Assembly (NCBI GenBank): GCA_023258975.1
Contig: JAHFRD010000003.1
Location: forward strand, 186,001-250,000
DNA length: 64,000 nt
DNA from: Hydrogenophilales bacterium
GTDB taxonomy: Bacteria > Pseudomonadota > Gammaproteobacteria > Burkholderiales > Thiobacillaceae
Direction: 5' to 3'
Under the pieces are notes generated by a model. That model ran no database searches. It saw nothing but the letters and a program-made list of their open reading frames with translations, and was not told the DNA's origin. This document shows positions 1 to 64,000 of this stretch, piece after piece. Each line of letters begins with the position of its first letter. The first letter of the stretch is position 1. The position numbers and the translations under genes were made by a program.

Positions 1-876
1 CTTGCCGACCCGGCCGTAGACCAGCGGCTTGCCGGGCTTCATCGCCACTTTCCACATCTCGATGCGGCCGAGTTTCTCGACGGCGGCCTTGATGTGGTCC
101 TCCTCGCCCACCGAGACGCCACCGCTGGTGATGACCACATCGGCGACTTGGGCCGCATGCTCCAGGGTGGCGATGGTGGCGTCCAGGCGATCCGGCACCT
201 GGCCGAGGTCGATGATTTCGATGCCCATCCGGGCAAGCAGGGCGATCAGGGTGGCGCGGTTCGAGTTGTAGATGCGGCCGGGCGCCAGCGGCTGGCCGGG
301 CAGCACGATTTCATCGCCGGTGAAGAACACGGCGGCCTTCAGGCGGCGCACGACGCCAAGTTCGGTCGCGCCCACCGAGGCGGCCACGCCCAGTTGCGCC
401 GGGCCGAGGCGAGTGCCGGCTTCCAGCACGGTCTGTCCGGCGTGGATGTCTTCACCGGCGCGGCGGATGTGGCTGCCGGCCCTGGGGGCGGTGGTGAGGC
501 GCACCTTGCCGTCCCGGGCTTCGCAATCCTCCTGCATCACCACGCAATCGGCGCCGGGCGGCACCGGCGCGCCGGTGAATATGCGCGCCGCCGTGCCGGG
601 CGCCAGCTCGCCGCCCAGCGTGCCGGCGGGTATGCGCTGCGAGATGGGCAACCACGCGGTCAACCACGCATCGGCACTCCAGTCGGCCACACGCAGGGCG
701 TAGCCGTCCATCGCCGCGTTGTCGAGCGGCGGCACGGTGACCTCGGCAACCAGAGGCGTGGCCAGGACGCGCCCCAGGGCAACTTCGGCCGGACAGGCCT
801 CGTGATCGGAAATCGGCACGGCGGCGGTGAGCAGGTTCGCCAGGGCGGCGTCGACGGAAAGCGGGGATTCACTCAT
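1..876 (-). CDS. moeA: Molybdopterin molybdenumtransferase MoeA (3' end outside window)
   Basis: MoeA inserts molybdate into adenylylated molybdopterin, the last step of molybdenum cofactor synthesis in the cytoplasm. The N-terminal part is visible: residues 1-292 read without a stop, and around residue 50 there is the family motif PPLDNAAMDGYA. The C-terminal part lies beyond base 1. The ATG at 876 overlaps the stop of mobB in an ATGA junction, so the two genes are translationally coupled. moaA, divergently placed just upstream, gives the same pathway context. The start is supported by the overlap and by family alignment. The assignment is firm; only the C-terminus is unseen. Confidence 0.93.
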   Translation of the reverse strand, partial: MSESPLSVDAALANLLTAAVPISDHEACPAEVALGRVLATPLVAEVTVPPLDNAAMDGYALRVADWSADAWLTAWLPISQRIPAGTLGGELAPGTAARIFTGAPVPPGADCVVMQEDCEARDGKVRLTTAPRAGSHIRRAGEDIHAGQTVLEAGTRLGPAQLGVAASVGATELGVVRRLKAAVFFTGDEIVLPGQPLAPGRIYNSNRATLIALLARMGIEIIDLGQVPDRLDATIATLEHAAQVADVVITSGGVSVGEEDHIKAAVEKLGRIEMWKVAMKPGKPLVYGRVGK

Positions 877-1361
877 TTCGCGTACTCAAGAATGAAGGCC
901 AGGATGGCCTCGGTGTCGTCAATGGGAAGGTGTTTGATCTTGCCAGGCGGCGGCTGATCCGCCGCCACGGCGATGAAATTCGCGTCATCCGGATGCAGCC
1001 AGGGCCGCGAGTTGGCGCCGCGCCAGACTTCCAGCTTGGGAATATCGGCGTGCTTGTAGCCTTCCACCAGCACCAGATCGCAGGGTGACAGGCGCCGCAG
1101 ATGCGCGTTCAACTCCGGCTCCGGCGCTCCGCGCAGTTCGTTCACCAGCATCCAGCGATGCGGCGAGGTCAGCAGCACTTCCTGGGCGCCCGCCGCGCGA
1201 TGCCGCCAGGAATCCTTGCCCGGCACATCGACTTCGAAATCGTGATGGCTCTGCTTGAGCACGGAGACACGCAGGCCGGCCGCGCATAGCCGGGGCAGGA
1301 GTTTTTCGATCAGGGTGGTCTTGCCGCCGCCGCTGTATCCGGCGATGCCGAGTACTTTCAT
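873..1361 (-). CDS. mobB: Molybdopterin-guanine dinucleotide biosynthesis adaptor MobB
   Basis: A 162-residue P-loop protein. The Walker A motif GYSGGGKTT is at residues 8-16. It is followed by the family segment with SHHDFEVD and GKDSWRHRAAGA, and by a LVLVEGYKH segment typical of MobB. MobB binds GTP and assists MobA in attaching GMP to the cofactor; it is a helper rather than an essential enzyme. Its stop overlaps the moeA start by four bases. The gene is divergent from moaA, leaving a 154-bp spacer that should hold promoters for both directions. Confidence 0.93.
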   Translation of the reverse strand: MKVLGIAGYSGGGKTTLIEKLLPRLCAAGLRVSVLKQSHHDFEVDVPGKDSWRHRAAGAQEVLLTSPHRWMLVNELRGAPEPELNAHLRRLSPCDLVLVEGYKHADIPKLEVWRGANSRPWLHPDDANFIAVAADQPPPGKIKHLPIDDTEAILAFILEYAK

Positions 1362-1469
1362 GGCTGGATTTTCCGGCGCGGCAGGACGGCTGTTTCATGA
1401 CCAAAGTCAAGGTTTACGCCAGTTGGAACCATGATGATGCGCCGCATTGCACCTCCGGAAATTCACGAG

Positions 1470-1478
1470 TGCTATATT
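1470..1478 (+). promoter_or_regulatory. Possible extended -10 promoter element for moaA
   Basis: TGC followed by TATATT resembles an extended -10 element (TGnTATAAT) and lies about 38 bases before the moaA ATG. No well-spaced -35 hexamer is seen; TTGCAC lies 20 bases upstream, which is too far. No molybdenum cofactor riboswitch fold could be recognised by eye in this spacer. The call is weak. Confidence 0.3.
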
Positions 1479-1515
1479 CTGCCGCACATAACGCTTTTTG
1501 GGCACGATTGCCACC

Positions 1516-2496
1516 ATGACCCTGAACCCGCTTGTCGATCGCTTCGGACGCACCATCGAATACCTGCGGCTTTCCGTGACGGATCGCTGCGATCTGCGTT
1601 GCGCTTATTGCATTCCGGAAGGTTTCAAGGACTTCGAGGAGCCGGAACACTGGCTCAATTTCGATGAACTGGAGCGCCTGCTCGGCCTGTTCGCCGGCCT
1701 GGGCATGAAGCGCGTGCGCCTGACCGGCGGGGAACCGCTGCTGCGCCGCAATGTGGTCGATCTGTGCGGGCGCATCGCCGCCTTGCCGGGCATCGAGGAT
1801 CTCTCGTTGTCCAGCAACGCCACGCAGCTGGACAAGATGGCCGGCGCGCTCAAGCAGGCCGGCGTCACCCGCCTGAACATCAGCCTCGACTCCCTGCGGC
1901 CGGAGCAGGTGGAGAAGATCAATGGCCGTCCGGTGCTAAACAAGATGCTGGCCGGGCTGGAAGCCGCTCGCGCGGCCGGTTTCGCGCCGATCAAGGTCAA
2001 CATGGTGGTGATGCGGGAAAACGCCGACGAGATCGACGCCATGGTCGCCTTCTGCATGGAACGCGGCTTCGTCCTGCGCCTGATCGAACTCATGCCCATG
2101 GGCGATACCGCCCGGCGCATGGGCTACGTCGACCTGCAACCGATCATCGCCGGCCTGCGCCAGCGTTTCGGTCTGGTCGACACCCTGATGCGCGGCGGCG
2201 GCCCGGCGCGTTACCTGGGCACCCCCGATGGCCGTTTCACGGTGGGCTTCATCACTCCCATCTCGCAGCATTTCTGCGAAACCTGCAACCGCGTGCGCCT
2301 GACCGTGGATGGTGTCCTGCACCTGTGCCTGGGCCAGGAGGAACGCCTGGATTTCCGCGCCCTGATGCGCGCCGGCGCCACGGACGCCGACCTGACCGAG
2401 GCCATCCGTCGGGCCATCGACATGAAGCCGGAACGCCACGACTTCCTTGAACAGCCACAGAAACTGGTGCGTTTCATGAGCATGACCGGGGGTTGA
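1516..2496 (+). CDS. moaA: GTP 3',8-cyclase MoaA (radical SAM)
   Basis: MoaA catalyses the first step of molybdenum cofactor synthesis, turning GTP into 3',8-cyclo-GTP with two 4Fe-4S clusters. From the ATG at 1516 the protein has 326 residues, the usual length. The radical-SAM cysteines are C25, C29 and C32 (CDLRCAYC). The second cluster motif is near the C-terminus (CETCNRVRLTVDG followed by HLCLG). The chain ends in Gly-Gly, as is needed for MoaA activity. A TTG at 1498 would add six residues, but the family starts shortly before the DRFGR segment, so the ATG is preferred. It is divergent from mobB-moeA. Confidence 0.96.
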   Translation: MTLNPLVDRFGRTIEYLRLSVTDRCDLRCAYCIPEGFKDFEEPEHWLNFDELERLLGLFAGLGMKRVRLTGGEPLLRRNVVDLCGRIAALPGIEDLSLSSNATQLDKMAGALKQAGVTRLNISLDSLRPEQVEKINGRPVLNKMLAGLEAARAAGFAPIKVNMVVMRENADEIDAMVAFCMERGFVLRLIELMPMGDTARRMGYVDLQPIIAGLRQRFGLVDTLMRGGGPARYLGTPDGRFTVGFITPISQHFCETCNRVRLTVDGVLHLCLGQEERLDFRALMRAGATDADLTEAIRRAIDMKPERHDFLEQPQKLVRFMSMTGG

Positions 2497-2568
2497 GCCG
2501 GTCTTGGGCGTTGAGCGCCCCTTCCTCACACAGTAGAATCGCGCAAAATTTGTAACCGGAGTGACTCG

Positions 2569-2673
2569 ATGAACATCTTCAGCAAATACAACCTGCCCTT
2601 CACCTTGATCATCGCCCTGATTGCCTGGGCCTGGCTCAGCCTGTTTTCGGTGATCCTGGGTTCCTTGTTCTGA
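2569..2673 (+). CDS. Small single-pass membrane peptide, 34 aa
   Basis: A short reading frame begins with ATG seven bases after a CGGAG ribosome-binding sequence and ends at TGA, 11 bases before a strong terminator. The peptide starts MNIFSKYNLPF and is then almost entirely hydrophobic (Leu, Ile, Ala, Trp, Phe), which is one membrane-spanning helix. It lies 72 bp downstream of moaA in the same direction and is convergent with rpoH. No family is recognised. The ribosome-binding site, the hydrophobic composition and the terminator placement argue that it is translated. Confidence 0.6.
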   Translation: MNIFSKYNLPFTLIIALIAWAWLSLFSVILGSLF

Positions 2674-2683
2674 TTCCTCCGAA

Positions 2684-2726
2684 CCCCAAAGAAAAAGCCC
2701 CGCATCGCGGGGCTTTTTCTTTGGGG
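2684..2726. terminator. Bidirectional rho-independent terminator
   Basis: A perfect 20-bp inverted repeat with a three-base ATC loop. The stem has a GC-rich core (GCCCCGC / GCGGGGC) flanked by A-runs on one side and T-runs on the other, so it gives a terminator in both directions. It separates the small peptide gene (+) from rpoH (-), which converge here. Confidence 0.93.
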
Positions 2727-2736
2727 CGCAACCCGG

Positions 2737-3588
<852 letters not shown>

Positions 3589-3621
3589 CTGCTTGCTCCT
3601 GTAACTCGGTTCAGTCGAATT

Positions 3622-3648
3622 TTAGCACTCGCCCGAGTTGAGTGCTAA
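3622..3648 (-). promoter_or_regulatory. CIRCE operator (HrcA binding site) upstream of rpoH
   Basis: The sequence reads TTAGCACTC, nine bases, GAGTGCTAA, which is the full CIRCE consensus without mismatch; the symmetry extends two more bases on each side. It sits between ftsX and rpoH, 34 bp before the rpoH ATG. HrcA represses chaperone genes through this element. A plausible TTAGCA/TAAAAT promoter pair with 18-bp spacing is embedded in the operator on the minus strand, which would let HrcA block RNA polymerase directly; this last point is inference. Confidence 0.95.
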
Positions 3649-3683
3649 AAGCCAAAGGGAGTTCCCGAGTTATTTTATCGGGT

Positions 3684-4580
3684 TTAGCCGCCCTGCCGTA
3701 GCGCCCGACCGACCGCGAAGTAAGCTCCCAACCAGCCGAGCGCCGTCGACAGCAGGAGGAGAAGGCCGCTTTCCGGAAGAGAAAGGCCGGCCAGGTGGAA
3801 ATGCGAACCGTAGGCGGCGGCAACCTGGGCGACGCTGGCTTCGAGCAGCCGGCCGCCGGCGATCACCAGCGCCCAACCGGCGAGGCCGCCGGCCAGGCCC
3901 TGGATGCCTCCGAAATAGAGGAAGGGGCGGCGAATGAAGCGGTCGGTGGCGCCGATCAGGCGGGCGACTTCGATCGCGTCCTCCTGCGCGTAGATTTGCA
4001 GGCGGATGGTGTTGGCGGTGATGGCCGCGAGCGCCACGCCGAGGACGACGATCAACATGCCGACCAGATCGCGGCCCAGTTGCATGAGGGCGGCGAGGCG
4101 CTTGATCCAGTCCGTATCCACGAGTACCCGCTCGACGTCCGGGTTGTCCTTGATCCGCGCGGCCAGGGATTCCAGGATGGCCGGCGTGGCTTCCCTGGGA
4201 GTGACGATCAAGGTGTGCGGCAGCGGATTTTCCGGCAGGCCGGCGGCGACTTCGGCGAGACCGGCGCTTTCCAGCCGCTTGATGCCGTCGCTCTTGCTGA
4301 CGAAGCGCACCTCGGCGACGTCGTCATGCTTTTTCAGGCTGCCGGCGAGGGCGCGGGCTTTCGCCTCATCCACCTCCTTGAAGAAAGCGGTGACTTCCGC
4401 CTGTGGCTTGACGCCGCCGGCCGCGCGTTCCAGGTTGCCGAGCAGCACATAGAGCCCGGCCGGCAGGCTGACCGCCACGCCGATCACCAGAATGGTGAAC
4501 AGGGTGGCGACCGGCGCGGCGCGGAACTGCTCGGCGGCGATCTTGAGGCTGTGCAGGTGGTGAGCGAGCCAGGCTTTCAT
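3684..4580 (-). CDS. ftsX: Cell division protein FtsX (ABC permease-like)
   Basis: A 298-residue inner-membrane protein with the FtsX layout: a short cytoplasmic N-terminus, a first membrane helix at about residues 23-47, a periplasmic domain of roughly 120 residues, and three C-terminal helices (about 170-190, 220-245 and 268-290). With FtsE it forms a complex that activates peptidoglycan amidases at the division septum. It lies downstream of ftsE across a 78-bp spacer that holds a hairpin repeat. Confidence 0.94.
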   Translation of the reverse strand: MKAWLAHHLHSLKIAAEQFRAAPVATLFTILVIGVAVSLPAGLYVLLGNLERAAGGVKPQAEVTAFFKEVDEAKARALAGSLKKHDDVAEVRFVSKSDGIKRLESAGLAEVAAGLPENPLPHTLIVTPREATPAILESLAARIKDNPDVERVLVDTDWIKRLAALMQLGRDLVGMLIVVLGVALAAITANTIRLQIYAQEDAIEVARLIGATDRFIRRPFLYFGGIQGLAGGLAGWALVIAGGRLLEASVAQVAAAYGSHFHLAGLSLPESGLLLLLSTALGWLGAYFAVGRALRQGG

Positions 4581-4611
4581 GTCAGTTCCGCACGGCCGTT
4601 CCGAAGGAATT

Positions 4612-4655
4612 GACCTCCCCCTCGGGGGGAAACGAGCGTAGCGAGTCAGGGGGTC
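4612..4655. repeat. GC-rich inverted repeat between ftsE and ftsX
   Basis: An imperfect palindrome with outer arms GACCTCCCCCT and AGGGGGTC and an internal CGAGCGTAGCGAG segment. It resembles dispersed hairpin repeats seen in many betaproteobacterial genomes. It lies inside the ftsEX transcription unit, so a role in mRNA stability or differential expression is possible but untested. Confidence 0.6.
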
Positions 4656-4658
4656 GTT

Positions 4659-5327
4659 TCATGACACCTGCTTGCCATAGGCCAGGGTGACCTTGCGGCC
4701 ACCGTAGCGCCCGATCAGATCCTGATCGTGGGTGGAAATGATGAGGGTGACGCCGACTTCGTTGAAGGCGCGGAACATGTCCATGATGTCGCGCGCGTAG
4801 GCGTCGTCCAGATTGGCGGTCGGTTCATCGGCCAGCACCAGGGCGGGGCGGCTGACGATGGCGCGGGCGATGCACAGGCGCTGTTGTTCGCCGCCGGAGA
4901 GGGTGATGGGACGCGCGCGCTCCTTGTTGAGCAGCCCCACCTTGTCCAGCGCCGCGCGCACCCGGCGGGCGGCGTCGTTGCCGATCACGCCCTGGATATG
5001 CAGGGGCATCAACACGTTGTCGAACACGCTGCGGTCATACAGCAACTTGTGGTCCTGGAAGATCAGGCCAATGTTGCGGCGGAAGAAAGGCAGCGCCGGT
5101 CGTTTCATGCGGCCGACATTCTGGCCGTTGACGATGATGTGGCCGCTGGTGGGGCGCTCGATGGCGGCGATGAGCTTGAGCAGGGTGCTCTTGCCGGCGC
5201 CGGAATGGCCGGTGAGAAACACCATTTCGCCCTGCTCGATGCCCAGCGAGATGTTGGACAGCGCCTCGTGGCCGCCGGGGTAACGCTTGGTGACTTCGGA
5301 GATTTCGATCAACGGCTGCGCGGACAT
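4659..5327 (-). CDS. ftsE: Cell division ATP-binding protein FtsE
   Basis: A 222-residue ABC ATPase. The Walker A motif GHSGAGKST is near residue 40, the signature LSGGEQQR near 142, and Walker B with the D-loop (LVLADEPTANLD) near 160. The switch histidine is in ISTHD. FtsE pairs with FtsX to control septal cell wall hydrolysis. It lies between ftsY and ftsX on the same strand. Its length matches the family. Confidence 0.95.
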   Translation of the reverse strand: MSAQPLIEISEVTKRYPGGHEALSNISLGIEQGEMVFLTGHSGAGKSTLLKLIAAIERPTSGHIIVNGQNVGRMKRPALPFFRRNIGLIFQDHKLLYDRSVFDNVLMPLHIQGVIGNDAARRVRAALDKVGLLNKERARPITLSGGEQQRLCIARAIVSRPALVLADEPTANLDDAYARDIMDMFRAFNEVGVTLIISTHDQDLIGRYGGRKVTLAYGKQVS

Positions 5328-5365
5328 GGCTTAATGTGAACGTCGCGGCAGCGACGCTCGAAGCT

Positions 5366-5388
5366 CCCCTCTCCCTCCGGGAGAGGGG
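5366..5388. repeat. Short perfect hairpin repeat between ftsY and ftsE
   Basis: CCCCTCTCCC, a three-base loop, then GGGAGAGGGG, followed by a GGGGGTGAGGG tail. Hairpins of this type are dispersed in many proteobacterial genomes. It sits in the 130-bp ftsY-ftsE spacer. There is no T-run, so it is not an obvious terminator. Confidence 0.7.
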
Positions 5389-5457
5389 TTGGGGGTGAGG
5401 GAACGGGTATGGCGAGAGAGGTTCATGAGCCTGGTGATGTACTGATCGCCATGCCCG

Positions 5458-6495
5458 TCAGGCGAACAGCGCGTCCACGAATTCGGCGACGCGGAAGGGT
5501 TGCAGGTCTTCCAGGCCCTCGCCGACCCCGATGAAACGCACCGGAACCGGTTGCCGTTTTGCCAGCGCCGCGATGACGCCCCCCTTGGCGGTGCCGTCCA
5601 GCTTGGTCATGACCAGGCCGGTGAGGCCCAGCGCCTCATCGAAAGCCTTTACCTGCATCAGCGCGTTCTGGCCGATGTTGGCGTCGAGCACCAGCAGCAC
5701 TTCATGCGGCGCGTTGATGTCCGCCTTCTGGATCACGCGCTTGACCTTGCGAATCTCTTCCATCAGATGCAACTGCGTCGGCAGGCGCCCGGCGGTATCG
5801 GCCAGCACCACGTCGATGCCGCGCGAGCGGGCGGACTGGATGGCATCGTAAATCACGGCGGCGGGGTCGCCGGCCCGCGAGGAAATCACTTCCACGTTGT
5901 TGCGCCGGCCCCACTCGGCCAGTTGCTCGCGCGCGGCGGCGCGGAAAGTATCGCCGGCGGCCAGCAGCACGCTCTTGTTCTGAGCCTGGAAACGCCGCGC
6001 CAGCTTGCCGATGGTGGTGGTCTTGCCGGCGCCGTTGACTCCGGCCAGCATGATGACGAAGGGCTTGCTGTTGTCGATGTCGAGCGGCTTTTCCAGCGGC
6101 GCCAACAAGTCCACCAACTCCGCCTTGAGGGCGTCGCGAAGCTGGCTGGCCTCGGTAAGGCGCTCGCGTTTCACGCGGCCGCGCAACTTGTCGATCAGGT
6201 GTTGGGTCGCCTCGACGCCGACATCGGCGGAAAGCAGCACGGTTTCCAGTTCCTCGAACAACGCCTCGTCGATCTTGGCGCCGACGCCGAACAGGCCCGC
6301 GACCTGGCTGGTGAAGGTGCTGCGGGTGCGCGCCAGACCGCTCTTGAGCCGCTGCGCCCAGGACGATTTCGCGGTGGCCGCAGATTCACTTGCCGCCTCG
6401 GCCACGACTTCGACGGCAACCGGGGCCACCTCCTCGGTTGCGACTTCGGTGGCGGGAACGGGCTGCGTCTTGCGGGATTTTAAGAAACCAAACAC
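5458..6495 (-). CDS. ftsY: Signal recognition particle receptor FtsY
   Basis: A 345-residue SRP GTPase that docks ribosome-SRP complexes at the inner membrane. The N-terminal 45 residues are Glu/Ala/Val-rich, a short acidic A domain. A four-helix N domain follows, then the G domain with G1 GVNGAGKTTT (about residue 150), DTAGR (G3) and TKLDGTAKGG (G4). The C-terminal end matches the family. It is the first gene of the ftsY-ftsE-ftsX-rpoH run and is divergent from the M16 peptidase pair. Confidence 0.96.
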   Translation of the reverse strand: MFGFLKSRKTQPVPATEVATEEVAPVAVEVVAEAASESAATAKSSWAQRLKSGLARTRSTFTSQVAGLFGVGAKIDEALFEELETVLLSADVGVEATQHLIDKLRGRVKRERLTEASQLRDALKAELVDLLAPLEKPLDIDNSKPFVIMLAGVNGAGKTTTIGKLARRFQAQNKSVLLAAGDTFRAAAREQLAEWGRRNNVEVISSRAGDPAAVIYDAIQSARSRGIDVVLADTAGRLPTQLHLMEEIRKVKRVIQKADINAPHEVLLVLDANIGQNALMQVKAFDEALGLTGLVMTKLDGTAKGGVIAALAKRQPVPVRFIGVGEGLEDLQPFRVAEFVDALFA

Positions 6496-6577
6496 GGGGA
6501 ATGAGCGTCAGAGGCTGCGTTATAAGCCCGGAAATTCTATCATGCGCCCCCTTCCGCCCCGACTTGGCTTGCCTCCC

Positions 6578-7945
6578 ATGAAGAGATTGTTATTGGTTCT
6601 CAGCCTTGCCGTCGTCCCAGTCGCCACACCCGCTCACGCGGAGATCGTCGAGCAGACCCTGGACAACGGCATGCGCGTCATCGTCAAGACGGATCGCCGC
6701 GCGCCGGTGGCGGTATCGCAGGTCTGGTACCGCGCCGGCAGCATGGACGAGAGCTACGGCACCACCGGTGTCGCGCACGTACTGGAACACATGATGTTCA
6801 AGGGTACCAAGGACGTGCCGGCGGGCGAGTTTTCGCGCCGCATCGCCGCCGCCGGCGGGCGCGAGAACGCCTTCACCTCGCGCGACCACACCGCTTATTT
6901 CCAGACCCTGCAGAAGGATCGCCTGGAGCTGGCGCTGAAACTGGAAGCCGACCGCATGGCGAATCTGGCGCTCTCCGACGACGAGTTCGCCAAGGAAATC
7001 CAGGTAGTCATGGAAGAACGGCGGCTACGTACCGAAGACAATCCGCAGGGGCGCCTTTATGAAGGACTGATGTCCACCGCTTTCCAGTCACATCCATACC
7101 GGCATCCGGTGATCGGCTGGATGAACGATCTCAAGAACATGAGCGTGGGCGACGCGCGCAACTGGTATCAGCGCTGGTACGCGCCCAACAACGCCACCCT
7201 GGTGGTGGCGGGCGATGTCGATCCAGCCCAGGTCTTCGGCTGGGCCAGGCGGTATTTCGGCCCACTCGCCGCGCATCCCCTGCCGGAACGCAAACCGCAA
7301 CGCGAGCCGGAGCAGAACGGCGAGAAACAGGTGATCGTGAAAGCCCCGGCCAAGCTGCCGGTGGTGGCGTTGGCCTGGCGCGCGCCGACCCTTGCCGATC
7401 CGGAAAATGACCGCGACCCCTATGCTCTGGAAATCCTCGCCGGCGTGCTGGACGGACACGCATCGGCGCGGCTGAACCAGTCCCTGGTGCGGGAAAAACG
7501 CCTGGCCACCGAAGCCAGCGCCGGTTATGACCCGGTCGCGCGCGGCCCCGTCCTGTTCATGGTCGACGCCACGCCGGCCGAGGGCCATACGGTGGCGGAA
7601 GTCGGAGCGGCGCTGAAACAGGAAATCGCCCGCATCGCGCGCGACGGTGTCGGCGAACAGGAACTCGCCCGGGTCAAGGCGCAGGTACTGGCGAGCCAGG
7701 TGTACCAGCAGGATTCCCTGTTTTATCAAGCCATGCTGATCGGCGAGTGGACCACCGCCGGCCTCGACTACCGGGCGCGCGACACCCGATTCCGCAAGTT
7801 GAAGGAAGTCACCGCCGAACAGGTGCGCGCCGTGGCAACCCAATATCTGGTGGACGACCACCTGACCGTGGCGCAACTCGACCCACAACCGATGGACAAC
7901 GTCAAACCCGCCCGCCGGGGCTCTGGAGGTCGCCATGCGAATTGA
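6578..7945 (+). CDS. M16 family zinc peptidase, catalytic subunit (exported)
   Basis: A 455-residue insulinase/pitrilysin-type peptidase. A signal peptide covers about residues 1-21 (MKRLLLVLSL, cleavage after AHA), so it acts in the periplasm. The inverted zinc motif HVLEH is at residues 67-71, with a downstream glutamate-rich helix (EADRM, then EIQVVMEERR) giving the third ligand. It overlaps the next gene, a non-catalytic M16 homologue, by 11 bases; such pairs form active/inactive heterodimers. An ATG at 6542 would add 12 residues before the signal peptide and is less likely. The substrate is unknown. Confidence 0.9.
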   Translation: MKRLLLVLSLAVVPVATPAHAEIVEQTLDNGMRVIVKTDRRAPVAVSQVWYRAGSMDESYGTTGVAHVLEHMMFKGTKDVPAGEFSRRIAAAGGRENAFTSRDHTAYFQTLQKDRLELALKLEADRMANLALSDDEFAKEIQVVMEERRLRTEDNPQGRLYEGLMSTAFQSHPYRHPVIGWMNDLKNMSVGDARNWYQRWYAPNNATLVVAGDVDPAQVFGWARRYFGPLAAHPLPERKPQREPEQNGEKQVIVKAPAKLPVVALAWRAPTLADPENDRDPYALEILAGVLDGHASARLNQSLVREKRLATEASAGYDPVARGPVLFMVDATPAEGHTVAEVGAALKQEIARIARDGVGEQELARVKAQVLASQVYQQDSLFYQAMLIGEWTTAGLDYRARDTRFRKLKEVTAEQVRAVATQYLVDDHLTVAQLDPQPMDNVKPARRGSGGRHAN

Positions 7946-9257
7946 TCGCCTGCTTTGCCTGTGCATCACCCTGTTGCCGGCGCTCCCGGCGCTGGCCGGG
8001 CTCGACATCCAGAACTGGAGCACCAGCCAGGGCGCGCGCGTCTATTTCGTGGAAAACCACGAATTGCCCATGCTCGACATCAGCGTCGATTTCGATGCCG
8101 GCAGCGCCCGCGACCGCCGCGAGAAATCCGGCCTCGCCAGCCTCACCCGCCAGGTCATGACGATGGGCGCGGGTCATTTCGACGAGCGCGACATCTCGGA
8201 AAAGATGGCCGATGTGGGCGCCAACCTGGGGGGGCGCCTGGATGCCGACCGCGCCGGTTTCCAGGTACGCACGCTCTCCGGCAAGGCGGAGCGAGGCCAA
8301 GCCGCGGATCTGCTGGCCGCCATCCTGTCCGCGCCACGCTTCGATGCCGGCATCCTGGAGCGGGAGAAGGCGCGTGTCATCGCCGGCTTGCAGGAATCCG
8401 CGACGCGCCCCGAATACATCGGCGGCAAAGCCTTCCAGGCCGCGATCTACGGCGACCACCCCTACGCGCTGAACGAAGGCGGCGAGGTGGAGACGGTGGC
8501 GAAACTCGGCCGTGACGATCTGGTGGCCTTCCACCGCGCCTATTACCGGGCACACAACCTGGCCATTGCCATGATGGGCGACATCAGCCGCGCGGAAGCG
8601 GAAGCCCTGGCGGAGAAACTGGCGGCAGGACTGCCGCCCGGCGCGGCTCCGGCCCCCATTGCGCCGGTCAAGGTCGCGGAACATGGCGAACCACAGGTCA
8701 TCCCCCACCCCGCCACGCAAAGCCACCTGTTCATGGGCCTGCCCGGCCTGCAACGAGAGGACGCAGATTACTTTCCGTTGTATGTGGGCAACTACGTCCT
8801 CGGCGGCGGCGGCTTCGATTCGCGCCTGACCAAAACCATCCGCGACAAGAAGGGGCTGGCCTACAGTGTCTACAGCTATTTCACGCCGATGCGCGAAATG
8901 GGGCCTTACCAGATCGGCCTGCAAACCCGGCGCGAGGCTACCCATGACGCGGTGGAATCCGCCCGCGCGGAGGTGGAAAAATTCCTCAAGGAAGGCCCCA
9001 GCGAGGCCGAACTGACCCAGGCCAAAAACAATCTGGTCGGCGGCTTTCCCATGCGTATCGACAGCAACAGGAAAATCCTCGAATACCTGGCCGTGATCGG
9101 TTTCTACCGTCTGCCGCTGAACTGGCTGGATACCTACACCGCCCGGGTGGAGGCGGTGAGCCGCGACGACATCCTGCGCGCCTTCCGCGCGCGGATCCGG
9201 CCGGCGGCGATGAGCACGGTGATCGTGGGTGGGCAAATTGAAGGCCAGGACAAGTAA
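7935..9257 (+). CDS. M16 family peptidase-like protein, non-catalytic partner (exported)
   Basis: A 440-residue homologue of the preceding peptidase with its own signal peptide (about residues 1-21, ending PALAG). At the position of HxxEH it reads LASLTRQVMTMG, so the zinc ligands are missing and it cannot be a peptidase alone. The substrate-binding Arg/Tyr segment is kept near the C-terminal half (GGGGFDSRLTKTIRDKKGLAYSVY, given here only as a landmark). This is the usual arrangement of bacterial M16 heterodimers. It overlaps both the upstream peptidase and the rsmD start. Confidence 0.9.
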   Translation: MRIDRLLCLCITLLPALPALAGLDIQNWSTSQGARVYFVENHELPMLDISVDFDAGSARDRREKSGLASLTRQVMTMGAGHFDERDISEKMADVGANLGGRLDADRAGFQVRTLSGKAERGQAADLLAAILSAPRFDAGILEREKARVIAGLQESATRPEYIGGKAFQAAIYGDHPYALNEGGEVETVAKLGRDDLVAFHRAYYRAHNLAIAMMGDISRAEAEALAEKLAAGLPPGAAPAPIAPVKVAEHGEPQVIPHPATQSHLFMGLPGLQREDADYFPLYVGNYVLGGGGFDSRLTKTIRDKKGLAYSVYSYFTPMREMGPYQIGLQTRREATHDAVESARAEVEKFLKEGPSEAELTQAKNNLVGGFPMRIDSNRKILEYLAVIGFYRLPLNWLDTYTARVEAVSRDDILRAFRARIRPAAMSTVIVGGQIEGQDK

Positions 9258-9783
9258 CACGGTTCGCGTCATCGGCGGCAGCCACCGTGGCCGGGTACTG
9301 CGCTTTCCCGACGTGCCCGGCTTGCGGCCGACGCCGGATCGGGTGCGCGAAACCCTGTTCAACTGGCTCGGCCAGCGCCTCGGCGGCCTGGTCTGCCTGG
9401 ATGCCTTCGCCGGCAGCGGGGCTCTGGGCTTCGAAGCGGCTTCGCGCGGCGCCGCGCGCGTGGTGATGCTGGAACACGAACGCCAAGCTCACGAATCCCT
9501 GCTGGTGAACGCGCGGGCGCTGGCCCTGTCCGGTGTGGAAGTGCTGCGCCGCGAGGCGAAAAGCTTTTTGGCCAGTCCGGGCGAAGCCTACGACCTGATT
9601 TTCCTCGACCCCCCCTTCGCCGACGATTTGTTGCCACCCATCCTCGCGCTCGCGGCGACACGCCTGGCGCCTGACGGTAGAATCTACGCCGAATCGCCCA
9701 GGCCCCTGGCGCCTGTAGGCATGACCGTGTTGCGCCAGGGCCGCGCCGGACTGTCCCACTTCTGCTTGCTGGAGCCTGCTTGA
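9229..9783 (+). CDS. rsmD: 16S rRNA (guanine966-N2)-methyltransferase RsmD
   Basis: A 184-residue Rossmann-fold methyltransferase that modifies G966 of 16S rRNA. Landmarks are the N-terminal VRVIGGSHRGR, the LRPTPDRVRETLFNWL segment, the SAM-binding motif DAFAGSGALGFEA, and the catalytic DLIFLDPPF. The start is GTG at 9229, inside the previous gene; internal alternatives nearby cannot be excluded. It overlaps coaD by four bases. Confidence 0.93.
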   Translation: MGKLKARTSNTVRVIGGSHRGRVLRFPDVPGLRPTPDRVRETLFNWLGQRLGGLVCLDAFAGSGALGFEAASRGAARVVMLEHERQAHESLLVNARALALSGVEVLRREAKSFLASPGEAYDLIFLDPPFADDLLPPILALAATRLAPDGRIYAESPRPLAPVGMTVLRQGRAGLSHFCLLEPA

Positions 9784-10262
9784 ACCGTGTAATCGTCTAC
9801 CCCGGCACCTTCGACCCGGTCACCCGTGGGCACGAAGACCTGGTTCGGCGCGCGCTCAGGCTATGCGACGAAGTGGTGGTGGCGGTGGCGGACAACACGC
9901 CGAAGCACCCCTGTTTCAGCGTGGGCGAACGGGTCGAATTGCTGAACCTGGCCCTGGCTGGCCTGCCGGGAGTTCGGGTACAGCCGTTCAGCGGATTGCT
10001 GGTCGATTTCGTGCGGGGTGTCGGCGCAAGCCTGGTGTTGCGCGGACTGCGCGCGGTTTCGGATTTCGAATTCGAATTCCAGTTGGCGGGCATGAATCGC
10101 CGCCTGGACCCGGAGATGGAAACGGTTTTTTTGACGCCGGCGGAACAGCACATGTTCATTTCCGCCAGCATGGTGCGAGAGATTGCGCGGCTTCACGGCG
10201 ATGTGAAGCCGTTCGTGCATCCCGAGGTGGCCAAGCGACTGGCCGCCAGATTCAGTCATTGA
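9780..10262 (+). CDS. coaD: Phosphopantetheine adenylyltransferase CoaD
   Basis: A 160-residue nucleotidyltransferase that makes dephospho-CoA from 4'-phosphopantetheine and ATP. The nucleotide-binding motif YPGTFDPVTRGH is at residues 6-17 and the ISASMVREIA motif near residue 128. The start is TTG, overlapping the rsmD stop as TTGA, which fixes the start and implies translational coupling. Pairing with rsmD is common in proteobacteria. Confidence 0.95.
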   Translation: MNRVIVYPGTFDPVTRGHEDLVRRALRLCDEVVVAVADNTPKHPCFSVGERVELLNLALAGLPGVRVQPFSGLLVDFVRGVGASLVLRGLRAVSDFEFEFQLAGMNRRLDPEMETVFLTPAEQHMFISASMVREIARLHGDVKPFVHPEVAKRLAARFSH

Positions 10263-10532
<270 letters not shown>

Positions 10533-10550
10533 AACGCTCGTCGCCATCGC

Positions 10551-10578
10551 AAAAAAGCGCGGCCAGGCCGCGCTTTTT
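10551..10578. terminator. Bidirectional rho-independent terminator
   Basis: AAAAAAGCGCGGCC, a one-base gap, then GGCCGCGCTTTTT: a GC-rich hairpin with an A-run before and a T-run after. It lies between the convergent ferredoxin gene and the 522-residue minus-strand gene. Confidence 0.9.
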
Positions 10579-10597
10579 CATTTCCGCCGAGATGAAA

Positions 10598-12166
10598 TCA
10601 CCTTCGCGCCGGCGCCGCCGCTTCTTCCATCTGGAAGCGGTAGACGTCCACGCTGGGCGTGGACTCCAGGCGTTTCTCGACCTTGATGGTGTGCTTGCCC
10701 CCCGAGGTGCGCACCTCGGCCAGAACCTCCGGAGCGAACGCGCTGGGCAGGGAGAGCAACATGGGCGCCTGGCGCGTGACCGGATTCGGCAGCAGCAACA
10801 ATCCGGGCCATTGGCGGCCATTGTCGATACGGCGCAATTGCACGGCATCCGCCTGGGGCGCCAGGAGTTGCACCCCGAAATACACCTCGCCCGCCGCCGG
10901 GATGCGGAACCAGCGCACCAGGCCGATGCTCCAGGAACCGTTGCCCTGGCGCAGGCCAACCACGTCCCCGACCCGGATCTGCACGCCGGGACCACTATGG
11001 CGCAAGGCCAGGCCGCCCATGCTGTCGTTCACGGTCTTGCAATTCACGCGAACCGAAGGCGCCTCACGGTTGCCACTGCCATAGACGATGGCATCGCTGG
11101 CCGCTTGCGGCGAGATGAGCGCATGCACCGACTTGAGGCCGAAGCTCACTTCGAATTCACGCCCGTTCTGATGCCTGCGGCGTTGCGCCATGCGTTGCAG
11201 GGAAGCGCCCCAGTTGAGTTTGAGGCGGCGCAGCATGGTGGCATAGGAGGGGTCGCGCGCGGCCTCGGGCAGGCCGAGTTTCTCGATGTCCTCCTGACCA
11301 CGCAGATGGCTGCTCACCAACGCCAGATGCTTGGCCAGATCGGTCGTGTTGAGCAGCAACTCCCAACGCGGATTCATGGGATGCTGCTCGCGCGCGAGCG
11401 GCCGGGGCGGCGTGTCGGTGTTGACTTCGATCAGAAACAGGCCGGCATGGCTCTTGGTGGCTTCATCGGCGGGGAACAGATGCGCCAGATTGGCGTAGCG
11501 GGCAATGATGTCCTTGGCCCAGAGCAATTCACTTTGCGGAAAGTGGTAGGGGTCGGCCAGCGCCAGCAGCAGGGTGGCGAGATAGATCTGCTCCAGCGAC
11601 AGCATGTGCTTGCTGCCCTCCGGAACCACATCCTTGATGCCACCGCGCAAGGCATAACTGTAGGTCTGGTGCAGATCCACCCAGAGCCCGTGCGGGCAGG
11701 ACTCGTGCGTTTCGTAGCAGACTTCCAGCACCGCCTGCAAGGCCAGGAAGGTGCGTTGCAGATAATGCGGAACCGGATCGCCGCCGAACAAATGAAAGCG
11801 CTTGCCCAACCATTCCAGGGTCAGCGTCTTGTAGCAATCGGCGGTTTCCAGCAGGAGGCGCTGCGCCAGTTCCGCGTTGTGGCGCTGCTTGGTGGGCAGC
11901 GGCAGGGGAACCGATCCGTATTGTTCGCGCAATGAGCCGGCCACATCCTCCACGACCGGGCCGAGGCGCTCGATCACCTTGGCGCGCACATCGTGGGAGA
12001 CCTCCGCGCGGTTGAGCGTGGCCAGGTAATCGGCCAACTCCTCCGCCGCCTCGGAGGGGTTGGAAAGGGGCAGGCGCAAGAGCCAAGCGTCAACTTGCTT
12101 GGGCTTTGTCTCCAAGCTTATAGTGCGCGCCGGCTCGCGAGCGGGCAGGACGTATCTGGGTTGCAT
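10598..12166 (-). CDS. Conserved cytoplasmic protein with C-terminal PilZ-like segment
   Basis: A 522-residue protein without a signal peptide or membrane helices. The first 340 residues are helix-rich and match no family I can name; they contain segments such as HGLWVDLHQTYSYA and LFLIEVNTDTPPRPL. From about residue 370 the sequence turns to beta-type. It carries VNDSMGGLAL, which fits the N/D-x-S-x-x-G motif of PilZ c-di-GMP-binding domains, then IRVGDVVGLR and WSIGLVRWFR. A clear RxxxR motif just before it is not obvious, so c-di-GMP binding is inference. It may be a regulator of motility or surface functions. Confidence 0.65.
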   Translation of the reverse strand: MQPRYVLPAREPARTISLETKPKQVDAWLLRLPLSNPSEAAEELADYLATLNRAEVSHDVRAKVIERLGPVVEDVAGSLREQYGSVPLPLPTKQRHNAELAQRLLLETADCYKTLTLEWLGKRFHLFGGDPVPHYLQRTFLALQAVLEVCYETHESCPHGLWVDLHQTYSYALRGGIKDVVPEGSKHMLSLEQIYLATLLLALADPYHFPQSELLWAKDIIARYANLAHLFPADEATKSHAGLFLIEVNTDTPPRPLAREQHPMNPRWELLLNTTDLAKHLALVSSHLRGQEDIEKLGLPEAARDPSYATMLRRLKLNWGASLQRMAQRRRHQNGREFEVSFGLKSVHALISPQAASDAIVYGSGNREAPSVRVNCKTVNDSMGGLALRHSGPGVQIRVGDVVGLRQGNGSWSIGLVRWFRIPAAGEVYFGVQLLAPQADAVQLRRIDNGRQWPGLLLLPNPVTRQAPMLLSLPSAFAPEVLAEVRTSGGKHTIKVEKRLESTPSVDVYRFQMEEAAAPARR

Positions 12167-12288
12167 GTGTTCCCGTTACTCCTACGAGGGATTCGACGCT
12201 TCCACTCAGCGCGTCGGATCGTGGCATTCTACCTTCCGATATTTCCCCCGGAACGGCATTTTCCCCCCTGTATCCCGGAGTATTGGTG

Positions 12289-12855
12289 ATGGATCTGATC
12301 GAAAAAATTTTTGAAGGCCTCCTCTGGCGTAGTCGTTATGTGGTGATCTTCGCGGTGGTGGCGAGCATGGCGGCGGCCATCGCCATCTTCTACATGGCCA
12401 CCGTGGACGTGGTCTATCTGGTCTCCCACATCCTGCACTACGCCGACTCCTCGCTGGCCGCCGAGGCGCGCAAGGCCCTGCACGACGAGACCATCACCCA
12501 TGTCGTGGAAGTGGTGGATGGCTACCTGCTGGGCACGGTGATGCTGATTTTCGGCCTGGGCATGTATGAACTGTTCATCAGCGACATCGACGAAGCGCAG
12601 AACAGCAAGGCCTCCAGCGCCATCCTGGTCATCCACAGCCTGGACGACCTGAAACAGCGTCTGGCCAAGGTAATCATCATGATCATGATCGTCACCATCT
12701 TCGAACTGGCTTTGAAGCTGAATGTGGGCGGCGCCCTCGATCTGCTCTATCTGGCCGGCGCCGTCGCGCTCATCGGCCTGGCGCTGTACCTGACGCATGC
12801 CGCCGACGGGCATGGCGCGCCACACGCCGGGCACGAGTCCGGGAAGCCCCACTGA
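12289..12855 (+). CDS. YqhA/UPF0114 family inner-membrane protein
   Basis: A 188-residue membrane protein with about four hydrophobic helices (around residues 17-40, 80-100, 128-145 and 148-170) and a His-rich C-terminal tail. The order EKIFEGLLWRSRY, then YLLGTVMLIFGLGMYELFIS, is typical of the YqhA family, whose function is not established. A CCCGGAG sequence eight bases before the ATG at 12289 decides the start over upstream TTG and GTG codons. Confidence 0.85.
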   Translation: MDLIEKIFEGLLWRSRYVVIFAVVASMAAAIAIFYMATVDVVYLVSHILHYADSSLAAEARKALHDETITHVVEVVDGYLLGTVMLIFGLGMYELFISDIDEAQNSKASSAILVIHSLDDLKQRLAKVIIMIMIVTIFELALKLNVGGALDLLYLAGAVALIGLALYLTHAADGHGAPHAGHESGKPH

Positions 12856-12902
12856 ACCTCCCCGGAACCGTCCGGTCTCACCCATTTTTCCTGGACCTGA
12901 CC

Positions 12903-13352
12903 ATGATCTCGCGTCTTTCCGTGTTTCTGTTTCTCCTCGCCGGCGCGCTCAACGCCCATGCCTTCACCTACACCGACACCAAGGGCAAGACGCAAAGCCT
13001 GGAGCAGTACAAGGGAAAATGGGTGCTGGTGAACTTCTGGGCCACCTGGTGCCCGCCCTGCCTGGAGGAAATCCCCGACCTGGTCGCCCTGCACGAGAAC
13101 AAGAAGAACAACCTGGTGGTGATCGGCGTGGCGATGGATTACCGCGACCCCAAGGAGGTTCTGCGATTCTCCGACCAGATGATGATTTCCTACCCGATGG
13201 TGTTGGGCGACCCCAAGCTCGCCGCCCAGGTCGGCGCCATTCCCGGCCTGCCCACCACCTACCTGTTCAACCCGCAGGGCAAGCAGGTGGCCTACAACGT
13301 CGGCGCCGTCACCCGCGACGCCATCGAGCGCTACATCCGCAACAAGAAATAA
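12903..13352 (+). CDS. TlpA/ResA-like periplasmic thioredoxin
   Basis: A 149-residue protein with a signal peptide (residues 1-20, ending AHA) and a thioredoxin domain with the redox motif WCPPC (C50, C53). The cis-proline is in GIPGLPTTYLF (written IPGLPTTY in the sequence). Such proteins reduce disulfides in the periplasm, often for cytochrome c maturation or metallation. It is 10 bases upstream of a second thioredoxin-fold gene and in line with tolC-like and adaptor genes. Confidence 0.9.
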   Translation: MISRLSVFLFLLAGALNAHAFTYTDTKGKTQSLEQYKGKWVLVNFWATWCPPCLEEIPDLVALHENKKNNLVVIGVAMDYRDPKEVLRFSDQMMISYPMVLGDPKLAAQVGAIPGLPTTYLFNPQGKQVAYNVGAVTRDAIERYIRNKK

Positions 13353-13362
13353 GGAGGCCACC

Positions 13363-13884
13363 ATGCGCTGGTTCATCCTCACCCTCTCGCTCGTTTGCGC
13401 GCTGCCGAGTCTGCCCGCCCTGGCCGAAGCGCGCGACCCGCACAGCCATTTCTTCATGTCCAGGATGGGCGATTTCAAGGACGAACTCGCCACCGCCAGA
13501 AAGGAAGGCAAGGACGGCGTGCTAATCATGTTTGAAATGGAAGAATGCCCGTTCTGCGCGCGCATGAAGGGCACGGTGCTCAACCAGTCCGAAGTGCAGG
13601 ACTGGTACCGCAAACACTTCCTCATCTACACGGTAGACGTGAAAGGCGGCACCGAGATGACCGACTTCCAGGGCAACCCCACCACCGAAAAGGCCTTCGC
13701 GCTGGCCAACCGCGCGCGCGCCACCCCCACCTTCCTGTTCTTCGACCTGGAAGGTCTCCCCATCGCCCGCTTCACCGGCGCCACCCAGACCCCCGAGGAA
13801 TTCATGCTGCTCGGCCGTTACGTGGTGGAAGGCGCCTACAAGACCCAGCCGTTCAACGTCTACAAGAAGGCCGCCAAGCCATGA
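13363..13884 (+). CDS. Exported thioredoxin-fold protein (SoxW/DsbC-like, CPFC motif)
   Basis: A 173-residue protein with a signal peptide (residues 1-21). The redox motif is CPFC (C62, C65) in a MEMEECPFCARMKG context, and a cis-proline is in RARATPTFLFFD. It belongs to the thioredoxin_2/SoxW-like group acting in the periplasm. Its stop overlaps the start of the next gene as ATGA, so it is co-translated with the outer-membrane channel, an unusual coupling. Confidence 0.85.
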   Translation: MRWFILTLSLVCALPSLPALAEARDPHSHFFMSRMGDFKDELATARKEGKDGVLIMFEMEECPFCARMKGTVLNQSEVQDWYRKHFLIYTVDVKGGTEMTDFQGNPTTEKAFALANRARATPTFLFFDLEGLPIARFTGATQTPEEFMLLGRYVVEGAYKTQPFNVYKKAAKP

Positions 13885-15161
13885 AACGCTGGCTGCCGAT
13901 CCTGGCGCTCGCCGCCAGTGGCGCCCTGGCCGCCGAACCCGCGCCGACGCTCACCCTGGAAGCCGTGCTGGCCCAGACCGAAGCGGCGCACCCCGACCTC
14001 GACCTCGCCCGCGCGCGACAGGCCGCCGCGCGAGCCGAGAAACAACTCGCCGAAAGCCTGAGTGACTTCCGCGTCAGCCTGGAAGGCGCGCTGCGCACCG
14101 GGCGCAACCAGTATTACCACGACCGTTTCCACCCCGACCATCAGGCCCGCCTCAACGCCCGCAAGACGCTGTTCGATGCCGGCCGCGAGGACAGCGGGCT
14201 GGCCGCCGCGCGTGACGAAAGCGCCGCGCGTGATCTGCAATGGCTCGACGCTCGCGACCAGCGCCGCCTCACCCTGATGGCGCGCTTCTTCGACGCGCTC
14301 CTGGCCGACATGCAATACGCCGCCGACACCGAATTCATGGCGACCGCCTACGTCTCCTGGGACAACGCCCGTGACCGCCAGGCCCTGGGCCAGATGGCGC
14401 AATGGGAACTGGCCGAACTGGAAGCGCGCTATCTCGACAGCCGCGCCCGGCGCAACGACGTCCTGCGTAAATTGCGTGACAAACGCATGCAACTCGCGGC
14501 GGCCCTCAACCGGGTTCAAACCGTCTCGGAAGACCTGGCCGACCCCAGACTCGCCGGCAACGATCGCCCGCTGCCGGAACTGGCGCCGCTGCTCGACGCC
14601 ATGCTCGCGCACAACCCGCGCCTCCTGGCCCAGAAGCAATTGCTGACCGCCGCGCAAAGCCGCATCGAGGGCGTGCGCGCCGACAATCGCCCCAGCGTCG
14701 AATTCGAGGCCGAGGCCGCCGCCTGGAGCCGCGAATCCAGCACCCGCGACGACCTCCGCGCCGGCCTCAACTTCGTCTGGCCCCTATGGCAGGGGGGGCG
14801 CGTCGATGCCCGCATGGCGCGCGAGCAGGCCACCTTCATGGAACGCCAGGCGCAACACGACAAACTGCAACAGGAACTGCGTCTGGCCCTGGCCGACACC
14901 TGGGAAGAAATCCAGTTTCTGCGGGAATCCGAACGCCGTAGCGGCGAAGCCAACGCGCTCTATCGCGATCTCGCCCTGGAAAAGGCACGCGCCGAATATG
15001 AACTGGAACTGAAGACCAACCTGGGCAACAGCATGGCCGAAACCCAATCCGCCCGCCTGCGCAAACGCGCCGTCGAATACCGCCTCGCGCTCGCGCTGGC
15101 GCGCCTGGAAGCCCTGCTGGGCACGCCGCTGGAAACCGTGAAAGTGGAGAACCCGAAATGA
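13881..15161 (+). CDS. TolC-family outer-membrane efflux protein
   Basis: A 426-residue protein with a signal peptide (residues 1-18). It carries the alternating helical pattern of the outer-membrane efflux protein family: TLTLEAVLAQTEAAHPDL at the N-terminus, LNARKTLFDAGRE, and LNFVWPLWQGGRVDARMA repeating the same strand-turn later. It would form a trimeric exit duct. It overlaps both neighbours by four bases. No inner-membrane pump gene follows the adaptor, so the partner must be encoded elsewhere. Confidence 0.88.
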   Translation: MKRWLPILALAASGALAAEPAPTLTLEAVLAQTEAAHPDLDLARARQAAARAEKQLAESLSDFRVSLEGALRTGRNQYYHDRFHPDHQARLNARKTLFDAGREDSGLAAARDESAARDLQWLDARDQRRLTLMARFFDALLADMQYAADTEFMATAYVSWDNARDRQALGQMAQWELAELEARYLDSRARRNDVLRKLRDKRMQLAAALNRVQTVSEDLADPRLAGNDRPLPELAPLLDAMLAHNPRLLAQKQLLTAAQSRIEGVRADNRPSVEFEAEAAAWSRESSTRDDLRAGLNFVWPLWQGGRVDARMAREQATFMERQAQHDKLQQELRLALADTWEEIQFLRESERRSGEANALYRDLALEKARAEYELELKTNLGNSMAETQSARLRKRAVEYRLALALARLEALLGTPLETVKVENPK

Positions 15162-15928
15162 TGCCGAATCCCGCAATCGACCGCGTCGTGGGAGCGGGCT
15201 GGCCCGCGCTGGTGTTTGCCCTGATCGCCGGCAATGCCCCTGCCGCAGAGCTTGCCGCCAGCCTCGACTGGTCCGGCCGCGTCAGCCTCACCCTGCCGGT
15301 GGCCGGTGTGCTCGAACAGGTCAACGTCCAGGCCGGCCAGACCGTGAAAAAGGACGAACTGCTCGCCGCCCTCAATCCCACGCTGTACAAGGCCGGCGTG
15401 GTGGAGGCCCGCGCCGACCTCGACCGCCTCACCCAGGAAGAAGCCGACGCCACCCGCGACCTCGACCGGGTCAAGGAGCTGTACGCGCGCACCGTCTCCT
15501 CCACCACCGAACTCGACGCCGCCAAACTGCGCCATGCCCGCGCCCAGGCCGGACTGGCCGCCGCCCAGGCGCGCGTGGAAAAAGCGCGCCGCCTGCTCGC
15601 CGAATCGGAACTGCGCGCGCCCTTCGACGCCATCATCCTGGCGCGCCACGGCGAACCCGGCCTGGTCATCACCATTCCTTGCCAACCCGCCGCCGTGGTC
15701 AGCATCGCCCGCGCCGACGAATGGCTCGCCCGCGCGCCGGTGGACGCCGCCCAGGCCACCAACCTGCGCCTCGGCGAGGAAGCCGGCGTGCAAATCGCCG
15801 GCCAGACCGTGAAAGGCCGCATCCGCGCCCTCACCGCGCAACCGGAAGGCCGCGTCCTCCTCGAAGTCGCCCTGCCCCGCGCCGCCGGCACCTGGGCCGG
15901 CCAGGCGGCAAGCATTCGCTTGCCGTAA
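15158..15928 (+). CDS. Short periplasmic adaptor (HlyD/RND-MFP type)
   Basis: A 256-residue membrane fusion protein. An N-terminal hydrophobic export signal spans about residues 14-32. Then come the lipoyl half-motif (LPVAGVLEQVNVQAGQTVKKDELLA), a coiled-coil hairpin (about residues 75-145) and the second lipoyl half (ELRAPFDAIILA). It is shorter than usual adaptors (350-400 residues) and lacks the terminal membrane-proximal domain. It overlaps the tolC-like gene as ATGA. The 149 bases after it hold no pump gene. Confidence 0.82.
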   Translation: MMPNPAIDRVVGAGWPALVFALIAGNAPAAELAASLDWSGRVSLTLPVAGVLEQVNVQAGQTVKKDELLAALNPTLYKAGVVEARADLDRLTQEEADATRDLDRVKELYARTVSSTTELDAAKLRHARAQAGLAAAQARVEKARRLLAESELRAPFDAIILARHGEPGLVITIPCQPAAVVSIARADEWLARAPVDAAQATNLRLGEEAGVQIAGQTVKGRIRALTAQPEGRVLLEVALPRAAGTWAGQAASIRLP

Positions 15929-16077
15929 CCATCCCCCCGCATTGTCGAAGGGGGGCTGGAAGGCGCTTCACGCAATAGCCATCGGGAGAGGGGTTTCTGG
16001 ACAACCCGGATTGAACCTGTGGCGCGGCGGACGTGCGCTCGAACCTGGAAGTCGCGACCAAGCCGAGGCGCCCCGGA

Positions 16078-16491
16078 TTACGCCGGGCGACTCGCCTTGC
16101 CCGCCCGATACGCCGCCAGCAAGGCCGCCTTGAGGTCTGAACGGCCGTCCAGATCGCGCACCCCCATCCTCTCCTCCGCGATCACCCGGATGGCTTGCAA
16201 ATCCAGTTCCTCGCGCCAGTCCCGCTCGAACCGCGGCCAGTCGAAGCCACCGTCCCGGCAACTTTGCGCCGCTACCCCGGTGGGATCGGAGAACACGATC
16301 TCGTGCGACTCCAGCACCTCATAAAGATAGGAATAGGGATCGATCCCGCGCGTCCTCGCCAGGAGCAGATGGAAATTCGGCTCCTCCCCAATCTCCCCGA
16401 CACAGCGATCCAGGTCGAGGATGGTATCGAGTTCGTAATTCTCGGCCTTGAAGGAGAAGGCCAGGCGGGCGCGGATGGTGTTGCTGCTCAT
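16078..16491 (-). CDS. Conserved hypothetical protein, 137 aa
   Basis: Starts MSSNTIRARLAFSFKAENYE and has no signal peptide, membrane helix or known motif. It is acidic, with an aromatic-rich middle (GIDPYSYLYEVLE) and a basic, alanine-rich end. The ATG at 16491 is preferred; TTG at 16506 and GTG at 16500 are possible upstream starts. It stands alone between the adaptor gene and a divergent Y-family polymerase. No function is proposed. Confidence 0.6.
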   Translation of the reverse strand: MSSNTIRARLAFSFKAENYELDTILDLDRCVGEIGEEPNFHLLLARTRGIDPYSYLYEVLESHEIVFSDPTGVAAQSCRDGGFDWPRFERDWREELDLQAIRVIAEERMGVRDLDGRSDLKAALLAAYRAGKASRPA

Positions 16492-16614
16492 GTCGATCAC
16501 CAGCAAAAGGCGGGACGCGATTATCCCAGAGCTTCCCGTGTCGCCGGCAACCCGAAACCTGGCTGGAAGCCGGCGCTACCAGTCCGATAGTCAGGCGCCG
16601 ACCTTGCCCGGAAA

Positions 16615-16626
16615 GAACGATCGTTC
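16615..16626. promoter_or_regulatory. GAAC-N4-GTTC palindrome, distal copy (LexA-like box)
   Basis: GAACGATCGTTC, symmetric over 14 bases including the flanking A/T. It matches the GAAC-N4-GTTC pattern of SOS boxes used by LexA proteins of Gram-positive and some other bacteria, not the CTGT-N8-ACAG type usual for beta- and gammaproteobacteria. It lies 33 bp before a Y-family DNA polymerase gene. The SOS role is inference. Confidence 0.6.
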
Positions 16627-16641
16627 TATTCTGCGCAACCC

Positions 16642-16653
16642 GAACGTTCGTTC
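16642..16653. promoter_or_regulatory. GAAC-N4-GTTC palindrome, proximal copy (LexA-like box)
   Basis: GAACGTTCGTTC, a second match to GAAC-N4-GTTC. Its centre is 27 bp from the first copy and it ends six bases before the polymerase ATG. It occupies the place where a ribosome-binding site would be, so a bound repressor would cover the start region. Confidence 0.6.
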
Positions 16654-16659
16654 TTTTTC

Positions 16660-17919
16660 ATGCCCCTGCGCGCCCTTCTCCTCGACTTCAATTCCTACTT
16701 CGCCTCGGTGGAGCAGCATCTGCGGCCGGAACTGCGCGGGCGGCCGCTCGGTGTTCTGCCGGTCATGGCCGAGACCAGTTGCTGCATCGCCGCCAGCCGC
16801 GAGGCCAAGCGCTTCGGGGTGAAGACCGGCACCGGCGTCATGGACGCCCGCCGCCTCTGCCCGGAAATCACCTTCGTACAGGCGCGGCCACGCGTCTACG
16901 TGGAAATGCACCACCGCCTGATGGATGTCGTCGATACCGTCATCGCCGTCAGCGAGGTGCTGTCCATCGACGAGGTGGCCTGCGATCTCACCGGCTCCTG
17001 GCAACAGGAAAGCGTGATCCTCGGCCTCGCCCGCGAAGTCAAAGACAAGCTGCGCGACCACATGAGCGAAGTGCTCACCTGCTCCATCGGCGTCGGCCCC
17101 AACCGTTTCCTGGCCAAGACCGCCTCAAACATGCAAAAGCCGGACGGGCTCGTCGTCATCAAGCCGGAAGACCTGCCGGACTGTCTGTTCCACCTCAAGC
17201 TGCAAGACCTCAACGGCATCGCCCACGCCATGCTGGAGCGTCTGGAACGGCACGGCATCCGCACTGTGGAAGCGCTGTGCCGCGCCGACCGCGCGCACCT
17301 GCGCCGGGTCTGGGGCGGGGTCGCGGGCGAACGCATGTACGACCGCCTGCGCGGCGAGGAGGTGGTTCTACCTCCGTCAAAACGCTCCAGCCTGGGCCAT
17401 TCCCACGTCCTGCCGCCCAATCTGCGCCATGACGCGGGCGCCTTTGCGGTGCTCTCCAAGCTGACCCAGAAAGCCGCGCTGCGCCTGCGCGCCGAGGGCT
17501 ATCTGGCCGGGCGCATGGGGGTTCGCGTGAGCTACCGCCGCCATGTGGAATGGGGCGTGGAAACCCGCTTCGCGCCGATGCGGGACACCCTCGCCTGCCT
17601 GCGACTGCTCGCGGCTCTCTGGGCGGAACGGCCGCGCCGACGCGAGCCGATCAAGGTGGGCATGGTGTTCAGCGACCTCGTCCCGAACGACAAGGCCAGC
17701 CTGCCGCTGTTCCCGGACGGCAGCCGCAGCCCCGGACTGGACACCGCGCTGGATCGCGTGCGCCTGAAATTCGGCGCGGAGGCGCTCTATTTCGGCGGCG
17801 CCTTCATCGCCCAGGAACAAGCCCCCATGCGCATCTCCTTCACCCACATCCCGGACCTGAAACTGGAGGCGGACGGCTTGGCGGGGGGCTTGGGCGAGCG
17901 GGCGTTGCTGGAGGTGTAA
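16660..17919 (+). CDS. Y-family translesion DNA polymerase (DinB/ImuB-like)
   Basis: A 419-residue polymerase of the DinB/UmuC/ImuB superfamily. The catalytic metal ligands are D9 (LLLDFNSYF) and D104-E105 (SIDEV), so it looks catalytically intact, unlike ImuB. The little-finger part follows from about residue 240. A LPLF segment near residue 345 could be a sliding-clamp contact. The usual dinB length is about 350 residues, so this is a longer subtype. It stands alone, without imuA or dnaE2. Two GAAC-N4-GTTC palindromes lie directly upstream, which suggests damage-inducible control. No clear ribosome-binding site is visible. Confidence 0.85.
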   Translation: MPLRALLLDFNSYFASVEQHLRPELRGRPLGVLPVMAETSCCIAASREAKRFGVKTGTGVMDARRLCPEITFVQARPRVYVEMHHRLMDVVDTVIAVSEVLSIDEVACDLTGSWQQESVILGLAREVKDKLRDHMSEVLTCSIGVGPNRFLAKTASNMQKPDGLVVIKPEDLPDCLFHLKLQDLNGIAHAMLERLERHGIRTVEALCRADRAHLRRVWGGVAGERMYDRLRGEEVVLPPSKRSSLGHSHVLPPNLRHDAGAFAVLSKLTQKAALRLRAEGYLAGRMGVRVSYRRHVEWGVETRFAPMRDTLACLRLLAALWAERPRRREPIKVGMVFSDLVPNDKASLPLFPDGSRSPGLDTALDRVRLKFGAEALYFGGAFIAQEQAPMRISFTHIPDLKLEADGLAGGLGERALLEV

Positions 17920-17924
17920 TGGAA

Positions 17925-17950
17925 AGACGCCGGCGGGGAGCCGGCGCTAC
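17925..17950. repeat. REP element, family A (supplies a stop codon)
   Basis: GACGCCGGCGGGGAGCCGGCGCTAC: a hairpin whose minus-strand reading begins GTAGCGCCGGC. It lies between two convergent genes. The GTAG on the minus strand contains the TAG stop codon of the beta-propeller gene. Confidence 0.8.
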
Positions 17951-19125
17951 AACCCGCCCTGCTTCGGCAACGACCGCACGGTGTAGCGTAGCCGCGTCGG
18001 CCCGTTGCTCTCGTCGGCCGCGCGCTCGATCCAGGCCAGGTGCAGATTGCCGGCTTCGTCGAGGGCGATGGCCGGATCGGTCTGGCGGGCCGGGCCGGAG
18101 GTTTCCGGGAAAGTGAAGTTCTCGCCATATCCGTTCGGGGTCAAACGGGTGAGCCAGATGTCGGAACTGCCGTCGCGGTCGTCGTCCCAGGCGATGACCA
18201 GATCGCCGCGCCGATTGCCGGCCGCCGCCACATGCCATTGGGCGATGGCATCGCCGAAACTGTCCTGCGCCTTCTTGTCCCTGGCAAAGCCGGCGCCCTC
18301 GCTCAAGGCGGCATAGACGTCGTAACCGGAAAGAAAGTCGCGTTTATCCAGCCAGGCGGCGGCGAAGCGCGCGCCGAACACGGCCACGGCCGGGCGCATG
18401 GCGCCGGTGCCGCGTCCCAGATCGTTTTGCGCCTTGCCGGTGGGATTGCCGCTCACCCGCAGCGGCGCGCTCCAGGCCTGGCCGTCGCCGGCGCGGCTGG
18501 CGTAGATGACGGTGTGGCCGTGGCGGCGGTCTTCCCAGGCCAGCAGCAGGCCGTGCTCGCCGGCCGCCAGCGCGGGGAAACTCTGGTCGTCGGCGGGCGG
18601 CGCCGCGTCGGCGGCTTGCGGCGTGCCGGCGCGCACCCGCATACCCGTGACGCGCAAAGGCGCGCGCCACACCCTTTGCCAGCGCCCCGCCGGGGCATTC
18701 CAGGCGATCTCGGCGGTGTGCGCGGGATGCGCGGCCACGCTGGCATGTGAACCGGCTCCCAGATGGACGCTCCCGGCGGGGCCGGTGGCGTCGGCGATGG
18801 CCGCGTTGATGCCGGCCTCATCCTCCCAGGCAAGCAGAAAACGCTCGCCATCCAGCGCGGCGACCACCGGATCGAAGCATTCGCCTCTGCCCAGCGGATA
18901 TTCGCGGAACGCCGTGTCGGCCTTCGCCTTGAGGCCCAGGTAGCAACGCGGCGCGCCGCCACGGCTGTCTTCCCAGACCAGGGCCACCTGGCCACCGGCC
19001 AGTGCCAGGCTCTGCCGCCCGGAGGCATCGAGATGGTGATAGGCGCCCGCCGGGGCGACGTCGAGGGGTTCGGCGCCGGCGGCGGCCGAGCCCATCGCCA
19101 GCGACAGGAGAATCCACGCCCTCAT
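17947..19125 (-). CDS. Exported beta-propeller protein with sialidase-like (BNR) repeats
   Basis: A 392-residue protein with a signal peptide (residues 1-18, ending AAAGA). It has at least five repeats around the pattern AWxDxRxG: VWEDSRGG, AWEDEAGI, AWEDRRHGH, AWLDKRDF, AWDDDRDG. These are Asp-box-like blades, so a propeller fold in the periplasm or on the surface is expected; sialidase catalytic residues were not identified. The start at 19125 overlaps the upstream thioredoxin-fold gene as ATGA. Its TAG stop lies in a REP hairpin. Confidence 0.75.
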   Translation of the reverse strand: MRAWILLSLAMGSAAAGAEPLDVAPAGAYHHLDASGRQSLALAGGQVALVWEDSRGGAPRCYLGLKAKADTAFREYPLGRGECFDPVVAALDGERFLLAWEDEAGINAAIADATGPAGSVHLGAGSHASVAAHPAHTAEIAWNAPAGRWQRVWRAPLRVTGMRVRAGTPQAADAAPPADDQSFPALAAGEHGLLLAWEDRRHGHTVIYASRAGDGQAWSAPLRVSGNPTGKAQNDLGRGTGAMRPAVAVFGARFAAAWLDKRDFLSGYDVYAALSEGAGFARDKKAQDSFGDAIAQWHVAAAGNRRGDLVIAWDDDRDGSSDIWLTRLTPNGYGENFTFPETSGPARQTDPAIALDEAGNLHLAWIERAADESNGPTRLRYTVRSLPKQGGL

Positions 19126-19613
19126 GGCTTGCCCCCGAGGAACTCCGGCAATGTCCGCGTCCGGTAATGGCCGCCGCGCACATAACGGTCGTAGTCCTTG
19201 AAATCGTCCACCGTCTTGAAGCCGGGAATTTTTGCGATCACCTTGCCCTCCGGGGTCATGAACACGAACAACGGCGTGGCGAAGGCGCCCAGGCGAGCGC
19301 CCAGCTCGCCTTCCGTCAAGCGCTCGCCGCTGGGCAGACGAAGGCGTTTGCCACCCTCGGCATCGACATAGATCAGCACATAGTTTTCCGAAAAAAGTTG
19401 TTTCAGGCCGGGATCGGAAAAGGTCTTGCGGTTGACATGGTCGCACCAGGCGCAACCATAGCGGCCGAAGTAGAGCAGGATCGGCCTGGCCTCCCGCTGC
19501 GCCAGCCGCATGCCGGCATCGTGATCGACGAAGGGATAGCCCGGTGGCGGATCGGCCAGGGCGGCGGTAGCCGAGGCGAGCAGGATGGCGGCCAATATCG
19601 TGCGGGGATGCAT
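19122..19613 (-). CDS. Exported thioredoxin-fold protein (CAWC motif)
   Basis: A 163-residue protein with a signal peptide (residues 1-20, ending ALA). The redox motif is CAWC (C54, C57) after LLYFGRYG, followed by TFSDPGLKQLF and a cis-proline in FATPLFVF. It is of the SoxW/thioredoxin_7 type and acts in the periplasm. The ATG at 19613 follows a GGAGACC sequence and gives a clean signal peptide, so an upstream in-frame start is rejected. It is coupled by ATGA overlap to the beta-propeller gene, which may need its disulfide chemistry. Confidence 0.85.
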   Translation of the reverse strand: MHPRTILAAILLASATAALADPPPGYPFVDHDAGMRLAQREARPILLYFGRYGCAWCDHVNRKTFSDPGLKQLFSENYVLIYVDAEGGKRLRLPSGERLTEGELGARLGAFATPLFVFMTPEGKVIAKIPGFKTVDDFKDYDRYVRGGHYRTRTLPEFLGGKP

Positions 19614-19765
19614 GGAGGTCTCCGGGGATGGCGGTGAATATATTGTGCCCACTCGCCTCCCGCTTGGGCATAGGACGAATGGCCGCGAAGCGGTTCGGCC
19701 GTTCAGAAAGCGGCATCGCGGCGCTGGGCTACAATGGCCCGGTTTACGGTATCGGGCCAGCCGCC

Positions 19766-20476
19766 ATGCGCATCTCCCTATCTCTCCTCCTCGCCGTCCT
19801 GCTCCTCACGGGCTGCGCCAATCAGGGCATCAAACGCAAGGACGGCAGCAACAGCGCGCGTGAGTTTTCCGTGTCCAACCTGGCCAAGAGCGATGTCGAT
19901 ATCACCTGCGAAATGGCCCAGCGCGAGACGCTCAAGAGCCTCAAGCTGCTCACCGAAAAACTCTACAAGCGCAACCCGCAGGAATACCGCAAGGGCGGCC
20001 ACGAATCGGTTGACGCGGCTACCGCGCGACTGTTCGACGAATTGCCGAAGTGGCCGGAATCGCACCTGGCCAGGCTCAACTGGGAAGAGAGTTTCAAACT
20101 CACCTTCCTGGAGGGCTACAGTGGCGACCGGGTTTATGCCTTCATGAGCGCCCTGACCAGCATGGTGATGGCCTCGTACAACCACAAGAGCCAGTTCTTC
20201 ATCACCGACGAACTCTCCGCCCAGAAGCTCTACAACAGCGCGCGCAACATCGAGATCGCGGTGTGGAAACTGTCCAGCGCCAAGCTGCCGTCCGGGGCCC
20301 GGTATCTGGTCACCAACACATTGGAAGGCGATGTGGCCAACCTCAGCTTCGAGCGCGAGTTCGGCAAACTGATCGCCGATCAGGATCTGCTCGCCCTGCT
20401 CATCGAGGATCGCGGCAACCGCGCCATCACCCGCACCATCCAGGGCGTGGCTTCCTTCGTCTTCCTGCCCATCTGA
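19766..20476 (+). CDS. Lipoprotein of unknown function, 236 aa
   Basis: A type II signal peptide [14 protein letters not shown] is followed by the lipobox LTGC, with the lipidated cysteine at residue 17; +2 is Ala, which favours the outer membrane. The mature part is mostly helical with charged segments ([17 protein letters not shown]) and a possible hydrophobic stretch ([16 protein letters not shown]). No family is named with confidence. An in-frame extension upstream to 19628 lacks a signal and is rejected. It is divergent from the thioredoxin/propeller pair. Confidence 0.8.
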
Positions 20477-20517
20477 ACGGTGCGCCGGCCAAGCACAGGA
20501 GCCCATCATGGCGATGG

Positions 20518-20727
20518 ATGCAGCCCTCGGTGGATTTCGACAACCAGTTCGTCGGCGGCGAGGGGCTGTTCCTCGCGCGACTCACCGGACCCGGCAAGGT
20601 CTGGCTGCAATCGCTGCCTTTCTCGCGCCTGGCCAACCGCGTCCTCGCCGCCGCCCCGCAAGCCGGCAAGAAACAGGTCGGCGAAGGCGGACTGCTGGGC
20701 GGCTTTCTCAACGGTGACAAGCCTTGA
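20518..20727 (+). pseudogene. C-terminal remnant of an AIM24/TIGR00266-family gene
   Basis: About 68 codons encode the characteristic C-terminus of the TIGR00266 (AIM24-like) family: [17 protein letters not shown], then [15 protein letters not shown] and [11 protein letters not shown]. The family is normally about 230-270 residues, so roughly three quarters are missing. The adjacent ATGGCGATGG (20508) opens a different frame, as if the first codons survive and an internal deletion shifted the frame. It is likely not functional. Confidence 0.7.
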
Positions 20728-20739
20728 TGCCGGCACCCC

Positions 20740-20796
20740 GTAGGAGCGGGCTTGCCCGCGATGCAACGGTGAATTCGCGGGCAAGCCCGCTCCTAC
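20740..20796. repeat. REP element, family B (GTAGGAGCGGG hairpin)
   Basis: A 57-bp inverted repeat with 21-bp arms: GTAGGAGCGGGCTTGCCCGC on the left, the exact complement on the right, and a 15-base loop. A second copy is at 31367-31424. The arms resemble REP units of Pseudomonas and relatives that begin GTAGGAGC. Confidence 0.9.
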
Positions 20797-20874
20797 GATG
20801 AAGGCCATCGGCCGTCACACCCCGGTCACATCGACGGCTTACGCTGCCGGGCTTTTCCCCACAGGAACATGACG

Positions 20875-21327
20875 ATGGATCTGATTCTCTGGCGCCATGC
20901 CGACGCCCAGGAGGGCGAGCGGGATATGGCTCGCCCCCTCACCAACAAGGGGCGCAAGCAGGCCGAACGCATGGCGGCCTGGCTGAATGCTCATCTACCC
21001 AAGAACACGCGGATTCTGGCAAGCCCGGCGCGACGCACGCGCGAAACCGCCGACGCCCTGGGGCGGAACTACAAGGTGGAAGCGAACCTGGCACCGGGCG
21101 CCGAAGCCGCACATCTGCTGGCGGCGGCCGGCTGGCCCGACGCGGCCGGCGCCGTGCTGCTGGTCGGGCATCAGCCTACCTTGGGAGAAGTGGCGGGCCT
21201 GCTGCTGTGCGGCGAAGTCCGTGGCCTGAGCCTCAAGAAAGGCGGGGTGGTCTGGCTGACCAACCGTGTGCGCGGCGCTGCCCCGCAAACCGTCATCAAG
21301 GCGGCGATGACGGCGGAGATGCTGTAG
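20875..21327 (+). CDS. sixA: Phosphohistidine phosphatase SixA
   Basis: A 150-residue histidine-phosphatase superfamily protein. The catalytic RHADA motif is at the N-terminus (MDLILWRHADA), and the second-arm residues are in LASPARRTRETAD and VGHQPTLGEVAG. SixA removes phosphate from histidine phosphotransfer proteins such as the nitrogen PTS or ArcB. The ATG at 20875 sits eight bases after AGGA and aligns with the family; the ATG at 20869 is too close to the ribosome-binding site. Confidence 0.9.
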   Translation: MDLILWRHADAQEGERDMARPLTNKGRKQAERMAAWLNAHLPKNTRILASPARRTRETADALGRNYKVEANLAPGAEAAHLLAAAGWPDAAGAVLLVGHQPTLGEVAGLLLCGEVRGLSLKKGGVVWLTNRVRGAAPQTVIKAAMTAEML

Positions 21328-21328
21328 G

Positions 21329-21411
21329 GATTTCGGATTTCGGATTTCGGATATTTCTCGCGCGGCTGGCCGCGCCTGTTCAGCCACATCCGAAATCCGA
21401 CATCCGAAATC
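21329..21411. repeat. Inverted repeat built from ATTTCGG units between convergent genes
   Basis: The left arm holds three tandem TTTCGGA units and the right arm the complement TCCGAAAT three times, around a loop that itself holds GCGCGGCTGGCCGCGC. It fills the gap between the convergent sixA and EAL-HDOD genes, overlapping the latter's stop. It could act as a bidirectional terminator although no T-run is present. Confidence 0.7.
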
Positions 21412-22627
21412 AATCGATCCCCAACTGCTCCACCCAGGCCAGTGCCTGCATATGCGCCTCGTTGACCCGACCGCTGCTGAACATGAGAGAGGTGCTCAAT
21501 TCTTCCAGGCGTTCCAGTTCGCCGCTTTCCATCGCCTCGGCCAACGCCAGGAAGGGGCCGTAAAGACCCTGGCGGTGCAGCAACGCGTCGGCGAAGGATT
21601 CCGGGAGGACGACGCGCTCCAGCAATTGTTCCATGCTGATTTCCAGCAGCGCGGGCAGCAGGGAGAAGACGCCGACGATGAACAGGTTGTCCTGCTCATT
21701 GCGCGCCAGATTCTGCTTTCCGAGCAGCTCGCACAGGCGCCCGCGCGTGATGGCGGTGCGCGCCAGGGTGGGCGCGGTGGGGCCGGTGCCGGCCGTGACC
21801 AGGAGCAGACTGAGCCAGCGGTACAGCGGCTGCATGCCGAGAATGCTGACCGCGTGGCGAATCGACTGCACTTCGCAGGACAGGCCGAAACCGGCCGAGT
21901 TGATGTAGCGCAGCAGCTTGAAGGTGAGCGCGACATCCTTCTTGAACAGGTTTTCCAGGTCTTTGACGTCGGCTTCCTGGCGCACCTTCTCCATGAGTTG
22001 CAGGACGGTGGCGTGGGTGGGGTTGATGACGCGGGTGACGATGTTTTCCGGGCGCGCGAAGTAATAGCCCTGGAAGAAGTCGAAGCCGAGTGAGCGGCAG
22101 TGGCGGAACTGTTCCGGGGTTTCCACCTTTTCCGCCACCAGCTTGACCGGGTACGCGCGCAGGGCATGCACCATCCGCGTCAGTTCCTCCGGCGTGTGCG
22201 CCAGCACGTCAAGCTTGACGTACTCGGCGAACGGCAACAGCGGCTCGGATTCCGGCAGATAGTTGAAGTCATCCAGCGCGAAGCGGTAGCCGGCGTCCTG
22301 GAGTTCGCGCAGGCGCGCCAGCACTTCGGGCGTGATCCGCACCGTCTCCAGTACCTCGATCACCACGTTTTCCTTGGGCAGCAGGGTGGAGAAACTGCTC
22401 ATCAGCATGGAGGCTTCCATGTTGACGAAGGCCAGCTTGCCCTTGAGCAGCCATTCCGTGCCCATGTTGCACAGGGTATTGGAGATGACCGTGATGCCGG
22501 CATCCACATCCGTGTCGATGTGCGCGCTCTGCGCGTGGGCCGAGTGGCGGAACAGCAGTTCGTAGGCGATCAGGCGATGTTCGGCATCGACAATGGGTTG
22601 CCGGGCGATATAGGCGTTGCTGCTCAT
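21410..22627 (-). CDS. EAL-HDOD signalling protein, degenerate EAL domain
   Basis: A 405-residue protein. An EAL-type domain covers residues 1-205: YELLFR stands for the EAL motif, with LDDFNY, VKLD, EKVET and QGYYFARP following. An HDOD domain covers about 205-390 (LEKDVALTFKLLRYINS-type segment; here FKKDVALTFKLLRYINSAG). EAL has become ELL and DDFG has become DDFN, so phosphodiesterase activity is doubtful; CdgJ/YuxH-type members work as regulators of motility. It lies 26 bases downstream of cheA on the same strand and may be the last gene of the chemotaxis operon. Confidence 0.9.
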   Translation of the reverse strand: MSSNAYIARQPIVDAEHRLIAYELLFRHSAHAQSAHIDTDVDAGITVISNTLCNMGTEWLLKGKLAFVNMEASMLMSSFSTLLPKENVVIEVLETVRITPEVLARLRELQDAGYRFALDDFNYLPESEPLLPFAEYVKLDVLAHTPEELTRMVHALRAYPVKLVAEKVETPEQFRHCRSLGFDFFQGYYFARPENIVTRVINPTHATVLQLMEKVRQEADVKDLENLFKKDVALTFKLLRYINSAGFGLSCEVQSIRHAVSILGMQPLYRWLSLLLVTAGTGPTAPTLARTAITRGRLCELLGKQNLARNEQDNLFIVGVFSLLPALLEISMEQLLERVVLPESFADALLHRQGLYGPFLALAEAMESGELERLEELSTSLMFSSGRVNEAHMQALAWVEQLGID

Positions 22628-22653
22628 GGGGAGTTACCCGAAATGTGGCGCGT

Positions 22654-24504
22654 TCACGCCTGCGAGAACAGGCTCATGGGGGTGTCGGCCTGCACGTTGG
22701 AGAGCAGTTCCTCCATATCCAGCACCAGCACGATGGAGCCGTCACCGGACAGGGTGGCACCGGCAATGCCGCGCGGCTTGATGTCGGACAACGGCTTGAT
22801 GACCACGTCGTCGCGTCCGACGAAGCCATCCACCGCCAGGATGAAGGTGGTGTCGGCGGCGTGCATGAGCACGCCGAAGGCGGGGGAGCGCTGCGATTCC
22901 CAGCCGATCATCCGGGCCAGGCTGCGGACGGGCAGGACTTCGTCGCGCACCACCATGGTCGCGCGTCCGGAAACACGCTGCACTTCCTTCGGTTTCATCG
23001 GAATGATCTCGCGCACCATCGACAGCGGCACCGCGAACGACTGGTTGTTCAGGCGCACCACCAGCACCGGCAGGATCGCCAGCGTCAACGGCAGGGAGAT
23101 GGTGAAGGTGGAACCCTGCCCCGGCACGGAAACCACGTCGATCTTGCCATTGAGCTTGTTGATATTGGTCTTCACCACATCCATGCCGACGCCGCGCCCG
23201 GACACGCTGGAGATTTCCTCCTTGGTGGAGAAGCCGGGCAGGAACACCAGATGCAGGCTTTGCCGATCATCCAGGCCGTTGGCGGTCTCGGCGTCGATCA
23301 CGCCCTTTTCCACCGCCTTGCGCCGGATCACGTCCGGACGCATGCCTTTGCCGTCGTCGGAAATCTCGATATAGATGTGGTCGCCCATCTGGCTGGCAGA
23401 GAGGGTGACGATGGCCTTGGGCGGCTTGTGCGAAGCCGCGCGCTCTTCCGCGCTCTCGACGCCGTGATCCACGGCGTTGCGCACCAGATGAACCAGGGGA
23501 TCGTTGAGATCCTCGATCATGGTCTTGTCCAGTTCGGTTTCCTCGCCGGACAACACCAGTTCGACATCCTTGCCCAGTTGCCGTGCCAGATCGCGCGCCA
23601 GGCGCGGGTATTTCTGGAACAGGCGGCCGATGGGCTGCATGCGCGTCTTCATGACCGCGTTCTGCAGATCGGACACCAGCAGATCGAGCTGGCTGACGGC
23701 GATATCCAGCGCCTTCAGCGTCTCCTGGTCGACATTGCCATGCAGAATCTGCGATTTCAGATTGGCGATGCGGTTCTTGGTCAGGCCGATCTCGCCGGAA
23801 AGGTTGAGCACCTGATCCAGGCGCACCGTGTCGATGCGGATGGTGGTTTCCTTCTGCAGGTTCTGCGGCGGCGCCGCGTTGCCGGAGCGCGAGGGCGTGG
23901 GTAGATCCTGTGCCGGCGCCGGGCGCGGTTCAACCACGGCGGCGGGGCGCGCCACCACGGGCGCCGGAGCGGGCGTGGCGGCGGCCGGCTGGGGAATGGG
24001 GGCGCCGGTCAGAACCGCGTGCAGTACCTCCCAATTGATGTCCTCCACTGCGGCGGCGGCCACGGGTTCCGGGGCGGGCGCGACGACACGCGCGGCGGGA
24101 GCGGCGGCCGGCTGCCCATGCAGCGCCGCCTCCAGACGCGCGATCAAGCCGGGATCGGCGGCTTTCGGCTGCGTCCCCTGTGAGAGATCACCGAACATGT
24201 CGCGCACGCTGCCGGTGGCGGCCATGATGATGTCCATCAACTCCGGGGAGAGCGTGAGTTCGAGGTTGCGCAGCTTGTCGAACAGGTTTTCCGTGCGATG
24301 GCACAGCGCCACCAGGTTTTCGGCATTGAGGAAACCGGCGCCGCCCTTGATGGTGTGGAAACCCCGGAAGATGTCGTTGAGCAACGCCTTGTCGTCCGGC
24401 CGTTTCTCCAGTTCCACCAGTTTGTTGTCCACCTGGGACAGCAGTTCCCCGGCCTCCATGAGGAAGTCCTGCAGCAGTTCTTCCATTCCGGCGAAGTCAC
24501 TCAT
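22654..24504 (-). CDS. cheA: Chemotaxis histidine kinase CheA
   Basis: A 616-residue kinase. The order is: Hpt domain with phospho-accepting H50 (FRGFHTIKGGAGF); a long Ala/Pro-rich linker (about 130-220) lacking an obvious CheY-binding P2 domain; dimerisation helices (TVRLDQVLNLSGEIGLTKNR); an ATPase with the N-box LVRNAVDHGVE and G-boxes DDGKGM and GRGVGMDVV; and a C-terminal CheW-like domain. It phosphorylates CheY. It lies downstream of cheZ in an operon without cheW, cheR, cheB or a receptor gene in this window. Confidence 0.96.
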   Translation of the reverse strand: MSDFAGMEELLQDFLMEAGELLSQVDNKLVELEKRPDDKALLNDIFRGFHTIKGGAGFLNAENLVALCHRTENLFDKLRNLELTLSPELMDIIMAATGSVRDMFGDLSQGTQPKAADPGLIARLEAALHGQPAAAPAARVVAPAPEPVAAAAVEDINWEVLHAVLTGAPIPQPAAATPAPAPVVARPAAVVEPRPAPAQDLPTPSRSGNAAPPQNLQKETTIRIDTVRLDQVLNLSGEIGLTKNRIANLKSQILHGNVDQETLKALDIAVSQLDLLVSDLQNAVMKTRMQPIGRLFQKYPRLARDLARQLGKDVELVLSGEETELDKTMIEDLNDPLVHLVRNAVDHGVESAEERAASHKPPKAIVTLSASQMGDHIYIEISDDGKGMRPDVIRRKAVEKGVIDAETANGLDDRQSLHLVFLPGFSTKEEISSVSGRGVGMDVVKTNINKLNGKIDVVSVPGQGSTFTISLPLTLAILPVLVVRLNNQSFAVPLSMVREIIPMKPKEVQRVSGRATMVVRDEVLPVRSLARMIGWESQRSPAFGVLMHAADTTFILAVDGFVGRDDVVIKPLSDIKPRGIAGATLSGDGSIVLVLDMEELLSNVQADTPMSLFSQA

Positions 24505-24555
24505 GTTTTTCTCCTTTGGAGAGGGTGAGGCGCAAAACCGACCCCCGCCTCACGC

Positions 24556-25341
24556 TCAAAATCCCAGACTTTCCAGCAGGTCATCCACCTGCTCCTGGCT
24601 GGTCACCACATCGTTGCGGCCGCTGGCATTGATTACCGGGCCGTTGAGCAGGCCGGGATCGACCGACTGGCGCACCCCTTCCGGGGTGGTCTCGATCAGC
24701 AGCGAGAGCAACTGGGTTTCCAGGTTCTGCGCCGCTTCCAGGATGCGTTTGATGACCTGGCCGGTGAGATCCTGGAAGTCCTGCGCCATGATGATTTCCA
24801 TCAGTTGCGCGTTGGTGGCTTCCGTTCGCGCGGGCGCCTCCTTCAGGTAGGCGCGGGTGTCGCGCACCAGCGCCTTGAATTCCTCCACGCCCAGTTGCTT
24901 GTCGAACAGGCGATCCCACTTGCCGGACAGGTCGCGCGCGCCGCCGCCCAGTTTTTCCTGGATCGGCTGCGCGATCTCGGCGGCATTCAAGGTGCGTTCC
25001 GCCGCCTGCGCGGTCATCGCGGCGATGTAGTTGAGGCGGTCGCGGTTGTTCGGCATTTCCTGCGCCATCCGGCCCAGCGCCTTGTCGTAGCCCAGCTCGC
25101 GCAGCAGGTTGTGGAGGCCGCGAGTCATCTGGCCCAACTGCGAGAACACATGCTCGGGACAGGCTCCCTCTTCGTCCGCGCCGCCCTCGCGCGATACCGC
25201 CTGGGCAATGCTGTCGAACAGGCTTTCCAGTTCCGGCGTATCCGCAACCTCGGCCTTGGCTTGCGGTTTGGCGGGTTCCGGCGCGATCTCGTTCGCAAAG
25301 CTGTCGAACAGGGCTTCCAGTTCCGGGGAGTCGTCGCTCAT
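24556..25341 (-). CDS. cheZ: CheY-P phosphatase CheZ
   Basis: A 261-residue coiled-coil protein. The catalytic segment reads IIMAQDFQDLTGQVIKRI, with the conserved Asp/Gln that dephosphorylate CheY-P. The C-terminal peptide QVDDLLESLGF is the CheY-binding helix. The N-terminus carries two copies of a LESLFDS-type acidic motif (residues about 6-12 and 36-42), which are unusual and resemble the C-terminal CheY-binding peptide. It lies between cheY and cheA. Confidence 0.93.
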   Translation of the reverse strand: MSDDSPELEALFDSFANEIAPEPAKPQAKAEVADTPELESLFDSIAQAVSREGGADEEGACPEHVFSQLGQMTRGLHNLLRELGYDKALGRMAQEMPNNRDRLNYIAAMTAQAAERTLNAAEIAQPIQEKLGGGARDLSGKWDRLFDKQLGVEEFKALVRDTRAYLKEAPARTEATNAQLMEIIMAQDFQDLTGQVIKRILEAAQNLETQLLSLLIETTPEGVRQSVDPGLLNGPVINASGRNDVVTSQEQVDDLLESLGF

Positions 25342-25371
25342 CGTGGTTCCTCTCGTTGTCCGTGGCCCGGA

Positions 25372-25761
25372 TTACATGCCGTATTTTTCAAAAATCTTGC
25401 CCATCTTCTCTTCCAGCGTACCGGCGGTGAAGGGCTTGACGATGTAGCCGGAGGCGCCGCTCTGGGCAGCCTCGATGATGTTTTCCTTCTTCGCCTCGGC
25501 GGTAATCATGAGCACCGGCAGGTGCTTCAGCGTGGCGTCGGCGCGGATGGCCTTGAGCAGTTCGATTCCGGTCATGTTGGGCATGTTCCAGTCGGTGACG
25601 ACGAACTGGAAGTTGCTCCCCTTGAGCTTCTGCAACGCCGCCACGCCGTCCTCGGCCTCGTCCACATTGGTGTACCCCAGTTCCTTCAACAGATTGCGCA
25701 CGATGCGGCGCATGGTGGAAAAGTCGTCCACCACCAGAAATTTGAGATTCTTGTCGGCCAT
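25372..25761 (-). CDS. cheY: Chemotaxis response regulator CheY
   Basis: A 129-residue single receiver domain. The acidic pocket is D12 and D13, the phosphorylation site D57 (VTDWNMPNM), the switch Thr in MITAEA, and the Lys in YIVKPF. It is very close to enterobacterial CheY. Phosphorylated by CheA, it binds the flagellar switch. It is in the operon cheV-cheV-cheY-cheZ-cheA. Confidence 0.96.
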
Positions 25762-25794
25762 GTGTTGTCCTCTTTATCGGGTAACCGGCGAATT

Positions 25795-26733
25795 CTAACG
25801 TTTCAAAAAAGCCGTCAAGGTTTCCGCCAGCACCGCCGGATCGAACTTGGCCACATAGGCATCCACCCCGACGCGCTGCCCCATGGTGCGGTTGGCGTCC
25901 GACGAAAGCGAAGAGTGCATGACCACGGGAATGCCCGCGAAGCGGTTGTCCGACTTGATATTGCGGGTGAGCACATAACCGTCCATCTCCGGCATTTCCG
26001 CGTCCACCAGGATGAGTTGAACCTGATTCTTCATGGCGCCGTGCTCGGCGGCGGCGCGCTTGGCCATGTTGACCAGTTTGTCCCAGGCTTCCAGACCGTC
26101 GTTGGCCTGGATGTATTTCACGCCGATCTTGTCCAGCACCGAGACGATTTCCTTGCGCGCAACGGCGGAATCGTCGGCGAAGAACACCGTCATCTCGCCC
26201 TGGGATTCCACGCGCGGCAGGGTCGGAACCGGCTTCTCGCCCAGCACTTCCACCAGCACCCGTTCCACGTCGAGGATGGAAACCAGGCGGCCATCATCCA
26301 GTTCGGTGATGGCGGTAATCATGCCATCCTGGCCGGCCAGCATGTTTTCCGGCGGCTTCACCTTGTCCCAATCCACCCGGATGATGCGATCCACGCTCTC
26401 CACCAGGAAGCCCTGGGTGTGGCGCGAGAATTCGGTGACGATCATGGTTTCACCGATACCCTGGGGCGCGCCTTCCAGCTTGATGAAGCTGGCCAGGGTA
26501 ATCACCGGGATGATGCTGCCGCGCAGGGAGATGACCCCTTCCACGCCGGCCGGCATGTTGGGCGTGAGGGTGATGGGCGGTGTCGGCGACACCTCGCGCA
26601 CCTTGAACACGTTGATGCCGAAGGTCTCATGCGTGCCCAGGGAGAACAGCAGCAACTCCATCTTGTTGGAGCCCGCGAGCTTGGTGCGGGCGTCGATGGA
26701 ATCCAGCAGTTTGGTCGGTTCCAGCGGATTCAT
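25795..26733 (-). CDS. cheV: Chemotaxis coupling protein CheV (second copy in operon)
   Basis: A 312-residue protein with a CheW-like coupling domain (residues about 15-165; GINVFKVREV, SLRGSIIPVITL) and a receiver domain (about 180-310; FFADDSAVARKE, LVDAEMPEMDGY, and a final Lys-type pocket that reads AYVAKFDP). CheV couples receptors to CheA and is tuned by phosphorylation. It is 15 bases downstream of a paralogous cheV with about 50 % visible identity. Confidence 0.93.
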   Translation of the reverse strand: MNPLEPTKLLDSIDARTKLAGSNKMELLLFSLGTHETFGINVFKVREVSPTPPITLTPNMPAGVEGVISLRGSIIPVITLASFIKLEGAPQGIGETMIVTEFSRHTQGFLVESVDRIIRVDWDKVKPPENMLAGQDGMITAITELDDGRLVSILDVERVLVEVLGEKPVPTLPRVESQGEMTVFFADDSAVARKEIVSVLDKIGVKYIQANDGLEAWDKLVNMAKRAAAEHGAMKNQVQLILVDAEMPEMDGYVLTRNIKSDNRFAGIPVVMHSSLSSDANRTMGQRVGVDAYVAKFDPAVLAETLTAFLKR

Positions 26734-26748
26734 GAAATCATTCCCCGG

Positions 26749-27690
26749 TTATTTGATCAGTCGGCCCAGCACCTCGGCCAGACGGTGCGGCTCGAACTTG
26801 GGCACATATTCATCCACGCCCACCGAAATGCCCAGTTGGCGATTGGCTTCGGAAGACAGCGAGGAATGCATCAACACCGGAATGCCGGAGAAACGCGGAT
26901 CCGATTTGATGCTCTTGGTCAACACATAGCCGTCCATTTCCGGCATTTCCACGTCGGTCAGCACGATCTGGATGAAATCGGATACCGGCCGCCCCGCCAT
27001 TTCCGCCTGCGCGGCGATGCGGCGCAACTCCTCCCAGGCCTGGCGGCCGTTGATGGTACTGATCCCTTTCAGGCCCAGCACCTCCAGCGTGCGCTCGATC
27101 TGCTTCCTCGCCACCGAGGAGTCGTCGGCGAAGAACACCGTGCGATTGGGCTTGTCGATGGGGGAGAGATTGGCGAACAGGTGGCTGTCGTCGATCTGAG
27201 TGGTGTCGGCGAGGATTTTTTCCACGTCCAGCATCATCACCAGGCGGTTGTCCTTGAGTTCGGTCACCGCGGTCACCAGCCCCCCCATCTGCGCGGTGAG
27301 CATGGATGGCGGCACTTTCATCTCGGACCAGTCGAGGCGCAGGATGGTATCCACCTCGCCGACCAGGAAACCCTGGGTATGGCCGTTGTATTCGGTGACG
27401 ATCATGATCGCCGGCGGCGCCTCGGTGGAGATGCCGATGTATCTCGCGAGATCCACCACCGGCACCAGCACGCCGCGCAGCGAGACCATGCCCTCCACCG
27501 CCGCAGGCATGTCCGGTGCCCGCGTGATCGCCGGGATGCGCATCACCTCGCGCACCTTGAACACGTTGATGCCGAAGGTTTCCTTGCGCCTGGTGTTCAT
27601 ATCCGTACCCAGGGTGAACAGCAGAATCTCCAGCTTGTTCGCCCCCGCCAGCTTGGTGCGAGCGTCGATGCGTCTCAACAATTCCGACAT
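26749..27690 (-). CDS. cheV: Chemotaxis coupling protein CheV (first gene of operon)
   Basis: A 313-residue CheW-receiver protein starting MSELLRRIDARTKLAGANK. It is parallel to its neighbour but has an insertion (TDMNTRRKE) in the CheW domain. The receiver has FFADDSSVARKQ, LTDVEMPEMDGY and YVPKFEP. The start at 27690 follows GAGG; longer in-frame extensions have no support. A sigma-28 promoter lies 56 bases upstream, making this the promoter-proximal gene of the chemotaxis operon. Confidence 0.93.
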   Translation of the reverse strand: MSELLRRIDARTKLAGANKLEILLFTLGTDMNTRRKETFGINVFKVREVMRIPAITRAPDMPAAVEGMVSLRGVLVPVVDLARYIGISTEAPPAIMIVTEYNGHTQGFLVGEVDTILRLDWSEMKVPPSMLTAQMGGLVTAVTELKDNRLVMMLDVEKILADTTQIDDSHLFANLSPIDKPNRTVFFADDSSVARKQIERTLEVLGLKGISTINGRQAWEELRRIAAQAEMAGRPVSDFIQIVLTDVEMPEMDGYVLTKSIKSDPRFSGIPVLMHSSLSSEANRQLGISVGVDEYVPKFEPHRLAEVLGRLIK

Positions 27691-27745
27691 GGCAACCTCA
27701 TCGTTTATCCCTCCAGCCCCCACGGGCTGAAAGGTTTCGCGCTGG

Positions 27746-27772
27746 GTATCGGCAGAGGGCGAAAAAACTTTA
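27746..27772 (-). promoter_or_regulatory. Sigma-28 (FliA) promoter of the chemotaxis operon
   Basis: On the minus strand TAAAGTTT is followed by 11 bases and then GCCGATAC. The consensus for flagellar sigma-28 is TAAAGTTT-N11-GCCGATAA, so only the last base differs. It is oriented into cheV-cheV-cheY-cheZ-cheA and gives a leader of about 50 bases. This links the operon to the late flagellar regulon. Confidence 0.93.
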
Positions 27773-27893
27773 ACCGGATTGCCCATTCGCCGCGCGACCA
27801 GACATGGCCGCTTGTCGCGCCACTGGGCCATCCGGACATCGAACCGGTAAGCGTCGTGAATTACACTGCGCCGAGTCCACCGCGTGAGCCCCC

Positions 27894-29447
27894 ATGAGCG
27901 ACTTCACCCACCCAGCCCGCGACACCCTGTTCAGCGCCCTGCTCGACGCCGCCGCGCGCCACGGCCGCCGCGCGCCGGGGCAGTGGGAAGACATGAAGCC
28001 GGGCGCCTATTCCTACGGCGAGATCATCAAGATGGCCCTCGCCCTCGGCCGCCTGGGCGGCAAGGTGACCGCGCCGGGTGAACATGTCGGCGTCCTGATG
28101 CCCAACATGGCCGCCTCGGTGGCGCTGCTGATCGGCCTGTCCGCCTTCCACCGCATCCCCTGCATGCTCAATTACACCGCCGGCGCGGAAGGCATGCGGG
28201 ACGCCTGCCGCGCGGCGGGCATCCATACCGTCATCACCTCGCGGCGGTTTCTCGACAAGGCCGGACTGGTGGAACAGGCGGCGGCCCTGCGCAACGTGCG
28301 CCTGCTCTACCTGGAAGACCTGCGCAAACAGTTCACCCTGGCCGACAAACTCTGGCTGATCGCCTGGGCATTGCCTTTCCCGCGCCTGGCCGTGCCGCGC
28401 GGCGACCCGGAAGCGCCCGCCGTGGTGTTGTTCACCTCCGGCTCGGAAGGCAAGCCCAAGGGGGTGGTGCTGTCGCACCGCGCCCTGCTCGCCAACGTGG
28501 CGCAGGTGATGCGCATCTTCCCGTTCGGCCCGGGCGACACCATTCTCAACGCCCTGCCCATCTTCCACTCCTTCGGCCTCACCGCCGGCACCCTGATCGC
28601 CCTGGTCAGCGGCGCCCGCCTGGTGCTCTATACCAGCCCGCTGCACTTCAAGACCATCGCGGAACTGGTGCGCGACAAACGCTGCACGGTGCTGTTCGGC
28701 ACCGGCACCTTCCTGCACCACTACGCGCGCAACGCCGAGGCCGACGACTTCAAATCGCTGAAGGTGGTGGTGGCCGGCGCCGAAAAGCTGGCCGACAGCG
28801 TGCGCCAGACCTGGCGCCGCCGCTTCGGCATCGAAATCATGGAAGGCTATGGCGCCACCGAGGCCGCGCCGGTACTGGCGGTGAACCATCCCGAGCGCAA
28901 CCGCCCCGGCACGGTCGGGCAATTGCTGCCCGGCGTCGAGGCCCGGCTCATCCCGGTGCCCGGCATCGAGCGCGGCGGCGAACTGCATGTGCGCGGCCCC
29001 AACCTGATGTCCGGCTACTACCGTTTCGACACACCCGCGCTGCTGGAGCCGCCGGGTTCCGAAGCCGGCGCGGGCTGGCACGACACCGGCGACGTCGCCG
29101 ACCTGGATGGCGATGGCTACCTCAGCATCCTCGGGCGCCTGAAACGCTTCGCCAAGGTGGCCGGCGAGATGGTCTCGCTGGAAGTGGTGGAAAGCATCGC
29201 CCGCGCCGCGTCGAGCGAAGCCAGCCACGCCGCCACCAGCGTCAGCGACGCCGCGCGCGGTGAAACCATCGTCCTGTTCACCACCGACTCCAGCCTCACC
29301 CGCGAACAACTCTCGGCCGCCGCCAAAAGCCTCGGCCACCCGGAAATCGCCGTGCCGCGCCGCATCCGGGTGATCGAGGAACTGCCCACCCTGGGCAGCG
29401 GCAAGGTGGATTACCCGCGCCTCAAGGAAGCTGCGGCGGCTTCATAG
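27894..29447 (+). CDS. Acyl-ACP/acyl-CoA synthetase, homologous to C-terminal half of Aas
   Basis: A 517-residue AMP-forming ligase. Motifs: P-loop LFTSGSEGKPKGVVLSH, EGYGATEAAPV, the Asp of HDTGDVADLDGDG, and the C-terminal lysine in GSGKVDYPRL. The segments NALPIFHSFGLTAG, LFGTGTFLHHYAR and VVAGAEKLADSVRQTW match the acyl-ACP synthetase half of Aas, which re-acylates lysophospholipids. The N-terminal acyltransferase domain of Aas is absent and no acyltransferase gene is adjacent, so it may charge ACP with exogenous fatty acids on its own. It is divergent from the chemotaxis operon. Confidence 0.85.
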   Translation: MSDFTHPARDTLFSALLDAAARHGRRAPGQWEDMKPGAYSYGEIIKMALALGRLGGKVTAPGEHVGVLMPNMAASVALLIGLSAFHRIPCMLNYTAGAEGMRDACRAAGIHTVITSRRFLDKAGLVEQAAALRNVRLLYLEDLRKQFTLADKLWLIAWALPFPRLAVPRGDPEAPAVVLFTSGSEGKPKGVVLSHRALLANVAQVMRIFPFGPGDTILNALPIFHSFGLTAGTLIALVSGARLVLYTSPLHFKTIAELVRDKRCTVLFGTGTFLHHYARNAEADDFKSLKVVVAGAEKLADSVRQTWRRRFGIEIMEGYGATEAAPVLAVNHPERNRPGTVGQLLPGVEARLIPVPGIERGGELHVRGPNLMSGYYRFDTPALLEPPGSEAGAGWHDTGDVADLDGDGYLSILGRLKRFAKVAGEMVSLEVVESIARAASSEASHAATSVSDAARGETIVLFTTDSSLTREQLSAAAKSLGHPEIAVPRRIRVIEELPTLGSGKVDYPRLKEAAAAS

Positions 29448-29675
29448 CGCTGTGGATTGGGCACACCACCGTCCTGGCGCGAAACGGACACGGCGGACGA
29501 AAACACCCGCCCGCTGCGCCTCATTCAGGAAGAAAAGGGTCACGGGTTGTGGTGTAACCGGATTGGGGCTGGACATGCGTCCTGGCCTCACCTGAGAAAA
29601 ATCAAGGATTCGAACGTTCTTCCGCCATCCGCCCCCTACACTGCCGACTTTTCCCGCCCCGTTAAGGAATTCATC

Positions 29676-30098
29676 ATGAACAAAACCATCGCCGTGCTGC
29701 TGGCTTCGATCGTCTGGCTCACTGTTTCGTTCGACGTGCGGGCGGGGCCGGTCGGAGAGATCAAATCCACGCTGACCAAAACGCGGGAACAAACCATGTC
29801 CATGCTCAGTGAAGAGGATCGCGCGGTTCTGGACATGCGCTATGACGACGCCCTCAAATCGAGCAAGGTTCTGGACAGCCTCCTTGCCGCCGCCCTGAAA
29901 AATGACGCACTGCGCGCCGCCCAGCCGACCTTGACGCAATTCAGGACGACCTGGGAGGCGTTCAAGAAAACCCGTGACGGCGAGATCATCCCGATGCTGT
30001 TGGCCGGCGATCGCCTCAAAGCCCGCTTCACGGCGTTCAGCGAGCAGGCGCCGCGCTTCAAGAAGATGAATGAATTGCTGGATTCCCTGCCGCAATAA
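29676..30098 (+). CDS. Exported helical protein of unknown function, 140 aa
   Basis: A signal peptide covers residues 1-23 (ending VRA). The mature 117 residues are predicted by pattern to be four amphipathic helices and include KSTLTKTREQTMSMLSE and LRAAQPTLTQFRTTWEAF, reminiscent of four-helix-bundle sensory domains. There is no membrane anchor besides the signal. An AAGGAA ribosome-binding site precedes the ATG. The neighbouring adaptor gene starts 70 bases downstream; a link is possible but unproved. Confidence 0.7.
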   Translation: MNKTIAVLLASIVWLTVSFDVRAGPVGEIKSTLTKTREQTMSMLSEEDRAVLDMRYDDALKSSKVLDSLLAAALKNDALRAAQPTLTQFRTTWEAFKKTRDGEIIPMLLAGDRLKARFTAFSEQAPRFKKMNELLDSLPQ

Positions 30099-30167
30099 AC
30101 CCGAAACCCGCATCACGCCGCAAACCAAGGCACCCGCTGCGGTGTCGGCAAACCACAGGATGACGGC

Positions 30168-31349
30168 ATGCCCGCACTCGTGAAAAAACTCTTGTTGGCT
30201 GGACTCGGGCTGCTGCTCATGGCGGCGCTGGGCTATGCCATCGCGCGCAGCGGCCCCCTGGCGCCGATCCGCGTGACCGTGGCCCGCGTGGAACAGGGCA
30301 CGGTGGCGCCGGCGCTGTTCGGCATCGGCGCGGTGGAGGCGCGGCGCGCTTATCTGATCGGCCCCACCGTCGCCGGGCGGGTGAAACGGGAGCTGGTCGA
30401 TGTCGGCGACCCGGTGCGCGCCGGGCAGTTGCTGGCGGAGATGGATCCGGTGGACCTGGATCAACGCGTGGCGGCCCTGGATGCCGGCCTGGCGCGGGCG
30501 CGCGGCGCGGTGGCCGTGGCGCTGGCGCAGCAGCGGGATGCCGCCAGCAAACATGAACTCGCGACAATCAACGCGCGCCGTTATGCGGATTTGGGCGCGC
30601 AAAAGTTTGTCAGCCAGAGTGTGGTGGACGGCAAGGTGCAGGAGGAGCAATCCGCCCGCGCGGCACTGGATGCTGCGGCGGCGGGGCTGGCCAGCGCCCG
30701 CCAGGAGATCGACCGCCAAAACGCGGAACGGCAAGGGCTGCGCCAGCAACGCGCCAATGTGCGTCTGCTGGCGCCGCACGATGGCGTGGTGAGCGCGCGC
30801 GAGGCCGAACCCGGCTCCACGGTGGTGGCCGGACAGGCGGTGTTGCGCCTGGTCGATCCGGCCAGCCTGTGGCTGCGGGTGCGCTTCGATCAGGGCCGTT
30901 CCGAGGGGCTGGCCGTCGGCTTGCCGGCGCGCATCGTGCTGCGCTCGCAGCCGCAAACGCCGCTACCGGGCAAGGTGGCGCGGGTGGAACTGGTCAGTGA
31001 CGCCATCACCGAGGAGCGCATCGCCCAAGTCGTGCTCGACACCCCCGCCGCCGGAACCTCCATCGGCGAACTGGCCGAAGTCACCCTCGATCTGCCCGCC
31101 GCCACGCCCTCCCCCGTCGTGCCCAACGCCAGCCTGAAGCGCCTGGGCGAACAGACCGGGGTGTGGATGCTCGCCGACGGAAAACCGCGCTTCGTCGCCG
31201 TGCAAACCGGGGCGCGCGGCCTCGACGGCCGCGTGCAGATCCTCTCCGGCCTGCAAGCCGGCGCCGAAGTGGTGGTGTACAGCGAGCGCGAACTGAGCGC
31301 GAACAGCCGCGTCAAGGCGGTAGCGGCGCTGGCCGGGCAAAAGCCATGA
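30168..31349 (+). CDS. ABC exporter membrane fusion protein (DevB/HlyD-like)
   Basis: A 393-residue adaptor. A membrane anchor spans residues 8-27. It has split lipoyl halves (GPTVAGRVKRELVDVGDPVRAGQLL and VRLLAPHDGVVSAREAEPG), a coiled coil rich in Ala/Arg/Gln (about 95-195), and beta-barrel/membrane-proximal parts to the C-terminus. It stands first in a three-gene set with an FtsX-like permease and an ATPase, the DevBCA/MacAB-like layout. The complex would export a lipid, peptide or antibiotic; the substrate is unknown. A REP hairpin separates it from the permease gene. Confidence 0.87.
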   Translation: MPALVKKLLLAGLGLLLMAALGYAIARSGPLAPIRVTVARVEQGTVAPALFGIGAVEARRAYLIGPTVAGRVKRELVDVGDPVRAGQLLAEMDPVDLDQRVAALDAGLARARGAVAVALAQQRDAASKHELATINARRYADLGAQKFVSQSVVDGKVQEEQSARAALDAAAAGLASARQEIDRQNAERQGLRQQRANVRLLAPHDGVVSAREAEPGSTVVAGQAVLRLVDPASLWLRVRFDQGRSEGLAVGLPARIVLRSQPQTPLPGKVARVELVSDAITEERIAQVVLDTPAAGTSIGELAEVTLDLPAATPSPVVPNASLKRLGEQTGVWMLADGKPRFVAVQTGARGLDGRVQILSGLQAGAEVVVYSERELSANSRVKAVAALAGQKP

Positions 31350-31366
31350 CCCGACAGTCTCCCCAC

Positions 31367-31424
31367 GTAGGAGCGGGCTTGCCCGCGACAACCACCGTGG
31401 CATCGCGGGCAAGCCCGCTCCTAC
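31367..31424. repeat. REP element, family B (second copy)
   Basis: 58 bp with the same 22-base arms as the element at 20740 (GTAGGAGCGGGCTTGCCCGC and complement) around a different 14-base loop. It lies between the adaptor and permease genes inside a putative operon. Confidence 0.9.
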
Positions 31425-31446
31425 AACGGTCGCTGAGGAATCCAGA

Positions 31447-32652
31447 ATGATCAGTCTGGCCGGGCGCGACATCCTGCATTCCTGGGCCCGGTTCGCCTTC
31501 ACCGGCATCGGCCTGGGGCTGCTCATCGGCGTGACGTTGAGCATGGCCGGGGTGTATCGCGGCATGGTCGACGATGCCAAGGCGCTGCTCGACAACAGCG
31601 GCGCCGATCTCTGGGTGGTGCAGAAGGACACCCTCGGCCCCTATGCCGAACCCTCCAGCCTGCGCGACGACAGCTACCGCGCCCTGCTCGGCCTGCCCGG
31701 TGTGGCTGACGCCGCCAACATCACCTACCTCTCCATGCAGGTGCGCCAGGGTGGGGTGGAGAAAGGCGCGGACGTAAGGACGATGGTGGTGGGCATCAGC
31801 CCCGGCCAGCCGGGCGAACCCGGCTATCTGATCGCCGGCCGCCAGATCACGCGCGGCCACTACGAGGCGGTCGCGGACGTGAAGACCGGCTTCGCCCTGG
31901 GCGAGGCCATCCGCATCCGCCGCCACGACTACACGGTGGTGGGCCTGACCCGGCGCATGGTCTCGTCGGGCGGCGACCCGATGCTGTTCGTGTCGCTGAA
32001 AGACGGCCAGGATGTGCAATTCCTCAAGGACAACGAAGCCATCCTCAACGAACGGCAACGCACCGCCGCCAATTCGGCCTTGAACCGCCCCGGCGTGCCC
32101 GGCCTGCTCGACGCCATCCAGGCTTCCCAGACCAGCAACCACAATGTCAACGCCGTACTGGTACGCATCGCGCAAGGCCATGAGCCGGAGGCGGTGGCCC
32201 GCGAGATTCGCCGCTGGAAACATCTCCAGGCCTACACCCGCGCACAGATGGAGGAAATTCTGGTATCCAAGCTCATCCTCACCTCGGCCAAGCAGATCGG
32301 CATGTTCCTGGTGATTTTGTCCATCGTCAGCGCGGCCATCGTCGCCTTCATCATCTACACCATGACCCTGGGAAAAATCCGCGAGATCGCCGTGCTGAAG
32401 CTGATCGGCACACGCAACCGCAGCATCGCCGGGATGATCCTGCAACAAGCGTTGGGCCTGGGACTCATCGGCTTCTCCGTCGGCAAGATCGCCGCCACCC
32501 TGTGGGTACCGATCTTCCCCAAGTACGTGCTGCTGACGCCAGAAGACACCCTGCGCGGCTTCGTCGCGGTCATGCTGATCTGCGCCCTCGCCAGCACCCT
32601 GGCCATCCGCGCCGCGCTGCGGGTGGACCCGGCCACCGCGATCGGGGGTTGA
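31447..32652 (+). CDS. FtsX-like ABC transporter permease (DevC/MacB-type)
   Basis: A 401-residue inner-membrane protein. One N-terminal helix (about residues 13-35) is followed by a large periplasmic domain (about 40-275) containing ADLWVVQKDT, then three C-terminal helices (about 280-305, 330-355, 368-390). The ends RGFVAVMLICALAST and RVDPATAIGG are typical of MacB/DevC permeases. It forms the exporter with the flanking adaptor and ATPase. Confidence 0.88.
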   Translation: MISLAGRDILHSWARFAFTGIGLGLLIGVTLSMAGVYRGMVDDAKALLDNSGADLWVVQKDTLGPYAEPSSLRDDSYRALLGLPGVADAANITYLSMQVRQGGVEKGADVRTMVVGISPGQPGEPGYLIAGRQITRGHYEAVADVKTGFALGEAIRIRRHDYTVVGLTRRMVSSGGDPMLFVSLKDGQDVQFLKDNEAILNERQRTAANSALNRPGVPGLLDAIQASQTSNHNVNAVLVRIAQGHEPEAVAREIRRWKHLQAYTRAQMEEILVSKLILTSAKQIGMFLVILSIVSAAIVAFIIYTMTLGKIREIAVLKLIGTRNRSIAGMILQQALGLGLIGFSVGKIAATLWVPIFPKYVLLTPEDTLRGFVAVMLICALASTLAIRAALRVDPATAIGG

Positions 32653-32698
32653 GATGAACGTTAGCAGTCCATCAGCGGCGAAACCTGACGCGCCTTCC

Positions 32699-32768
32699 TG
32701 TAGCGCCGGCGACTCGCCGGCGAGTATTTCCAATCAGGCCGACGAGCCGGCGGGACGCCGGCGCTACA
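32699..32768. repeat. REP pair, family A (TGTAGCGCCGGCG arms)
   Basis: Outer arms TGTAGCGCCGGCG and CGCCGGCGCTACA are exact complements at the two ends of a 70-bp unit. Inner hairpins are CGCCGGCGAG-type and GAGCCGGCGGG-type. This is two head-to-head REP units, a BIME-like arrangement, between the permease and ATPase genes. Confidence 0.88.
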
Positions 32769-32787
32769 GCCATTGCGCTAAACCAGA

Positions 32788-33504
32788 ATGAACATGGCAG
32801 ACGACGGCATCCGCATCGAAGGCCTGCGCAAACGCTACGGTTCCGGCGACACGGCGGTGGACGCCTTGAAGGACGTGAACATGCGCGTCGCCCCCGGCGA
32901 GGTGGTCGGCCTGGTCGGCCCCAGCGGTTCCGGCAAGAGCACCTTGCTGAAATGCCTGGGCGCGGTGATCGAACCCAGCGCCGGACGCATGACCCTGGGC
33001 GGCGAAACCATCTACGACGGCGCCTGGAAAACCCGCGACCTGCGCGCGCTGCGGCGCGACAGGATCGGCTTCGTGTTCCAGGCGCCCTACCTGATCCCCT
33101 TTCTCGACGTCACCGACAACGTCGCCCTGCTGCCCATGCTCGCCGGCCGCCCCAACGCCGAGTCACGCAAGCGCGCCGTGGAACTGCTGGAGGCGCTGGA
33201 CGTGGCGCACCGGGCACGGGCGCAACCTTCGCAACTGTCCGGCGGCGAACAACAGCGCGTCTCCATCGCCCGCGCCCTGGCCAACCAGCCGCCGGTCATC
33301 CTGGCCGACGAACCCACCGCGCCGCTGGACAGCGAACGCGCGCTCGGCGTCATGCGCATCCTCAACCAGATGGCCAACCAGTACCGCACCGCGATCATCG
33401 TCGTCACCCACGACGAGAAGATCATCCCCACCTTCAAGCGCATCTACCACATCCGCGATGGCCGCACTTACGAGGAGGCGGGGGAAGGGCGAGCGCTGCC
33501 GTAG
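32788..33504 (+). CDS. ABC transporter ATP-binding protein (DevA/LolD-type)
   Basis: A 238-residue ATPase. Walker A is GPSGSGKST, the Q-loop is in FVFQAPYLIPF, the signature is LSGGEQQR, Walker B is VILADEPTAPLD, and the switch His is in VTHDEK. The Asn of the common DEPTANLD motif is Pro here. It powers the preceding permease. The ATG at 32788 is used; ATG 32794 is equally possible. The TAG stop is provided by the GTAG head of the REP that begins at 33501. Confidence 0.92.
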   Translation: MNMADDGIRIEGLRKRYGSGDTAVDALKDVNMRVAPGEVVGLVGPSGSGKSTLLKCLGAVIEPSAGRMTLGGETIYDGAWKTRDLRALRRDRIGFVFQAPYLIPFLDVTDNVALLPMLAGRPNAESRKRAVELLEALDVAHRARAQPSQLSGGEQQRVSIARALANQPPVILADEPTAPLDSERALGVMRILNQMANQYRTAIIVVTHDEKIIPTFKRIYHIRDGRTYEEAGEGRALP

Positions 33505-33520
33505 CGCCGGCCGCGCGCCG
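33501..33520. repeat. REP element, family A (supplies a stop codon)
   Basis: GTAGCGCCGGCCGCGCGCCG, a short REP half-hairpin. Bases 33502-33504 (TAG) are the stop codon of the ABC ATPase gene. It lies between the convergent ATPase and csx16 genes. Confidence 0.75.
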
Positions 33521-33528
33521 GATTCCCA

Positions 33529-33828
33529 TCACCGTTCCGGAACAGCCCGAATCACGAACTCCTCCATGCGCGCGCCGAAAGCCTCCAGCTCATCGGCCGA
33601 GAGTTCCCGGCCACGCGCCTCTGGCGGCACATGCAACGACAAATTGAAGAACCGCCCGCCACGCGCGCAGACCGCCGCCGCCAGGTTCACCGGCAGCGTC
33701 CCGACCACGACATCGCCCGGACTGATCGTGGCCGGATCAAGGTGAGCGATTTGCCGATCCACCGTCAATCCCCGCCGCGCCGCCCACTCGATGGCGCCGG
33801 GGTGGCGGGTGACGAGGAGGGTGGTCAT
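33529..33828 (-). CDS. csx16: CRISPR-associated protein Csx16, orphan
   Basis: A 99-residue protein that matches the Csx16 (VVA1548) family throughout. Landmarks are LLVTRHPGAIEWA, HLDP, GDVVVGTLPVNLAA, RFFNLSLHVPPEARGREL and LEAFGARMEEF. Csx16 normally accompanies type III CRISPR-Cas loci and has been proposed as a ring nuclease that breaks down cyclic oligoadenylate messengers. No cas gene or repeat array is visible in this window. The start overlaps the stop of the upstream 103-residue gene (TCAT on the plus strand), so the two are coupled. Confidence 0.85.
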   Translation of the reverse strand: MTTLLVTRHPGAIEWAARRGLTVDRQIAHLDPATISPGDVVVGTLPVNLAAAVCARGGRFFNLSLHVPPEARGRELSADELEAFGARMEEFVIRAVPER

Positions 33829-34136
33829 GCCGGGCCGGCCAACTCTTCGATGGCCGCTTGCAAGCGCCGCTTGCTGTCCTTGTTTCCCGGCATGCCCCAA
33901 TCTTCGGACAGGGCTTCGGCCAAAGTTCGCTGACGCTTGATGGCCGCTTCGAGCAAGCCAGCGGCATCGCCCAACTTGAGCGACTGGCGCAGCGCGGCGG
34001 CCTTGCCGTTCTTGTCGAGCCGCCAATCCGCTTCACGCCAGATCGGAAAATACAGATTGAAACGATGCCCCGGCGGGCACCCCCCAAAGCCGGCGGCGGC
34101 GTCGATGACATAGCGGGGAACAGCGGGAGTGTTCAT
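33825..34136 (-). CDS. Small conserved protein coupled to csx16, 103 aa
   Basis: Starts MNTPAVPRYVIDAAAGFGG and contains CPPGHRFNLYFPIW, then WRLDKNGKAAALRQ. It is soluble, with a helical C-terminal half (KDSKRRLQAAIEEL). It is translated with csx16. The PPGHRF.LYF segment recalls, from memory only, sequences at the start of some type III-B Cmr proteins, so it may be a cut-down Cmr-related module; I cannot confirm this. The 34136 start removes a 16-residue extension with no ribosome-binding site. It is divergent from the toxin-antitoxin operon. Confidence 0.6.
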   Translation of the reverse strand: MNTPAVPRYVIDAAAGFGGCPPGHRFNLYFPIWREADWRLDKNGKAAALRQSLKLGDAAGLLEAAIKRQRTLAEALSEDWGMPGNKDSKRRLQAAIEELAGPA

Positions 34137-34149
34137 GCTAACCTCCGTA

Positions 34150-34160
34150 TTACGATGTAA
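34150..34160. promoter_or_regulatory. Palindrome TTAC-GAT-GTAA in divergent promoter region
   Basis: TTACGATGTAA lies in the 42-bp gap between the csx16 partner (-) and the ribbon-helix-helix antitoxin (+). Antitoxins of this type bind short palindromes in their own promoters, so this is the best operator candidate. Its central position means it could control both directions. Confidence 0.5.
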
Positions 34161-34178
34161 CACAAGCAGGAGCGATTC

Positions 34179-34397
34179 ATGCAAACCACCCTGACCGTGC
34201 GCTTGTCGGAAAAAGAGGCGCTAGACCTGCAAGCGATCTGTGAAATGACCGGCAAGAGCCGCAGCGAAGTGGTGCGGGATGCGTTGCGCGCGAAGAGCTT
34301 CCGCGCGCGCCTGGATGCTGTGCGCGCATTCGCCGTTCCGCGCGCCCAGGAAGCCGGGTTGCTAACCGAGGAAGACGTCTTCCGCGAAATATCGTGA
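34179..34397 (+). CDS. Ribbon-helix-helix (CopG-like) antitoxin
   Basis: A 72-residue protein. The N-terminal beta strand TLTVRLSEKEA and the helices DLQAICEMTGKSRSEVVRDALR form a ribbon-helix-helix DNA-binding domain. The C-terminal 30 residues (RAQEAGLLTEEDVFREIS) are of the kind that wraps the partner toxin. A CAGGAG ribosome-binding site precedes the ATG. It overlaps the PIN toxin start by four bases. Confidence 0.88.
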   Translation: MQTTLTVRLSEKEALDLQAICEMTGKSRSEVVRDALRAKSFRARLDAVRAFAVPRAQEAGLLTEEDVFREIS

Positions 34398-34792
34398 AAA
34401 TCTTCCTGGACACCAACGTCTGGTTCAGCGCGGTGGCCACGCCGGGCTTGTGCGAGGGGTTGGTCAAGCAACTGTTCGAAGAACATGAAGTTCTGGGCAG
34501 CGCACTGGTGTGGGAGGAGTTGTCCGGCCTGCTGGTTCGTAAACTGCGTTTTTCCAGCGACGAACTCGCCATCGCGCAAGCGATGTTCGAGGAAGCCGAA
34601 CAGACTCCCGATGTCCCCGACCCCGCCGACGACAACGACGCCCGCCTGGTGGCCGCCGCAAGTACTGCGGGCGCCGATCTGTTCGTGACCGGCGACAAGC
34701 GGGTGCTGGAGTGGAAGCCGTCGGGAACGGTGCGCATCGTCACCCCGCGCGCCGCCTGGATCATCCTGTTTGCCCCGCATCTGAGCCACTGA
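34394..34792 (+). CDS. PIN-domain toxin (putative endoribonuclease)
   Basis: A 132-residue PIN protein of the TIGR00305 type. Acidic metal ligands: D6 (IFLDTN), Glu in VWEELSGLL, and Asp residues in DPADDNDARLVAAA and FVTGDKRVLE. It should cleave RNA when freed from the antitoxin. The start is GTG, overlapping the antitoxin stop as GTGA. The sequence is full-length, so the pair is probably active. Confidence 0.88.
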   Translation: MKIFLDTNVWFSAVATPGLCEGLVKQLFEEHEVLGSALVWEELSGLLVRKLRFSSDELAIAQAMFEEAEQTPDVPDPADDNDARLVAAASTAGADLFVTGDKRVLEWKPSGTVRIVTPRAAWIILFAPHLSH

Positions 34793-34834
34793 CCGCGTCG
34801 GCGAACTGGCGCAGCCACTTGAGCATGGCGAGGG

Positions 34835-35410
34835 TTCGAGCACCACGGTCTTCATGTTGTCGTAGAGCACTTGCCGGGGTACGCCGCCGAAAGTGGTGAA
34901 GGCGTGTTCGTGGCAGGCGATGAGGGTATCCACCTTCATGTCGCTGACGAATTCGACCTGGCTGGCCCGACTGTGACCGAGGGTGGCGCAGAAGGCGTAG
35001 AGCGGGCGCGCGCCTTTGCGGAATTCGACCCAGTCGACCTGCATCTGGGCGCCGGGTTCGGTTTCGAAGCGCACCACGGACTCGACTGGCAGCACCGGCT
35101 TCAAGCCGCGCATGAACGCGCGTAATTGGCTGGCGCCGCCCGTGTAGCCCAGCGCGGCGATCTCCCGTTGCAGCACGGTGGCCGGGATCCAGTCGGGCTT
35201 CGCGGCGGCTTGGCGCTCGCGCAGGTAGCGCTCATAGGCGGCCAGTCTACTGGGGCGCCTGGCTTTCCGCTCGTGGCGCGGCAAGCCAGGCGCCGCCAGA
35301 TGCGCCCTGACCGTGTTCACCGCGCATCCCACTTCCGCCGCGATTCGACGCAGGCTCAACCCCTGCTTCCTCAAGATTTCGATTTCCACACACACTTCGT
35401 CACTGATCAT
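34835..35410 (-). pseudogene. istA: Truncated IS21 transposase gene istA
   Basis: About 192 codons remain. There is an N-terminal helix-turn-helix (ISDEVCVEIEIL, LSLRRIAAEVGCAVNTVRAHL), then the start of the catalytic core with the first Asp (MQVDWVEF) and the second (VLYDNMKTVV). The homology ends at VVLE near 34835 and the frame continues into unrelated sequence. The catalytic glutamate is lost, so no transposase can be made. Confidence 0.85.
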
Positions 35411-35497
35411 CAGGGCTCCGAAAAAACCCTGATCGTCTCCGTTCGGTGTGTCAGTTTTCAATCGGCAAGCTGTGTCAAATTACATCCGGCAGTGACA
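34835..35497 (-). mobile_element. IS21-family insertion sequence fragment
   Basis: The outer end is at 35497, where the minus strand begins TGTCACTGCCGGATG, followed by repeated TTTGACAC and CTGACACA motifs, the multiple terminal repeats of IS21 elements. The element runs into istA and breaks off near 34835; the rest of istA, istB and the other terminal repeat are missing. It interrupts an IS4-type transposase gene. Confidence 0.8.
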
Positions 35498-35697
35498 GGA
35501 GCGAGGATGGTTTCCCATTCGAGGTCGTCCTGAGCCAGATAGCGATACGCCGCTTGGGTTTCCGCCCAGCCGCCGCACGCTTGCGGAATGCTGGCCATCG
35601 GCTTGGCGGCCATGCGCTCCGCCAGCAGTACCGTGCGCTTGTCCAGACGCCGGTCGCCCAGGTCGATATCCTTGAATTCCTCCGCCGCCCAACTCAT
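35498..35697 (-). pseudogene. IS4-family (Tn5-like) transposase, N-terminal fragment
   Basis: About 66 codons (MSWAAEEFKDIDLGD, RRLDKRTVLLAERMA, SIPQACGGWAETQAAYRYL, LEWETILAP) encode the DNA-binding domain at the start of Tn5-like transposases. The gene is cut at 35497 by the IS21 end; the remaining catalytic part is not seen in the window. Confidence 0.8.
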
Positions 35698-35700
35698 CAC

Positions 35701-36003
35701 CTTCGCCCCACGTTTCTTGAAAAGTCAGCACGTTACGGGCAGGTGTTGAGGTTGAGTGTAATGGCATGGGCTAAACCCGAATGTCGACGGCCGTACTTCG
35801 GTCCATGCTTATCCGTTTAACGCATGCAAGCGTCGCCGGTAGTGCGCGGGCTGTAGCGCCGGCTTTATGTCCCACAGGGACGGTATCCTTTAGGGCCAGC
35901 CGGCTGGTTCAAAAGACGCCGGCTGGAAGCCGGCGCTACGGGCGGCTACACGGCGTTGCGCCGCCAATCACGGGCCACCACATCGGGTGCCTGTGTGCGT
36001 TAA
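35701..36003. other. Non-coding stretch with composite REP
   Basis: No supported gene. It contains the composite REP at 35852-35939 and otherwise only short frames. It lies between two transposase remnants, which suggests decayed mobile DNA. Confidence 0.6.
35852..35939. repeat. Long composite REP (copy 1)
   Basis: Outer arms TGTAGCGCCGGC and GCCGGCGCTAC enclose a roughly 50-base core containing GTCCCACAGGGAC (itself a hairpin) and GGTATCCTTTAGGGCCAGC. The same core, with few changes, occurs at 39183-39254. It starts 65 bases upstream of the RAYT remnant on the same side. Confidence 0.88.
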
Positions 36004-36324
36004 CCGGATAAGCACGCTTCGGTCTATCGCGAGCTATTCCGCCATGCGCTGGAACCTGGCGTGGTAGATGCCATTCGCGATGCGACCAATGGGAACTTTG
36101 CCCTGGGTGGCAGTCGCTTTGCCGCAGAGATCAGCGCCACGCTTGGCCGACGGGCTGCGCCTGGAATGCCTGGGCGCCCCAGGAAGTCCGCAGAACCGGA
36201 GTCGGAAGACTTGTTTGGCTGCAAACGTGGTCTGTCCCCGTTTTCCGGCTTCGACCAGGGAGTCGGATGCCCGACCGGCTTGAAAGCCACGCCACCACCT
36301 AAATATAAGATTTCGTTGATATAA
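36004..36324 (+). pseudogene. C-terminal remnant of a REP-associated tyrosine transposase (RAYT)
   Basis: The frame from 36004 encodes VYRELFRHALEPG, VVDAIRDATNGNFALG, SRFAAEISATLGRR and PGRPRK, the conserved C-terminal end of RAYT (TnpA-REP) proteins. The catalytic HuH and tyrosine part is absent; an in-frame TAA sits at 36001. The similarity ends near 36230, after which the frame runs into unrelated sequence. RAYTs recognise GTAG-headed REP hairpins, and such hairpins are common in this window. Confidence 0.8.
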
Positions 36325-36369
36325 TCCGCGCCCAATTGCGTCTACTCTCGCGTTCAGGAGACCCCCCCC

Positions 36370-36621
36370 ATGCCGATCTACGCCTACAAATGTTCCGCCT
36401 GCGGCCATGAGCAGGATGTCATGCAGAAAATGAGCGATGCGCCGCTCACCGCCTGCCCCGCCTGCGGCCAGGCGACGTATGCCAAGCAACTCACCGCCGC
36501 CGGTTTCCAGCTCAAGGGCAACGGCTATTACGCTACCGACTTCAAGAACAAGCCGGCCACGCCCGCGTCTGCCAACGCTCCCGCCTGCGGCACCGGCGCC
36601 TGTCCGGCCTGCGTCAGCTGA
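36370..36621 (+). CDS. FmdB-family zinc-ribbon protein
   Basis: An 83-residue protein with a zinc ribbon C8-x2-C11 ... C29-x2-C32 (MPIYAYKCSACG and CPACG), typical of the FmdB putative regulatory family. After a linker (YYATDFKNKPAT) the C-terminus carries three further cysteines. It precedes the DUF502 membrane protein gene and aspS, an order common in betaproteobacteria. A CAGGAG ribosome-binding site is present. Confidence 0.9.
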   Translation: MPIYAYKCSACGHEQDVMQKMSDAPLTACPACGQATYAKQLTAAGFQLKGNGYYATDFKNKPATPASANAPACGTGACPACVS

Positions 36622-36694
36622 TCGGCGCTTTCCGACGAAACGGGGCGGAGATTCATCTCCGCCCTTCGTTTTGTCTGGCCCCCTCCGAAACCTT

Positions 36695-37312
36695 ATGAAA
36701 CGCTATTTCATTACCGGCCTGCTGATCTGGGTGCCGCTGGGCATCACGATCTGGGTGCTCTCCGCCCTGCTCGGGGCGATGGATCAGACCCTGCTGTTGC
36801 TGCCCGAGCACTGGCGCCCGCATTATTGGCTGGGCGTGCATATCCCCGGCCTGGGCGTGATTCTCACCGGCGTGGTCATCATCCTCACCGGCTTGTTCGC
36901 GGCCAATCTGATTGGCCAGCGTCTGGTACGGTTCTGGGAAAGCCTGCTGCAACGCATCCCGGTGGTGAAATCCATCTACGGCAGCGTCAAGCAGGTTTCC
37001 GACACCCTGTTGTCCGGCTCCGGCCTGGCCTTCAAGAAGGTGCTGCTGGTGCGCTACCCGCACCCGCAAGCCTGGTCGCTGGCGTTTCAGACCAACATCC
37101 CCAGCGAGGTGCGCGGGCAATTCGAGGCGGAATATGTGGCGGTGTTCATTCCGACCACGCCCAGCCCGGTCAACGGTTTCTATTTCTATGTGCGCCGTGA
37201 CGAAACCATCGAACTCGACATGAGCGTCGATGCCGCGCTGAAAGCCATCGTTTCGATGGGTGTGGTGGCGCCGGCGATGAAGCTGGAAGTGGCCAACTAC
37301 CCCGGCGATTGA
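36695..37312 (+). CDS. DUF502 family inner-membrane protein
   Basis: A 205-residue protein with two N-terminal membrane helices (about residues 5-28 and 52-75) and a soluble C-terminal domain. Family hallmarks: GLLIWVPLGITIWVL, RIPVVKSIYGSVKQV, YVAVFIPTTPSPVNGF and the SMGVV end. The function is unknown. The conserved neighbourhood fmdB-DUF502-aspS supports the call and a co-transcribed unit. Confidence 0.92.
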   Translation: MKRYFITGLLIWVPLGITIWVLSALLGAMDQTLLLLPEHWRPHYWLGVHIPGLGVILTGVVIILTGLFAANLIGQRLVRFWESLLQRIPVVKSIYGSVKQVSDTLLSGSGLAFKKVLLVRYPHPQAWSLAFQTNIPSEVRGQFEAEYVAVFIPTTPSPVNGFYFYVRRDETIELDMSVDAALKAIVSMGVVAPAMKLEVANYPGD

Positions 37313-37342
37313 TCTCCATTTACTGATTAGCAGGATTCACTC

Positions 37343-39139
37343 ATGCGTACTCATTACTGCGGCGCCGTTGGTGCCACCCCTGGCGCCGACCACATCGGCC
37401 AGATCGTCACCCTTTGCGGCTGGGCCTCGCGCCGGCGCGACCACGGCGGCGTCATCTTCATCGACCTGCGCGACCGCGAAGGCACGGTGCAGGTGGTGAT
37501 CGACCCGGACACCCCGGAAGCCTTCAAGACCGCCGAGGACACGCGCAACGAATTCGTGCTCAAAGTGGTCGGCCGCGTGCGCGCCCGTCCCGCCGGCACC
37601 GAGAACGCCAACCTGCCCACCGGCATGGTCGAGGTGCTCACACAAAGCCTGGAGGTGCTGAACCCTTCGCTGACGCCGCCGTTCCAGATCGACGACGAGA
37701 ACCTCAGCGAGAACATCCGCCTGCAATACCGCTACCTCGACCTGCGCCGCGAGCCGATGCAGAAGAACCTGCGCCTGCGCTACCGCGTCTCCAAGCTGAT
37801 GCGCGATTACCTCGACGGCAACGGCTTCATGGAGGTGGAGACGCCGATGCTGACCCGTAGCACCCCGGAAGGCGCGCGCGATTATCTGGTGCCCTCGCGC
37901 GTGCATGACGGCATGTTCTACGCGCTGCCGCAGTCGCCGCAGTTGTTCAAGCAGTTGCTGATGGTGGCCGGCTTCGACCGCTATTTCCAGATCACCAAGT
38001 GTTTCCGCGACGAGGACCTGCGCGCCGACCGCCAGCCGGAATTCACCCAGGTGGATATGGAGACCTCGTTCATGGGCGAGGAGGAGATCATGGGCCTGGT
38101 GGAAAGCATGATCCGCGACATGTTCCAGAAGGCGCAGGGCGTCGAACTGCCCGCCGCCTTCCAGCGCATGAGTTACGCCGAGGCGATGGCGCGCTATGGT
38201 TCCGACAAGCCGGACATGCGCGTTACCCTGGAAATCACCGAACTGACCGAGGTGATGAAGGACGTCGATTTCAAGGTGTTCTCCGGCCCCGCCAACGACG
38301 CCAAGGGCCGCGTCGCCGCCCTGCGCGTGCCGAAGGGCGGCGAGATGTCGCGCGGCGAGATCGACGGTCTCACCGAATTCGCCAAAATCTATGGCGCCAA
38401 GGGTTTGGCCTGGATCAAGGTCAACGAAGCGGCCAAGGGTCGCGAGGGCCTGCAATCCCCCATCGTCAAGAATATCCATGACGCAGCGCTGGCCGAGATT
38501 CTCGCGCGCACCGGCGCGCAAGACGGCGACATCCTGTTCTTCGGCGCCGACCGTGCCAAGGTGGTGAACGACACCCTTGGGGCGCTACGCGCCAAGATCG
38601 GCCACGAGAAGGGCCATGTCGATGGCCGCGCCTGGGCGCCGCTGTGGGTGGTGGATTTCCCGATGTTCGAGTTCAACGAGGATGAGAACCGCTGGGACGC
38701 CCTGCATCATCCCTTCACCGCGCCGAAGGACGGCCACGAGGAATATCTGGCGAGCGACCCCGGCCGCGCGTTATCGAAGGCCTACGACATGGTGCTGAAC
38801 GGCTGGGAAGTCGGCGGCGGCTCGGTGCGTATCCACAAAGAGGCGGTGCAGGAAAAGGTGTTCGCCGCGTTGAACATCGGCGAGGAAGAACGCCGCGAGA
38901 AGTTCGGCTTCCTGCTCGACGCCCTGCAATACGGCGCGCCGCCGCACGGCGGCCTGGCCTTCGGCCTGGATCGCCTGGTCACCCTGATGACCGGCGCCGA
39001 ATCCATCCGCGACGTGATCGCCTTCCCGAAAACCCAGCGCGCCTCCTGCCTGATGACCAGCGCCCCCAACGCGGTGGACGAGAAGCAGTTGCGCGAACTG
39101 CATATCCGGTTGCGCCAGAAGGCGGTTGAACCAGGCTGA
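37343..39139 (+). CDS. aspS: Aspartyl-tRNA synthetase
   Basis: A 598-residue class II synthetase, the bacterial length. The N-terminal OB-fold ([18 protein letters not shown]) is followed by the catalytic core with motif 2 [16 protein letters not shown], a GAD insertion domain (about 290-420) and motif 3 [13 protein letters not shown]. It charges tRNA-Asp. Because no asn-specific data are visible, whether it also charges tRNA-Asn is unknown. It ends 43 bases before the second composite REP. Confidence 0.97.
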
Positions 39140-39182
39140 ACCTGGTCGCGGCGGAATTGGAAACGGGGGCTGCGGCCCCCGT

Positions 39183-39254
39183 TGTAGCGTCGGCTTTATG
39201 TCCCGCAGGGACGGTATCCTTTAGGGCCAGCGGGCTGTTTTAAAGACGCCGGCG
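39183..39254. repeat. Long composite REP (copy 2)
   Basis: Starts TTGTAGCGTCGGC, then repeats the core of copy 1 (GTCCCGCAGGGAC, GGTATCCTTTAGGGCCAGC) and ends GACGCCGGCG. The final GGAAGCCGGCGCTAC arm present in copy 1 is missing. It lies between aspS and the sodB remnant. Confidence 0.88.
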
Positions 39255-39257
39255 CAT

Positions 39258-39371
39258 TCATCTCTTGGCGAGGTTCTCCGCCGCGAAATCCCAATTGATG
39301 AGCTTGTCGAGCACGGCATTGACGTAATCTGCGCGACGGTTCTGGTAGTCCAGGTAGCAGGCGTGTTCCCC
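39258..39371 (-). pseudogene. sodB: C-terminal remnant of iron/manganese superoxide dismutase (sodB)
   Basis: Thirty-seven codons and a stop: [17 protein letters not shown], then [19 protein letters not shown]. This is the C-terminal end of Fe/Mn superoxide dismutase, including the metal-site histidine (the Trp-Glu-His-Ala sequence reads Gly-Glu-His-Ala here). Upstream of 39371 the frame is lost. The stop lies four bases from the composite REP. Confidence 0.85.
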
Positions 39372-39525
39372 TCCCGCACCCACGTACCACGCTTACGTGC
39401 GCGCCTGGCACGCAATACCTCCGGAGTGATACCTCTTCGTAACCCCCCCGCCGCGCTGGGCAAGCGGATAGATTTATCGTGATAGGGAAGCCATCCTGGT
39501 TCCCGACTGAAAAGAAGGTATTGGG

Positions 39526-40377
39526 ATGAAAGAAAACAACATTCACGGCGCGCGCCGACAATTTCTACTGGGCATGGCGGGTGTTGGCGTGGCCGCGCTG
39601 CTGCCGACGGGCGTGGCCTTCGCTGCGGGCATCACCGACATCGGCGACGCCATCAACAAGGCCGGCCGTCAGCGCATGCTCTCGCAGCGCATGGCCAAGG
39701 CCTACTGCCAGATCGGCCTGGGCATCCTGCCGGGGCGTTCGGAAAAAATTCTTGCCCTGTCGCTGCAACGGTTCAGCGATCAGTTGGCCGAACTCAAGGC
39801 CTATGCGCCGACGCCGGACGTCAAGGAAAGCTATGCCGAGTTGGACAAGCTCTGGCGTCGATACCAGAGCCTGCTTTCCGGCAAGCCCAACCTCGAAAAC
39901 GCCCGCCTGATCGCCACCCTCAACGAGGACGTGTTGCGCACCGCGCACCTGGCGACGACGCAACTGGAACTGCACGCCGCCAGCAATGTCGGCCGTCTCA
40001 TCAACGTCGCCGGCCGCCAGCGCATGCTGTCGCAGCGCATGGCCAAGTTCTACATGTTCCGCCAATGGGGCATCAAATCCGCCTCGATGGAACAGGAGGC
40101 GCAACTGGCGCGGCGCGAATTCATCAGCGCCCTGGATGCCCTCGGCAAGGCGCAGGAAAACGACAGCGCCATCAAAAACGAACTGGAACTGGCGCGCATG
40201 CAGTGGCTGTTCTTCGATGAGGCGCTGAAACAGCAGGATGTCGGCGGCAAGGACATGATGACCTACGCCACCAACGTCGCCACCACCAGCGAGCGCCTGC
40301 TTGAAGTGATGGACCGCGTCACCGGACATTACGCCCGCATCAGCGCCGCCTCATCCACGCCGGAACGCAAGCGCTGA
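39526..40377 (+). CDS. Exported protein with two PilJ/NarX-type sensory domains
   Basis: A 283-residue protein. The N-terminus RRQFLLGMAGVGVAALL looks like a Tat signal. The mature part has two PilJ N-terminal-like domains, each opening with an identical AGRQRMLSQRMAK motif (about residues 46-58 and 164-176); this is the four-helix domain found in type IV pilus chemoreceptors and in NarX. No HAMP or signalling domain and no membrane anchor follow, so it is a free periplasmic binding protein. An AGAAGG ribosome-binding site is present. Its role is unknown. Confidence 0.85.
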   Translation: MKENNIHGARRQFLLGMAGVGVAALLPTGVAFAAGITDIGDAINKAGRQRMLSQRMAKAYCQIGLGILPGRSEKILALSLQRFSDQLAELKAYAPTPDVKESYAELDKLWRRYQSLLSGKPNLENARLIATLNEDVLRTAHLATTQLELHAASNVGRLINVAGRQRMLSQRMAKFYMFRQWGIKSASMEQEAQLARREFISALDALGKAQENDSAIKNELELARMQWLFFDEALKQQDVGGKDMMTYATNVATTSERLLEVMDRVTGHYARISAASSTPERKR

Positions 40378-40384
40378 ACCTTGT

Positions 40385-40417
40385 TGTAGCGCCGCCGGCA
40401 GCCCGGCCGGTGCTACA
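40385..40417. repeat. REP element, family A (supplies a stop codon)
   Basis: TGTAGC ... GCTACA ends around GCCGCCGGC/GCCCGGCCGG. It fills the gap between two convergent genes, and bases 40413-40415 (TAG on the minus strand) are the stop codon of mdeA. Confidence 0.8.
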
Positions 40418-41612
40418 CGGCGGCCAGCGCCTGTTCCAGGTCGGCTTGCAGGTCTTCGATGTCCTCCAGCCCAACCGACAGCCTGACCAGGCCGGGGCTG
40501 ATTCCATGCTCCGCCTGTTGTTCCGGGGTGTAGGTGGAATGGGTCATGGAGGCGGGGTGCTGCACCAGGGTTTCCGCGTCGCCCAGGCTGACGGCGCGAG
40601 TGCACAGCTTGAGCGTGTCCATGAAAACACGGCCGGCCGCGAAACCTCCTTTCAATTCCAGCGCGATCATGCCGCCCGCCTGGCGCATCTGGCGTTGCGC
40701 CAGCGCGTATTGCGGAAACTCGGGCAGGCCGGGATAGGACACGCCGGCCACGGCGGGGTGCGCGGCCAGGTAGCGGGCCAGGGCAGTGGCGCCGGCGCAG
40801 TGCCGATCCATGCGGATGGCCAGGGTTTTCAGGCCGCGCAGCACCAGGAAGGCGTCGAACGGAGACATCACCGCGCCGGTCATTTCCTTGATGCCGAAGA
40901 AGCGCATGCGCTGAATATCCTCCTCCGGGCCGATCACCGCGCCGGCCAGCAGATCGCCGTGGCCGCCCAGGTATTTGGTGGCGGAATGCACCACGTAGGT
41001 GGCGCCCAGTTGCAAAGGGCGTTGCAGATAAGGCGTGCAGTACGTGTTGTCCACCATCAGGGGAACGCTGCGCGATTTGCCGATTTCCGCAACGGCGGCG
41101 ATGTCGATCAACCGCATGTTGGGGTTGGTCGGAGACTCGCAGAACAGCAGACGGGTACGTGGCGTGATGGCGGCCTCCAGCGCTTCCGGCCGGGTCATGT
41201 CGACCATGTTCACGGTCACGCCCAGGCGCGAAAGACCGTGATGGAAGAAACCGAAGGTGCAGCCATACAGGGTCTGGTCGGCGACGATTTCATCGCCCGC
41301 CTGCACCAGGCTGTAGATGGCCGAAGTGATGGCGCCCATGCCGGAGGCGGTGCACAAGGCCGCCGCCCCACCTTCCAGATCCGCCAGACGGCTTTCCAGC
41401 AGCGCCACGGTGGGATTGCCGACGCGCGAGTAGATGTAACCGGCGGATTCCCCGGCGAAACGCTGCCTGCCCTGCTCGGTGCTCTCGAAGGCGAAGGTGG
41501 AAGTCAGATAGATCGGAGGCACCAGCGCCCCCTCGTGCTCATGGGGATCGTGGTTCAGATGGATGGCGCGAGTGGCGAAGCCGAGGGGCTTGTAAGAATC
41601 AGCGGGTTTCAT
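40413..41612 (-). CDS. mdeA: Methionine gamma-lyase
   Basis: A 399-residue PLP enzyme of the Cys/Met metabolism family. It splits methionine to methanethiol, ammonia and 2-oxobutyrate. PLP lysine K213 is in VHSATKYLGGHGD, catalytic Y116 and the MGL-type C118 are in TLYGCTFGF; Cys at this place separates methionine gamma-lyases from cystathionine enzymes. Long identical stretches with Pseudomonas putida MGL (398 residues) are evident to memory, e.g. NTYCTPYLQRPL, VSLGDAE and QHPASMTHS. The ATG at 41612 aligns with that protein; 41639 is a longer alternative. Its TAG stop lies in a REP hairpin. Confidence 0.88.
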   Translation of the reverse strand: MKPADSYKPLGFATRAIHLNHDPHEHEGALVPPIYLTSTFAFESTEQGRQRFAGESAGYIYSRVGNPTVALLESRLADLEGGAAALCTASGMGAITSAIYSLVQAGDEIVADQTLYGCTFGFFHHGLSRLGVTVNMVDMTRPEALEAAITPRTRLLFCESPTNPNMRLIDIAAVAEIGKSRSVPLMVDNTYCTPYLQRPLQLGATYVVHSATKYLGGHGDLLAGAVIGPEEDIQRMRFFGIKEMTGAVMSPFDAFLVLRGLKTLAIRMDRHCAGATALARYLAAHPAVAGVSYPGLPEFPQYALAQRQMRQAGGMIALELKGGFAAGRVFMDTLKLCTRAVSLGDAETLVQHPASMTHSTYTPEQQAEHGISPGLVRLSVGLEDIEDLQADLEQALAAV

Positions 41613-41844
41613 GGTGATGGCTTGTTCGTGGCGATACATTCAGCATACATGCAGCGTCGAGGGAGGGTGACGCTCCCCCGTGTACCACGGCTCTGTTCGC
41701 GTCAGAAAAGCGTTGATTTATTCCCCGCCCCCGAGGCGGCTTCCGCAGAGTGCGGCAATGCGTCATAGGCATCATCACCGTTGCCTGAGCGGATCCACCA
41801 ACCCGAGCGGGTTCTCCGCCTGTCGTCCTGGATCCGGGTGAAAT

Positions 41845-43701
41845 CTACGAGGACGTCGAACCGGCGGTGCCGGCCACATGAACCGCCGGCTGATACTCCG
41901 GCACCCATTGCCGCAACTTTGCGCGTACCTCGGCGTCACCAACCGATTCGCTTCGGACGATCCAGTCCAGCATGACGGCAACCTCTGCCGCTACCGCATC
42001 GCGCGCCTTCGCCACCCGCAACTTGGGATGCGGCGTCGGCAGGGTGGACTCGGAATCCGCGATCAGCTCCTCATAAAGCTTCTCGCCAGGACGCAGACCG
42101 CTGAATTCGATACGGATTTCGTCCTCGGTCTTGCCGGACAACCGAATCATCAGTCGCGCCAATTCCGCGATCTTCACTGGTTCGCCCATGTCCAGCACGA
42201 AAATCTCCCCCCCCCGCCCCATCAGCCCGGCCTGCAACACCAGTTGAGCGGCCTCGGGGATGGACATGAAAAAACGGGTAATTTCCGGATGCGTCACCGT
42301 CACCGGCCCGCCAGCCTCGATCTGCTTCTGGAACTTCGGAATGACGCTGCCGGAGGAACCCAACACATTGCCGAAACGCACGGAGATGAAACGAGTGCCT
42401 TCCGGCTCCTGCATGGTCTGGCACACCATTTCCGCCAGCCTTTTCGAGGTTCCCATGACATTGGTCGGATTCACCGCCTTGTCGGTGGAGATCATCACGA
42501 ACTTTCCGACCCCCGCGTTCTTGGCCGCGAGGGCCACCACCCAGGTTCCCAGCACATTGTTCTTCAGCGCCTGCAAGGCGTTCACCTGTTCCATCAGGGG
42601 GACATGCTTGTAAGCCGCCGCGTGGAACACCACATCGGGACGGTAGTCCCGCATCACCTGTTCAACGCGAACCGCATCCTTTACATCGCCGATGACGCAA
42701 ATGAGCGGCTGTTCAGGACAACAGCGGGAGAATTCCTGTTCCATGCCATAGAGCGCGAACTCCCCTTGCTCGAACAACACCAGCAAGCGTGGCTTGAAAT
42801 GCGCCAACTGCCGGCATAGCTCGGAGCCGATTGAACCGCCCGCGCCGGTGACCATCACCACCTTGTCGGTCAGCAATTCATGCAGCCCCTGGCAATCGAG
42901 ATCCACCGGGTCACGCCCGAGAAGATCATCCAGTTCGATCTTGCGCAGGGCCGCCACCGACACGCGCCCCTGCATGAGGTCGTCCATCGAGGGCACCGTC
43001 AGAATGTTGAGGCCGATACGCGCGCACTGATCCGCGATCTGGGTACGCGCCGCATGAGCGGCGGAGGGAATCGCCAGGATGACGTCCCGCACACCATTCT
43101 TCTCGGCCCAGTGCTTGACCTCCCCGGTAGGCCCCAATACGGGAACACCTTGAATCAAACGCCCCTGCTTGCCGGGCGCGTCGTCCAGCAGCCCCACGGG
43201 TTGATAGCCCGATGACGTGCGATTCAGTTCGCGCAGGAGAAAATCCGCCGCCGAACCGGCGCCCAGAATCAACACTGGCTTGGTTTCCAACAGAATTCCA
43301 GCGAAGCGATGATCCTTCCATGCCCGGTAGGCGAAGCGGCTCCCACCCATGATGAGCACCAGCAGGATCGGGTCGAGGATAAGAACCGAGCGCGGCACCA
43401 CCGCCTCCACCCGGAACAGAACCAACATCAGCGTTGTCGCGATCGTCGCAACCCCGACAGCCTTCAGAATCCGTTTGAGATCCGGCAGACTGGCGAAACG
43501 CCAGATCCCTCGATAAAGACCGAAATACCAGAACAGGGTGGCCTGCAGCGGTACCACCCAGATCAGTGTGGACAAAACCGCCAACAGGTATTCCGATGGC
43601 AGAGAAAGATTGAAACGCAACCAGTAAGCTCCCAGCCAGGCAATAACGGAAGCAGCCAGGTCGTGCAGGATGACCAGTGTGACACGGAGACTAATACGCA
43701 T
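41845..43701 (-). CDS. WbpM/FlaA1/PglF-like nucleotide-sugar 4,6-dehydratase (membrane-bound)
   Basis: A 618-residue two-domain enzyme. Four membrane helices occupy about residues 1-115. A first Rossmann-like domain (LILGAGSAADFLLREL) follows, then the catalytic SDR domain with TGAGGSIGSELCRQ and ISTDKAVNPTNVMGTSKRLAE, the Ser-Met-Lys triad typical of large FlaA1-type UDP-GlcNAc 4,6-dehydratases. It makes the 4-keto-6-deoxy sugar that leads to bacillosamine, QuiNAc or FucNAc. It overlaps the sugar-1-phosphate transferase gene by 11 bases, the usual O-antigen start pair. Confidence 0.92.
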   Translation of the reverse strand: MRISLRVTLVILHDLAASVIAWLGAYWLRFNLSLPSEYLLAVLSTLIWVVPLQATLFWYFGLYRGIWRFASLPDLKRILKAVGVATIATTLMLVLFRVEAVVPRSVLILDPILLVLIMGGSRFAYRAWKDHRFAGILLETKPVLILGAGSAADFLLRELNRTSSGYQPVGLLDDAPGKQGRLIQGVPVLGPTGEVKHWAEKNGVRDVILAIPSAAHAARTQIADQCARIGLNILTVPSMDDLMQGRVSVAALRKIELDDLLGRDPVDLDCQGLHELLTDKVVMVTGAGGSIGSELCRQLAHFKPRLLVLFEQGEFALYGMEQEFSRCCPEQPLICVIGDVKDAVRVEQVMRDYRPDVVFHAAAYKHVPLMEQVNALQALKNNVLGTWVVALAAKNAGVGKFVMISTDKAVNPTNVMGTSKRLAEMVCQTMQEPEGTRFISVRFGNVLGSSGSVIPKFQKQIEAGGPVTVTHPEITRFFMSIPEAAQLVLQAGLMGRGGEIFVLDMGEPVKIAELARLMIRLSGKTEDEIRIEFSGLRPGEKLYEELIADSESTLPTPHPKLRVAKARDAVAAEVAVMLDWIVRSESVGDAEVRAKLRQWVPEYQPAVHVAGTAGSTSS

Positions 43702-44656
43702 GACCAGCCCCGCGCCAACGCCTGTCAATACTCAGCATGGTCAACCCGTAGAACAGCGCCCACGCCAACCCCAATCCCCATTGCAAGGTCGGCCAAACCA
43801 CCAGTGCCAAGCCCGAGATTGCCACTGCGGCCATCACCACATACTCGCCCCACGCCAAGCGGCCGTGACTGAAGCCCATACGCACCAGGCGCTGGTAGTA
43901 GTGACTGCGGTGCGCCTGCCATACCTTTTCTCCACGCCCCAACCTGGTGACTAGAGTCACCGTGGCATCGACGATGAAGGGGGAGAACACCAGCACTGGC
44001 AATAACGGGGTCCATAGGCCATCGCGCACCCCATGCCAACCGATGCCAGCAGCCAGGAAACCCAGTGGAATCGAGCCGCAGTCACCCATGAACAGGCGGG
44101 CTGGAGGGAAATTGAAGCGCAGGAAAGCCAGAGCGGCCCCAGCCACTGACAGGCTCACTGCCGCCAGATCCGGGGCGCCGCCCAGCCAGGCCGCCCCCCC
44201 GTAGGCGCCGAATCCCGCCACAGCCATGCCACCAGCCAGTCCATCCGCGCCATCCATGAAGTTGTAGAGATTGGTCATCCACACCATGACCACCACACCC
44301 AGGGCCAACGCGACAACATCACTCTCACCCGCCAACGTCAGAAATACCCCAGCCCCCAGCAGGTGGGCTGGCAAGCGTGTCCGCACCGACAAGCCACGCA
44401 AGTCATCCAACCAGGACAGGGCCGCCAGTACCAAGGTAACCGCCAGCAGCGGCGCCAAATCCACCGGCTGCCACAACGACATCGCTACCAGCACCCCCGA
44501 CACGATCCCCAGACCACCCACGCGTGGCACTGCCTGGACGTGAAGGGAACGCTCGTTGGGATGATCCAGGGGGAGCCGATGCTTCTGGCGCAACAGCCAG
44601 GCCAGTAGCAGGTAACAGGCCAGGAAGGCCAGAGGAAAGCAAATCAGGGCGGGCAT
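43691..44656 (-). CDS. Polyprenyl-phosphate sugar-1-phosphate transferase (WecA/WbpL-like)
   Basis: A 321-residue membrane protein with about ten helices, of the MraY/WecA family. Motifs: DHPNERSLHVQAVPRVGG, NLYNFMDGADGLAGG and GDCGSIPLGF. It transfers a HexNAc-1-phosphate from UDP-sugar to undecaprenyl phosphate and so starts glycan assembly on the inner membrane. It stands between the dehydratase and an epimerase gene on the minus strand. Confidence 0.92.
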   Translation of the reverse strand: MPALICFPLAFLACYLLLAWLLRQKHRLPLDHPNERSLHVQAVPRVGGLGIVSGVLVAMSLWQPVDLAPLLAVTLVLAALSWLDDLRGLSVRTRLPAHLLGAGVFLTLAGESDVVALALGVVVMVWMTNLYNFMDGADGLAGGMAVAGFGAYGGAAWLGGAPDLAAVSLSVAGAALAFLRFNFPPARLFMGDCGSIPLGFLAAGIGWHGVRDGLWTPLLPVLVFSPFIVDATVTLVTRLGRGEKVWQAHRSHYYQRLVRMGFSHGRLAWGEYVVMAAVAISGLALVVWPTLQWGLGLAWALFYGLTMLSIDRRWRGAGHAY

Positions 44657-44667
44657 GGGGCGACACT

Positions 44668-45639
44668 CTACCGGCTGGCCGGCGACGCCTCCATACGACT
44701 TTGGAGATAATGCCGCGCCGTCTCAGCCAGACCCGCATCCAGGTCATAGGGGGGAATCCAGCCCAGTTCGCGCCGGATTCGGCTGCTGTCCACGACCAGC
44801 GAGCCCAGCAGCCGATCCACCTCCTGGCGTTTTCCCAGCAGCCCCCCCGCCAAGGCGAACCAGGCCTGTGGCACCGGCAGCAATCGCGCCGGGCGTCCCA
44901 TGACCAGTGCGAGGTGGCGCACGAGTTCTGGGGTAGAGACATCCTCACCGTCTGACAGAAGATAAGTCCGATTCGCCGCAGCGGGGTGTTCCAGGCACAC
45001 CTGAATGGCATCCGTCAGATTACCCAGATAAAGCAGGCTGCGGCAGTTTGTCACACGCCCCAGAGGCAACGGCCATCCTTTCTCCACACAGCGCATCAGG
45101 CGTTGGAAATTCGCCCCCACCCCAGGCCCATAGACCAGGGGCGGACGCAGGATCACCACCTCCAAACCGGTCTCCTCGGCAATCCTAATCAATCCAAGCT
45201 CCGCCTCCCACTTGGAAATCGCATAGGCATCCTGCGGCGCAGGCGGATCATCTTCCGCATAGGGCGCCGGTCGGCCCTCGCCGTTCACCTTGATGCTGCT
45301 TATCAACACGAAACGGCGTGCTCCCGCCATTGCCGCTTGTCGCGCCAACGCCAGGGTTCCTTCCAGATTGACCGCGCGAAAGACAGCCAGCGGGTCGGCG
45401 GCAAGCTCATCCATCACATGCACACGGGCCGCGCAGTGCACCACGCCATCCACGCCGTCCAGTGCCTCGCGCCAGACCGTATTGGCGCCTAGGTTTCCAA
45501 CCCGAACGTACTCAACTCCAGACACGGGAACCGCCGGTGAACCGCGTGTCGCACCTCGCACCTTATGTCCCCGAACCATCAGGTCATCCGCCAGGAATTG
45601 CCCAACAAAACCGGTCACTCCCGTCACCAAAACATTCAT
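44668..45639 (-). CDS. NAD-dependent nucleotide-sugar epimerase/dehydratase
   Basis: A 323-residue extended SDR. NAD motif TGVTGFVGQFLADDL at the N-terminus; Ser of ISSIKVNGE and catalytic Tyr/Lys in YAISKWEAE; then LRPPLVYGPGVGANF. It is close to 4-epimerases/4-reductases that work with WbpL-type transferases in O-antigen synthesis. The start at 45639 gives the canonical MNVLVTG beginning. It ends 11 bases before the transferase start. Confidence 0.88.
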   Translation of the reverse strand: MNVLVTGVTGFVGQFLADDLMVRGHKVRGATRGSPAVPVSGVEYVRVGNLGANTVWREALDGVDGVVHCAARVHVMDELAADPLAVFRAVNLEGTLALARQAAMAGARRFVLISSIKVNGEGRPAPYAEDDPPAPQDAYAISKWEAELGLIRIAEETGLEVVILRPPLVYGPGVGANFQRLMRCVEKGWPLPLGRVTNCRSLLYLGNLTDAIQVCLEHPAAANRTYLLSDGEDVSTPELVRHLALVMGRPARLLPVPQAWFALAGGLLGKRQEVDRLLGSLVVDSSRIRRELGWIPPYDLDAGLAETARHYLQSRMEASPASR

Positions 45640-45732
45640 CCTGGATTTTCCATTAGCACTTTGCCCGCCCATAAATGACGAACGGAGAGCATAAAGCGAA
45701 TCTTGCTGGAATCTCCTGCTATGAGTGGAGGC

Positions 45733-46482
45733 TCATCCGCGCCCGAACTCCAGCAGCTTGATCGGATATTTGGAGAGTATCTTCAGATAATTACTGCGCA
45801 GGCCGTTGGCGCGGCAGGCGCGCAGCACTTCCCGATTGAGCAACAAAGTGTTGCGCCACCCGCCTGTACTGATACCTCCAGTGCGCATCCTCACTAGCAC
45901 CTCGGGCAGATAGCGGACGCGGATACCGGGTTGGGAAAAAACCCGCGCGATCCACTCGAAATCGCCGGCGATGCGGTAACTCGGATTGAACAGCCCGAAA
46001 CGTCCGAACAGGCTTTGACGCACGAACAGAGAGGGGTGGGCGGGCATCCAGCCCCAGGCGATTCGGTCAGAGTGGAAGCGTGCCGACGAATAGCGCCGCA
46101 CCACCCGCCCCGGCTCCTCCGGGGACACAAATGTGGCATCCGCATACACAGCATCCAGTACGTCCGATTCGAATGCCGCCGCAACCCGCGCGAGCACGCC
46201 GTCATTCGCATAGATATCGTCAGCATTCAGAAAAGCGACCACCTCACCGGAGGCTAAGGCAATGCCCTTGTTCATGGCATCGTATACACCGTGGTCGGGT
46301 TCGGACACGACATGCGCCAGATATGGGGCATATCGTTCTACAATCGCCAAGGAAGCATCCTTGGATGCGCCGTCAATCACAATGTGCTCACGGTCTGTGT
46401 ACGATTGAGCGCGAACCGATTTCAGGGTGTCCTCAATGGTTTTTTCTGCGTTGTAGGTCGCTGTGATAACCGATATTTTCAT
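45733..46482 (-). CDS. Glycosyltransferase family 2
   Basis: A 249-residue GT-A enzyme. It has MKISVITATYNAEKTI, VIDGASKDAS, EPDHGVYDAMNKGIALASGE and the metal-binding NADD motif (FLNADDIYA). The family transfers single sugars in polysaccharide synthesis; WcaA-like members are closest. It is the first minus-strand gene of the group and divergent from a GT-B gene. The linked substrate is not predictable. Confidence 0.88.
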   Translation of the reverse strand: MKISVITATYNAEKTIEDTLKSVRAQSYTDREHIVIDGASKDASLAIVERYAPYLAHVVSEPDHGVYDAMNKGIALASGEVVAFLNADDIYANDGVLARVAAAFESDVLDAVYADATFVSPEEPGRVVRRYSSARFHSDRIAWGWMPAHPSLFVRQSLFGRFGLFNPSYRIAGDFEWIARVFSQPGIRVRYLPEVLVRMRTGGISTGGWRNTLLLNREVLRACRANGLRSNYLKILSKYPIKLLEFGRG

Positions 46483-46611
46483 GATTGAATCAGGAAGTTC
46501 TGGGCCGGCTGCCCAGGGCAATTGTCGCATAGCCCCAAGGTGATCTCCCAACCGCCAGGCAACCCGGCAGCCGCCGCCTCGTCATTGTCTGGCCTCAGGA
46601 AAAATTAACCG

Positions 46612-47709
46612 GTGAAAGTTGTATACGACCCACAAATATTTTCACTACAGGAATATGGGGGCATATCCCGCTACTTTTCGGAACTGGCATCGCGCCTGCA
46701 CGACCTGGGTGAAACAGAGGTAGAGGTTTGTAGTCCTTGGTATGCGAACCACTATTTGTCGAACATCCCCCCAGCTTTATTGAATATCAGAACAGGCATC
46801 CCTGCCCGTCGATACCTCCGGTACACCCGCCACCTGTTCACGGCGGCAAACATGGCGCTGTTCTCCAGGCGAATGGCCGCCAAGTCCTTCGACATCGCCC
46901 ACCATACCTATTATTGGCCGCTACCCGACACTCTCCCTGTACGCGCCAGGGTGACCACCATTCACGACATGATTGACGACACCATCGTCCCCAATCGCAG
47001 AAAATCCAGCCTCAAACAACGATCCGTCCGCCAAGCGGACCATGTGATATGCGTTTCTGAACATACCCGTAAAGCACTGGTTGAACGCTACGACATCACA
47101 CCGGAAAAAACATCCGTCATACATCTTGGCAAGCCGGCACCAACCACCGCCTCCTCAAAAACTCACGAAGAGAACACAACCCCATACATCCTTTACGTTG
47201 GCGAACGAGGTGGATACAAGAATTTTCGCCGTCTTGTACTAGCCTACGCCTCGTCACCAAGAATCAATCGGGATTTTCAGTTGGTGTGTTTCGGAGGCAA
47301 GCCGTTCTCGTCCGAGGAAAGGAACGCCTTCGCCACCCAAGGTCTCGCATTGAAGCAATTGCGCCAGATTTCGGGGGATGATGTCACCCTGCATGACCTC
47401 TATCGTAGCGCGAGTCTGTTCGTTTATCCCTCACTGTATGAGGGCTTCGGCTTGCCTCCGTTGGAAGCCATGTCTTTGGGTACCCCCGTTGCCTGTAGTG
47501 ATTCCACTTCCATCCCGGAGGTTGTCGGGGGGGCGGGTGAGTACTTTGATCCCACTCGCACTGACTCCATCGCACAAGCGCTGGAATCAGTGCTTTATTC
47601 GGCAACACGGCGGCAGGAACTCATCAATTTGGGGCGGAAGAGAGCCGAGCGTTTTAGTTGGGACAGGTGTGCGCAAGAAACACTCGCCATATACAGGACA
47701 CTGGTTTGA
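46612..47709 (+). CDS. Glycosyltransferase family 4 (GT-B)
   Basis: A 365-residue GT-B enzyme. N-terminal YDPQIFSLQEYGGISRYFSEL, donor-binding YVGERGGYKNF, and the nucleotide-binding SLYEGFGLPPLEAMSLGTPVAC with E-x7-E. The start is GTG. It is less GC-rich than its neighbours. It opens the plus-strand run that includes two radical-SAM genes and an ABC flippase. Confidence 0.9.
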   Translation: MKVVYDPQIFSLQEYGGISRYFSELASRLHDLGETEVEVCSPWYANHYLSNIPPALLNIRTGIPARRYLRYTRHLFTAANMALFSRRMAAKSFDIAHHTYYWPLPDTLPVRARVTTIHDMIDDTIVPNRRKSSLKQRSVRQADHVICVSEHTRKALVERYDITPEKTSVIHLGKPAPTTASSKTHEENTTPYILYVGERGGYKNFRRLVLAYASSPRINRDFQLVCFGGKPFSSEERNAFATQGLALKQLRQISGDDVTLHDLYRSASLFVYPSLYEGFGLPPLEAMSLGTPVACSDSTSIPEVVGGAGEYFDPTRTDSIAQALESVLYSATRRQELINLGRKRAERFSWDRCAQETLAIYRTLV

Positions 47710-47727
47710 GCGGCATAGGACACAGAG

Positions 47728-48750
47728 ATGGATCCGAAAATAGAAAACAACCTGAAGACCACGGAACTGACTGCCATTGTCGGCAGGGAAAAATTCGACC
47801 GCCTGGCGGATGTGGTTGGCCGCGAGGAATGGAGCACGTACCGAAACAGCTACGAGGCGGCCGCCAATCTTGAGGTGGTCACGGACTACCCGTTACAGAT
47901 CGATTTCGAGCTCAACGCCTCATGCAACCTCAAGTGCCCCATGTGTCCCATTTCGGCGGAATCGCCCAAGGGCAAGGGCAAAAAAACCTGGTTCCCGTTC
48001 GAGCTTTACCAGGAAATCGTCAGCGATGGCGTGAAGCGCGGCCTGCGCGCGGTCAAGCTCAACTACGTCAACGAACCCCTGATACGCAAGGATCTTCCCG
48101 ATTTCGTCCGATTCGCGCGCGAGGCTGGGGTGCTCGATGTCTATCTAAGTACCAATGGCCTGCTGCTGGACGATGCCGCCGCGCGCCTGCTGATCCAGGC
48201 CGGCCTGACACGTATTCAGGTTTCTCTGGATGCCCACACGACCAGGATTTATGACCAGGTCAGGCCCGGGGGGAATCTGGGCAAGACCTGCGAGAACGTG
48301 GAGCACATGATGGCGCTCAGACAGGAAATGGGCAGCGTCACGCCTCTGGTCCGAGTCAATTTTGTGCGCACCGAACTCAACGAGCATGAACTGGAACCCT
48401 TCACGGCCCATTGGCGAGAGCGGGTGGACATGATCGGCATCCAGGAGTACGTCAAACCACCCCAGGCCGCTGGCAATCTGGTCAGCCACACCACAGAACA
48501 CAAGCGTCTGCGAGGTTTTCGCTGCTCGTTCCCCTTCAAACAACTGGTGGTCACCAATGAACGCAATATTCTCCCCTGCTGCACCTTCTGGGGAGAACAT
48601 CTTGTCCTAGGCCGTTGCGAGGGAGCCGATTCCATCCTCACCGCCTGGAACAGCATGAAAATGCGGGAATTACGCCACATCCACACCCAAGGAGAATACT
48701 GGCGGATAGAAGCCTGCCGACAGTGTGTCGAAGGTGGTGTACTCGCCTGA
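47728..48750 (+). CDS. Radical SAM protein with SPASM-like C-terminus
   Basis: A 340-residue enzyme. The cluster motif is CNLKCPMC near residue 66, followed by the TIM-barrel pattern (KLNYVNEPLIRKDLP, STNGLLL, VSLDAH). The C-terminal cysteines (FRCSFPF, LPCCTFWG, CRQC) suggest one or two auxiliary iron-sulfur clusters. The substrate is unknown; the position between a glycosyltransferase and an ABC exporter points to a modification of the glycan or a linked aglycone. It ends three bases before the ABC gene. Confidence 0.87.
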   Translation: MDPKIENNLKTTELTAIVGREKFDRLADVVGREEWSTYRNSYEAAANLEVVTDYPLQIDFELNASCNLKCPMCPISAESPKGKGKKTWFPFELYQEIVSDGVKRGLRAVKLNYVNEPLIRKDLPDFVRFAREAGVLDVYLSTNGLLLDDAAARLLIQAGLTRIQVSLDAHTTRIYDQVRPGGNLGKTCENVEHMMALRQEMGSVTPLVRVNFVRTELNEHELEPFTAHWRERVDMIGIQEYVKPPQAAGNLVSHTTEHKRLRGFRCSFPFKQLVVTNERNILPCCTFWGEHLVLGRCEGADSILTAWNSMKMRELRHIHTQGEYWRIEACRQCVEGGVLA

Positions 48751-48753
48751 TCC

Positions 48754-50517
48754 ATGACGGCTTCTCTCCCACAAATCCTGCACCAGCTGGGTGAATTGCT
48801 CGCACCACGGGATAAACTGGTTCTTGCCGCGCTGCTGCTGATGTCGGTTATTTTTGCCGGTGTCGAAACAGCCAGCATCTCCTTGGTCATGCCATTCATC
48901 TCGCTGGCCACGGATCCAGCAGCGGCGCTCGAACAAGCGAGCTATGCGAGGATCTACCACTTCCTCGGCTTCAATTCCACACACCGATTCGTGATCGCCG
49001 TAGGGGGCGTTCTGATCGTGTTCTACCTGCTGCGCGCGGCCTACACACTGGTCTATACCTATGCCCTGAACCGATTCACCTGGGACCGCTACCATGACTT
49101 GGCGACTCGACTGGTCTCCACCTACCTCGCGCTTCCCTATCGGGAATTCACCCAACAGAACTCCTCACAACTCGAAAAGAGCATCATCACCGAGGCGGCT
49201 TACTTGGCCCAGCTGATCGTATCCACCTTGCGCTTCATCGCCGAAGCAGCGGTCGCGGTGCTGCTCTACACCGTGCTGCTATTCGTCAATCTCCAGGTCA
49301 CACTGGTCGTCAGCATCCTACTGACCGTGAAGATCGGCGCCCTGACCTATCTCATCAAACGCATCACGACACGGCAGGGCGTGTTGCGTGAACAATACCA
49401 ATCCCGCTTCTACCATCTGCTCAACGATGCTTTCGGCAACTTCAAGCTGGTGAAACTTCTGTCCACTGAAAAACAGATTGTGCGGCAGGTATCCCAAGCG
49501 GCCTCCGGTTACTGCCGTTCCAACATCGTCAACACCACCGTCAGCCAACTCCCTCCGACCGTCCTGGAGACGGTGGGATTATCTTTGCTGGTGGGTATCG
49601 TGCTCTATACCCTGCTCACCAGCATGGATGGACACCAGATCATCCCTGTCATCTCCATGTACGCACTGGCCCTGTACCGGATGATGCCCGCAGCCCATCG
49701 CATGCTCTATTACTACAACAACATGCTGTATTACCGGCGTTCACTGGAAATCGTGCACAAGGAATTGACCAGATCACCCCCCGCCGACGGAGATGACCCA
49801 GTCCAATTCACCCGACAGGTGGCCCTGGAAAATGTCAGTTTTAATTATCCCGGGCGCGGGAGTGTGTTCGAGGGAGTGAGTCTGGCCATCCGCAAGAATG
49901 AAAAGATCGCCATCATCGGCCCCTCCGGCAGCGGCAAATCCACCCTGCTCGACCTACTGATCGGTATCCATACCCCGGATCAGGGCAAGGTGCTGGTAGA
50001 CGATGTCGCACTCACCGCCAGTAACGTCCGAGCTTGGCGCCGCGCAATCGGCTACATCCCGCAAAATATTTACCTGTTCGACGGCAGCGTGGCCGAGAAC
50101 GTGGCCTTCGGCAAAACCTACGATGAAGAGCGCATCAATCTGGCCCTGAAACAGGCCAGAATTTACGACTTCCTCCAGCTCCATGAAGGAATACATACCC
50201 AGGTGGGTGAAGGCGGCGTGAAATTTTCTGGGGGGCAAAAGCAGCGCATCGGCATCGCACGGGCCTTGTATGGCGACCCCGGGATACTCGTGCTGGATGA
50301 GGCCACCTCGGCCCTAGATCCTGAGACAGAGGCACAAATCATGTCGGAGATACATGATCTGGTACGGGATCGCACCTTGATCGTCGTCGCCCACCGAGCC
50401 TTATCCACGCAATATTTCGATCATATCTACCGGGTCGAGGGCGGGCAGCTTTGCACCGTCACGGAACCATCAACTGCGGAGTTCCGCGCAACCTCTCCCG
50501 CCGCTCACCTCGACTAG
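48754..50517 (+). CDS. ABC transporter, lipid-linked oligosaccharide flippase type (PglK/MsbA-like)
   Basis: A 587-residue half-transporter with six membrane helices (about residues 20-320) fused to an ATPase. Walker A GPSGSGKST, Q-loop GYIPQNIYLFDGS, signature FSGGQKQR, Walker B ILVLDEATSALD and the H-loop AHRAL. The arrangement and the YIPQNIYLFDGSVAENVAFG segment resemble PglK, which flips lipid-linked glycans. It sits between two radical-SAM genes. Confidence 0.9.
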   Translation: MTASLPQILHQLGELLAPRDKLVLAALLLMSVIFAGVETASISLVMPFISLATDPAAALEQASYARIYHFLGFNSTHRFVIAVGGVLIVFYLLRAAYTLVYTYALNRFTWDRYHDLATRLVSTYLALPYREFTQQNSSQLEKSIITEAAYLAQLIVSTLRFIAEAAVAVLLYTVLLFVNLQVTLVVSILLTVKIGALTYLIKRITTRQGVLREQYQSRFYHLLNDAFGNFKLVKLLSTEKQIVRQVSQAASGYCRSNIVNTTVSQLPPTVLETVGLSLLVGIVLYTLLTSMDGHQIIPVISMYALALYRMMPAAHRMLYYYNNMLYYRRSLEIVHKELTRSPPADGDDPVQFTRQVALENVSFNYPGRGSVFEGVSLAIRKNEKIAIIGPSGSGKSTLLDLLIGIHTPDQGKVLVDDVALTASNVRAWRRAIGYIPQNIYLFDGSVAENVAFGKTYDEERINLALKQARIYDFLQLHEGIHTQVGEGGVKFSGGQKQRIGIARALYGDPGILVLDEATSALDPETEAQIMSEIHDLVRDRTLIVVAHRALSTQYFDHIYRVEGGQLCTVTEPSTAEFRATSPAAHLD

Positions 50518-50558
50518 AGCAAGTTATCCATCTAGTAGCGCCAACCACGAGACATTTC

Positions 50559-52652
50559 ATGACAGACATGCCTATCTGGCTCTGCGATCTTACGTATACC
50601 CAACAGACGGTGGCTGCGGACACCATGCCCATGGCCATCGGCTGCATCGCCGAATACACAGAGAAACGGCTGCGCCTGGGCGCCCCCATCGAGTTGTTCA
50701 AGTACCCCGAAGACCTCATTAAGGCGCTGGAATCCGGCCCTCCGCCACAGATACTGGGCTTCAGCAACTACTGCTGGAACCTGAGCCTGGGCAGCGACAT
50801 GGCCCGAGCGGTCAAGGAAGCCGCCCCTCACACCGTCATCGTTTTCGGGGGGCCGAACTACCCCCTCCCGGACGAAGAACGGGTGACATTCCTGCGCGAA
50901 CACCCGGAAATCGACTTCTACCTCGCCGGCGAAGGCGAGGCCGCCTTCGCTGATCTGGTCGAGGCACTCAGAGCCCATCACTTCGATCCTGAATCGGTCA
51001 AACAACTGGCGCTGCCATCCATTCATTGCCTTGATGCGGATGGAAACGGTGTATTCCCGGCCAAACGGGACCGCCTGGTCGAACTGGATGAAATCCCCTC
51101 GCCCTACACCAGCGGCCGCCTGGACAAGTTTTTCGACGGCAAATTGATGCCCCTGCTCCAGACCAACCGAGGCTGCCCCTTCAGTTGCACCTTCTGCGTG
51201 GAAGGGGATAGCTATTACTCCAAGATTCGCAAGTACTCCACTGAACGAATCCATGCCGACGTGGAATACATCGGAAGGCACATGCACGCCATCCGTAGCG
51301 ACCGTTCCCGTAATGACCTGTTCATCGCCGACTCCAACTTCGGCATGTACGCGGGCGACATCGACACCTGCCATGCCTTGCGAAAAACACGGGAAGATTA
51401 TCAATGGCCCGAATACATCAATGTCGCAACCGGCAAGAACAGCAAGGAACGCGTCATTGAGGCGGCGGAACTCCTAGACGGCGCCTTGCGCCTGTCGGGC
51501 TCCGTGCAGAGTCTGGATGCCACTGTACTGACCAACATCCGCCGCAAGAACATTTCCGTCGAGCAACTGGTCGAGCTTGGCCTCCACGCCAACAGAATCG
51601 GGGTCAACTCCTATAGCGAGATCATTCTGGGTCTGCCCGGCGATAGCAAAATCGCGCACTACGACACCATTCGCCAAGTCATCGATGCAGGTTTCAATTT
51701 CGTTCTGCCCTGGCAATTGATGCTGATAAACGGCTCGGAACTCGCCACGCAAAGCCACAAGCAGTTGTACCAGATGGATGTCCGCTATCGAATTCTGCCC
51801 CGCTGTTTCGGCAGCTACCCTCTTTTTGGCAAGACCATCAACAGCGCCGAGATCGAAGAGATCTGCGTGGCCAATGCCACCCTACCGTTCGAGGATTACC
51901 TGGAATGCCGGCGCCTGAACCTGTTCGTCGCCATTTTCTACAACGACAGCATTTTCTCAGGCCTGTTGAAGCTGTTTCGCCTGCTCGACATCTCCATCTT
52001 CGACTGGATACTCGCGGTCATGGAAAGCAGTCGTTTGACCAGCCTGGATGCCGTGGTCACGGAATTCCTCCACGCAACCCGGGACGAACTATGGTCGTCG
52101 CGCGCCGAACTGGAGGCATTCTGTCGCGACACCGAGGCCATCCAGCGCTACGTACGGGGAGAACTGGGGCGCAATAATCTGTATTACTTCCGCACCCTTG
52201 CGATCACCCAGCAGATCGATTCATTAAAGGATCTGGCCTTGCATGCGGCCCTGCCCATGCTGAGGGATACCGGTCATGATAACGCCGAATTGCGGCGCTT
52301 CGTGGAGGAATTGCTGGAATACCACGCACTGCGCATCCGTGATGTATTCACAGAGCCGGATCGTGCCCTGACCGGAGAATTCAATTACGACCTGCTCCGA
52401 TTCGACAAGGATAGTAGTGTCACCTCCTACACCAGTGTGCGCGCCGACAACCCGCGCACATATCGTTTCACCCTGGACGATGGCCAACGTGACCTGATCC
52501 GGCGCAATCTGATCGTGCATGGCAGCGACTCGGTGGGTATCGCCCGCATTCTCTCGCGGGTGTTTGTGAAGAAACTCTACCGTCAGGTTGATGAGACCGG
52601 AGAAATCGACTCATATCCCCCATCTCTTTCCTCCCCGCACGAGCTGGCATAA
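50559..52652 (+). CDS. B12-binding-domain radical SAM protein
   Basis: A 697-residue protein. An N-terminal B12-binding-like Rossmann domain (about 1-150; ILGFSNYCWNLS, VFGGPNYP) lacks the DxHxxG motif. Then comes a radical-SAM core with CPFSCTFC near residue 208 and a barrel through about 450. A long C-terminal region (450-697) of unknown fold follows. Such enzymes often methylate unreactive carbons or rearrange sugars and lipids. The ATG at 50559 is chosen because it begins the conserved domain; an in-frame extension overlaps the ABC gene. It converges with the deacetylase gene, six bases away. Confidence 0.87.
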   Translation: MTDMPIWLCDLTYTQQTVAADTMPMAIGCIAEYTEKRLRLGAPIELFKYPEDLIKALESGPPPQILGFSNYCWNLSLGSDMARAVKEAAPHTVIVFGGPNYPLPDEERVTFLREHPEIDFYLAGEGEAAFADLVEALRAHHFDPESVKQLALPSIHCLDADGNGVFPAKRDRLVELDEIPSPYTSGRLDKFFDGKLMPLLQTNRGCPFSCTFCVEGDSYYSKIRKYSTERIHADVEYIGRHMHAIRSDRSRNDLFIADSNFGMYAGDIDTCHALRKTREDYQWPEYINVATGKNSKERVIEAAELLDGALRLSGSVQSLDATVLTNIRRKNISVEQLVELGLHANRIGVNSYSEIILGLPGDSKIAHYDTIRQVIDAGFNFVLPWQLMLINGSELATQSHKQLYQMDVRYRILPRCFGSYPLFGKTINSAEIEEICVANATLPFEDYLECRRLNLFVAIFYNDSIFSGLLKLFRLLDISIFDWILAVMESSRLTSLDAVVTEFLHATRDELWSSRAELEAFCRDTEAIQRYVRGELGRNNLYYFRTLAITQQIDSLKDLALHAALPMLRDTGHDNAELRRFVEELLEYHALRIRDVFTEPDRALTGEFNYDLLRFDKDSSVTSYTSVRADNPRTYRFTLDDGQRDLIRRNLIVHGSDSVGIARILSRVFVKKLYRQVDETGEIDSYPPSLSSPHELA

Positions 52653-52658
52653 CGACAA

Positions 52659-53627
52659 TTATTGCCCCGCAACCCTCGGATGAATCCCTCCATCATCAAC
52701 AAGCCGACAAGAACCAAAAGGAAACACATTACAGTCGAAGCGCGGCAATGCCTGTCGTCTATTCTCCAGATCGTTTTTTTCTATATCTCTTGGTTCCACA
52801 TTGAATGAGAATAAACAGGAGTACCTCTCAAGCAGACGCTCCGTCTGAGCAGTGAATGAATGAAAACCGCCGTAAGGATAGCAGAACGTCCTCGGGGAAT
52901 TTACTCCTGTGATTGACTCAATCATCTCAAACGAAGATGCAATTTCTTTCTCCTGATCTTCCACCATCAATTTACTCATGACCGGGTGATTTACCGTATG
53001 ACTGCCCAGCAGCATTCCATGCTGGGCCATATAGGAAATCTCTGTTTTTGTCATATAGAAATCCTGCGCCATACCCCTCTCGTCCGGATAGAATGTAGAC
53101 ATTAGTCTATCGATAACAAGCCGCCTGTACTTGTAGTCAATAAAATAATTTAGCACCCTCTTAACATAGTTTGTAGTTGCGCCGTTATTCTGCCTCCTGT
53201 AGGTTTCGACTTGAAACTCTTCAATGAGCGCATGCGATAACATGTCGTTGTCAATAATCTCATCTATTGCATCGGCAATCGCATCACCACCATGCGCCCC
53301 TATAAGAAGATGTACACGATGAACGTCGATTAGTGTTCCGGTGACAAACGGAGATGTTGGTATATAAAAAATCCCCCATAAGCCACGTCTCAACAACTCG
53401 GGAAATACATAACGATAGTGATCCTTGAAACCATCATCAAAGGTCAAGACCACACCATTTACTGGTTTGGCCGATGATATTGACTCCATAAATTCCTCCT
53501 TGGTAACAAATCCAAGTTCGGCCTTAAAGTAGTCAAGTTGCATCGCAAAATCATCTATGTGCAGATGGCGGAAATATGGAAGCCCTGGATCATCTGGCCT
53601 AACGTAGTGATACATGATCGCCTTCAT
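52659..53627 (-). CDS. Polysaccharide deacetylase-family protein
   Basis: A 322-residue NodB-type protein. The motif-1 segment VVLTFDDGFKDHY and motif-2 SHTVNHPVMSKL (the metal-binding SHxxxHP pattern) are present, and the substrate-groove motif is CYPYGGFHSF. No signal peptide is seen, so it should act in the cytoplasm on a precursor sugar. Its start overlaps the formyltransferase stop as ATGA. The gene is markedly AT-rich compared with its neighbours. Confidence 0.88.
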   Translation of the reverse strand: MKAIMYHYVRPDDPGLPYFRHLHIDDFAMQLDYFKAELGFVTKEEFMESISSAKPVNGVVLTFDDGFKDHYRYVFPELLRRGLWGIFYIPTSPFVTGTLIDVHRVHLLIGAHGGDAIADAIDEIIDNDMLSHALIEEFQVETYRRQNNGATTNYVKRVLNYFIDYKYRRLVIDRLMSTFYPDERGMAQDFYMTKTEISYMAQHGMLLGSHTVNHPVMSKLMVEDQEKEIASSFEMIESITGVNSPRTFCYPYGGFHSFTAQTERLLERYSCLFSFNVEPRDIEKNDLENRRQALPRFDCNVFPFGSCRLVDDGGIHPRVAGQ

Positions 53628-54454
53628 CGCTGCCCCATCTCCAGAGCGGGATTGCTGCATATCGGAACCTTCTCGCACCTACTCGCCTCTTCGTTCAAAT
53701 AGGTATCGATGAGGCCGGCCTCGAAGTTTCTATAGAGAGCAGCCACGGATTCCTCGGTGTAGTCTTTCCTCTTGTACACCCTCTCGTGAACTGGTCTAGG
53801 CAGGGGCGGCATTCTCTCAAGATTATCAAAGTTAATAATGATACTTCTGCACAACCGGCTCATTTCGACGATGAGGCGATTTCCAATCTGAGACGGCGTA
53901 TCTCCCCATGAATAGTTGGCGCGAACCTGATGAATTATTTCCCCGGTATCTATTCCAGAATCAATATACATGAAAGTCGCGCCCACATATTCTGGCTCGC
54001 CATTCACCAGCGGCCAATAGTTCGTTCCACTGCCCCGATAGTAAGGAGACAGCCCCAAGTGCACATTGAGGAAACGCCCTCGAAAGGCACTAAGCAGTGG
54101 CTCCCTGATGATTGAACAGCCATAGGCGATCAATAAATCCGGGTTAGAATCAATAATAGTCTGTGCATATGCCCGATTGTTGACTTCCCCCTTAGGCAAA
54201 AAAACAGGATGCGAATTATCGGCAGTATTATCAACAAAAAGCCCGAAAAAATCATTTTCAGACCGCTCTCTAGCCAAAAGATGCTTTGACCTCACATCAT
54301 TGGCTAGCCCATTTTTCGCAACAAAATTACCAAGGCTTTTTTCCAATCCTTCACAGTACGAATTAATAACATGAACTCCATTGGATAAGGCCGTGTACTT
54401 GCGAAAGAACACATGCCGCAACTCCGATCCGGTCAAGATGACGATTCTTTTCAA
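53624..54454 (-). CDS. Formyltransferase-like protein (sugar N-formyltransferase candidate)
   Basis: A 276-residue protein of the formyltransferase fold. It contains LIAYGCSIIREPLL, NVHLGLSPYYRGSGTN (the Asn-His catalytic pair) and YIDSGIDTGEIIHQ. The length and context fit a sugar 4-amino N-formyltransferase using formyl-tetrahydrofolate rather than Fmt. It is AT-rich like the coupled deacetylase; both were probably acquired together. The target is most likely the amino sugar made by the WbpM-type route, which is inference. Confidence 0.85.
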   Translation of the reverse strand: MKRIVILTGSELRHVFFRKYTALSNGVHVINSYCEGLEKSLGNFVAKNGLANDVRSKHLLARERSENDFFGLFVDNTADNSHPVFLPKGEVNNRAYAQTIIDSNPDLLIAYGCSIIREPLLSAFRGRFLNVHLGLSPYYRGSGTNYWPLVNGEPEYVGATFMYIDSGIDTGEIIHQVRANYSWGDTPSQIGNRLIVEMSRLCRSIIINFDNLERMPPLPRPVHERVYKRKDYTEESVAALYRNFEAGLIDTYLNEEASRCEKVPICSNPALEMGQR

Positions 54455-54489
54455 AATAAACTCCTTGACAGTTATAGGAAATGGGACAT

Positions 54490-55305
54490 TCAGATATCCT
54501 CCGTATCCAAGCTTGACAGGGTTGGCACTGAGAGTCGTCTGCGCTGTACAGCAAAATCCTGTTGTGTCCGGGAATGAAGCAATGCACGAGCAAAGGGAAA
54601 TGCCAACACACCTCCTCGCGAAGAAAGCAGTCGAAACAAGAAAGGGGGGACGGCCTTCTTGGTAAATAGATGAAGATCACCTCCGTGGACATAGCGCATC
54701 CCCAGGCTATCGGCCAGATAGGAAAGAGTCCTGCGCTGATAAAAACAAATGTGCTGACCACTTTCAAAAGCGTAGTAATACCAGTTCCGGGGCGGCGCAT
54801 CTCCCTCAAACAGGGTGGTGCTGAACAGCAGGCTGTCGCATCCGGTTTCCGCGATGACCGAGGCCACGAAATCCCGCGGCGATGGCACGTGTTCCAGTAC
54901 CTCAAAGGCCGTGACCAGAGCGTACTCCTGCCCCGGTTCACACTCGAATCCTTTGGCCAGCAGATTGGCGCAGTACTTGTCCTGCCAATGGAAATCAAGG
55001 CCGATATCCCGCATCAGGCGCGTAAATACCCCATATCCGCCCGCGAAATCGAGATAGCGGGCGGCGCGAGGGAAGAGAAAGGAGAGAATGCCGGTTACGC
55101 GCAGGGCATTGAGCAGGTTGCGCCGCATCACCCCGGTGTCGATCTGGGCGATGGGGTGCCGGTATGCCTCATCCAGCCAGTCAGGCTGATGGGCGAACAG
55201 CAAGCCACAGTGCTGACACAGGCAATAGTTTGCCTCCCGGTCGCCAAGCACATTGGCGGAAAAGACCGTTCCGGCCTCGTTAGCGCACAGCGGGCAAACA
55301 GACAT
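54490..55305 (-). CDS. SAM-dependent methyltransferase with N-terminal zinc ribbon
   Basis: A 271-residue protein. It has two CxxC pairs (CPLC near residue 4, then CLCQHC near 29-34) of the zinc-ribbon type seen in sugar C-methyltransferases. The Rossmann SAM-binding motif DFAGGYGVFTRLM is near residue 87, and VTAFEVLEHVPSPRDF is the methyltransferase motif. It is convergent in context with the deacetylase pair, but its GC content is nearer the host's. The substrate is unknown. Confidence 0.85.
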   Translation of the reverse strand: MSVCPLCANEAGTVFSANVLGDREANYCLCQHCGLLFAHQPDWLDEAYRHPIAQIDTGVMRRNLLNALRVTGILSFLFPRAARYLDFAGGYGVFTRLMRDIGLDFHWQDKYCANLLAKGFECEPGQEYALVTAFEVLEHVPSPRDFVASVIAETGCDSLLFSTTLFEGDAPPRNWYYYAFESGQHICFYQRRTLSYLADSLGMRYVHGGDLHLFTKKAVPPFLFRLLSSRGGVLAFPFARALLHSRTQQDFAVQRRRLSVPTLSSLDTEDI

Positions 55306-55411
55306 CCCATCCTCGATTCAAACGATTCATTACATTGACCCTATCAGGGGGGAAAGGCGAAAATCGGCAGTCAACCGAATGATTCCAATTGGGCAGGACC
55401 GGCTTCCAGGC

Positions 55412-56839
55412 ATGAAAACCATCGCATTTCTTCCGCTGACCCGAACCAACTGGCCCGTCATGGTCAGGTTGGTCACCGCAGTCAGGGACAGCGGGCAAGG
55501 CCGCCCAGTCATCATTCTATCCAACCCGCTGATGAAGGAACTGTCCCGCGACTTGGGTGGTGACATCGAATTGCTGGAAACGGCCGAGGGGTTTGCCCCC
55601 ATCCAGCCACCGCAGGCCACACAGGGGGTGTGGCCGACCAACGTCGTCGAAAGCGGCTTGCGCGCGGGATTTCAGATCATCCGCCGTAGCCGTGCCCTCG
55701 CCCCTCTCCTGTCCTGGCACAAGGGCCGGACAATGGAAAAGCAGCTGCGCATGGCGAAGGATTTGCTGCGCAAGCTAAAACCCGCCGCCATCGCCGTCTC
55801 CGGTGACCGTAACGGCGGATTTGAACCAGCCTTTCTGCGTACCGCGCGCAACCTGGGCATTCCTGCTGTCATTCCGCCAACGGCTTTCTCCGCCACACTG
55901 GATGGACTGTCCATCGCCCGGCGACAGAATTCGGCCCATTTCGTGACGCATCGGCCGGACTTCAAGCGCCAATTCCCCAATCAGTGGCGGCACGACCCCC
56001 TATCCGGAGAAGACCTCAGCTTCTTTGGCGTGGCCACGACCCGTGCCTACGCCAACCACGACATGCTGCCGGAAAACCCCTGGGTGCTAGGCGGCGGACT
56101 CAGCGACTGGATCCTGGTGGACAGCACGGACGTGATGCGACGTTATACCGATCTGGGCGTCACCCCCGACAAGATCCTGGTCACGGGGCACCCGGACCAT
56201 GACGCACTCTTCCTTGCACAGCGGCAGAAAAACGAGACACGCGCGCGTCTTTACGCCAAATACCAGCTCGACCCGGCAAAAAAACTGATCCTGCTCTGCC
56301 TGCCCAACTGGGCCGAGGTTGGCTTCAAAGACTGGGCATGGCATTGGCGAGAAAGCGAGCTTCTATGCCGCAATGCAGTCAACCACGGCGGCAATGTCCT
56401 GCTCTCTCTGCACCCCACCCAGGAACGTGCCCGCTACATCCACCTGGAAAAGCGTTTCCCACCCCTGCGCATCCTCGATGAGCGTCTCGCCACGGTCATG
56501 CCCGTGGCGGACATCTATTTCACCGGGCTGTCTTCCTCCACCATCCCCTGGGCGGTACTGTCTTTGGTCCCCACGGTGATCGCCGACCACTATCCCGAGA
56601 AGGATCGCATCCATGCCGGGCTGCCGGGTGTCCTCTATGTTCCCCAAACCGACCAATTGCACGATGTTCTCGCCCGCCTGGTCGGCGACGACACCTATTT
56701 CCAGGCATTGAAACAACATCAACAGGAATCCTCGCAGCGTTATGGCGCCCTCGATGGACACGCCACCGACCGTATCGTCCAAGCGCTGCTCACATCCCGG
56801 ATCAGGGATGGCGGAGAAAGGCTTGCCCATGCCGCGTAA
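55412..56839 (+). CDS. GT-B fold protein of glycan synthesis, unclassified
   Basis: A 475-residue protein without a signal peptide. It begins MKTIAFLPLTRTNWPVMVRL and has an N-terminal alpha/beta half, then a second half with ILVTGHPDHDALF, LLSLHPTQERARYI and DIYFTGLSSSTIPWA, resembling the nucleotide-binding half of CDP-glycerol glycerophosphotransferases and UDP-GlcNAc 2-epimerases. It overlaps the neuC start by 11 bases. A glycosyl- or phosphotransferase role is likely; the exact family is not recognised. Confidence 0.75.
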   Translation: MKTIAFLPLTRTNWPVMVRLVTAVRDSGQGRPVIILSNPLMKELSRDLGGDIELLETAEGFAPIQPPQATQGVWPTNVVESGLRAGFQIIRRSRALAPLLSWHKGRTMEKQLRMAKDLLRKLKPAAIAVSGDRNGGFEPAFLRTARNLGIPAVIPPTAFSATLDGLSIARRQNSAHFVTHRPDFKRQFPNQWRHDPLSGEDLSFFGVATTRAYANHDMLPENPWVLGGGLSDWILVDSTDVMRRYTDLGVTPDKILVTGHPDHDALFLAQRQKNETRARLYAKYQLDPAKKLILLCLPNWAEVGFKDWAWHWRESELLCRNAVNHGGNVLLSLHPTQERARYIHLEKRFPPLRILDERLATVMPVADIYFTGLSSSTIPWAVLSLVPTVIADHYPEKDRIHAGLPGVLYVPQTDQLHDVLARLVGDDTYFQALKQHQQESSQRYGALDGHATDRIVQALLTSRIRDGGERLAHAA

Positions 56840-57974
56840 GGTCATGGTACTGACCGGCAAGCGCGGCGGATTCGGCGCCATGAAGCCGATGCTGCGCCTG
56901 TTGCGCGACGACCCCACCTTCGAGTTGCAACTGGTGGTCACCGACCAACACCTGAACCCGCGTTTCGGCCGCACCATCACCGAGGTCGAACAGGAATTCC
57001 CGATCGCCGCCGCAGTCGATATGGAACAGCGCGATGGCTCGGCCGCAGGTCGGGCGCGCGCGCTTGGTGTGTGCGCAACGCGAATGGCCGAGGCCCTCGA
57101 TGCGTTGAAACCCGACCTGTGCCTGCTCTACGGCGACCGGGGCGAAGTCCTGGCCAGCGCCATGGCCGCCACCGCATTGGGCATCCCGATCGGCCATATG
57201 CAGGGCGGCGACGTGTCCGGCTCAGTGGATGAACAGGTGCGCCATGCTGTCACCAAACTGGCCCACCTCCACTTTCCATCCACCCAGGAAAGCGCGCAGC
57301 GCATCCTGAGGATGGGTGAGGAGCCCTGGCGCGTACAAGTGACGGGCGACCATCACCTCGACCTGATCGTGGCGGGGGAATACGCCACCCAGGCCGAGGT
57401 TGCCGAGACCGCCGGCATCGACCCCAACCAGCCCGTGATCGTGCTGTTGCAACACTCTGAAACCACCGCCCCGGACGCGGCCTACCAGCAGATGGCCGAG
57501 ACTCTCATCGCGGTTCGCGCCACGGGCATGCAAACGGTGGTGGTCTATCCTTGCTCCGACGTGGGCTACGAAGGGATCGTGCGGGCCATCGAGGAATTCG
57601 CCACCGGCTCGCAATTCCGCGTATTCAGGAACCTCGACGCCCCCGTGTTCTGGGGGCTTCTGGCCCTCGCCACCGTCATGGTGGGCAACAGCTCCGCAGG
57701 CATCATCGAAACCCCCTGCTTCCGTCTGCCCGCCATCAACATCGGCCGCCGCCAGGAAAACCGGCTGCATGCGGAAAACGTGATTCATGTTGGTCACGAG
57801 CGCGCCGCCATCGCGGCCGCCCTCGACCGCGCCCTCAACGATGCGCCCTTCCGCGCGTCCGCGCGCAATTGCGCGCAAGTCTATGGCGACGGCAAAGCGG
57901 GCTGGCGCACGGTGGAGGCCATCCGCGACCTCCCCCTGGACAGCCGCCTGTTCGTCAAACGCATGACCTACTGA
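56829..57974 (+). CDS. neuC: Hydrolysing UDP-N-acetyl sugar 2-epimerase (NeuC/LegG type)
   Basis: A 381-residue GT-B-fold epimerase. TGKRGGFGAMKPML, QLVVTDQHLNPRFG, GDRGEVLASAMAA, HMQGGDVSGSVDEQVRHA, VTGDHHLDL and MVGNSSAGIIETP match NeuC-type enzymes, which release ManNAc (or a dideoxy analogue) from the UDP sugar. It is the first step of the nonulosonate block; neuA and neuB follow. The start overlaps the upstream gene. Confidence 0.9.
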   Translation: MPRKVMVLTGKRGGFGAMKPMLRLLRDDPTFELQLVVTDQHLNPRFGRTITEVEQEFPIAAAVDMEQRDGSAAGRARALGVCATRMAEALDALKPDLCLLYGDRGEVLASAMAATALGIPIGHMQGGDVSGSVDEQVRHAVTKLAHLHFPSTQESAQRILRMGEEPWRVQVTGDHHLDLIVAGEYATQAEVAETAGIDPNQPVIVLLQHSETTAPDAAYQQMAETLIAVRATGMQTVVVYPCSDVGYEGIVRAIEEFATGSQFRVFRNLDAPVFWGLLALATVMVGNSSAGIIETPCFRLPAINIGRRQENRLHAENVIHVGHERAAIAAALDRALNDAPFRASARNCAQVYGDGKAGWRTVEAIRDLPLDSRLFVKRMTY

Positions 57975-57975
57975 G

Positions 57976-58728
57976 ATGCCGCTGACCGCCCCGACCCCCG
58001 CCTTGCGTTCCTGGGCCTTCGTGCCCGCGCGCGGTGGCTCCAAGGCCATTCCGCTGAAGAATCTGGCCGACCTGGGCGGACGGCCGCTAATGGATTACTG
58101 CATCGAGGCCGCCAAGGCCAGCGGCGTCTTCGAACGCATCATCTGCTCCACCGAGCATGCCGGCATCGCGGATCAAGCCCGTGCCCTCGGCATCGAGCAC
58201 GACCTGCGGCCCCTGTACCTGTGCGGCGACGAGGTGTCCACCCGCGCGGTGATCGTGGAGTTCCTGGAACGCCACCGGCACGACCTGCCCGACCTGCTGT
58301 TCATCGTCGAGCCGACCAGCCCCTTTCTGCGTCCCCAGGACATCACGGCGCTGGCCGAAGCCATGCGGCACAACCCCGCCGCCGTGACCGGCCAGACCGT
58401 CTCCCGGCCGCCGCATACACACCACGCATGGAACCAGCGCGAGATGCGCGACGGCCAGGTGCGCTTCATCTTCGAAGAACGCAAGAAGGTCTTCGCCAAG
58501 CAGAACAAGCCCGTGCTCTATGTGTTCGGCAATCTCATCGCCTGCCGCGCGGCCGAACTGCTCGCCGGCGGCGACGTGTTCGCGGAACCTTCGGCGGGGG
58601 TGGAGATCGAGTGGCCCTACGACGTCAACATCGACTATCCCAATGACCTCATCCTTGCCAATGCACTGCTTGCAGCCGGGCTGGTGAGTCTGCCCCACAC
58701 CCACCGGAACGACGCACTTGCAAGCTGA
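57976..58728 (+). CDS. neuA: CMP-nonulosonate cytidylyltransferase (NeuA/LegF/PseF type)
   Basis: A 250-residue nucleotidyltransferase. The N-terminal motif FVPARGGSKAIPLKNL is diagnostic of acylneuraminate cytidylyltransferases. Further landmarks are CSTEHAGIAD, EPTSPFLRPQD and the C-terminal IEWPYDVNIDYPNDL. It activates the sugar as CMP derivative for transfer. It begins one base after the neuC stop. Confidence 0.92.
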   Translation: MPLTAPTPALRSWAFVPARGGSKAIPLKNLADLGGRPLMDYCIEAAKASGVFERIICSTEHAGIADQARALGIEHDLRPLYLCGDEVSTRAVIVEFLERHRHDLPDLLFIVEPTSPFLRPQDITALAEAMRHNPAAVTGQTVSRPPHTHHAWNQREMRDGQVRFIFEERKKVFAKQNKPVLYVFGNLIACRAAELLAGGDVFAEPSAGVEIEWPYDVNIDYPNDLILANALLAAGLVSLPHTHRNDALAS

Positions 58729-58827
58729 TATCGTCCAGTCAAACTCACACGGCCAGGCGAGCCCGCACGCGTCGCCCGGCCCTTTCGACCACCCGGTTCA
58801 AGCAACTCAAGCAATGGAGATTCACTC

Positions 58828-59982
58828 ATGCGTATCCTGATTCTCGGCGGTGACGGCTATCTGGGCTGGCCGACCGCCATGTACCTTTCCAATCGCGGAC
58901 ACGAAGTCGCGGTCGTGGACAACATGGTCAAACGCTTTTGGGAAGCCGAGATCGGCGTACAACCGCTCATCGCCGTGCGGCCATTCCACCTGCGCGCCAA
59001 GCGCTGGGAGGTGCTCACCGGCAAGCGCATCCAGTTCTATACCTGCGACATCGCCAGCAACCACCGGCACATCTACAACATCTTCGAGCAATTCCAGCCG
59101 GACACCGTCATCCATTACGCGGAACAACCCTCGGCACCGTTCTCCATGATCGACCGCGAAAAGTGCGTCACCACCCAGCACAACAACGTGGTGGGCACTC
59201 TCAACATCATCTTCGCCATCCAGCACACCAATCCCGATATCCACCTCATCAAGCTCGGCACGATGGGCGAGTACGGCACCCCGAATATCGACATCGAGGA
59301 AGGCTGGCTGGATCTGGAACACAACGGCCGCAAGGATCGCGTGCTCTATCCCAAAAAGGCTCATTCCTTCTATCACCTGTCCAAGGTGCACGATTCCGCC
59401 AACCTGGAATTCGTGTCCCGGGTGTGGGGCAGTCGCGTCACCGACCTCAACCAGGGCTGCGTCTACGGTATCGACACGGACGAGACCGCCATGCACCCGG
59501 AACTGAACACCAGCTTCCACTACGACGCCGTATTCGGCACGGTCATCAACCGCTTCGTCATTCAGGCCAGCCGCAATCTGCCCCTCACCGTGTATGGTGG
59601 CGGCACCCAGACCCGGGGCTATCTCAACATCCGCGACACCCTGCGCTGCGTCGAACTGGCCACCCTCAACCCCGCCGAACGGGGCGAATTCCGCGTATTC
59701 AACCAGTTCACCGAACAGTTCGACCTCAACACGCTGGCCGAGAATGTGCGCGGCGCCGCCGCCGGCCTCGGCCTGCCGGCCAGCATCGACCACATCGCCA
59801 ACCCGCGCATCGAGCAGGAAGAGCACTACTACAACGCCAAGCATTCGGCGCTGCTCCAGTTGGGCCTGGAGCCCCGCCTGCTAACCCAGGACGTGCTCGC
59901 CGGCATGCTGGAAACCGCCCTTCGCCACAAGGACAACGTAGACGAAGACAAGATCATGCCCAACGTGAAATGGAAGAGCTGA
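58828..59982 (+). CDS. UDP-sulfoquinovose synthase-like epimerase (SQD1/SqdB type)
   Basis: A 384-residue extended SDR. The NAD motif GGDGYLGWPTAMYL is at residues 7-20. The active site reads T145 (LGTMGEYGTPN), Y182, H183 and K186 (SFYHLSK), the same numbering and residues as plant SQD1. YAEQPSAPFSMID and QGCVYGIDTDET are family signatures. The reaction is UDP-glucose plus sulfite to UDP-sulfoquinovose. It lies inside the nonulosonate block, between neuA and neuB, with a one-base overlap to neuB. No sqdX/sqdD-type transferase is adjacent, so the product more likely goes into a glycan than a sulfolipid; this is inference. Confidence 0.88.
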   Translation: MRILILGGDGYLGWPTAMYLSNRGHEVAVVDNMVKRFWEAEIGVQPLIAVRPFHLRAKRWEVLTGKRIQFYTCDIASNHRHIYNIFEQFQPDTVIHYAEQPSAPFSMIDREKCVTTQHNNVVGTLNIIFAIQHTNPDIHLIKLGTMGEYGTPNIDIEEGWLDLEHNGRKDRVLYPKKAHSFYHLSKVHDSANLEFVSRVWGSRVTDLNQGCVYGIDTDETAMHPELNTSFHYDAVFGTVINRFVIQASRNLPLTVYGGGTQTRGYLNIRDTLRCVELATLNPAERGEFRVFNQFTEQFDLNTLAENVRGAAAGLGLPASIDHIANPRIEQEEHYYNAKHSALLQLGLEPRLLTQDVLAGMLETALRHKDNVDEDKIMPNVKWKS

Positions 59983-61007
59983 TGGGTTCTCCCGCAAGTT
60001 TCAGCATCGCCGGCCGCGAAATCGGCCCGGACGCCCCTTGCCTGGTCATCGCCGAAGCGGGCGTCAACCATTTCGGCAGCATGGAGAAGGCCTTCCGCCT
60101 GGTGGACATGGCCGTGGAAGCCGGCGCGGATGTCCTGAAGATCCAGCACTTCCACACGGATCGCCTGATCGGCAACTCGGCGGCCGACTGGCGCGACCGC
60201 ATGCGCTCCAAGGAACTCTCCGAAGCCGACGTGCGGCGCATCAAGGAATATTGCGACCAGCGCGGCATCCTGTTCCTGTGCACCCCCCACGACGACTGGG
60301 CCTTGCGCTTCCTGAACGAGGACATCGGTCTGCCCGCCTTCAAGATCGGCTCCGGCGAGGTGGAGAACTGGCCCTTCCTGGCCCAGGTCGCCCGCTGCGG
60401 CAAGCCGGTCATCCTGTCCACCGGCATGTACCGCATGGAGCAGATCCGCGAGGCCATCCAGGTGCTGGCCGAAAATGGCTGCCCCGCCCTGTCCATCCTG
60501 CATTGCGTGACCAGCTACCCGGCGCCGCCCGAGTCCATTAACCTCAAGGTCATGGACGATATCCGCGCCTTCTTCCCCGGTCCGGTAGGCTATTCCGACC
60601 ACACCGCCGGCACGGCCGTGCCGCTGGCGGCGGTGGCACGCGGCGCGAACGTGCTGGAGAAGCACATCACCCTGGATCGCGACGTTCCCAACGCCCAGGA
60701 CTGGAAGGTGTCCTGCGACCCCTCGAATTTCGCCACCTTCGTTGCCCAGGTGCGGGAAATCGAGGCGGCCCTGGGCAACACCGACAAGAACATCGGCGAG
60801 ATGGAGCAGAACGCTTTGCTGTGGGCGCGCAAAAGCCTGCACGCGGCCAATGCCATCCCTGCCGGCTACGCTATCGACGCGGCCATGCTCGTGGCCCAGC
60901 GCCCCGGCAAGGGCATCTCGCCAGCCCACCTTGCCAGTCTGATCGGACGCACCGTCAAGATGGACATTCCCGCTGGCACCATGATCGACTGGGACATGAT
61001 CGGTTAA
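59982..61007 (+). CDS. neuB: Nonulosonate synthase (NeuB/LegI type)
   Basis: A 341-residue enzyme. It has an N-terminal TIM barrel (VIAEAGVNHFGSMEKAF, FKIGSGEVENWPFL, ILSTGMYRMEQI, ILHCVTSYPAPPE, VGYSDHTAGTAVPLAA, LEKHITLDRD) and a C-terminal SAF antifreeze-like domain (about 285-341). It condenses phosphoenolpyruvate with ManNAc or a dideoxy analogue. GGAAGAG stands five bases before the ATG at 59982, which overlaps the preceding stop; ATG 59970 is a longer alternative. The specific product (Neu5Ac, legionaminic or other) is not decided by sequence alone. Confidence 0.92.
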   Translation: MGSPASFSIAGREIGPDAPCLVIAEAGVNHFGSMEKAFRLVDMAVEAGADVLKIQHFHTDRLIGNSAADWRDRMRSKELSEADVRRIKEYCDQRGILFLCTPHDDWALRFLNEDIGLPAFKIGSGEVENWPFLAQVARCGKPVILSTGMYRMEQIREAIQVLAENGCPALSILHCVTSYPAPPESINLKVMDDIRAFFPGPVGYSDHTAGTAVPLAAVARGANVLEKHITLDRDVPNAQDWKVSCDPSNFATFVAQVREIEAALGNTDKNIGEMEQNALLWARKSLHAANAIPAGYAIDAAMLVAQRPGKGISPAHLASLIGRTVKMDIPAGTMIDWDMIG

Positions 61008-61010
61008 GCC

Positions 61011-61949
61011 ATGATCACCTGGGACATCGACGCCAGCATTCTCCATTCCCCCGCTATCACCAACCGCAACCTCTTCGCGGATACGATCGCCTCCCGGCCC
61101 GCGGAGGAAATCATCACCCAGTACGCCGGCCTGACGCCACTGCAAATCGAACAGGAATTCGGGGAGATCTTCGCGATTGTGCGCGATCTCGGCATCCAAC
61201 TGCGCGGCACCGGGCTGGAACTGGGTGCTGGCCTGGGTGTGCTATCGGCCATGTCGGTGAACTGCTGGCCGGAGATCGAACAGCTTTACGCCCTGGAAGT
61301 TGTGCCCAGGATTATCGAGTTGCTGCAACCCAAAACCGTGCGGTACATCGCCCCGGCCGGGGCGGACAAGATTCTCGGCGTGCTCGGCTCGTTCGATGAC
61401 ATGCGTGTGCCGGATGGGCATTTCGACTTCTGCATCGAATACGCCTCGCTGCACCATAGCGACGACCTGCCGCGCACCCTGCGAGAGACCGCGCGCGTAC
61501 TCAAGCCGGGCGCCCCCCTGGTCGCCATTGACCGCGCCCATTACGACGGCGTATCGAGCGAGCAACTCCAGTTCATGCTCGACGTTCACTACTCTGCGAC
61601 GTGGAAACGTCGCTATGGCTATTCCGACGCCCCATTGAGCCGCGCCCAGAACGGCGAGCATGAGATACGCATGAAGGAATGGCTGGCCGCGTTCGACAGC
61701 ACGGGTTTCGAGGTCGTTCGCCGCATCGAGCTGCGCCCCACCGGCTGGCGCGCGCTGCGCTACAAGACCGCCCTGATGCTGCCCTTCACCATGCGCCGTG
61801 CCCTCGGCCTCCATCCCTCGCGGGTTCGGCCCGCCCTCGCCGAACTGGCTTGGCTGGCGGCGGGACTGCTGGGCCTGTCGCCTAGCTCCAACACCTATCT
61901 GCCAGCCGCCAAGGAGCACACCCTGTTCATCACCCGGAAGCGGCCATGA
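61011..61949 (+). CDS. SAM-dependent methyltransferase
   Basis: A 312-residue class I methyltransferase. SAM motif GLELGAGLGVLSAM near residue 70, the acidic loop YALEVVPRI, and the post-motif FDFCIEYASLHHSDDL with a RVLKPGAPLVAIDRAHY strand. A hydrophobic stretch near residues 270-290 is notable. It overlaps the next gene as ATGA. It probably methylates the nonulosonate or another residue in the glycan. Confidence 0.82.
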   Translation: MITWDIDASILHSPAITNRNLFADTIASRPAEEIITQYAGLTPLQIEQEFGEIFAIVRDLGIQLRGTGLELGAGLGVLSAMSVNCWPEIEQLYALEVVPRIIELLQPKTVRYIAPAGADKILGVLGSFDDMRVPDGHFDFCIEYASLHHSDDLPRTLRETARVLKPGAPLVAIDRAHYDGVSSEQLQFMLDVHYSATWKRRYGYSDAPLSRAQNGEHEIRMKEWLAAFDSTGFEVVRRIELRPTGWRALRYKTALMLPFTMRRALGLHPSRVRPALAELAWLAAGLLGLSPSSNTYLPAAKEHTLFITRKRP

Positions 61950-63547
61950 GCAGACTCATGATCCTGCCGGCCTTCGGCGTCTGGCCGATGCTGGAATATG
62001 AACTGGACATCGTCGAGCGGCGGCTCGCCGAGGGCGACGAGGTGGTCTGGCTGATGTGCGAGGGCAACGCACCATTCTGTCCGGCCAACCTGGCCCTCAA
62101 GAAACGGGTCTGCCTGGAATGCCGCTCCCGCACCCGCGCCGGACTCGACTGGTTGAGCCACCACGAGAACCTCACCGTGGGCAGACTCTACAACCTGGAA
62201 CCGACCCAGCGCACCGAAAGCGAGGACTGGGCCGGCCAGGCCATCCTCGGCCCCGAACCCACGGCACTCGGTTTGCCCCCGGAACTGGCCGCCACCGACT
62301 GGTATGAGTCGGCCTATTCCACCCTCCAGACCACCTATAAGGAATTCCGTCCCGACCTGTCCGTGCGCGAGCCGATGCTGCGGCGCATGATCCTCGACTT
62401 CTTCCAGTCCCACCTGGCATTCCGCAACAACCTTGCTTGTCACAATCCAGACGAGGTGTGGCTGTTCAACGGTCGCATCACCCGCTTCCGCCCCGCGCTG
62501 CGTGTCTGTCAACGTGAATCACGGCGGGTATTCGCTTATGAATACCCGTACCAGGGCTTCAAACGTTACGTCGTGTTCGAGGGGCAGTATCCACACGACT
62601 TCGGCTTCCGCTCGCGCACCTGGAAGCAGCGTTTCGACGCCAACCCGCTGCCGCTGAAACGGAAGCTGGCCATCGGCGACACTTGGTACCGCAAGCGGCT
62701 GTCGCGCATCCAGACCAACTACGAGAAGGTGTTTTCCGCCTGGCAGACCGAGGGATTGTTGCCACCGGACTGGAACCGGGAACGCTACAACGTGGCGGTA
62801 TTCAACAGTTCGGAATGGGAATCTGCGGGCGTGCCGGAATCCCGGCGCTGGAACTACGAGGACCAGTATTCGGCGCTGGAGCGCATCCTGCAGGACACCC
62901 GGCATCTGCCCCACCTGCATTTCACCTTCCGCATCCATCCGCATATGGCCAAGAAGGACAGGGAAAGCGCCGAGCGCTTCCTGACCCTGGCGCGCTTTCC
63001 CAACGTCACCGTCCTGCCGCCGGAATCGAAATACGACACCTATGCCCTGGTCATGGCCAGCGACGTGGTGCTGACCTTCTATTCCCTGGTCGGCGTGGAA
63101 ACCGCCTGGCTCGGCCGGCAGGCCATCTGCCTCGGCCCGACGCCCTACCAGGATTTCGGCTGCGTCTATCTGCCGCGTAGCCACGAGGAACTGCTGGACA
63201 CCCTGGCCCATCCAGAACAGACCGCCAATCGCTTCCCGAGCATCGAGGCGCGCAAGCGTGGCGCCCAGGAATTCGCCTTCGCGCGCCTGTTCTCCGGCAC
63301 CAAGTCGCGCCACGTGGTCAAGCGCCACTACGCCCGGGCACTCATGCGGCGGGGCGGGGTAACCAGCGCGATCAAGGCGGCCTTTGCCATCCGCGCCCTG
63401 AACCGGGCGCTGTCGCTGCCGGCCTATGTCGTCGAGGCCATCCAGCGCATCAGCAAGGACGAATTCCTGCGCAAGGAAATCGCCCAGGCGCCTAGCCGGG
63501 CTGTGCTGCGCTTCATCCGCGACCGACTGATGGGCACCGTGCCCTGA
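61946..63547 (+). CDS. Glycan-cluster protein of capsule-synthesis type, 533 aa
   Basis: A soluble 533-residue protein. It opens MSRLMILPAFGVWPMLEYEL and carries AWQTEGLLPPDWNRERYNVAVFNSSEWE-like text in the middle (shown only in part: VAVFNSSEWESAG) and HFTFRIHPHMAKKDRESAERFL, SKYDTYALVMASDVVLTFYSLVGVETAWL in its last third, which resemble the C-terminal half of GT-B capsule transferases. The family is not recognised. Overlap with the methyltransferase gene and convergence with the last gene place it at the end of the operon. Confidence 0.7.
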   Translation: MSRLMILPAFGVWPMLEYELDIVERRLAEGDEVVWLMCEGNAPFCPANLALKKRVCLECRSRTRAGLDWLSHHENLTVGRLYNLEPTQRTESEDWAGQAILGPEPTALGLPPELAATDWYESAYSTLQTTYKEFRPDLSVREPMLRRMILDFFQSHLAFRNNLACHNPDEVWLFNGRITRFRPALRVCQRESRRVFAYEYPYQGFKRYVVFEGQYPHDFGFRSRTWKQRFDANPLPLKRKLAIGDTWYRKRLSRIQTNYEKVFSAWQTEGLLPPDWNRERYNVAVFNSSEWESAGVPESRRWNYEDQYSALERILQDTRHLPHLHFTFRIHPHMAKKDRESAERFLTLARFPNVTVLPPESKYDTYALVMASDVVLTFYSLVGVETAWLGRQAICLGPTPYQDFGCVYLPRSHEELLDTLAHPEQTANRFPSIEARKRGAQEFAFARLFSGTKSRHVVKRHYARALMRRGGVTSAIKAAFAIRALNRALSLPAYVVEAIQRISKDEFLRKEIAQAPSRAVLRFIRDRLMGTVP

Positions 63548-63576
63548 GCGGCTTCAAGCGGTCCCGAGCACGGTCT

Positions 63577-64000
63577 TCAGCGCCGCCTTGGCAGCATCAG
63601 TTTCCGTACCACCGCCTGCGGACTGGGCAGATAGCTTTCCTTGAAGGTGTAGCGGTCGGCTTCCTGATCGGGCAGGAATGCCTGCGGATGGGCCAGCGGA
63701 AAACCCAGCTCGCCCGCCGCCATGTTGGCGGCACGGGTCAGGTTGCGGGTGTGGTGGGCCTGCTCGCCAAAACCGATATTGCTCACCAGATTGATCTGGG
63801 GAATCACGTTGACGCGGTGCTGGAGCCAGTTGGCGAATAGCCATTGATAGTCCCATGTGTCGATCAGGCCGGCATGAGTGCGATCAAGGATGCGCCCCCA
63901 GTAGGCGCACTCCAGCCGGCCACCAAGGCTGTCCAGCACCCGATCCCGGTAGGCGGGCCATAGATGCATGGCCGCGTCGTAGCTCGCCCAGCGATCCCGC
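63577..64000 (-). CDS. Glycosyltransferase, HlpA-like, C-terminal part (5' end outside window)
   Basis: The last 140 or so codons of a minus-strand gene that continues past base 64000. The segments TWDYQWLFANWLQHRVNVIPQINLVSNIGFG-type (landmarks WDYQWLFANWL and LVSNIGFGEQA) and LGFPLAHPQAFLPD match the C-terminus of HlpA-like nucleotide-sugar transferases found in glycan loci. It converges with the preceding gene. The N-terminal GT-A domain is not in view. Confidence 0.72.
   Translation of the reverse strand, partial: RDRWASYDAAMHLWPAYRDRVLDSLGGRLECAYWGRILDRTHAGLIDTWDYQWLFANWLQHRVNVIPQINLVSNIGFGEQAHHTRNLTRAANMAAGELGFPLAHPQAFLPDQEADRYTFKESYLPSPQAVVRKLMLPRRR

Follow-up and report, generated by a model that had tools for sequence, protein, structure and literature searches.

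Gene content of the locus

The window, a 64,000-nucleotide stretch of one contig from a 3.63-Mb Hydrogenophilales genome (37 contigs), carries an operon in which genes for a NeuC-like enzyme, a CMP-sugar cytidylyltransferase (CMT), an SQD1-type nucleotide-sugar enzyme and a NeuB-type synthase follow one another on the same strand (Table 1). The ORF coordinates and the family matches bore out the preliminary description, which had placed the SQD1-type gene between a neuA-type cytidylyltransferase gene and neuB with a one-base overlap with the latter; the stop codon of the SQD1-type gene and the ATG of neuB share one base. The SQD1-type gene is a complete ORF of 384 amino acids, and the possibility of a pseudogene was ruled out, as its frame is intact and its sites are conserved.

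Table 1. Features of the operon and of the surrounding glycan cluster, in coordinates of the window.
Feature	Position	Strand	Evidence
PglK-like ABC flippase of surrounding glycan cluster	48754..50517	+	NF050066 543 bits, below cut-off 1000
Product of the gene preceding neuC, possibly of GT-B fold (start uncertain)	55409..56839	+	Weak Pfam Epimerase_2 and Glyphos_transf, both below gathering score
NeuC-like hydrolysing UDP-GlcNAc 2-epimerase	56829..57974 (start uncertain within ORF 56742-57974)	+	TIGR03568
CMP-sugar cytidylyltransferase (CMT; NeuA/PseF-like)	57976..58728	+	PF02348 E 1e-19; TIGR03584 (PseF model) 89.5 bits, below cut-off
SQD1-type nucleotide-sugar enzyme with Pro101; proposed UDP-GlcNAc 6-sulfonate synthase	58828..59982	+	NF041015, phmmer, Foldseek
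NeuB-type nonulosonate synthase, SQD1-linked subtype	59982..61007	+	PF03102 E 1e-72, tree, residues
SAM methyltransferase, possible decoration enzyme	61011..61949	+	PF08241 E 1e-10; retained in Gallionellaceae MAG L002
Candidate glycosyltransferase, possible nonulosonate transferase (guess)	61946..63547	+	NF046086 BFO_1060 family E 3e-8, 33 bits vs cut-off 200

The operon resembles the CMP-Neu5Ac pathway in that all three of its enzyme families (NeuC, NeuB and NeuA) are present, and differs from it in the addition of a UDP-sugar enzyme and in a NeuB whose sugar end is remodelled. The NeuC-like protein scored over the cut-off of TIGR03568 (362.5 vs 235.9 bits), and NeuB, in which both the NeuB and the SAF domains (PF03102 and PF08666) are present, scored below that of TIGR03569 (337.2 vs 399.65 bits). 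No Pfam match at E 0.01 was obtained for the candidate glycosyltransferase.

The nearest named relative among the matches listed is a Gallionellaceae MAG (L002), which has the same operon and an SQD1-type protein 95% identical to that of the window. Genes similar to that of the PglK-like flippase directly precede neuB at four other loci (L004, L006, L009 and L017). A gene for a B12-binding radical SAM protein (50451-52652) recurs near the operon in L002, L006 and L017, and genes for a polysaccharide deacetylase, a formyltransferase and a methyltransferase occupy the opposite strand (52659-55305) between the flippase part of the cluster and the neu part. Outside the window, about 12 kb downstream of the operon neuB, lies a third, shorter NeuB-family gene of this genome (C5:259165-259977).

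Used as a query, the SQD1-type gene gave one match in its own genome at E 1e-10, and at E 1e-40 it was found in 2 of 61 genomes (the own genome and 60 relatives), namely the own genome and one of 22 others of the genus. Because of this distribution, the gene was probably gained by transfer.

Proline at position 101 of the SQD1-type enzyme

The SQD1-type protein matched the NCBIfam model for UDP-sulfoquinovose synthase (NF041015) over its full length (E 2e-132) and Arabidopsis SQD1 (1qrr) in a phmmer search (E 3e-151), and its predicted structure (mean pLDDT 89), which was used for fold search only, matched SQD1 in Foldseek with a TM of 0.95 and 56% identity. T145, Y182, H183 and K186 have the same numbers as in plant SQD1, with Y182-x3-K186 present, and H96, M146, E148 and Y149 are also retained. 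In fold, length, the four numbered residues and the TMGEY motif, the protein is therefore like the UDP-sulfoquinovose synthases SQD1/SqdB and Agl3. It is unlike them in that Arg101 (motif EQ-R-SAP in SQD1) is replaced by proline, in that its score is below the curated NF041015 cut-off (441.6 vs 575 bits, the window protein having been scored without a known SQD1 or SqdB as reference), in that no SqdX-like partner was found, and in its position in a nonulosonate operon. Thus the preliminary description, which had called the gene an intact UDP-sulfoquinovose synthase with all active-site residues at the plant positions, was right about the intact ORF, the homology and the four numbered residues, but not about all active-site residues, since Arg101 is lost.

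Alanine mutants of Agl3 at His95, Arg101, Met145, Tyr182 and Lys186 are reported to be inactive, while T144A retained activity (PMC4388408). Since Arg101 is essential in Agl3, its loss could mean that the SQD1 reaction has been lost rather than that a new substrate has been acquired, which argues against a sulfonate pathway. Position 101 was proline in all 15 neu-linked homologues compared and arginine in 52 of 53 other homologues. R36K, D40E, R229S and D231H were among further positions that fully separated the same 15 from the 53, although not all Pro101 proteins found later follow this separation. TMGEY and H183 were invariant across the compared sets, with the exception of one leucine for methionine. 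In an alignment with four GalE/RmlB-type proteins, position 101 falls on the wall of the sugar pocket, after their H-x-[AG] motif. This motif alone was used to equate it with Lys85 of Bifidobacterium GalE, which contacts O2 and O3 through its main chain and is counted among three residues that determine specificity (PMC6668579); in GalE-type enzymes the sugar-pocket wall is reported to help set the use of Glc or GlcNAc (PMC6668579; PMC12820599).

Over all loci fetched, 127 distinct SQD1 homologues were compared, of which 57 have proline and 67 arginine at position 101, one has cysteine, one has serine and one does not cover the position. NeuB or NeuC was encoded on the fetched flanking DNA, which for some Pro101 and Arg101 loci extended only 0.2-1.5 kb on one or both sides, for 30 of the 57 Pro101 proteins and for none of the 67 Arg101 proteins; neither the cysteine nor the serine homologue was linked, and the homologue without coverage of position 101 was neu-linked. 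A single Pro/Arg change at this position was indicated by a 107-row tree (41 Pro, 64 Arg, 1 Cys, 1 Ser), which like the other trees was computed in quick mode with SH-aLRT as the only support and with column 101 kept in; all 20 rows marked as neu-linked sit on the Pro branch (SH-aLRT 90). Pro101 being one evolutionary event, 30/57 against 0/67 is no set of independent trials. A Fisher test without the viral loci and the Cys and Ser homologues (24/51 vs 0/65, p 5e-11) was likewise not taken as proof, the sequences being related by descent.

A search of other genomes for sqdB inside neu operons had been suggested in the preliminary description, and the combination does recur in several phyla. 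Among the matches listed, neu-linked loci carry the names Gallionellaceae, Rhodobacterales, Rhodospirillales, Thalassospira, Prochlorococcus, Sulfuritalea, Syntrophaceae, Parcubacteria and Kaiserbacteria, many of them MAGs, and Thalassospira lohafexi (L006) is one of the carriers of the operon; the 80 named loci are the best 80 of at least 585 relatives and therefore lean to the type of the window. Chance was rejected as an explanation of the gene order, which is seen again in loci bearing the names of several phyla and on viral contigs. The plasmid records searched gave 22 matches, the best at 53% and none at 60% or more, and the phage records gave no match at E 1e-40.

An SQD1 homologue was found on ten viral contigs, whose viral status is that given by the collection; PHROGs was searched with proteins from L245 (eight) and L250 (two, without a match). 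On seven of them (L242-L245 and L249-L251) the SQD1 gene is surrounded by CMT, NeuC and/or NeuB genes, with NeuC in L245, L249 and L250; another contig with Pro101 (L248) has a NeuB of another type 6 kb away, and the two Arg101 contigs had no neu genes on the fetched DNA. A NeuB match was present in six of the seven cassettes; five of these NeuBs are short, with about 230-260 amino acids up to the stop codon, and that of L249 is truncated at the end of the contig. The phage-type genes of L245 include those for a ribonucleotide reductase, which the cassette adjoins, an exonuclease, a Sak4-like annealing protein, an SSB and a ParB/methyltransferase, and its cassette contains an extra 2-hydroxyacid-dehydrogenase-like gene.

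NeuB and NeuC subtypes linked to SQD1

A NeuB tree was built from 47 proteins, matches shorter than 240 amino acids, such as that of L005, which the contig end truncates, being left out. In it, 15 of 16 SQD1-linked proteins fell in one clade (SH-aLRT 98), which stands apart from the NeuBs of relatives, including same-genus ones that score over the NeuB cut-off. The exception was L046, in which a Pro101 SQD1 lies beside a NeuB of another type (R82 but F112, no deletion). Genome samples of the class and of the phylum, which overlap in part, were searched with the window NeuB. In the class sample (274 genomes), a match at E 1e-40 was obtained in 55, and the best three outside the own genome (392, 327 and 282 bits) were all in SQD1 operons, the fourth scoring 227 bits. 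The phylum sample (398 genomes) gave 21 genomes with a match at E 1e-60; here the best three outside the own genome (364, 355 and 311 bits) lay within 2 kb of SQD1, and the next reached 238 bits. All six of these top matches are at most about 3 kb away from SQD1.

The linked NeuBs also share distinctive residues. In Neisseria meningitidis numbering, W79, R82 and H112 together with the absence of 8-9 residues of 67-75 were found in 18 of 19 distinct cellular SQD1-linked NeuBs of at least 240 amino acids (the partial match of L214 lying outside the comparison); in the remaining one, L046, R82 alone is present. Among 76 other NeuBs, which were fetched by family or similarity search rather than as a census, include L046 and L248, and were in part labelled PseI-like by us, W79 occurred in none, R82 in three, H112 in none and the deletion in three. 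In the window NeuB, these three residues are W70, R73 and H103, and the deletion of 67-75 is present. Six short NeuBs encoded beside SQD1 on viral contigs share H112 and the deletion, but theirs extends over positions 79 and 82 as well, and the new arginine (82) is therefore not universal.

NeuB positions 70-85 have been tied to C4-C6 specificity (PMC7371886), and Phe112, Asn74 and Phe288 are reported to line the ligand site (PMC6795526). The canonical C4-C6 loop is missing from the window NeuB, in which Phe112 is replaced by histidine, Phe288 by tryptophan and Asn184 by threonine and Asn74 falls in the deletion; E25, Q55, T110, K129, Y186, S213, H215, E234 and R314 are retained. The two new basic residues at the sugar end would be compatible with an acidic C6 substituent; alignment and literature are the basis on which residues are placed near a sulfonate or acetamido group.

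In a 42-row tree, the linked NeuCs formed two clades, one of them with the window NeuC and neither of them with a NeuC from an unlinked locus; the second NeuCs of genomes G182 and G224 fell outside both. As the linked NeuCs are of two types, their products may differ. Comparison of NeuC residues gave suggestive changes only and was not used as evidence.

A proposed pathway to a sulfonated nonulosonic acid

From the gene content, the recurrent linkage, the branch-specific residues and the NeuB and NeuC subtypes observed, we infer a substrate, its sulfonation, each chemical step and a final sugar, and we favor, with moderate confidence, the interpretation that the products of neuC-CMT-SQD1-neuB act in a common pathway that makes one C9-sulfonated nonulosonic acid. 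The Pro101 SQD1-type enzyme would oxidise UDP-GlcNAc at C4, eliminate water between C5 and C6, add sulfite at C6 and re-reduce C4, yielding UDP-N-acetyl-6-sulfo-quinovosamine. NeuC would release UDP with 2-epimerisation to give 6-deoxy-6-sulfo-ManNAc, NeuB would use this sugar and PEP to form 9-deoxy-9-sulfo-Neu5Ac, and the cytidylyltransferase would convert the latter to its CMP form, to be used by a transferase, perhaps the product of 61946-63547. We put the SQD1 step ahead of that of NeuC, since the substrates of SQD1 enzymes are UDP-sugars and NeuC takes the UDP away.

The main rival is that ordinary UDP-sulfoquinovose and a separate sialic acid are made and enter one glycan. The preliminary description had suggested such a glycan; the association of SQD1 with nonulosonate genes on which it drew was confirmed, but two separate sugars are the less likely reading, one sulfonated nonulosonic acid being a better fit. 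The catalytic core of the SQD1-type enzyme is intact and several glycosyltransferase-like genes lie around the operon, as this alternative would have it. Against it, Arg101 is lost and the Pro101 enzymes form a branch separate from the copies beside SqdX-like genes, NeuB and NeuC are of dedicated subtypes that are not expected with ordinary sialic acid, the sugar end of NeuB is remodelled, and the same compact cassette occurs on viral contigs.

SqdX-like genes, a label given by place beside cyanobacterial SQD1 and not by family search, were also compared. Such a gene (at least 40% identity, a threshold which together with short flanks may miss some) was present on the fetched DNA of 11 of the 67 Arg101 copies and none of the 57 Pro101 copies, and sulfolipid synthesis is for this reason an unlikely role for the window copy. 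With an SqdX-like protein as query, the best match in the own genome was 32% identical and on another contig, and the only match in the window was a partial one of 28% to a GT4 gene at 46612, in agreement with the earlier remark that no sulfolipid transferase is nearby. Two Prochlorococcus genomes (G710 and G711) each have two SQD1 homologues, an Arg101 copy adjoining a gene 67% and 62% identical, respectively, to the SqdX-like gene of L080, and a Pro101 copy inside neuC-CMT-SQD1-neuB, which is therefore not needed for sulfolipid; this, too, speaks against two separate sugars.

In legionaminic and pseudaminic acid pathways, a nucleotide-sugar SDR acts before a hydrolase and a NeuB-type synthase. 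The window operon would be similar, with such an SDR acting before a hydrolase and a NeuB-type synthase, but the SDR is of SQD1 type and a PseC-family search found no aminotransferase of this family in the window. The search gave three matches in the genome at E 1e-20, all outside the window, and the best of these (530 bits, over the cut-off) lies on contig C22, 6 kb from another NeuB-family gene; a pseudaminic pathway of this genome is likely to be encoded there.

The same order of SDR, hydrolase and NeuB-type synthase is described for the Pen/Pal case, in which Pen is a UDP-GlcNAc 5,6-dehydratase serving pseudaminic acid synthesis, and SQD1-type enzymes are reported to act as 5,6-dehydratases when sulfite is absent (PMC8987622). 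Given this precedent and the loss of Arg101, the window enzyme might alternatively be a sulfite-free UDP-GlcNAc 5,6- or 4,6-dehydratase, like Pen or PseB, that feeds a deoxy nonulosonic acid. This appears distinctly unlikely, as the PseC-family matches are all outside the window, TMGEY and H183 are conserved as described above, and most linked NeuBs have gained basic residues that point to an anionic group.

No NeuB or NeuC was found on the fetched flanking DNA of 27 of the 57 Pro101 proteins. A homologue (at least 40%) of a protein of L142 was encoded on the fetched DNA of 12 of these 27, and others are in exopolysaccharide-like clusters, and Pro101 is therefore not specific to nonulosonates. 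The L142 protein scored 270 bits to PseB and 237 bits to FnlA, which are models of UDP-GlcNAc dehydratases, both scores being below cut-off. Loci with a Pro101 SQD1 and a PseB/FnlA-like SDR but no NeuB or NeuC on the fetched DNA (L141-L148, L209, L212, L215 and L216) perhaps represent a second context, in which sulfonated amino sugars are used directly. Four neu-linked loci (L140, L208, L210 and L214) also carry the L142-type gene. Judged from gene neighborhoods, the amino-sugar company of many Pro101 enzymes would agree with UDP-GlcNAc as the substrate. In L008, L013 and L034 (partly in L011 and L021), the Pro101-branch SQD1 is located in an apparent synthase-dependent exopolysaccharide cluster, the labels of which (GT2, HlyD-like, outer-membrane-factor-like) were given by reading of the sequences.

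The occurrence of Pro101 enzymes among polysaccharide genes raises the alternative that sulfonated UDP-GlcNAc is used directly as a hexosamine in the window organism also, with NeuB and NeuC making an unrelated nonulosonic acid; this is very improbable in view of the recurrent gene order and of the NeuB subtype found with SQD1. Beyond the pathway to a C9-sulfonated nonulosonic acid favored for the window, we propose more tentatively, at somewhat less than even chances, that Pro101 SQD1-type enzymes as a whole form a branch of the family with a second substrate and act as UDP-GlcNAc 6-sulfonate synthases, which feed a new class of C9-sulfonated nonulosonic acids in several phyla and on phage genomes and elsewhere provide sulfonated amino sugars used directly in polysaccharides. 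If the pathway proposed for the window holds, the sialic-acid family would gain a sulfonated member and the SQD1 family a second substrate, and there would be a source of organosulfonates outside sulfolipid, also on phages. Pro101 in SQD1 and H112, usually with R82, in NeuB would then be sequence marks allowing the pathway to be searched for in other genomes.

Taurine is said to be the source of the sulfonate in the flagellin glycan of Clostridium difficile type B. The sulfonated peptidylamido-glycans described for this flagellin are comparable in placing a sulfonate in a bacterial surface glycan, and differ in that the modification is described as a peptidylamido one (PMC5207245). No description of an SQD1-neu operon or of a sulfonated sialic acid was found in the one open-licence library searched; subscription journals were mostly outside the search, and novelty is provisional.

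Two further features of related operons were observed. A Syntrophaceae MAG (L018) has two Pro101 SQD1 homologues in one nonulosonate operon, at 3402-4550 and 8856-10004, which are 59% and 43% identical to that of the window, respectively. A phosphoglycerate-dehydrogenase-like gene, so labelled by family search for L140 and L245 and by similarity for the other loci, recurs in the operon in L018, L027, L029, L139, L140 and L245, and is perhaps involved in acyl decoration.
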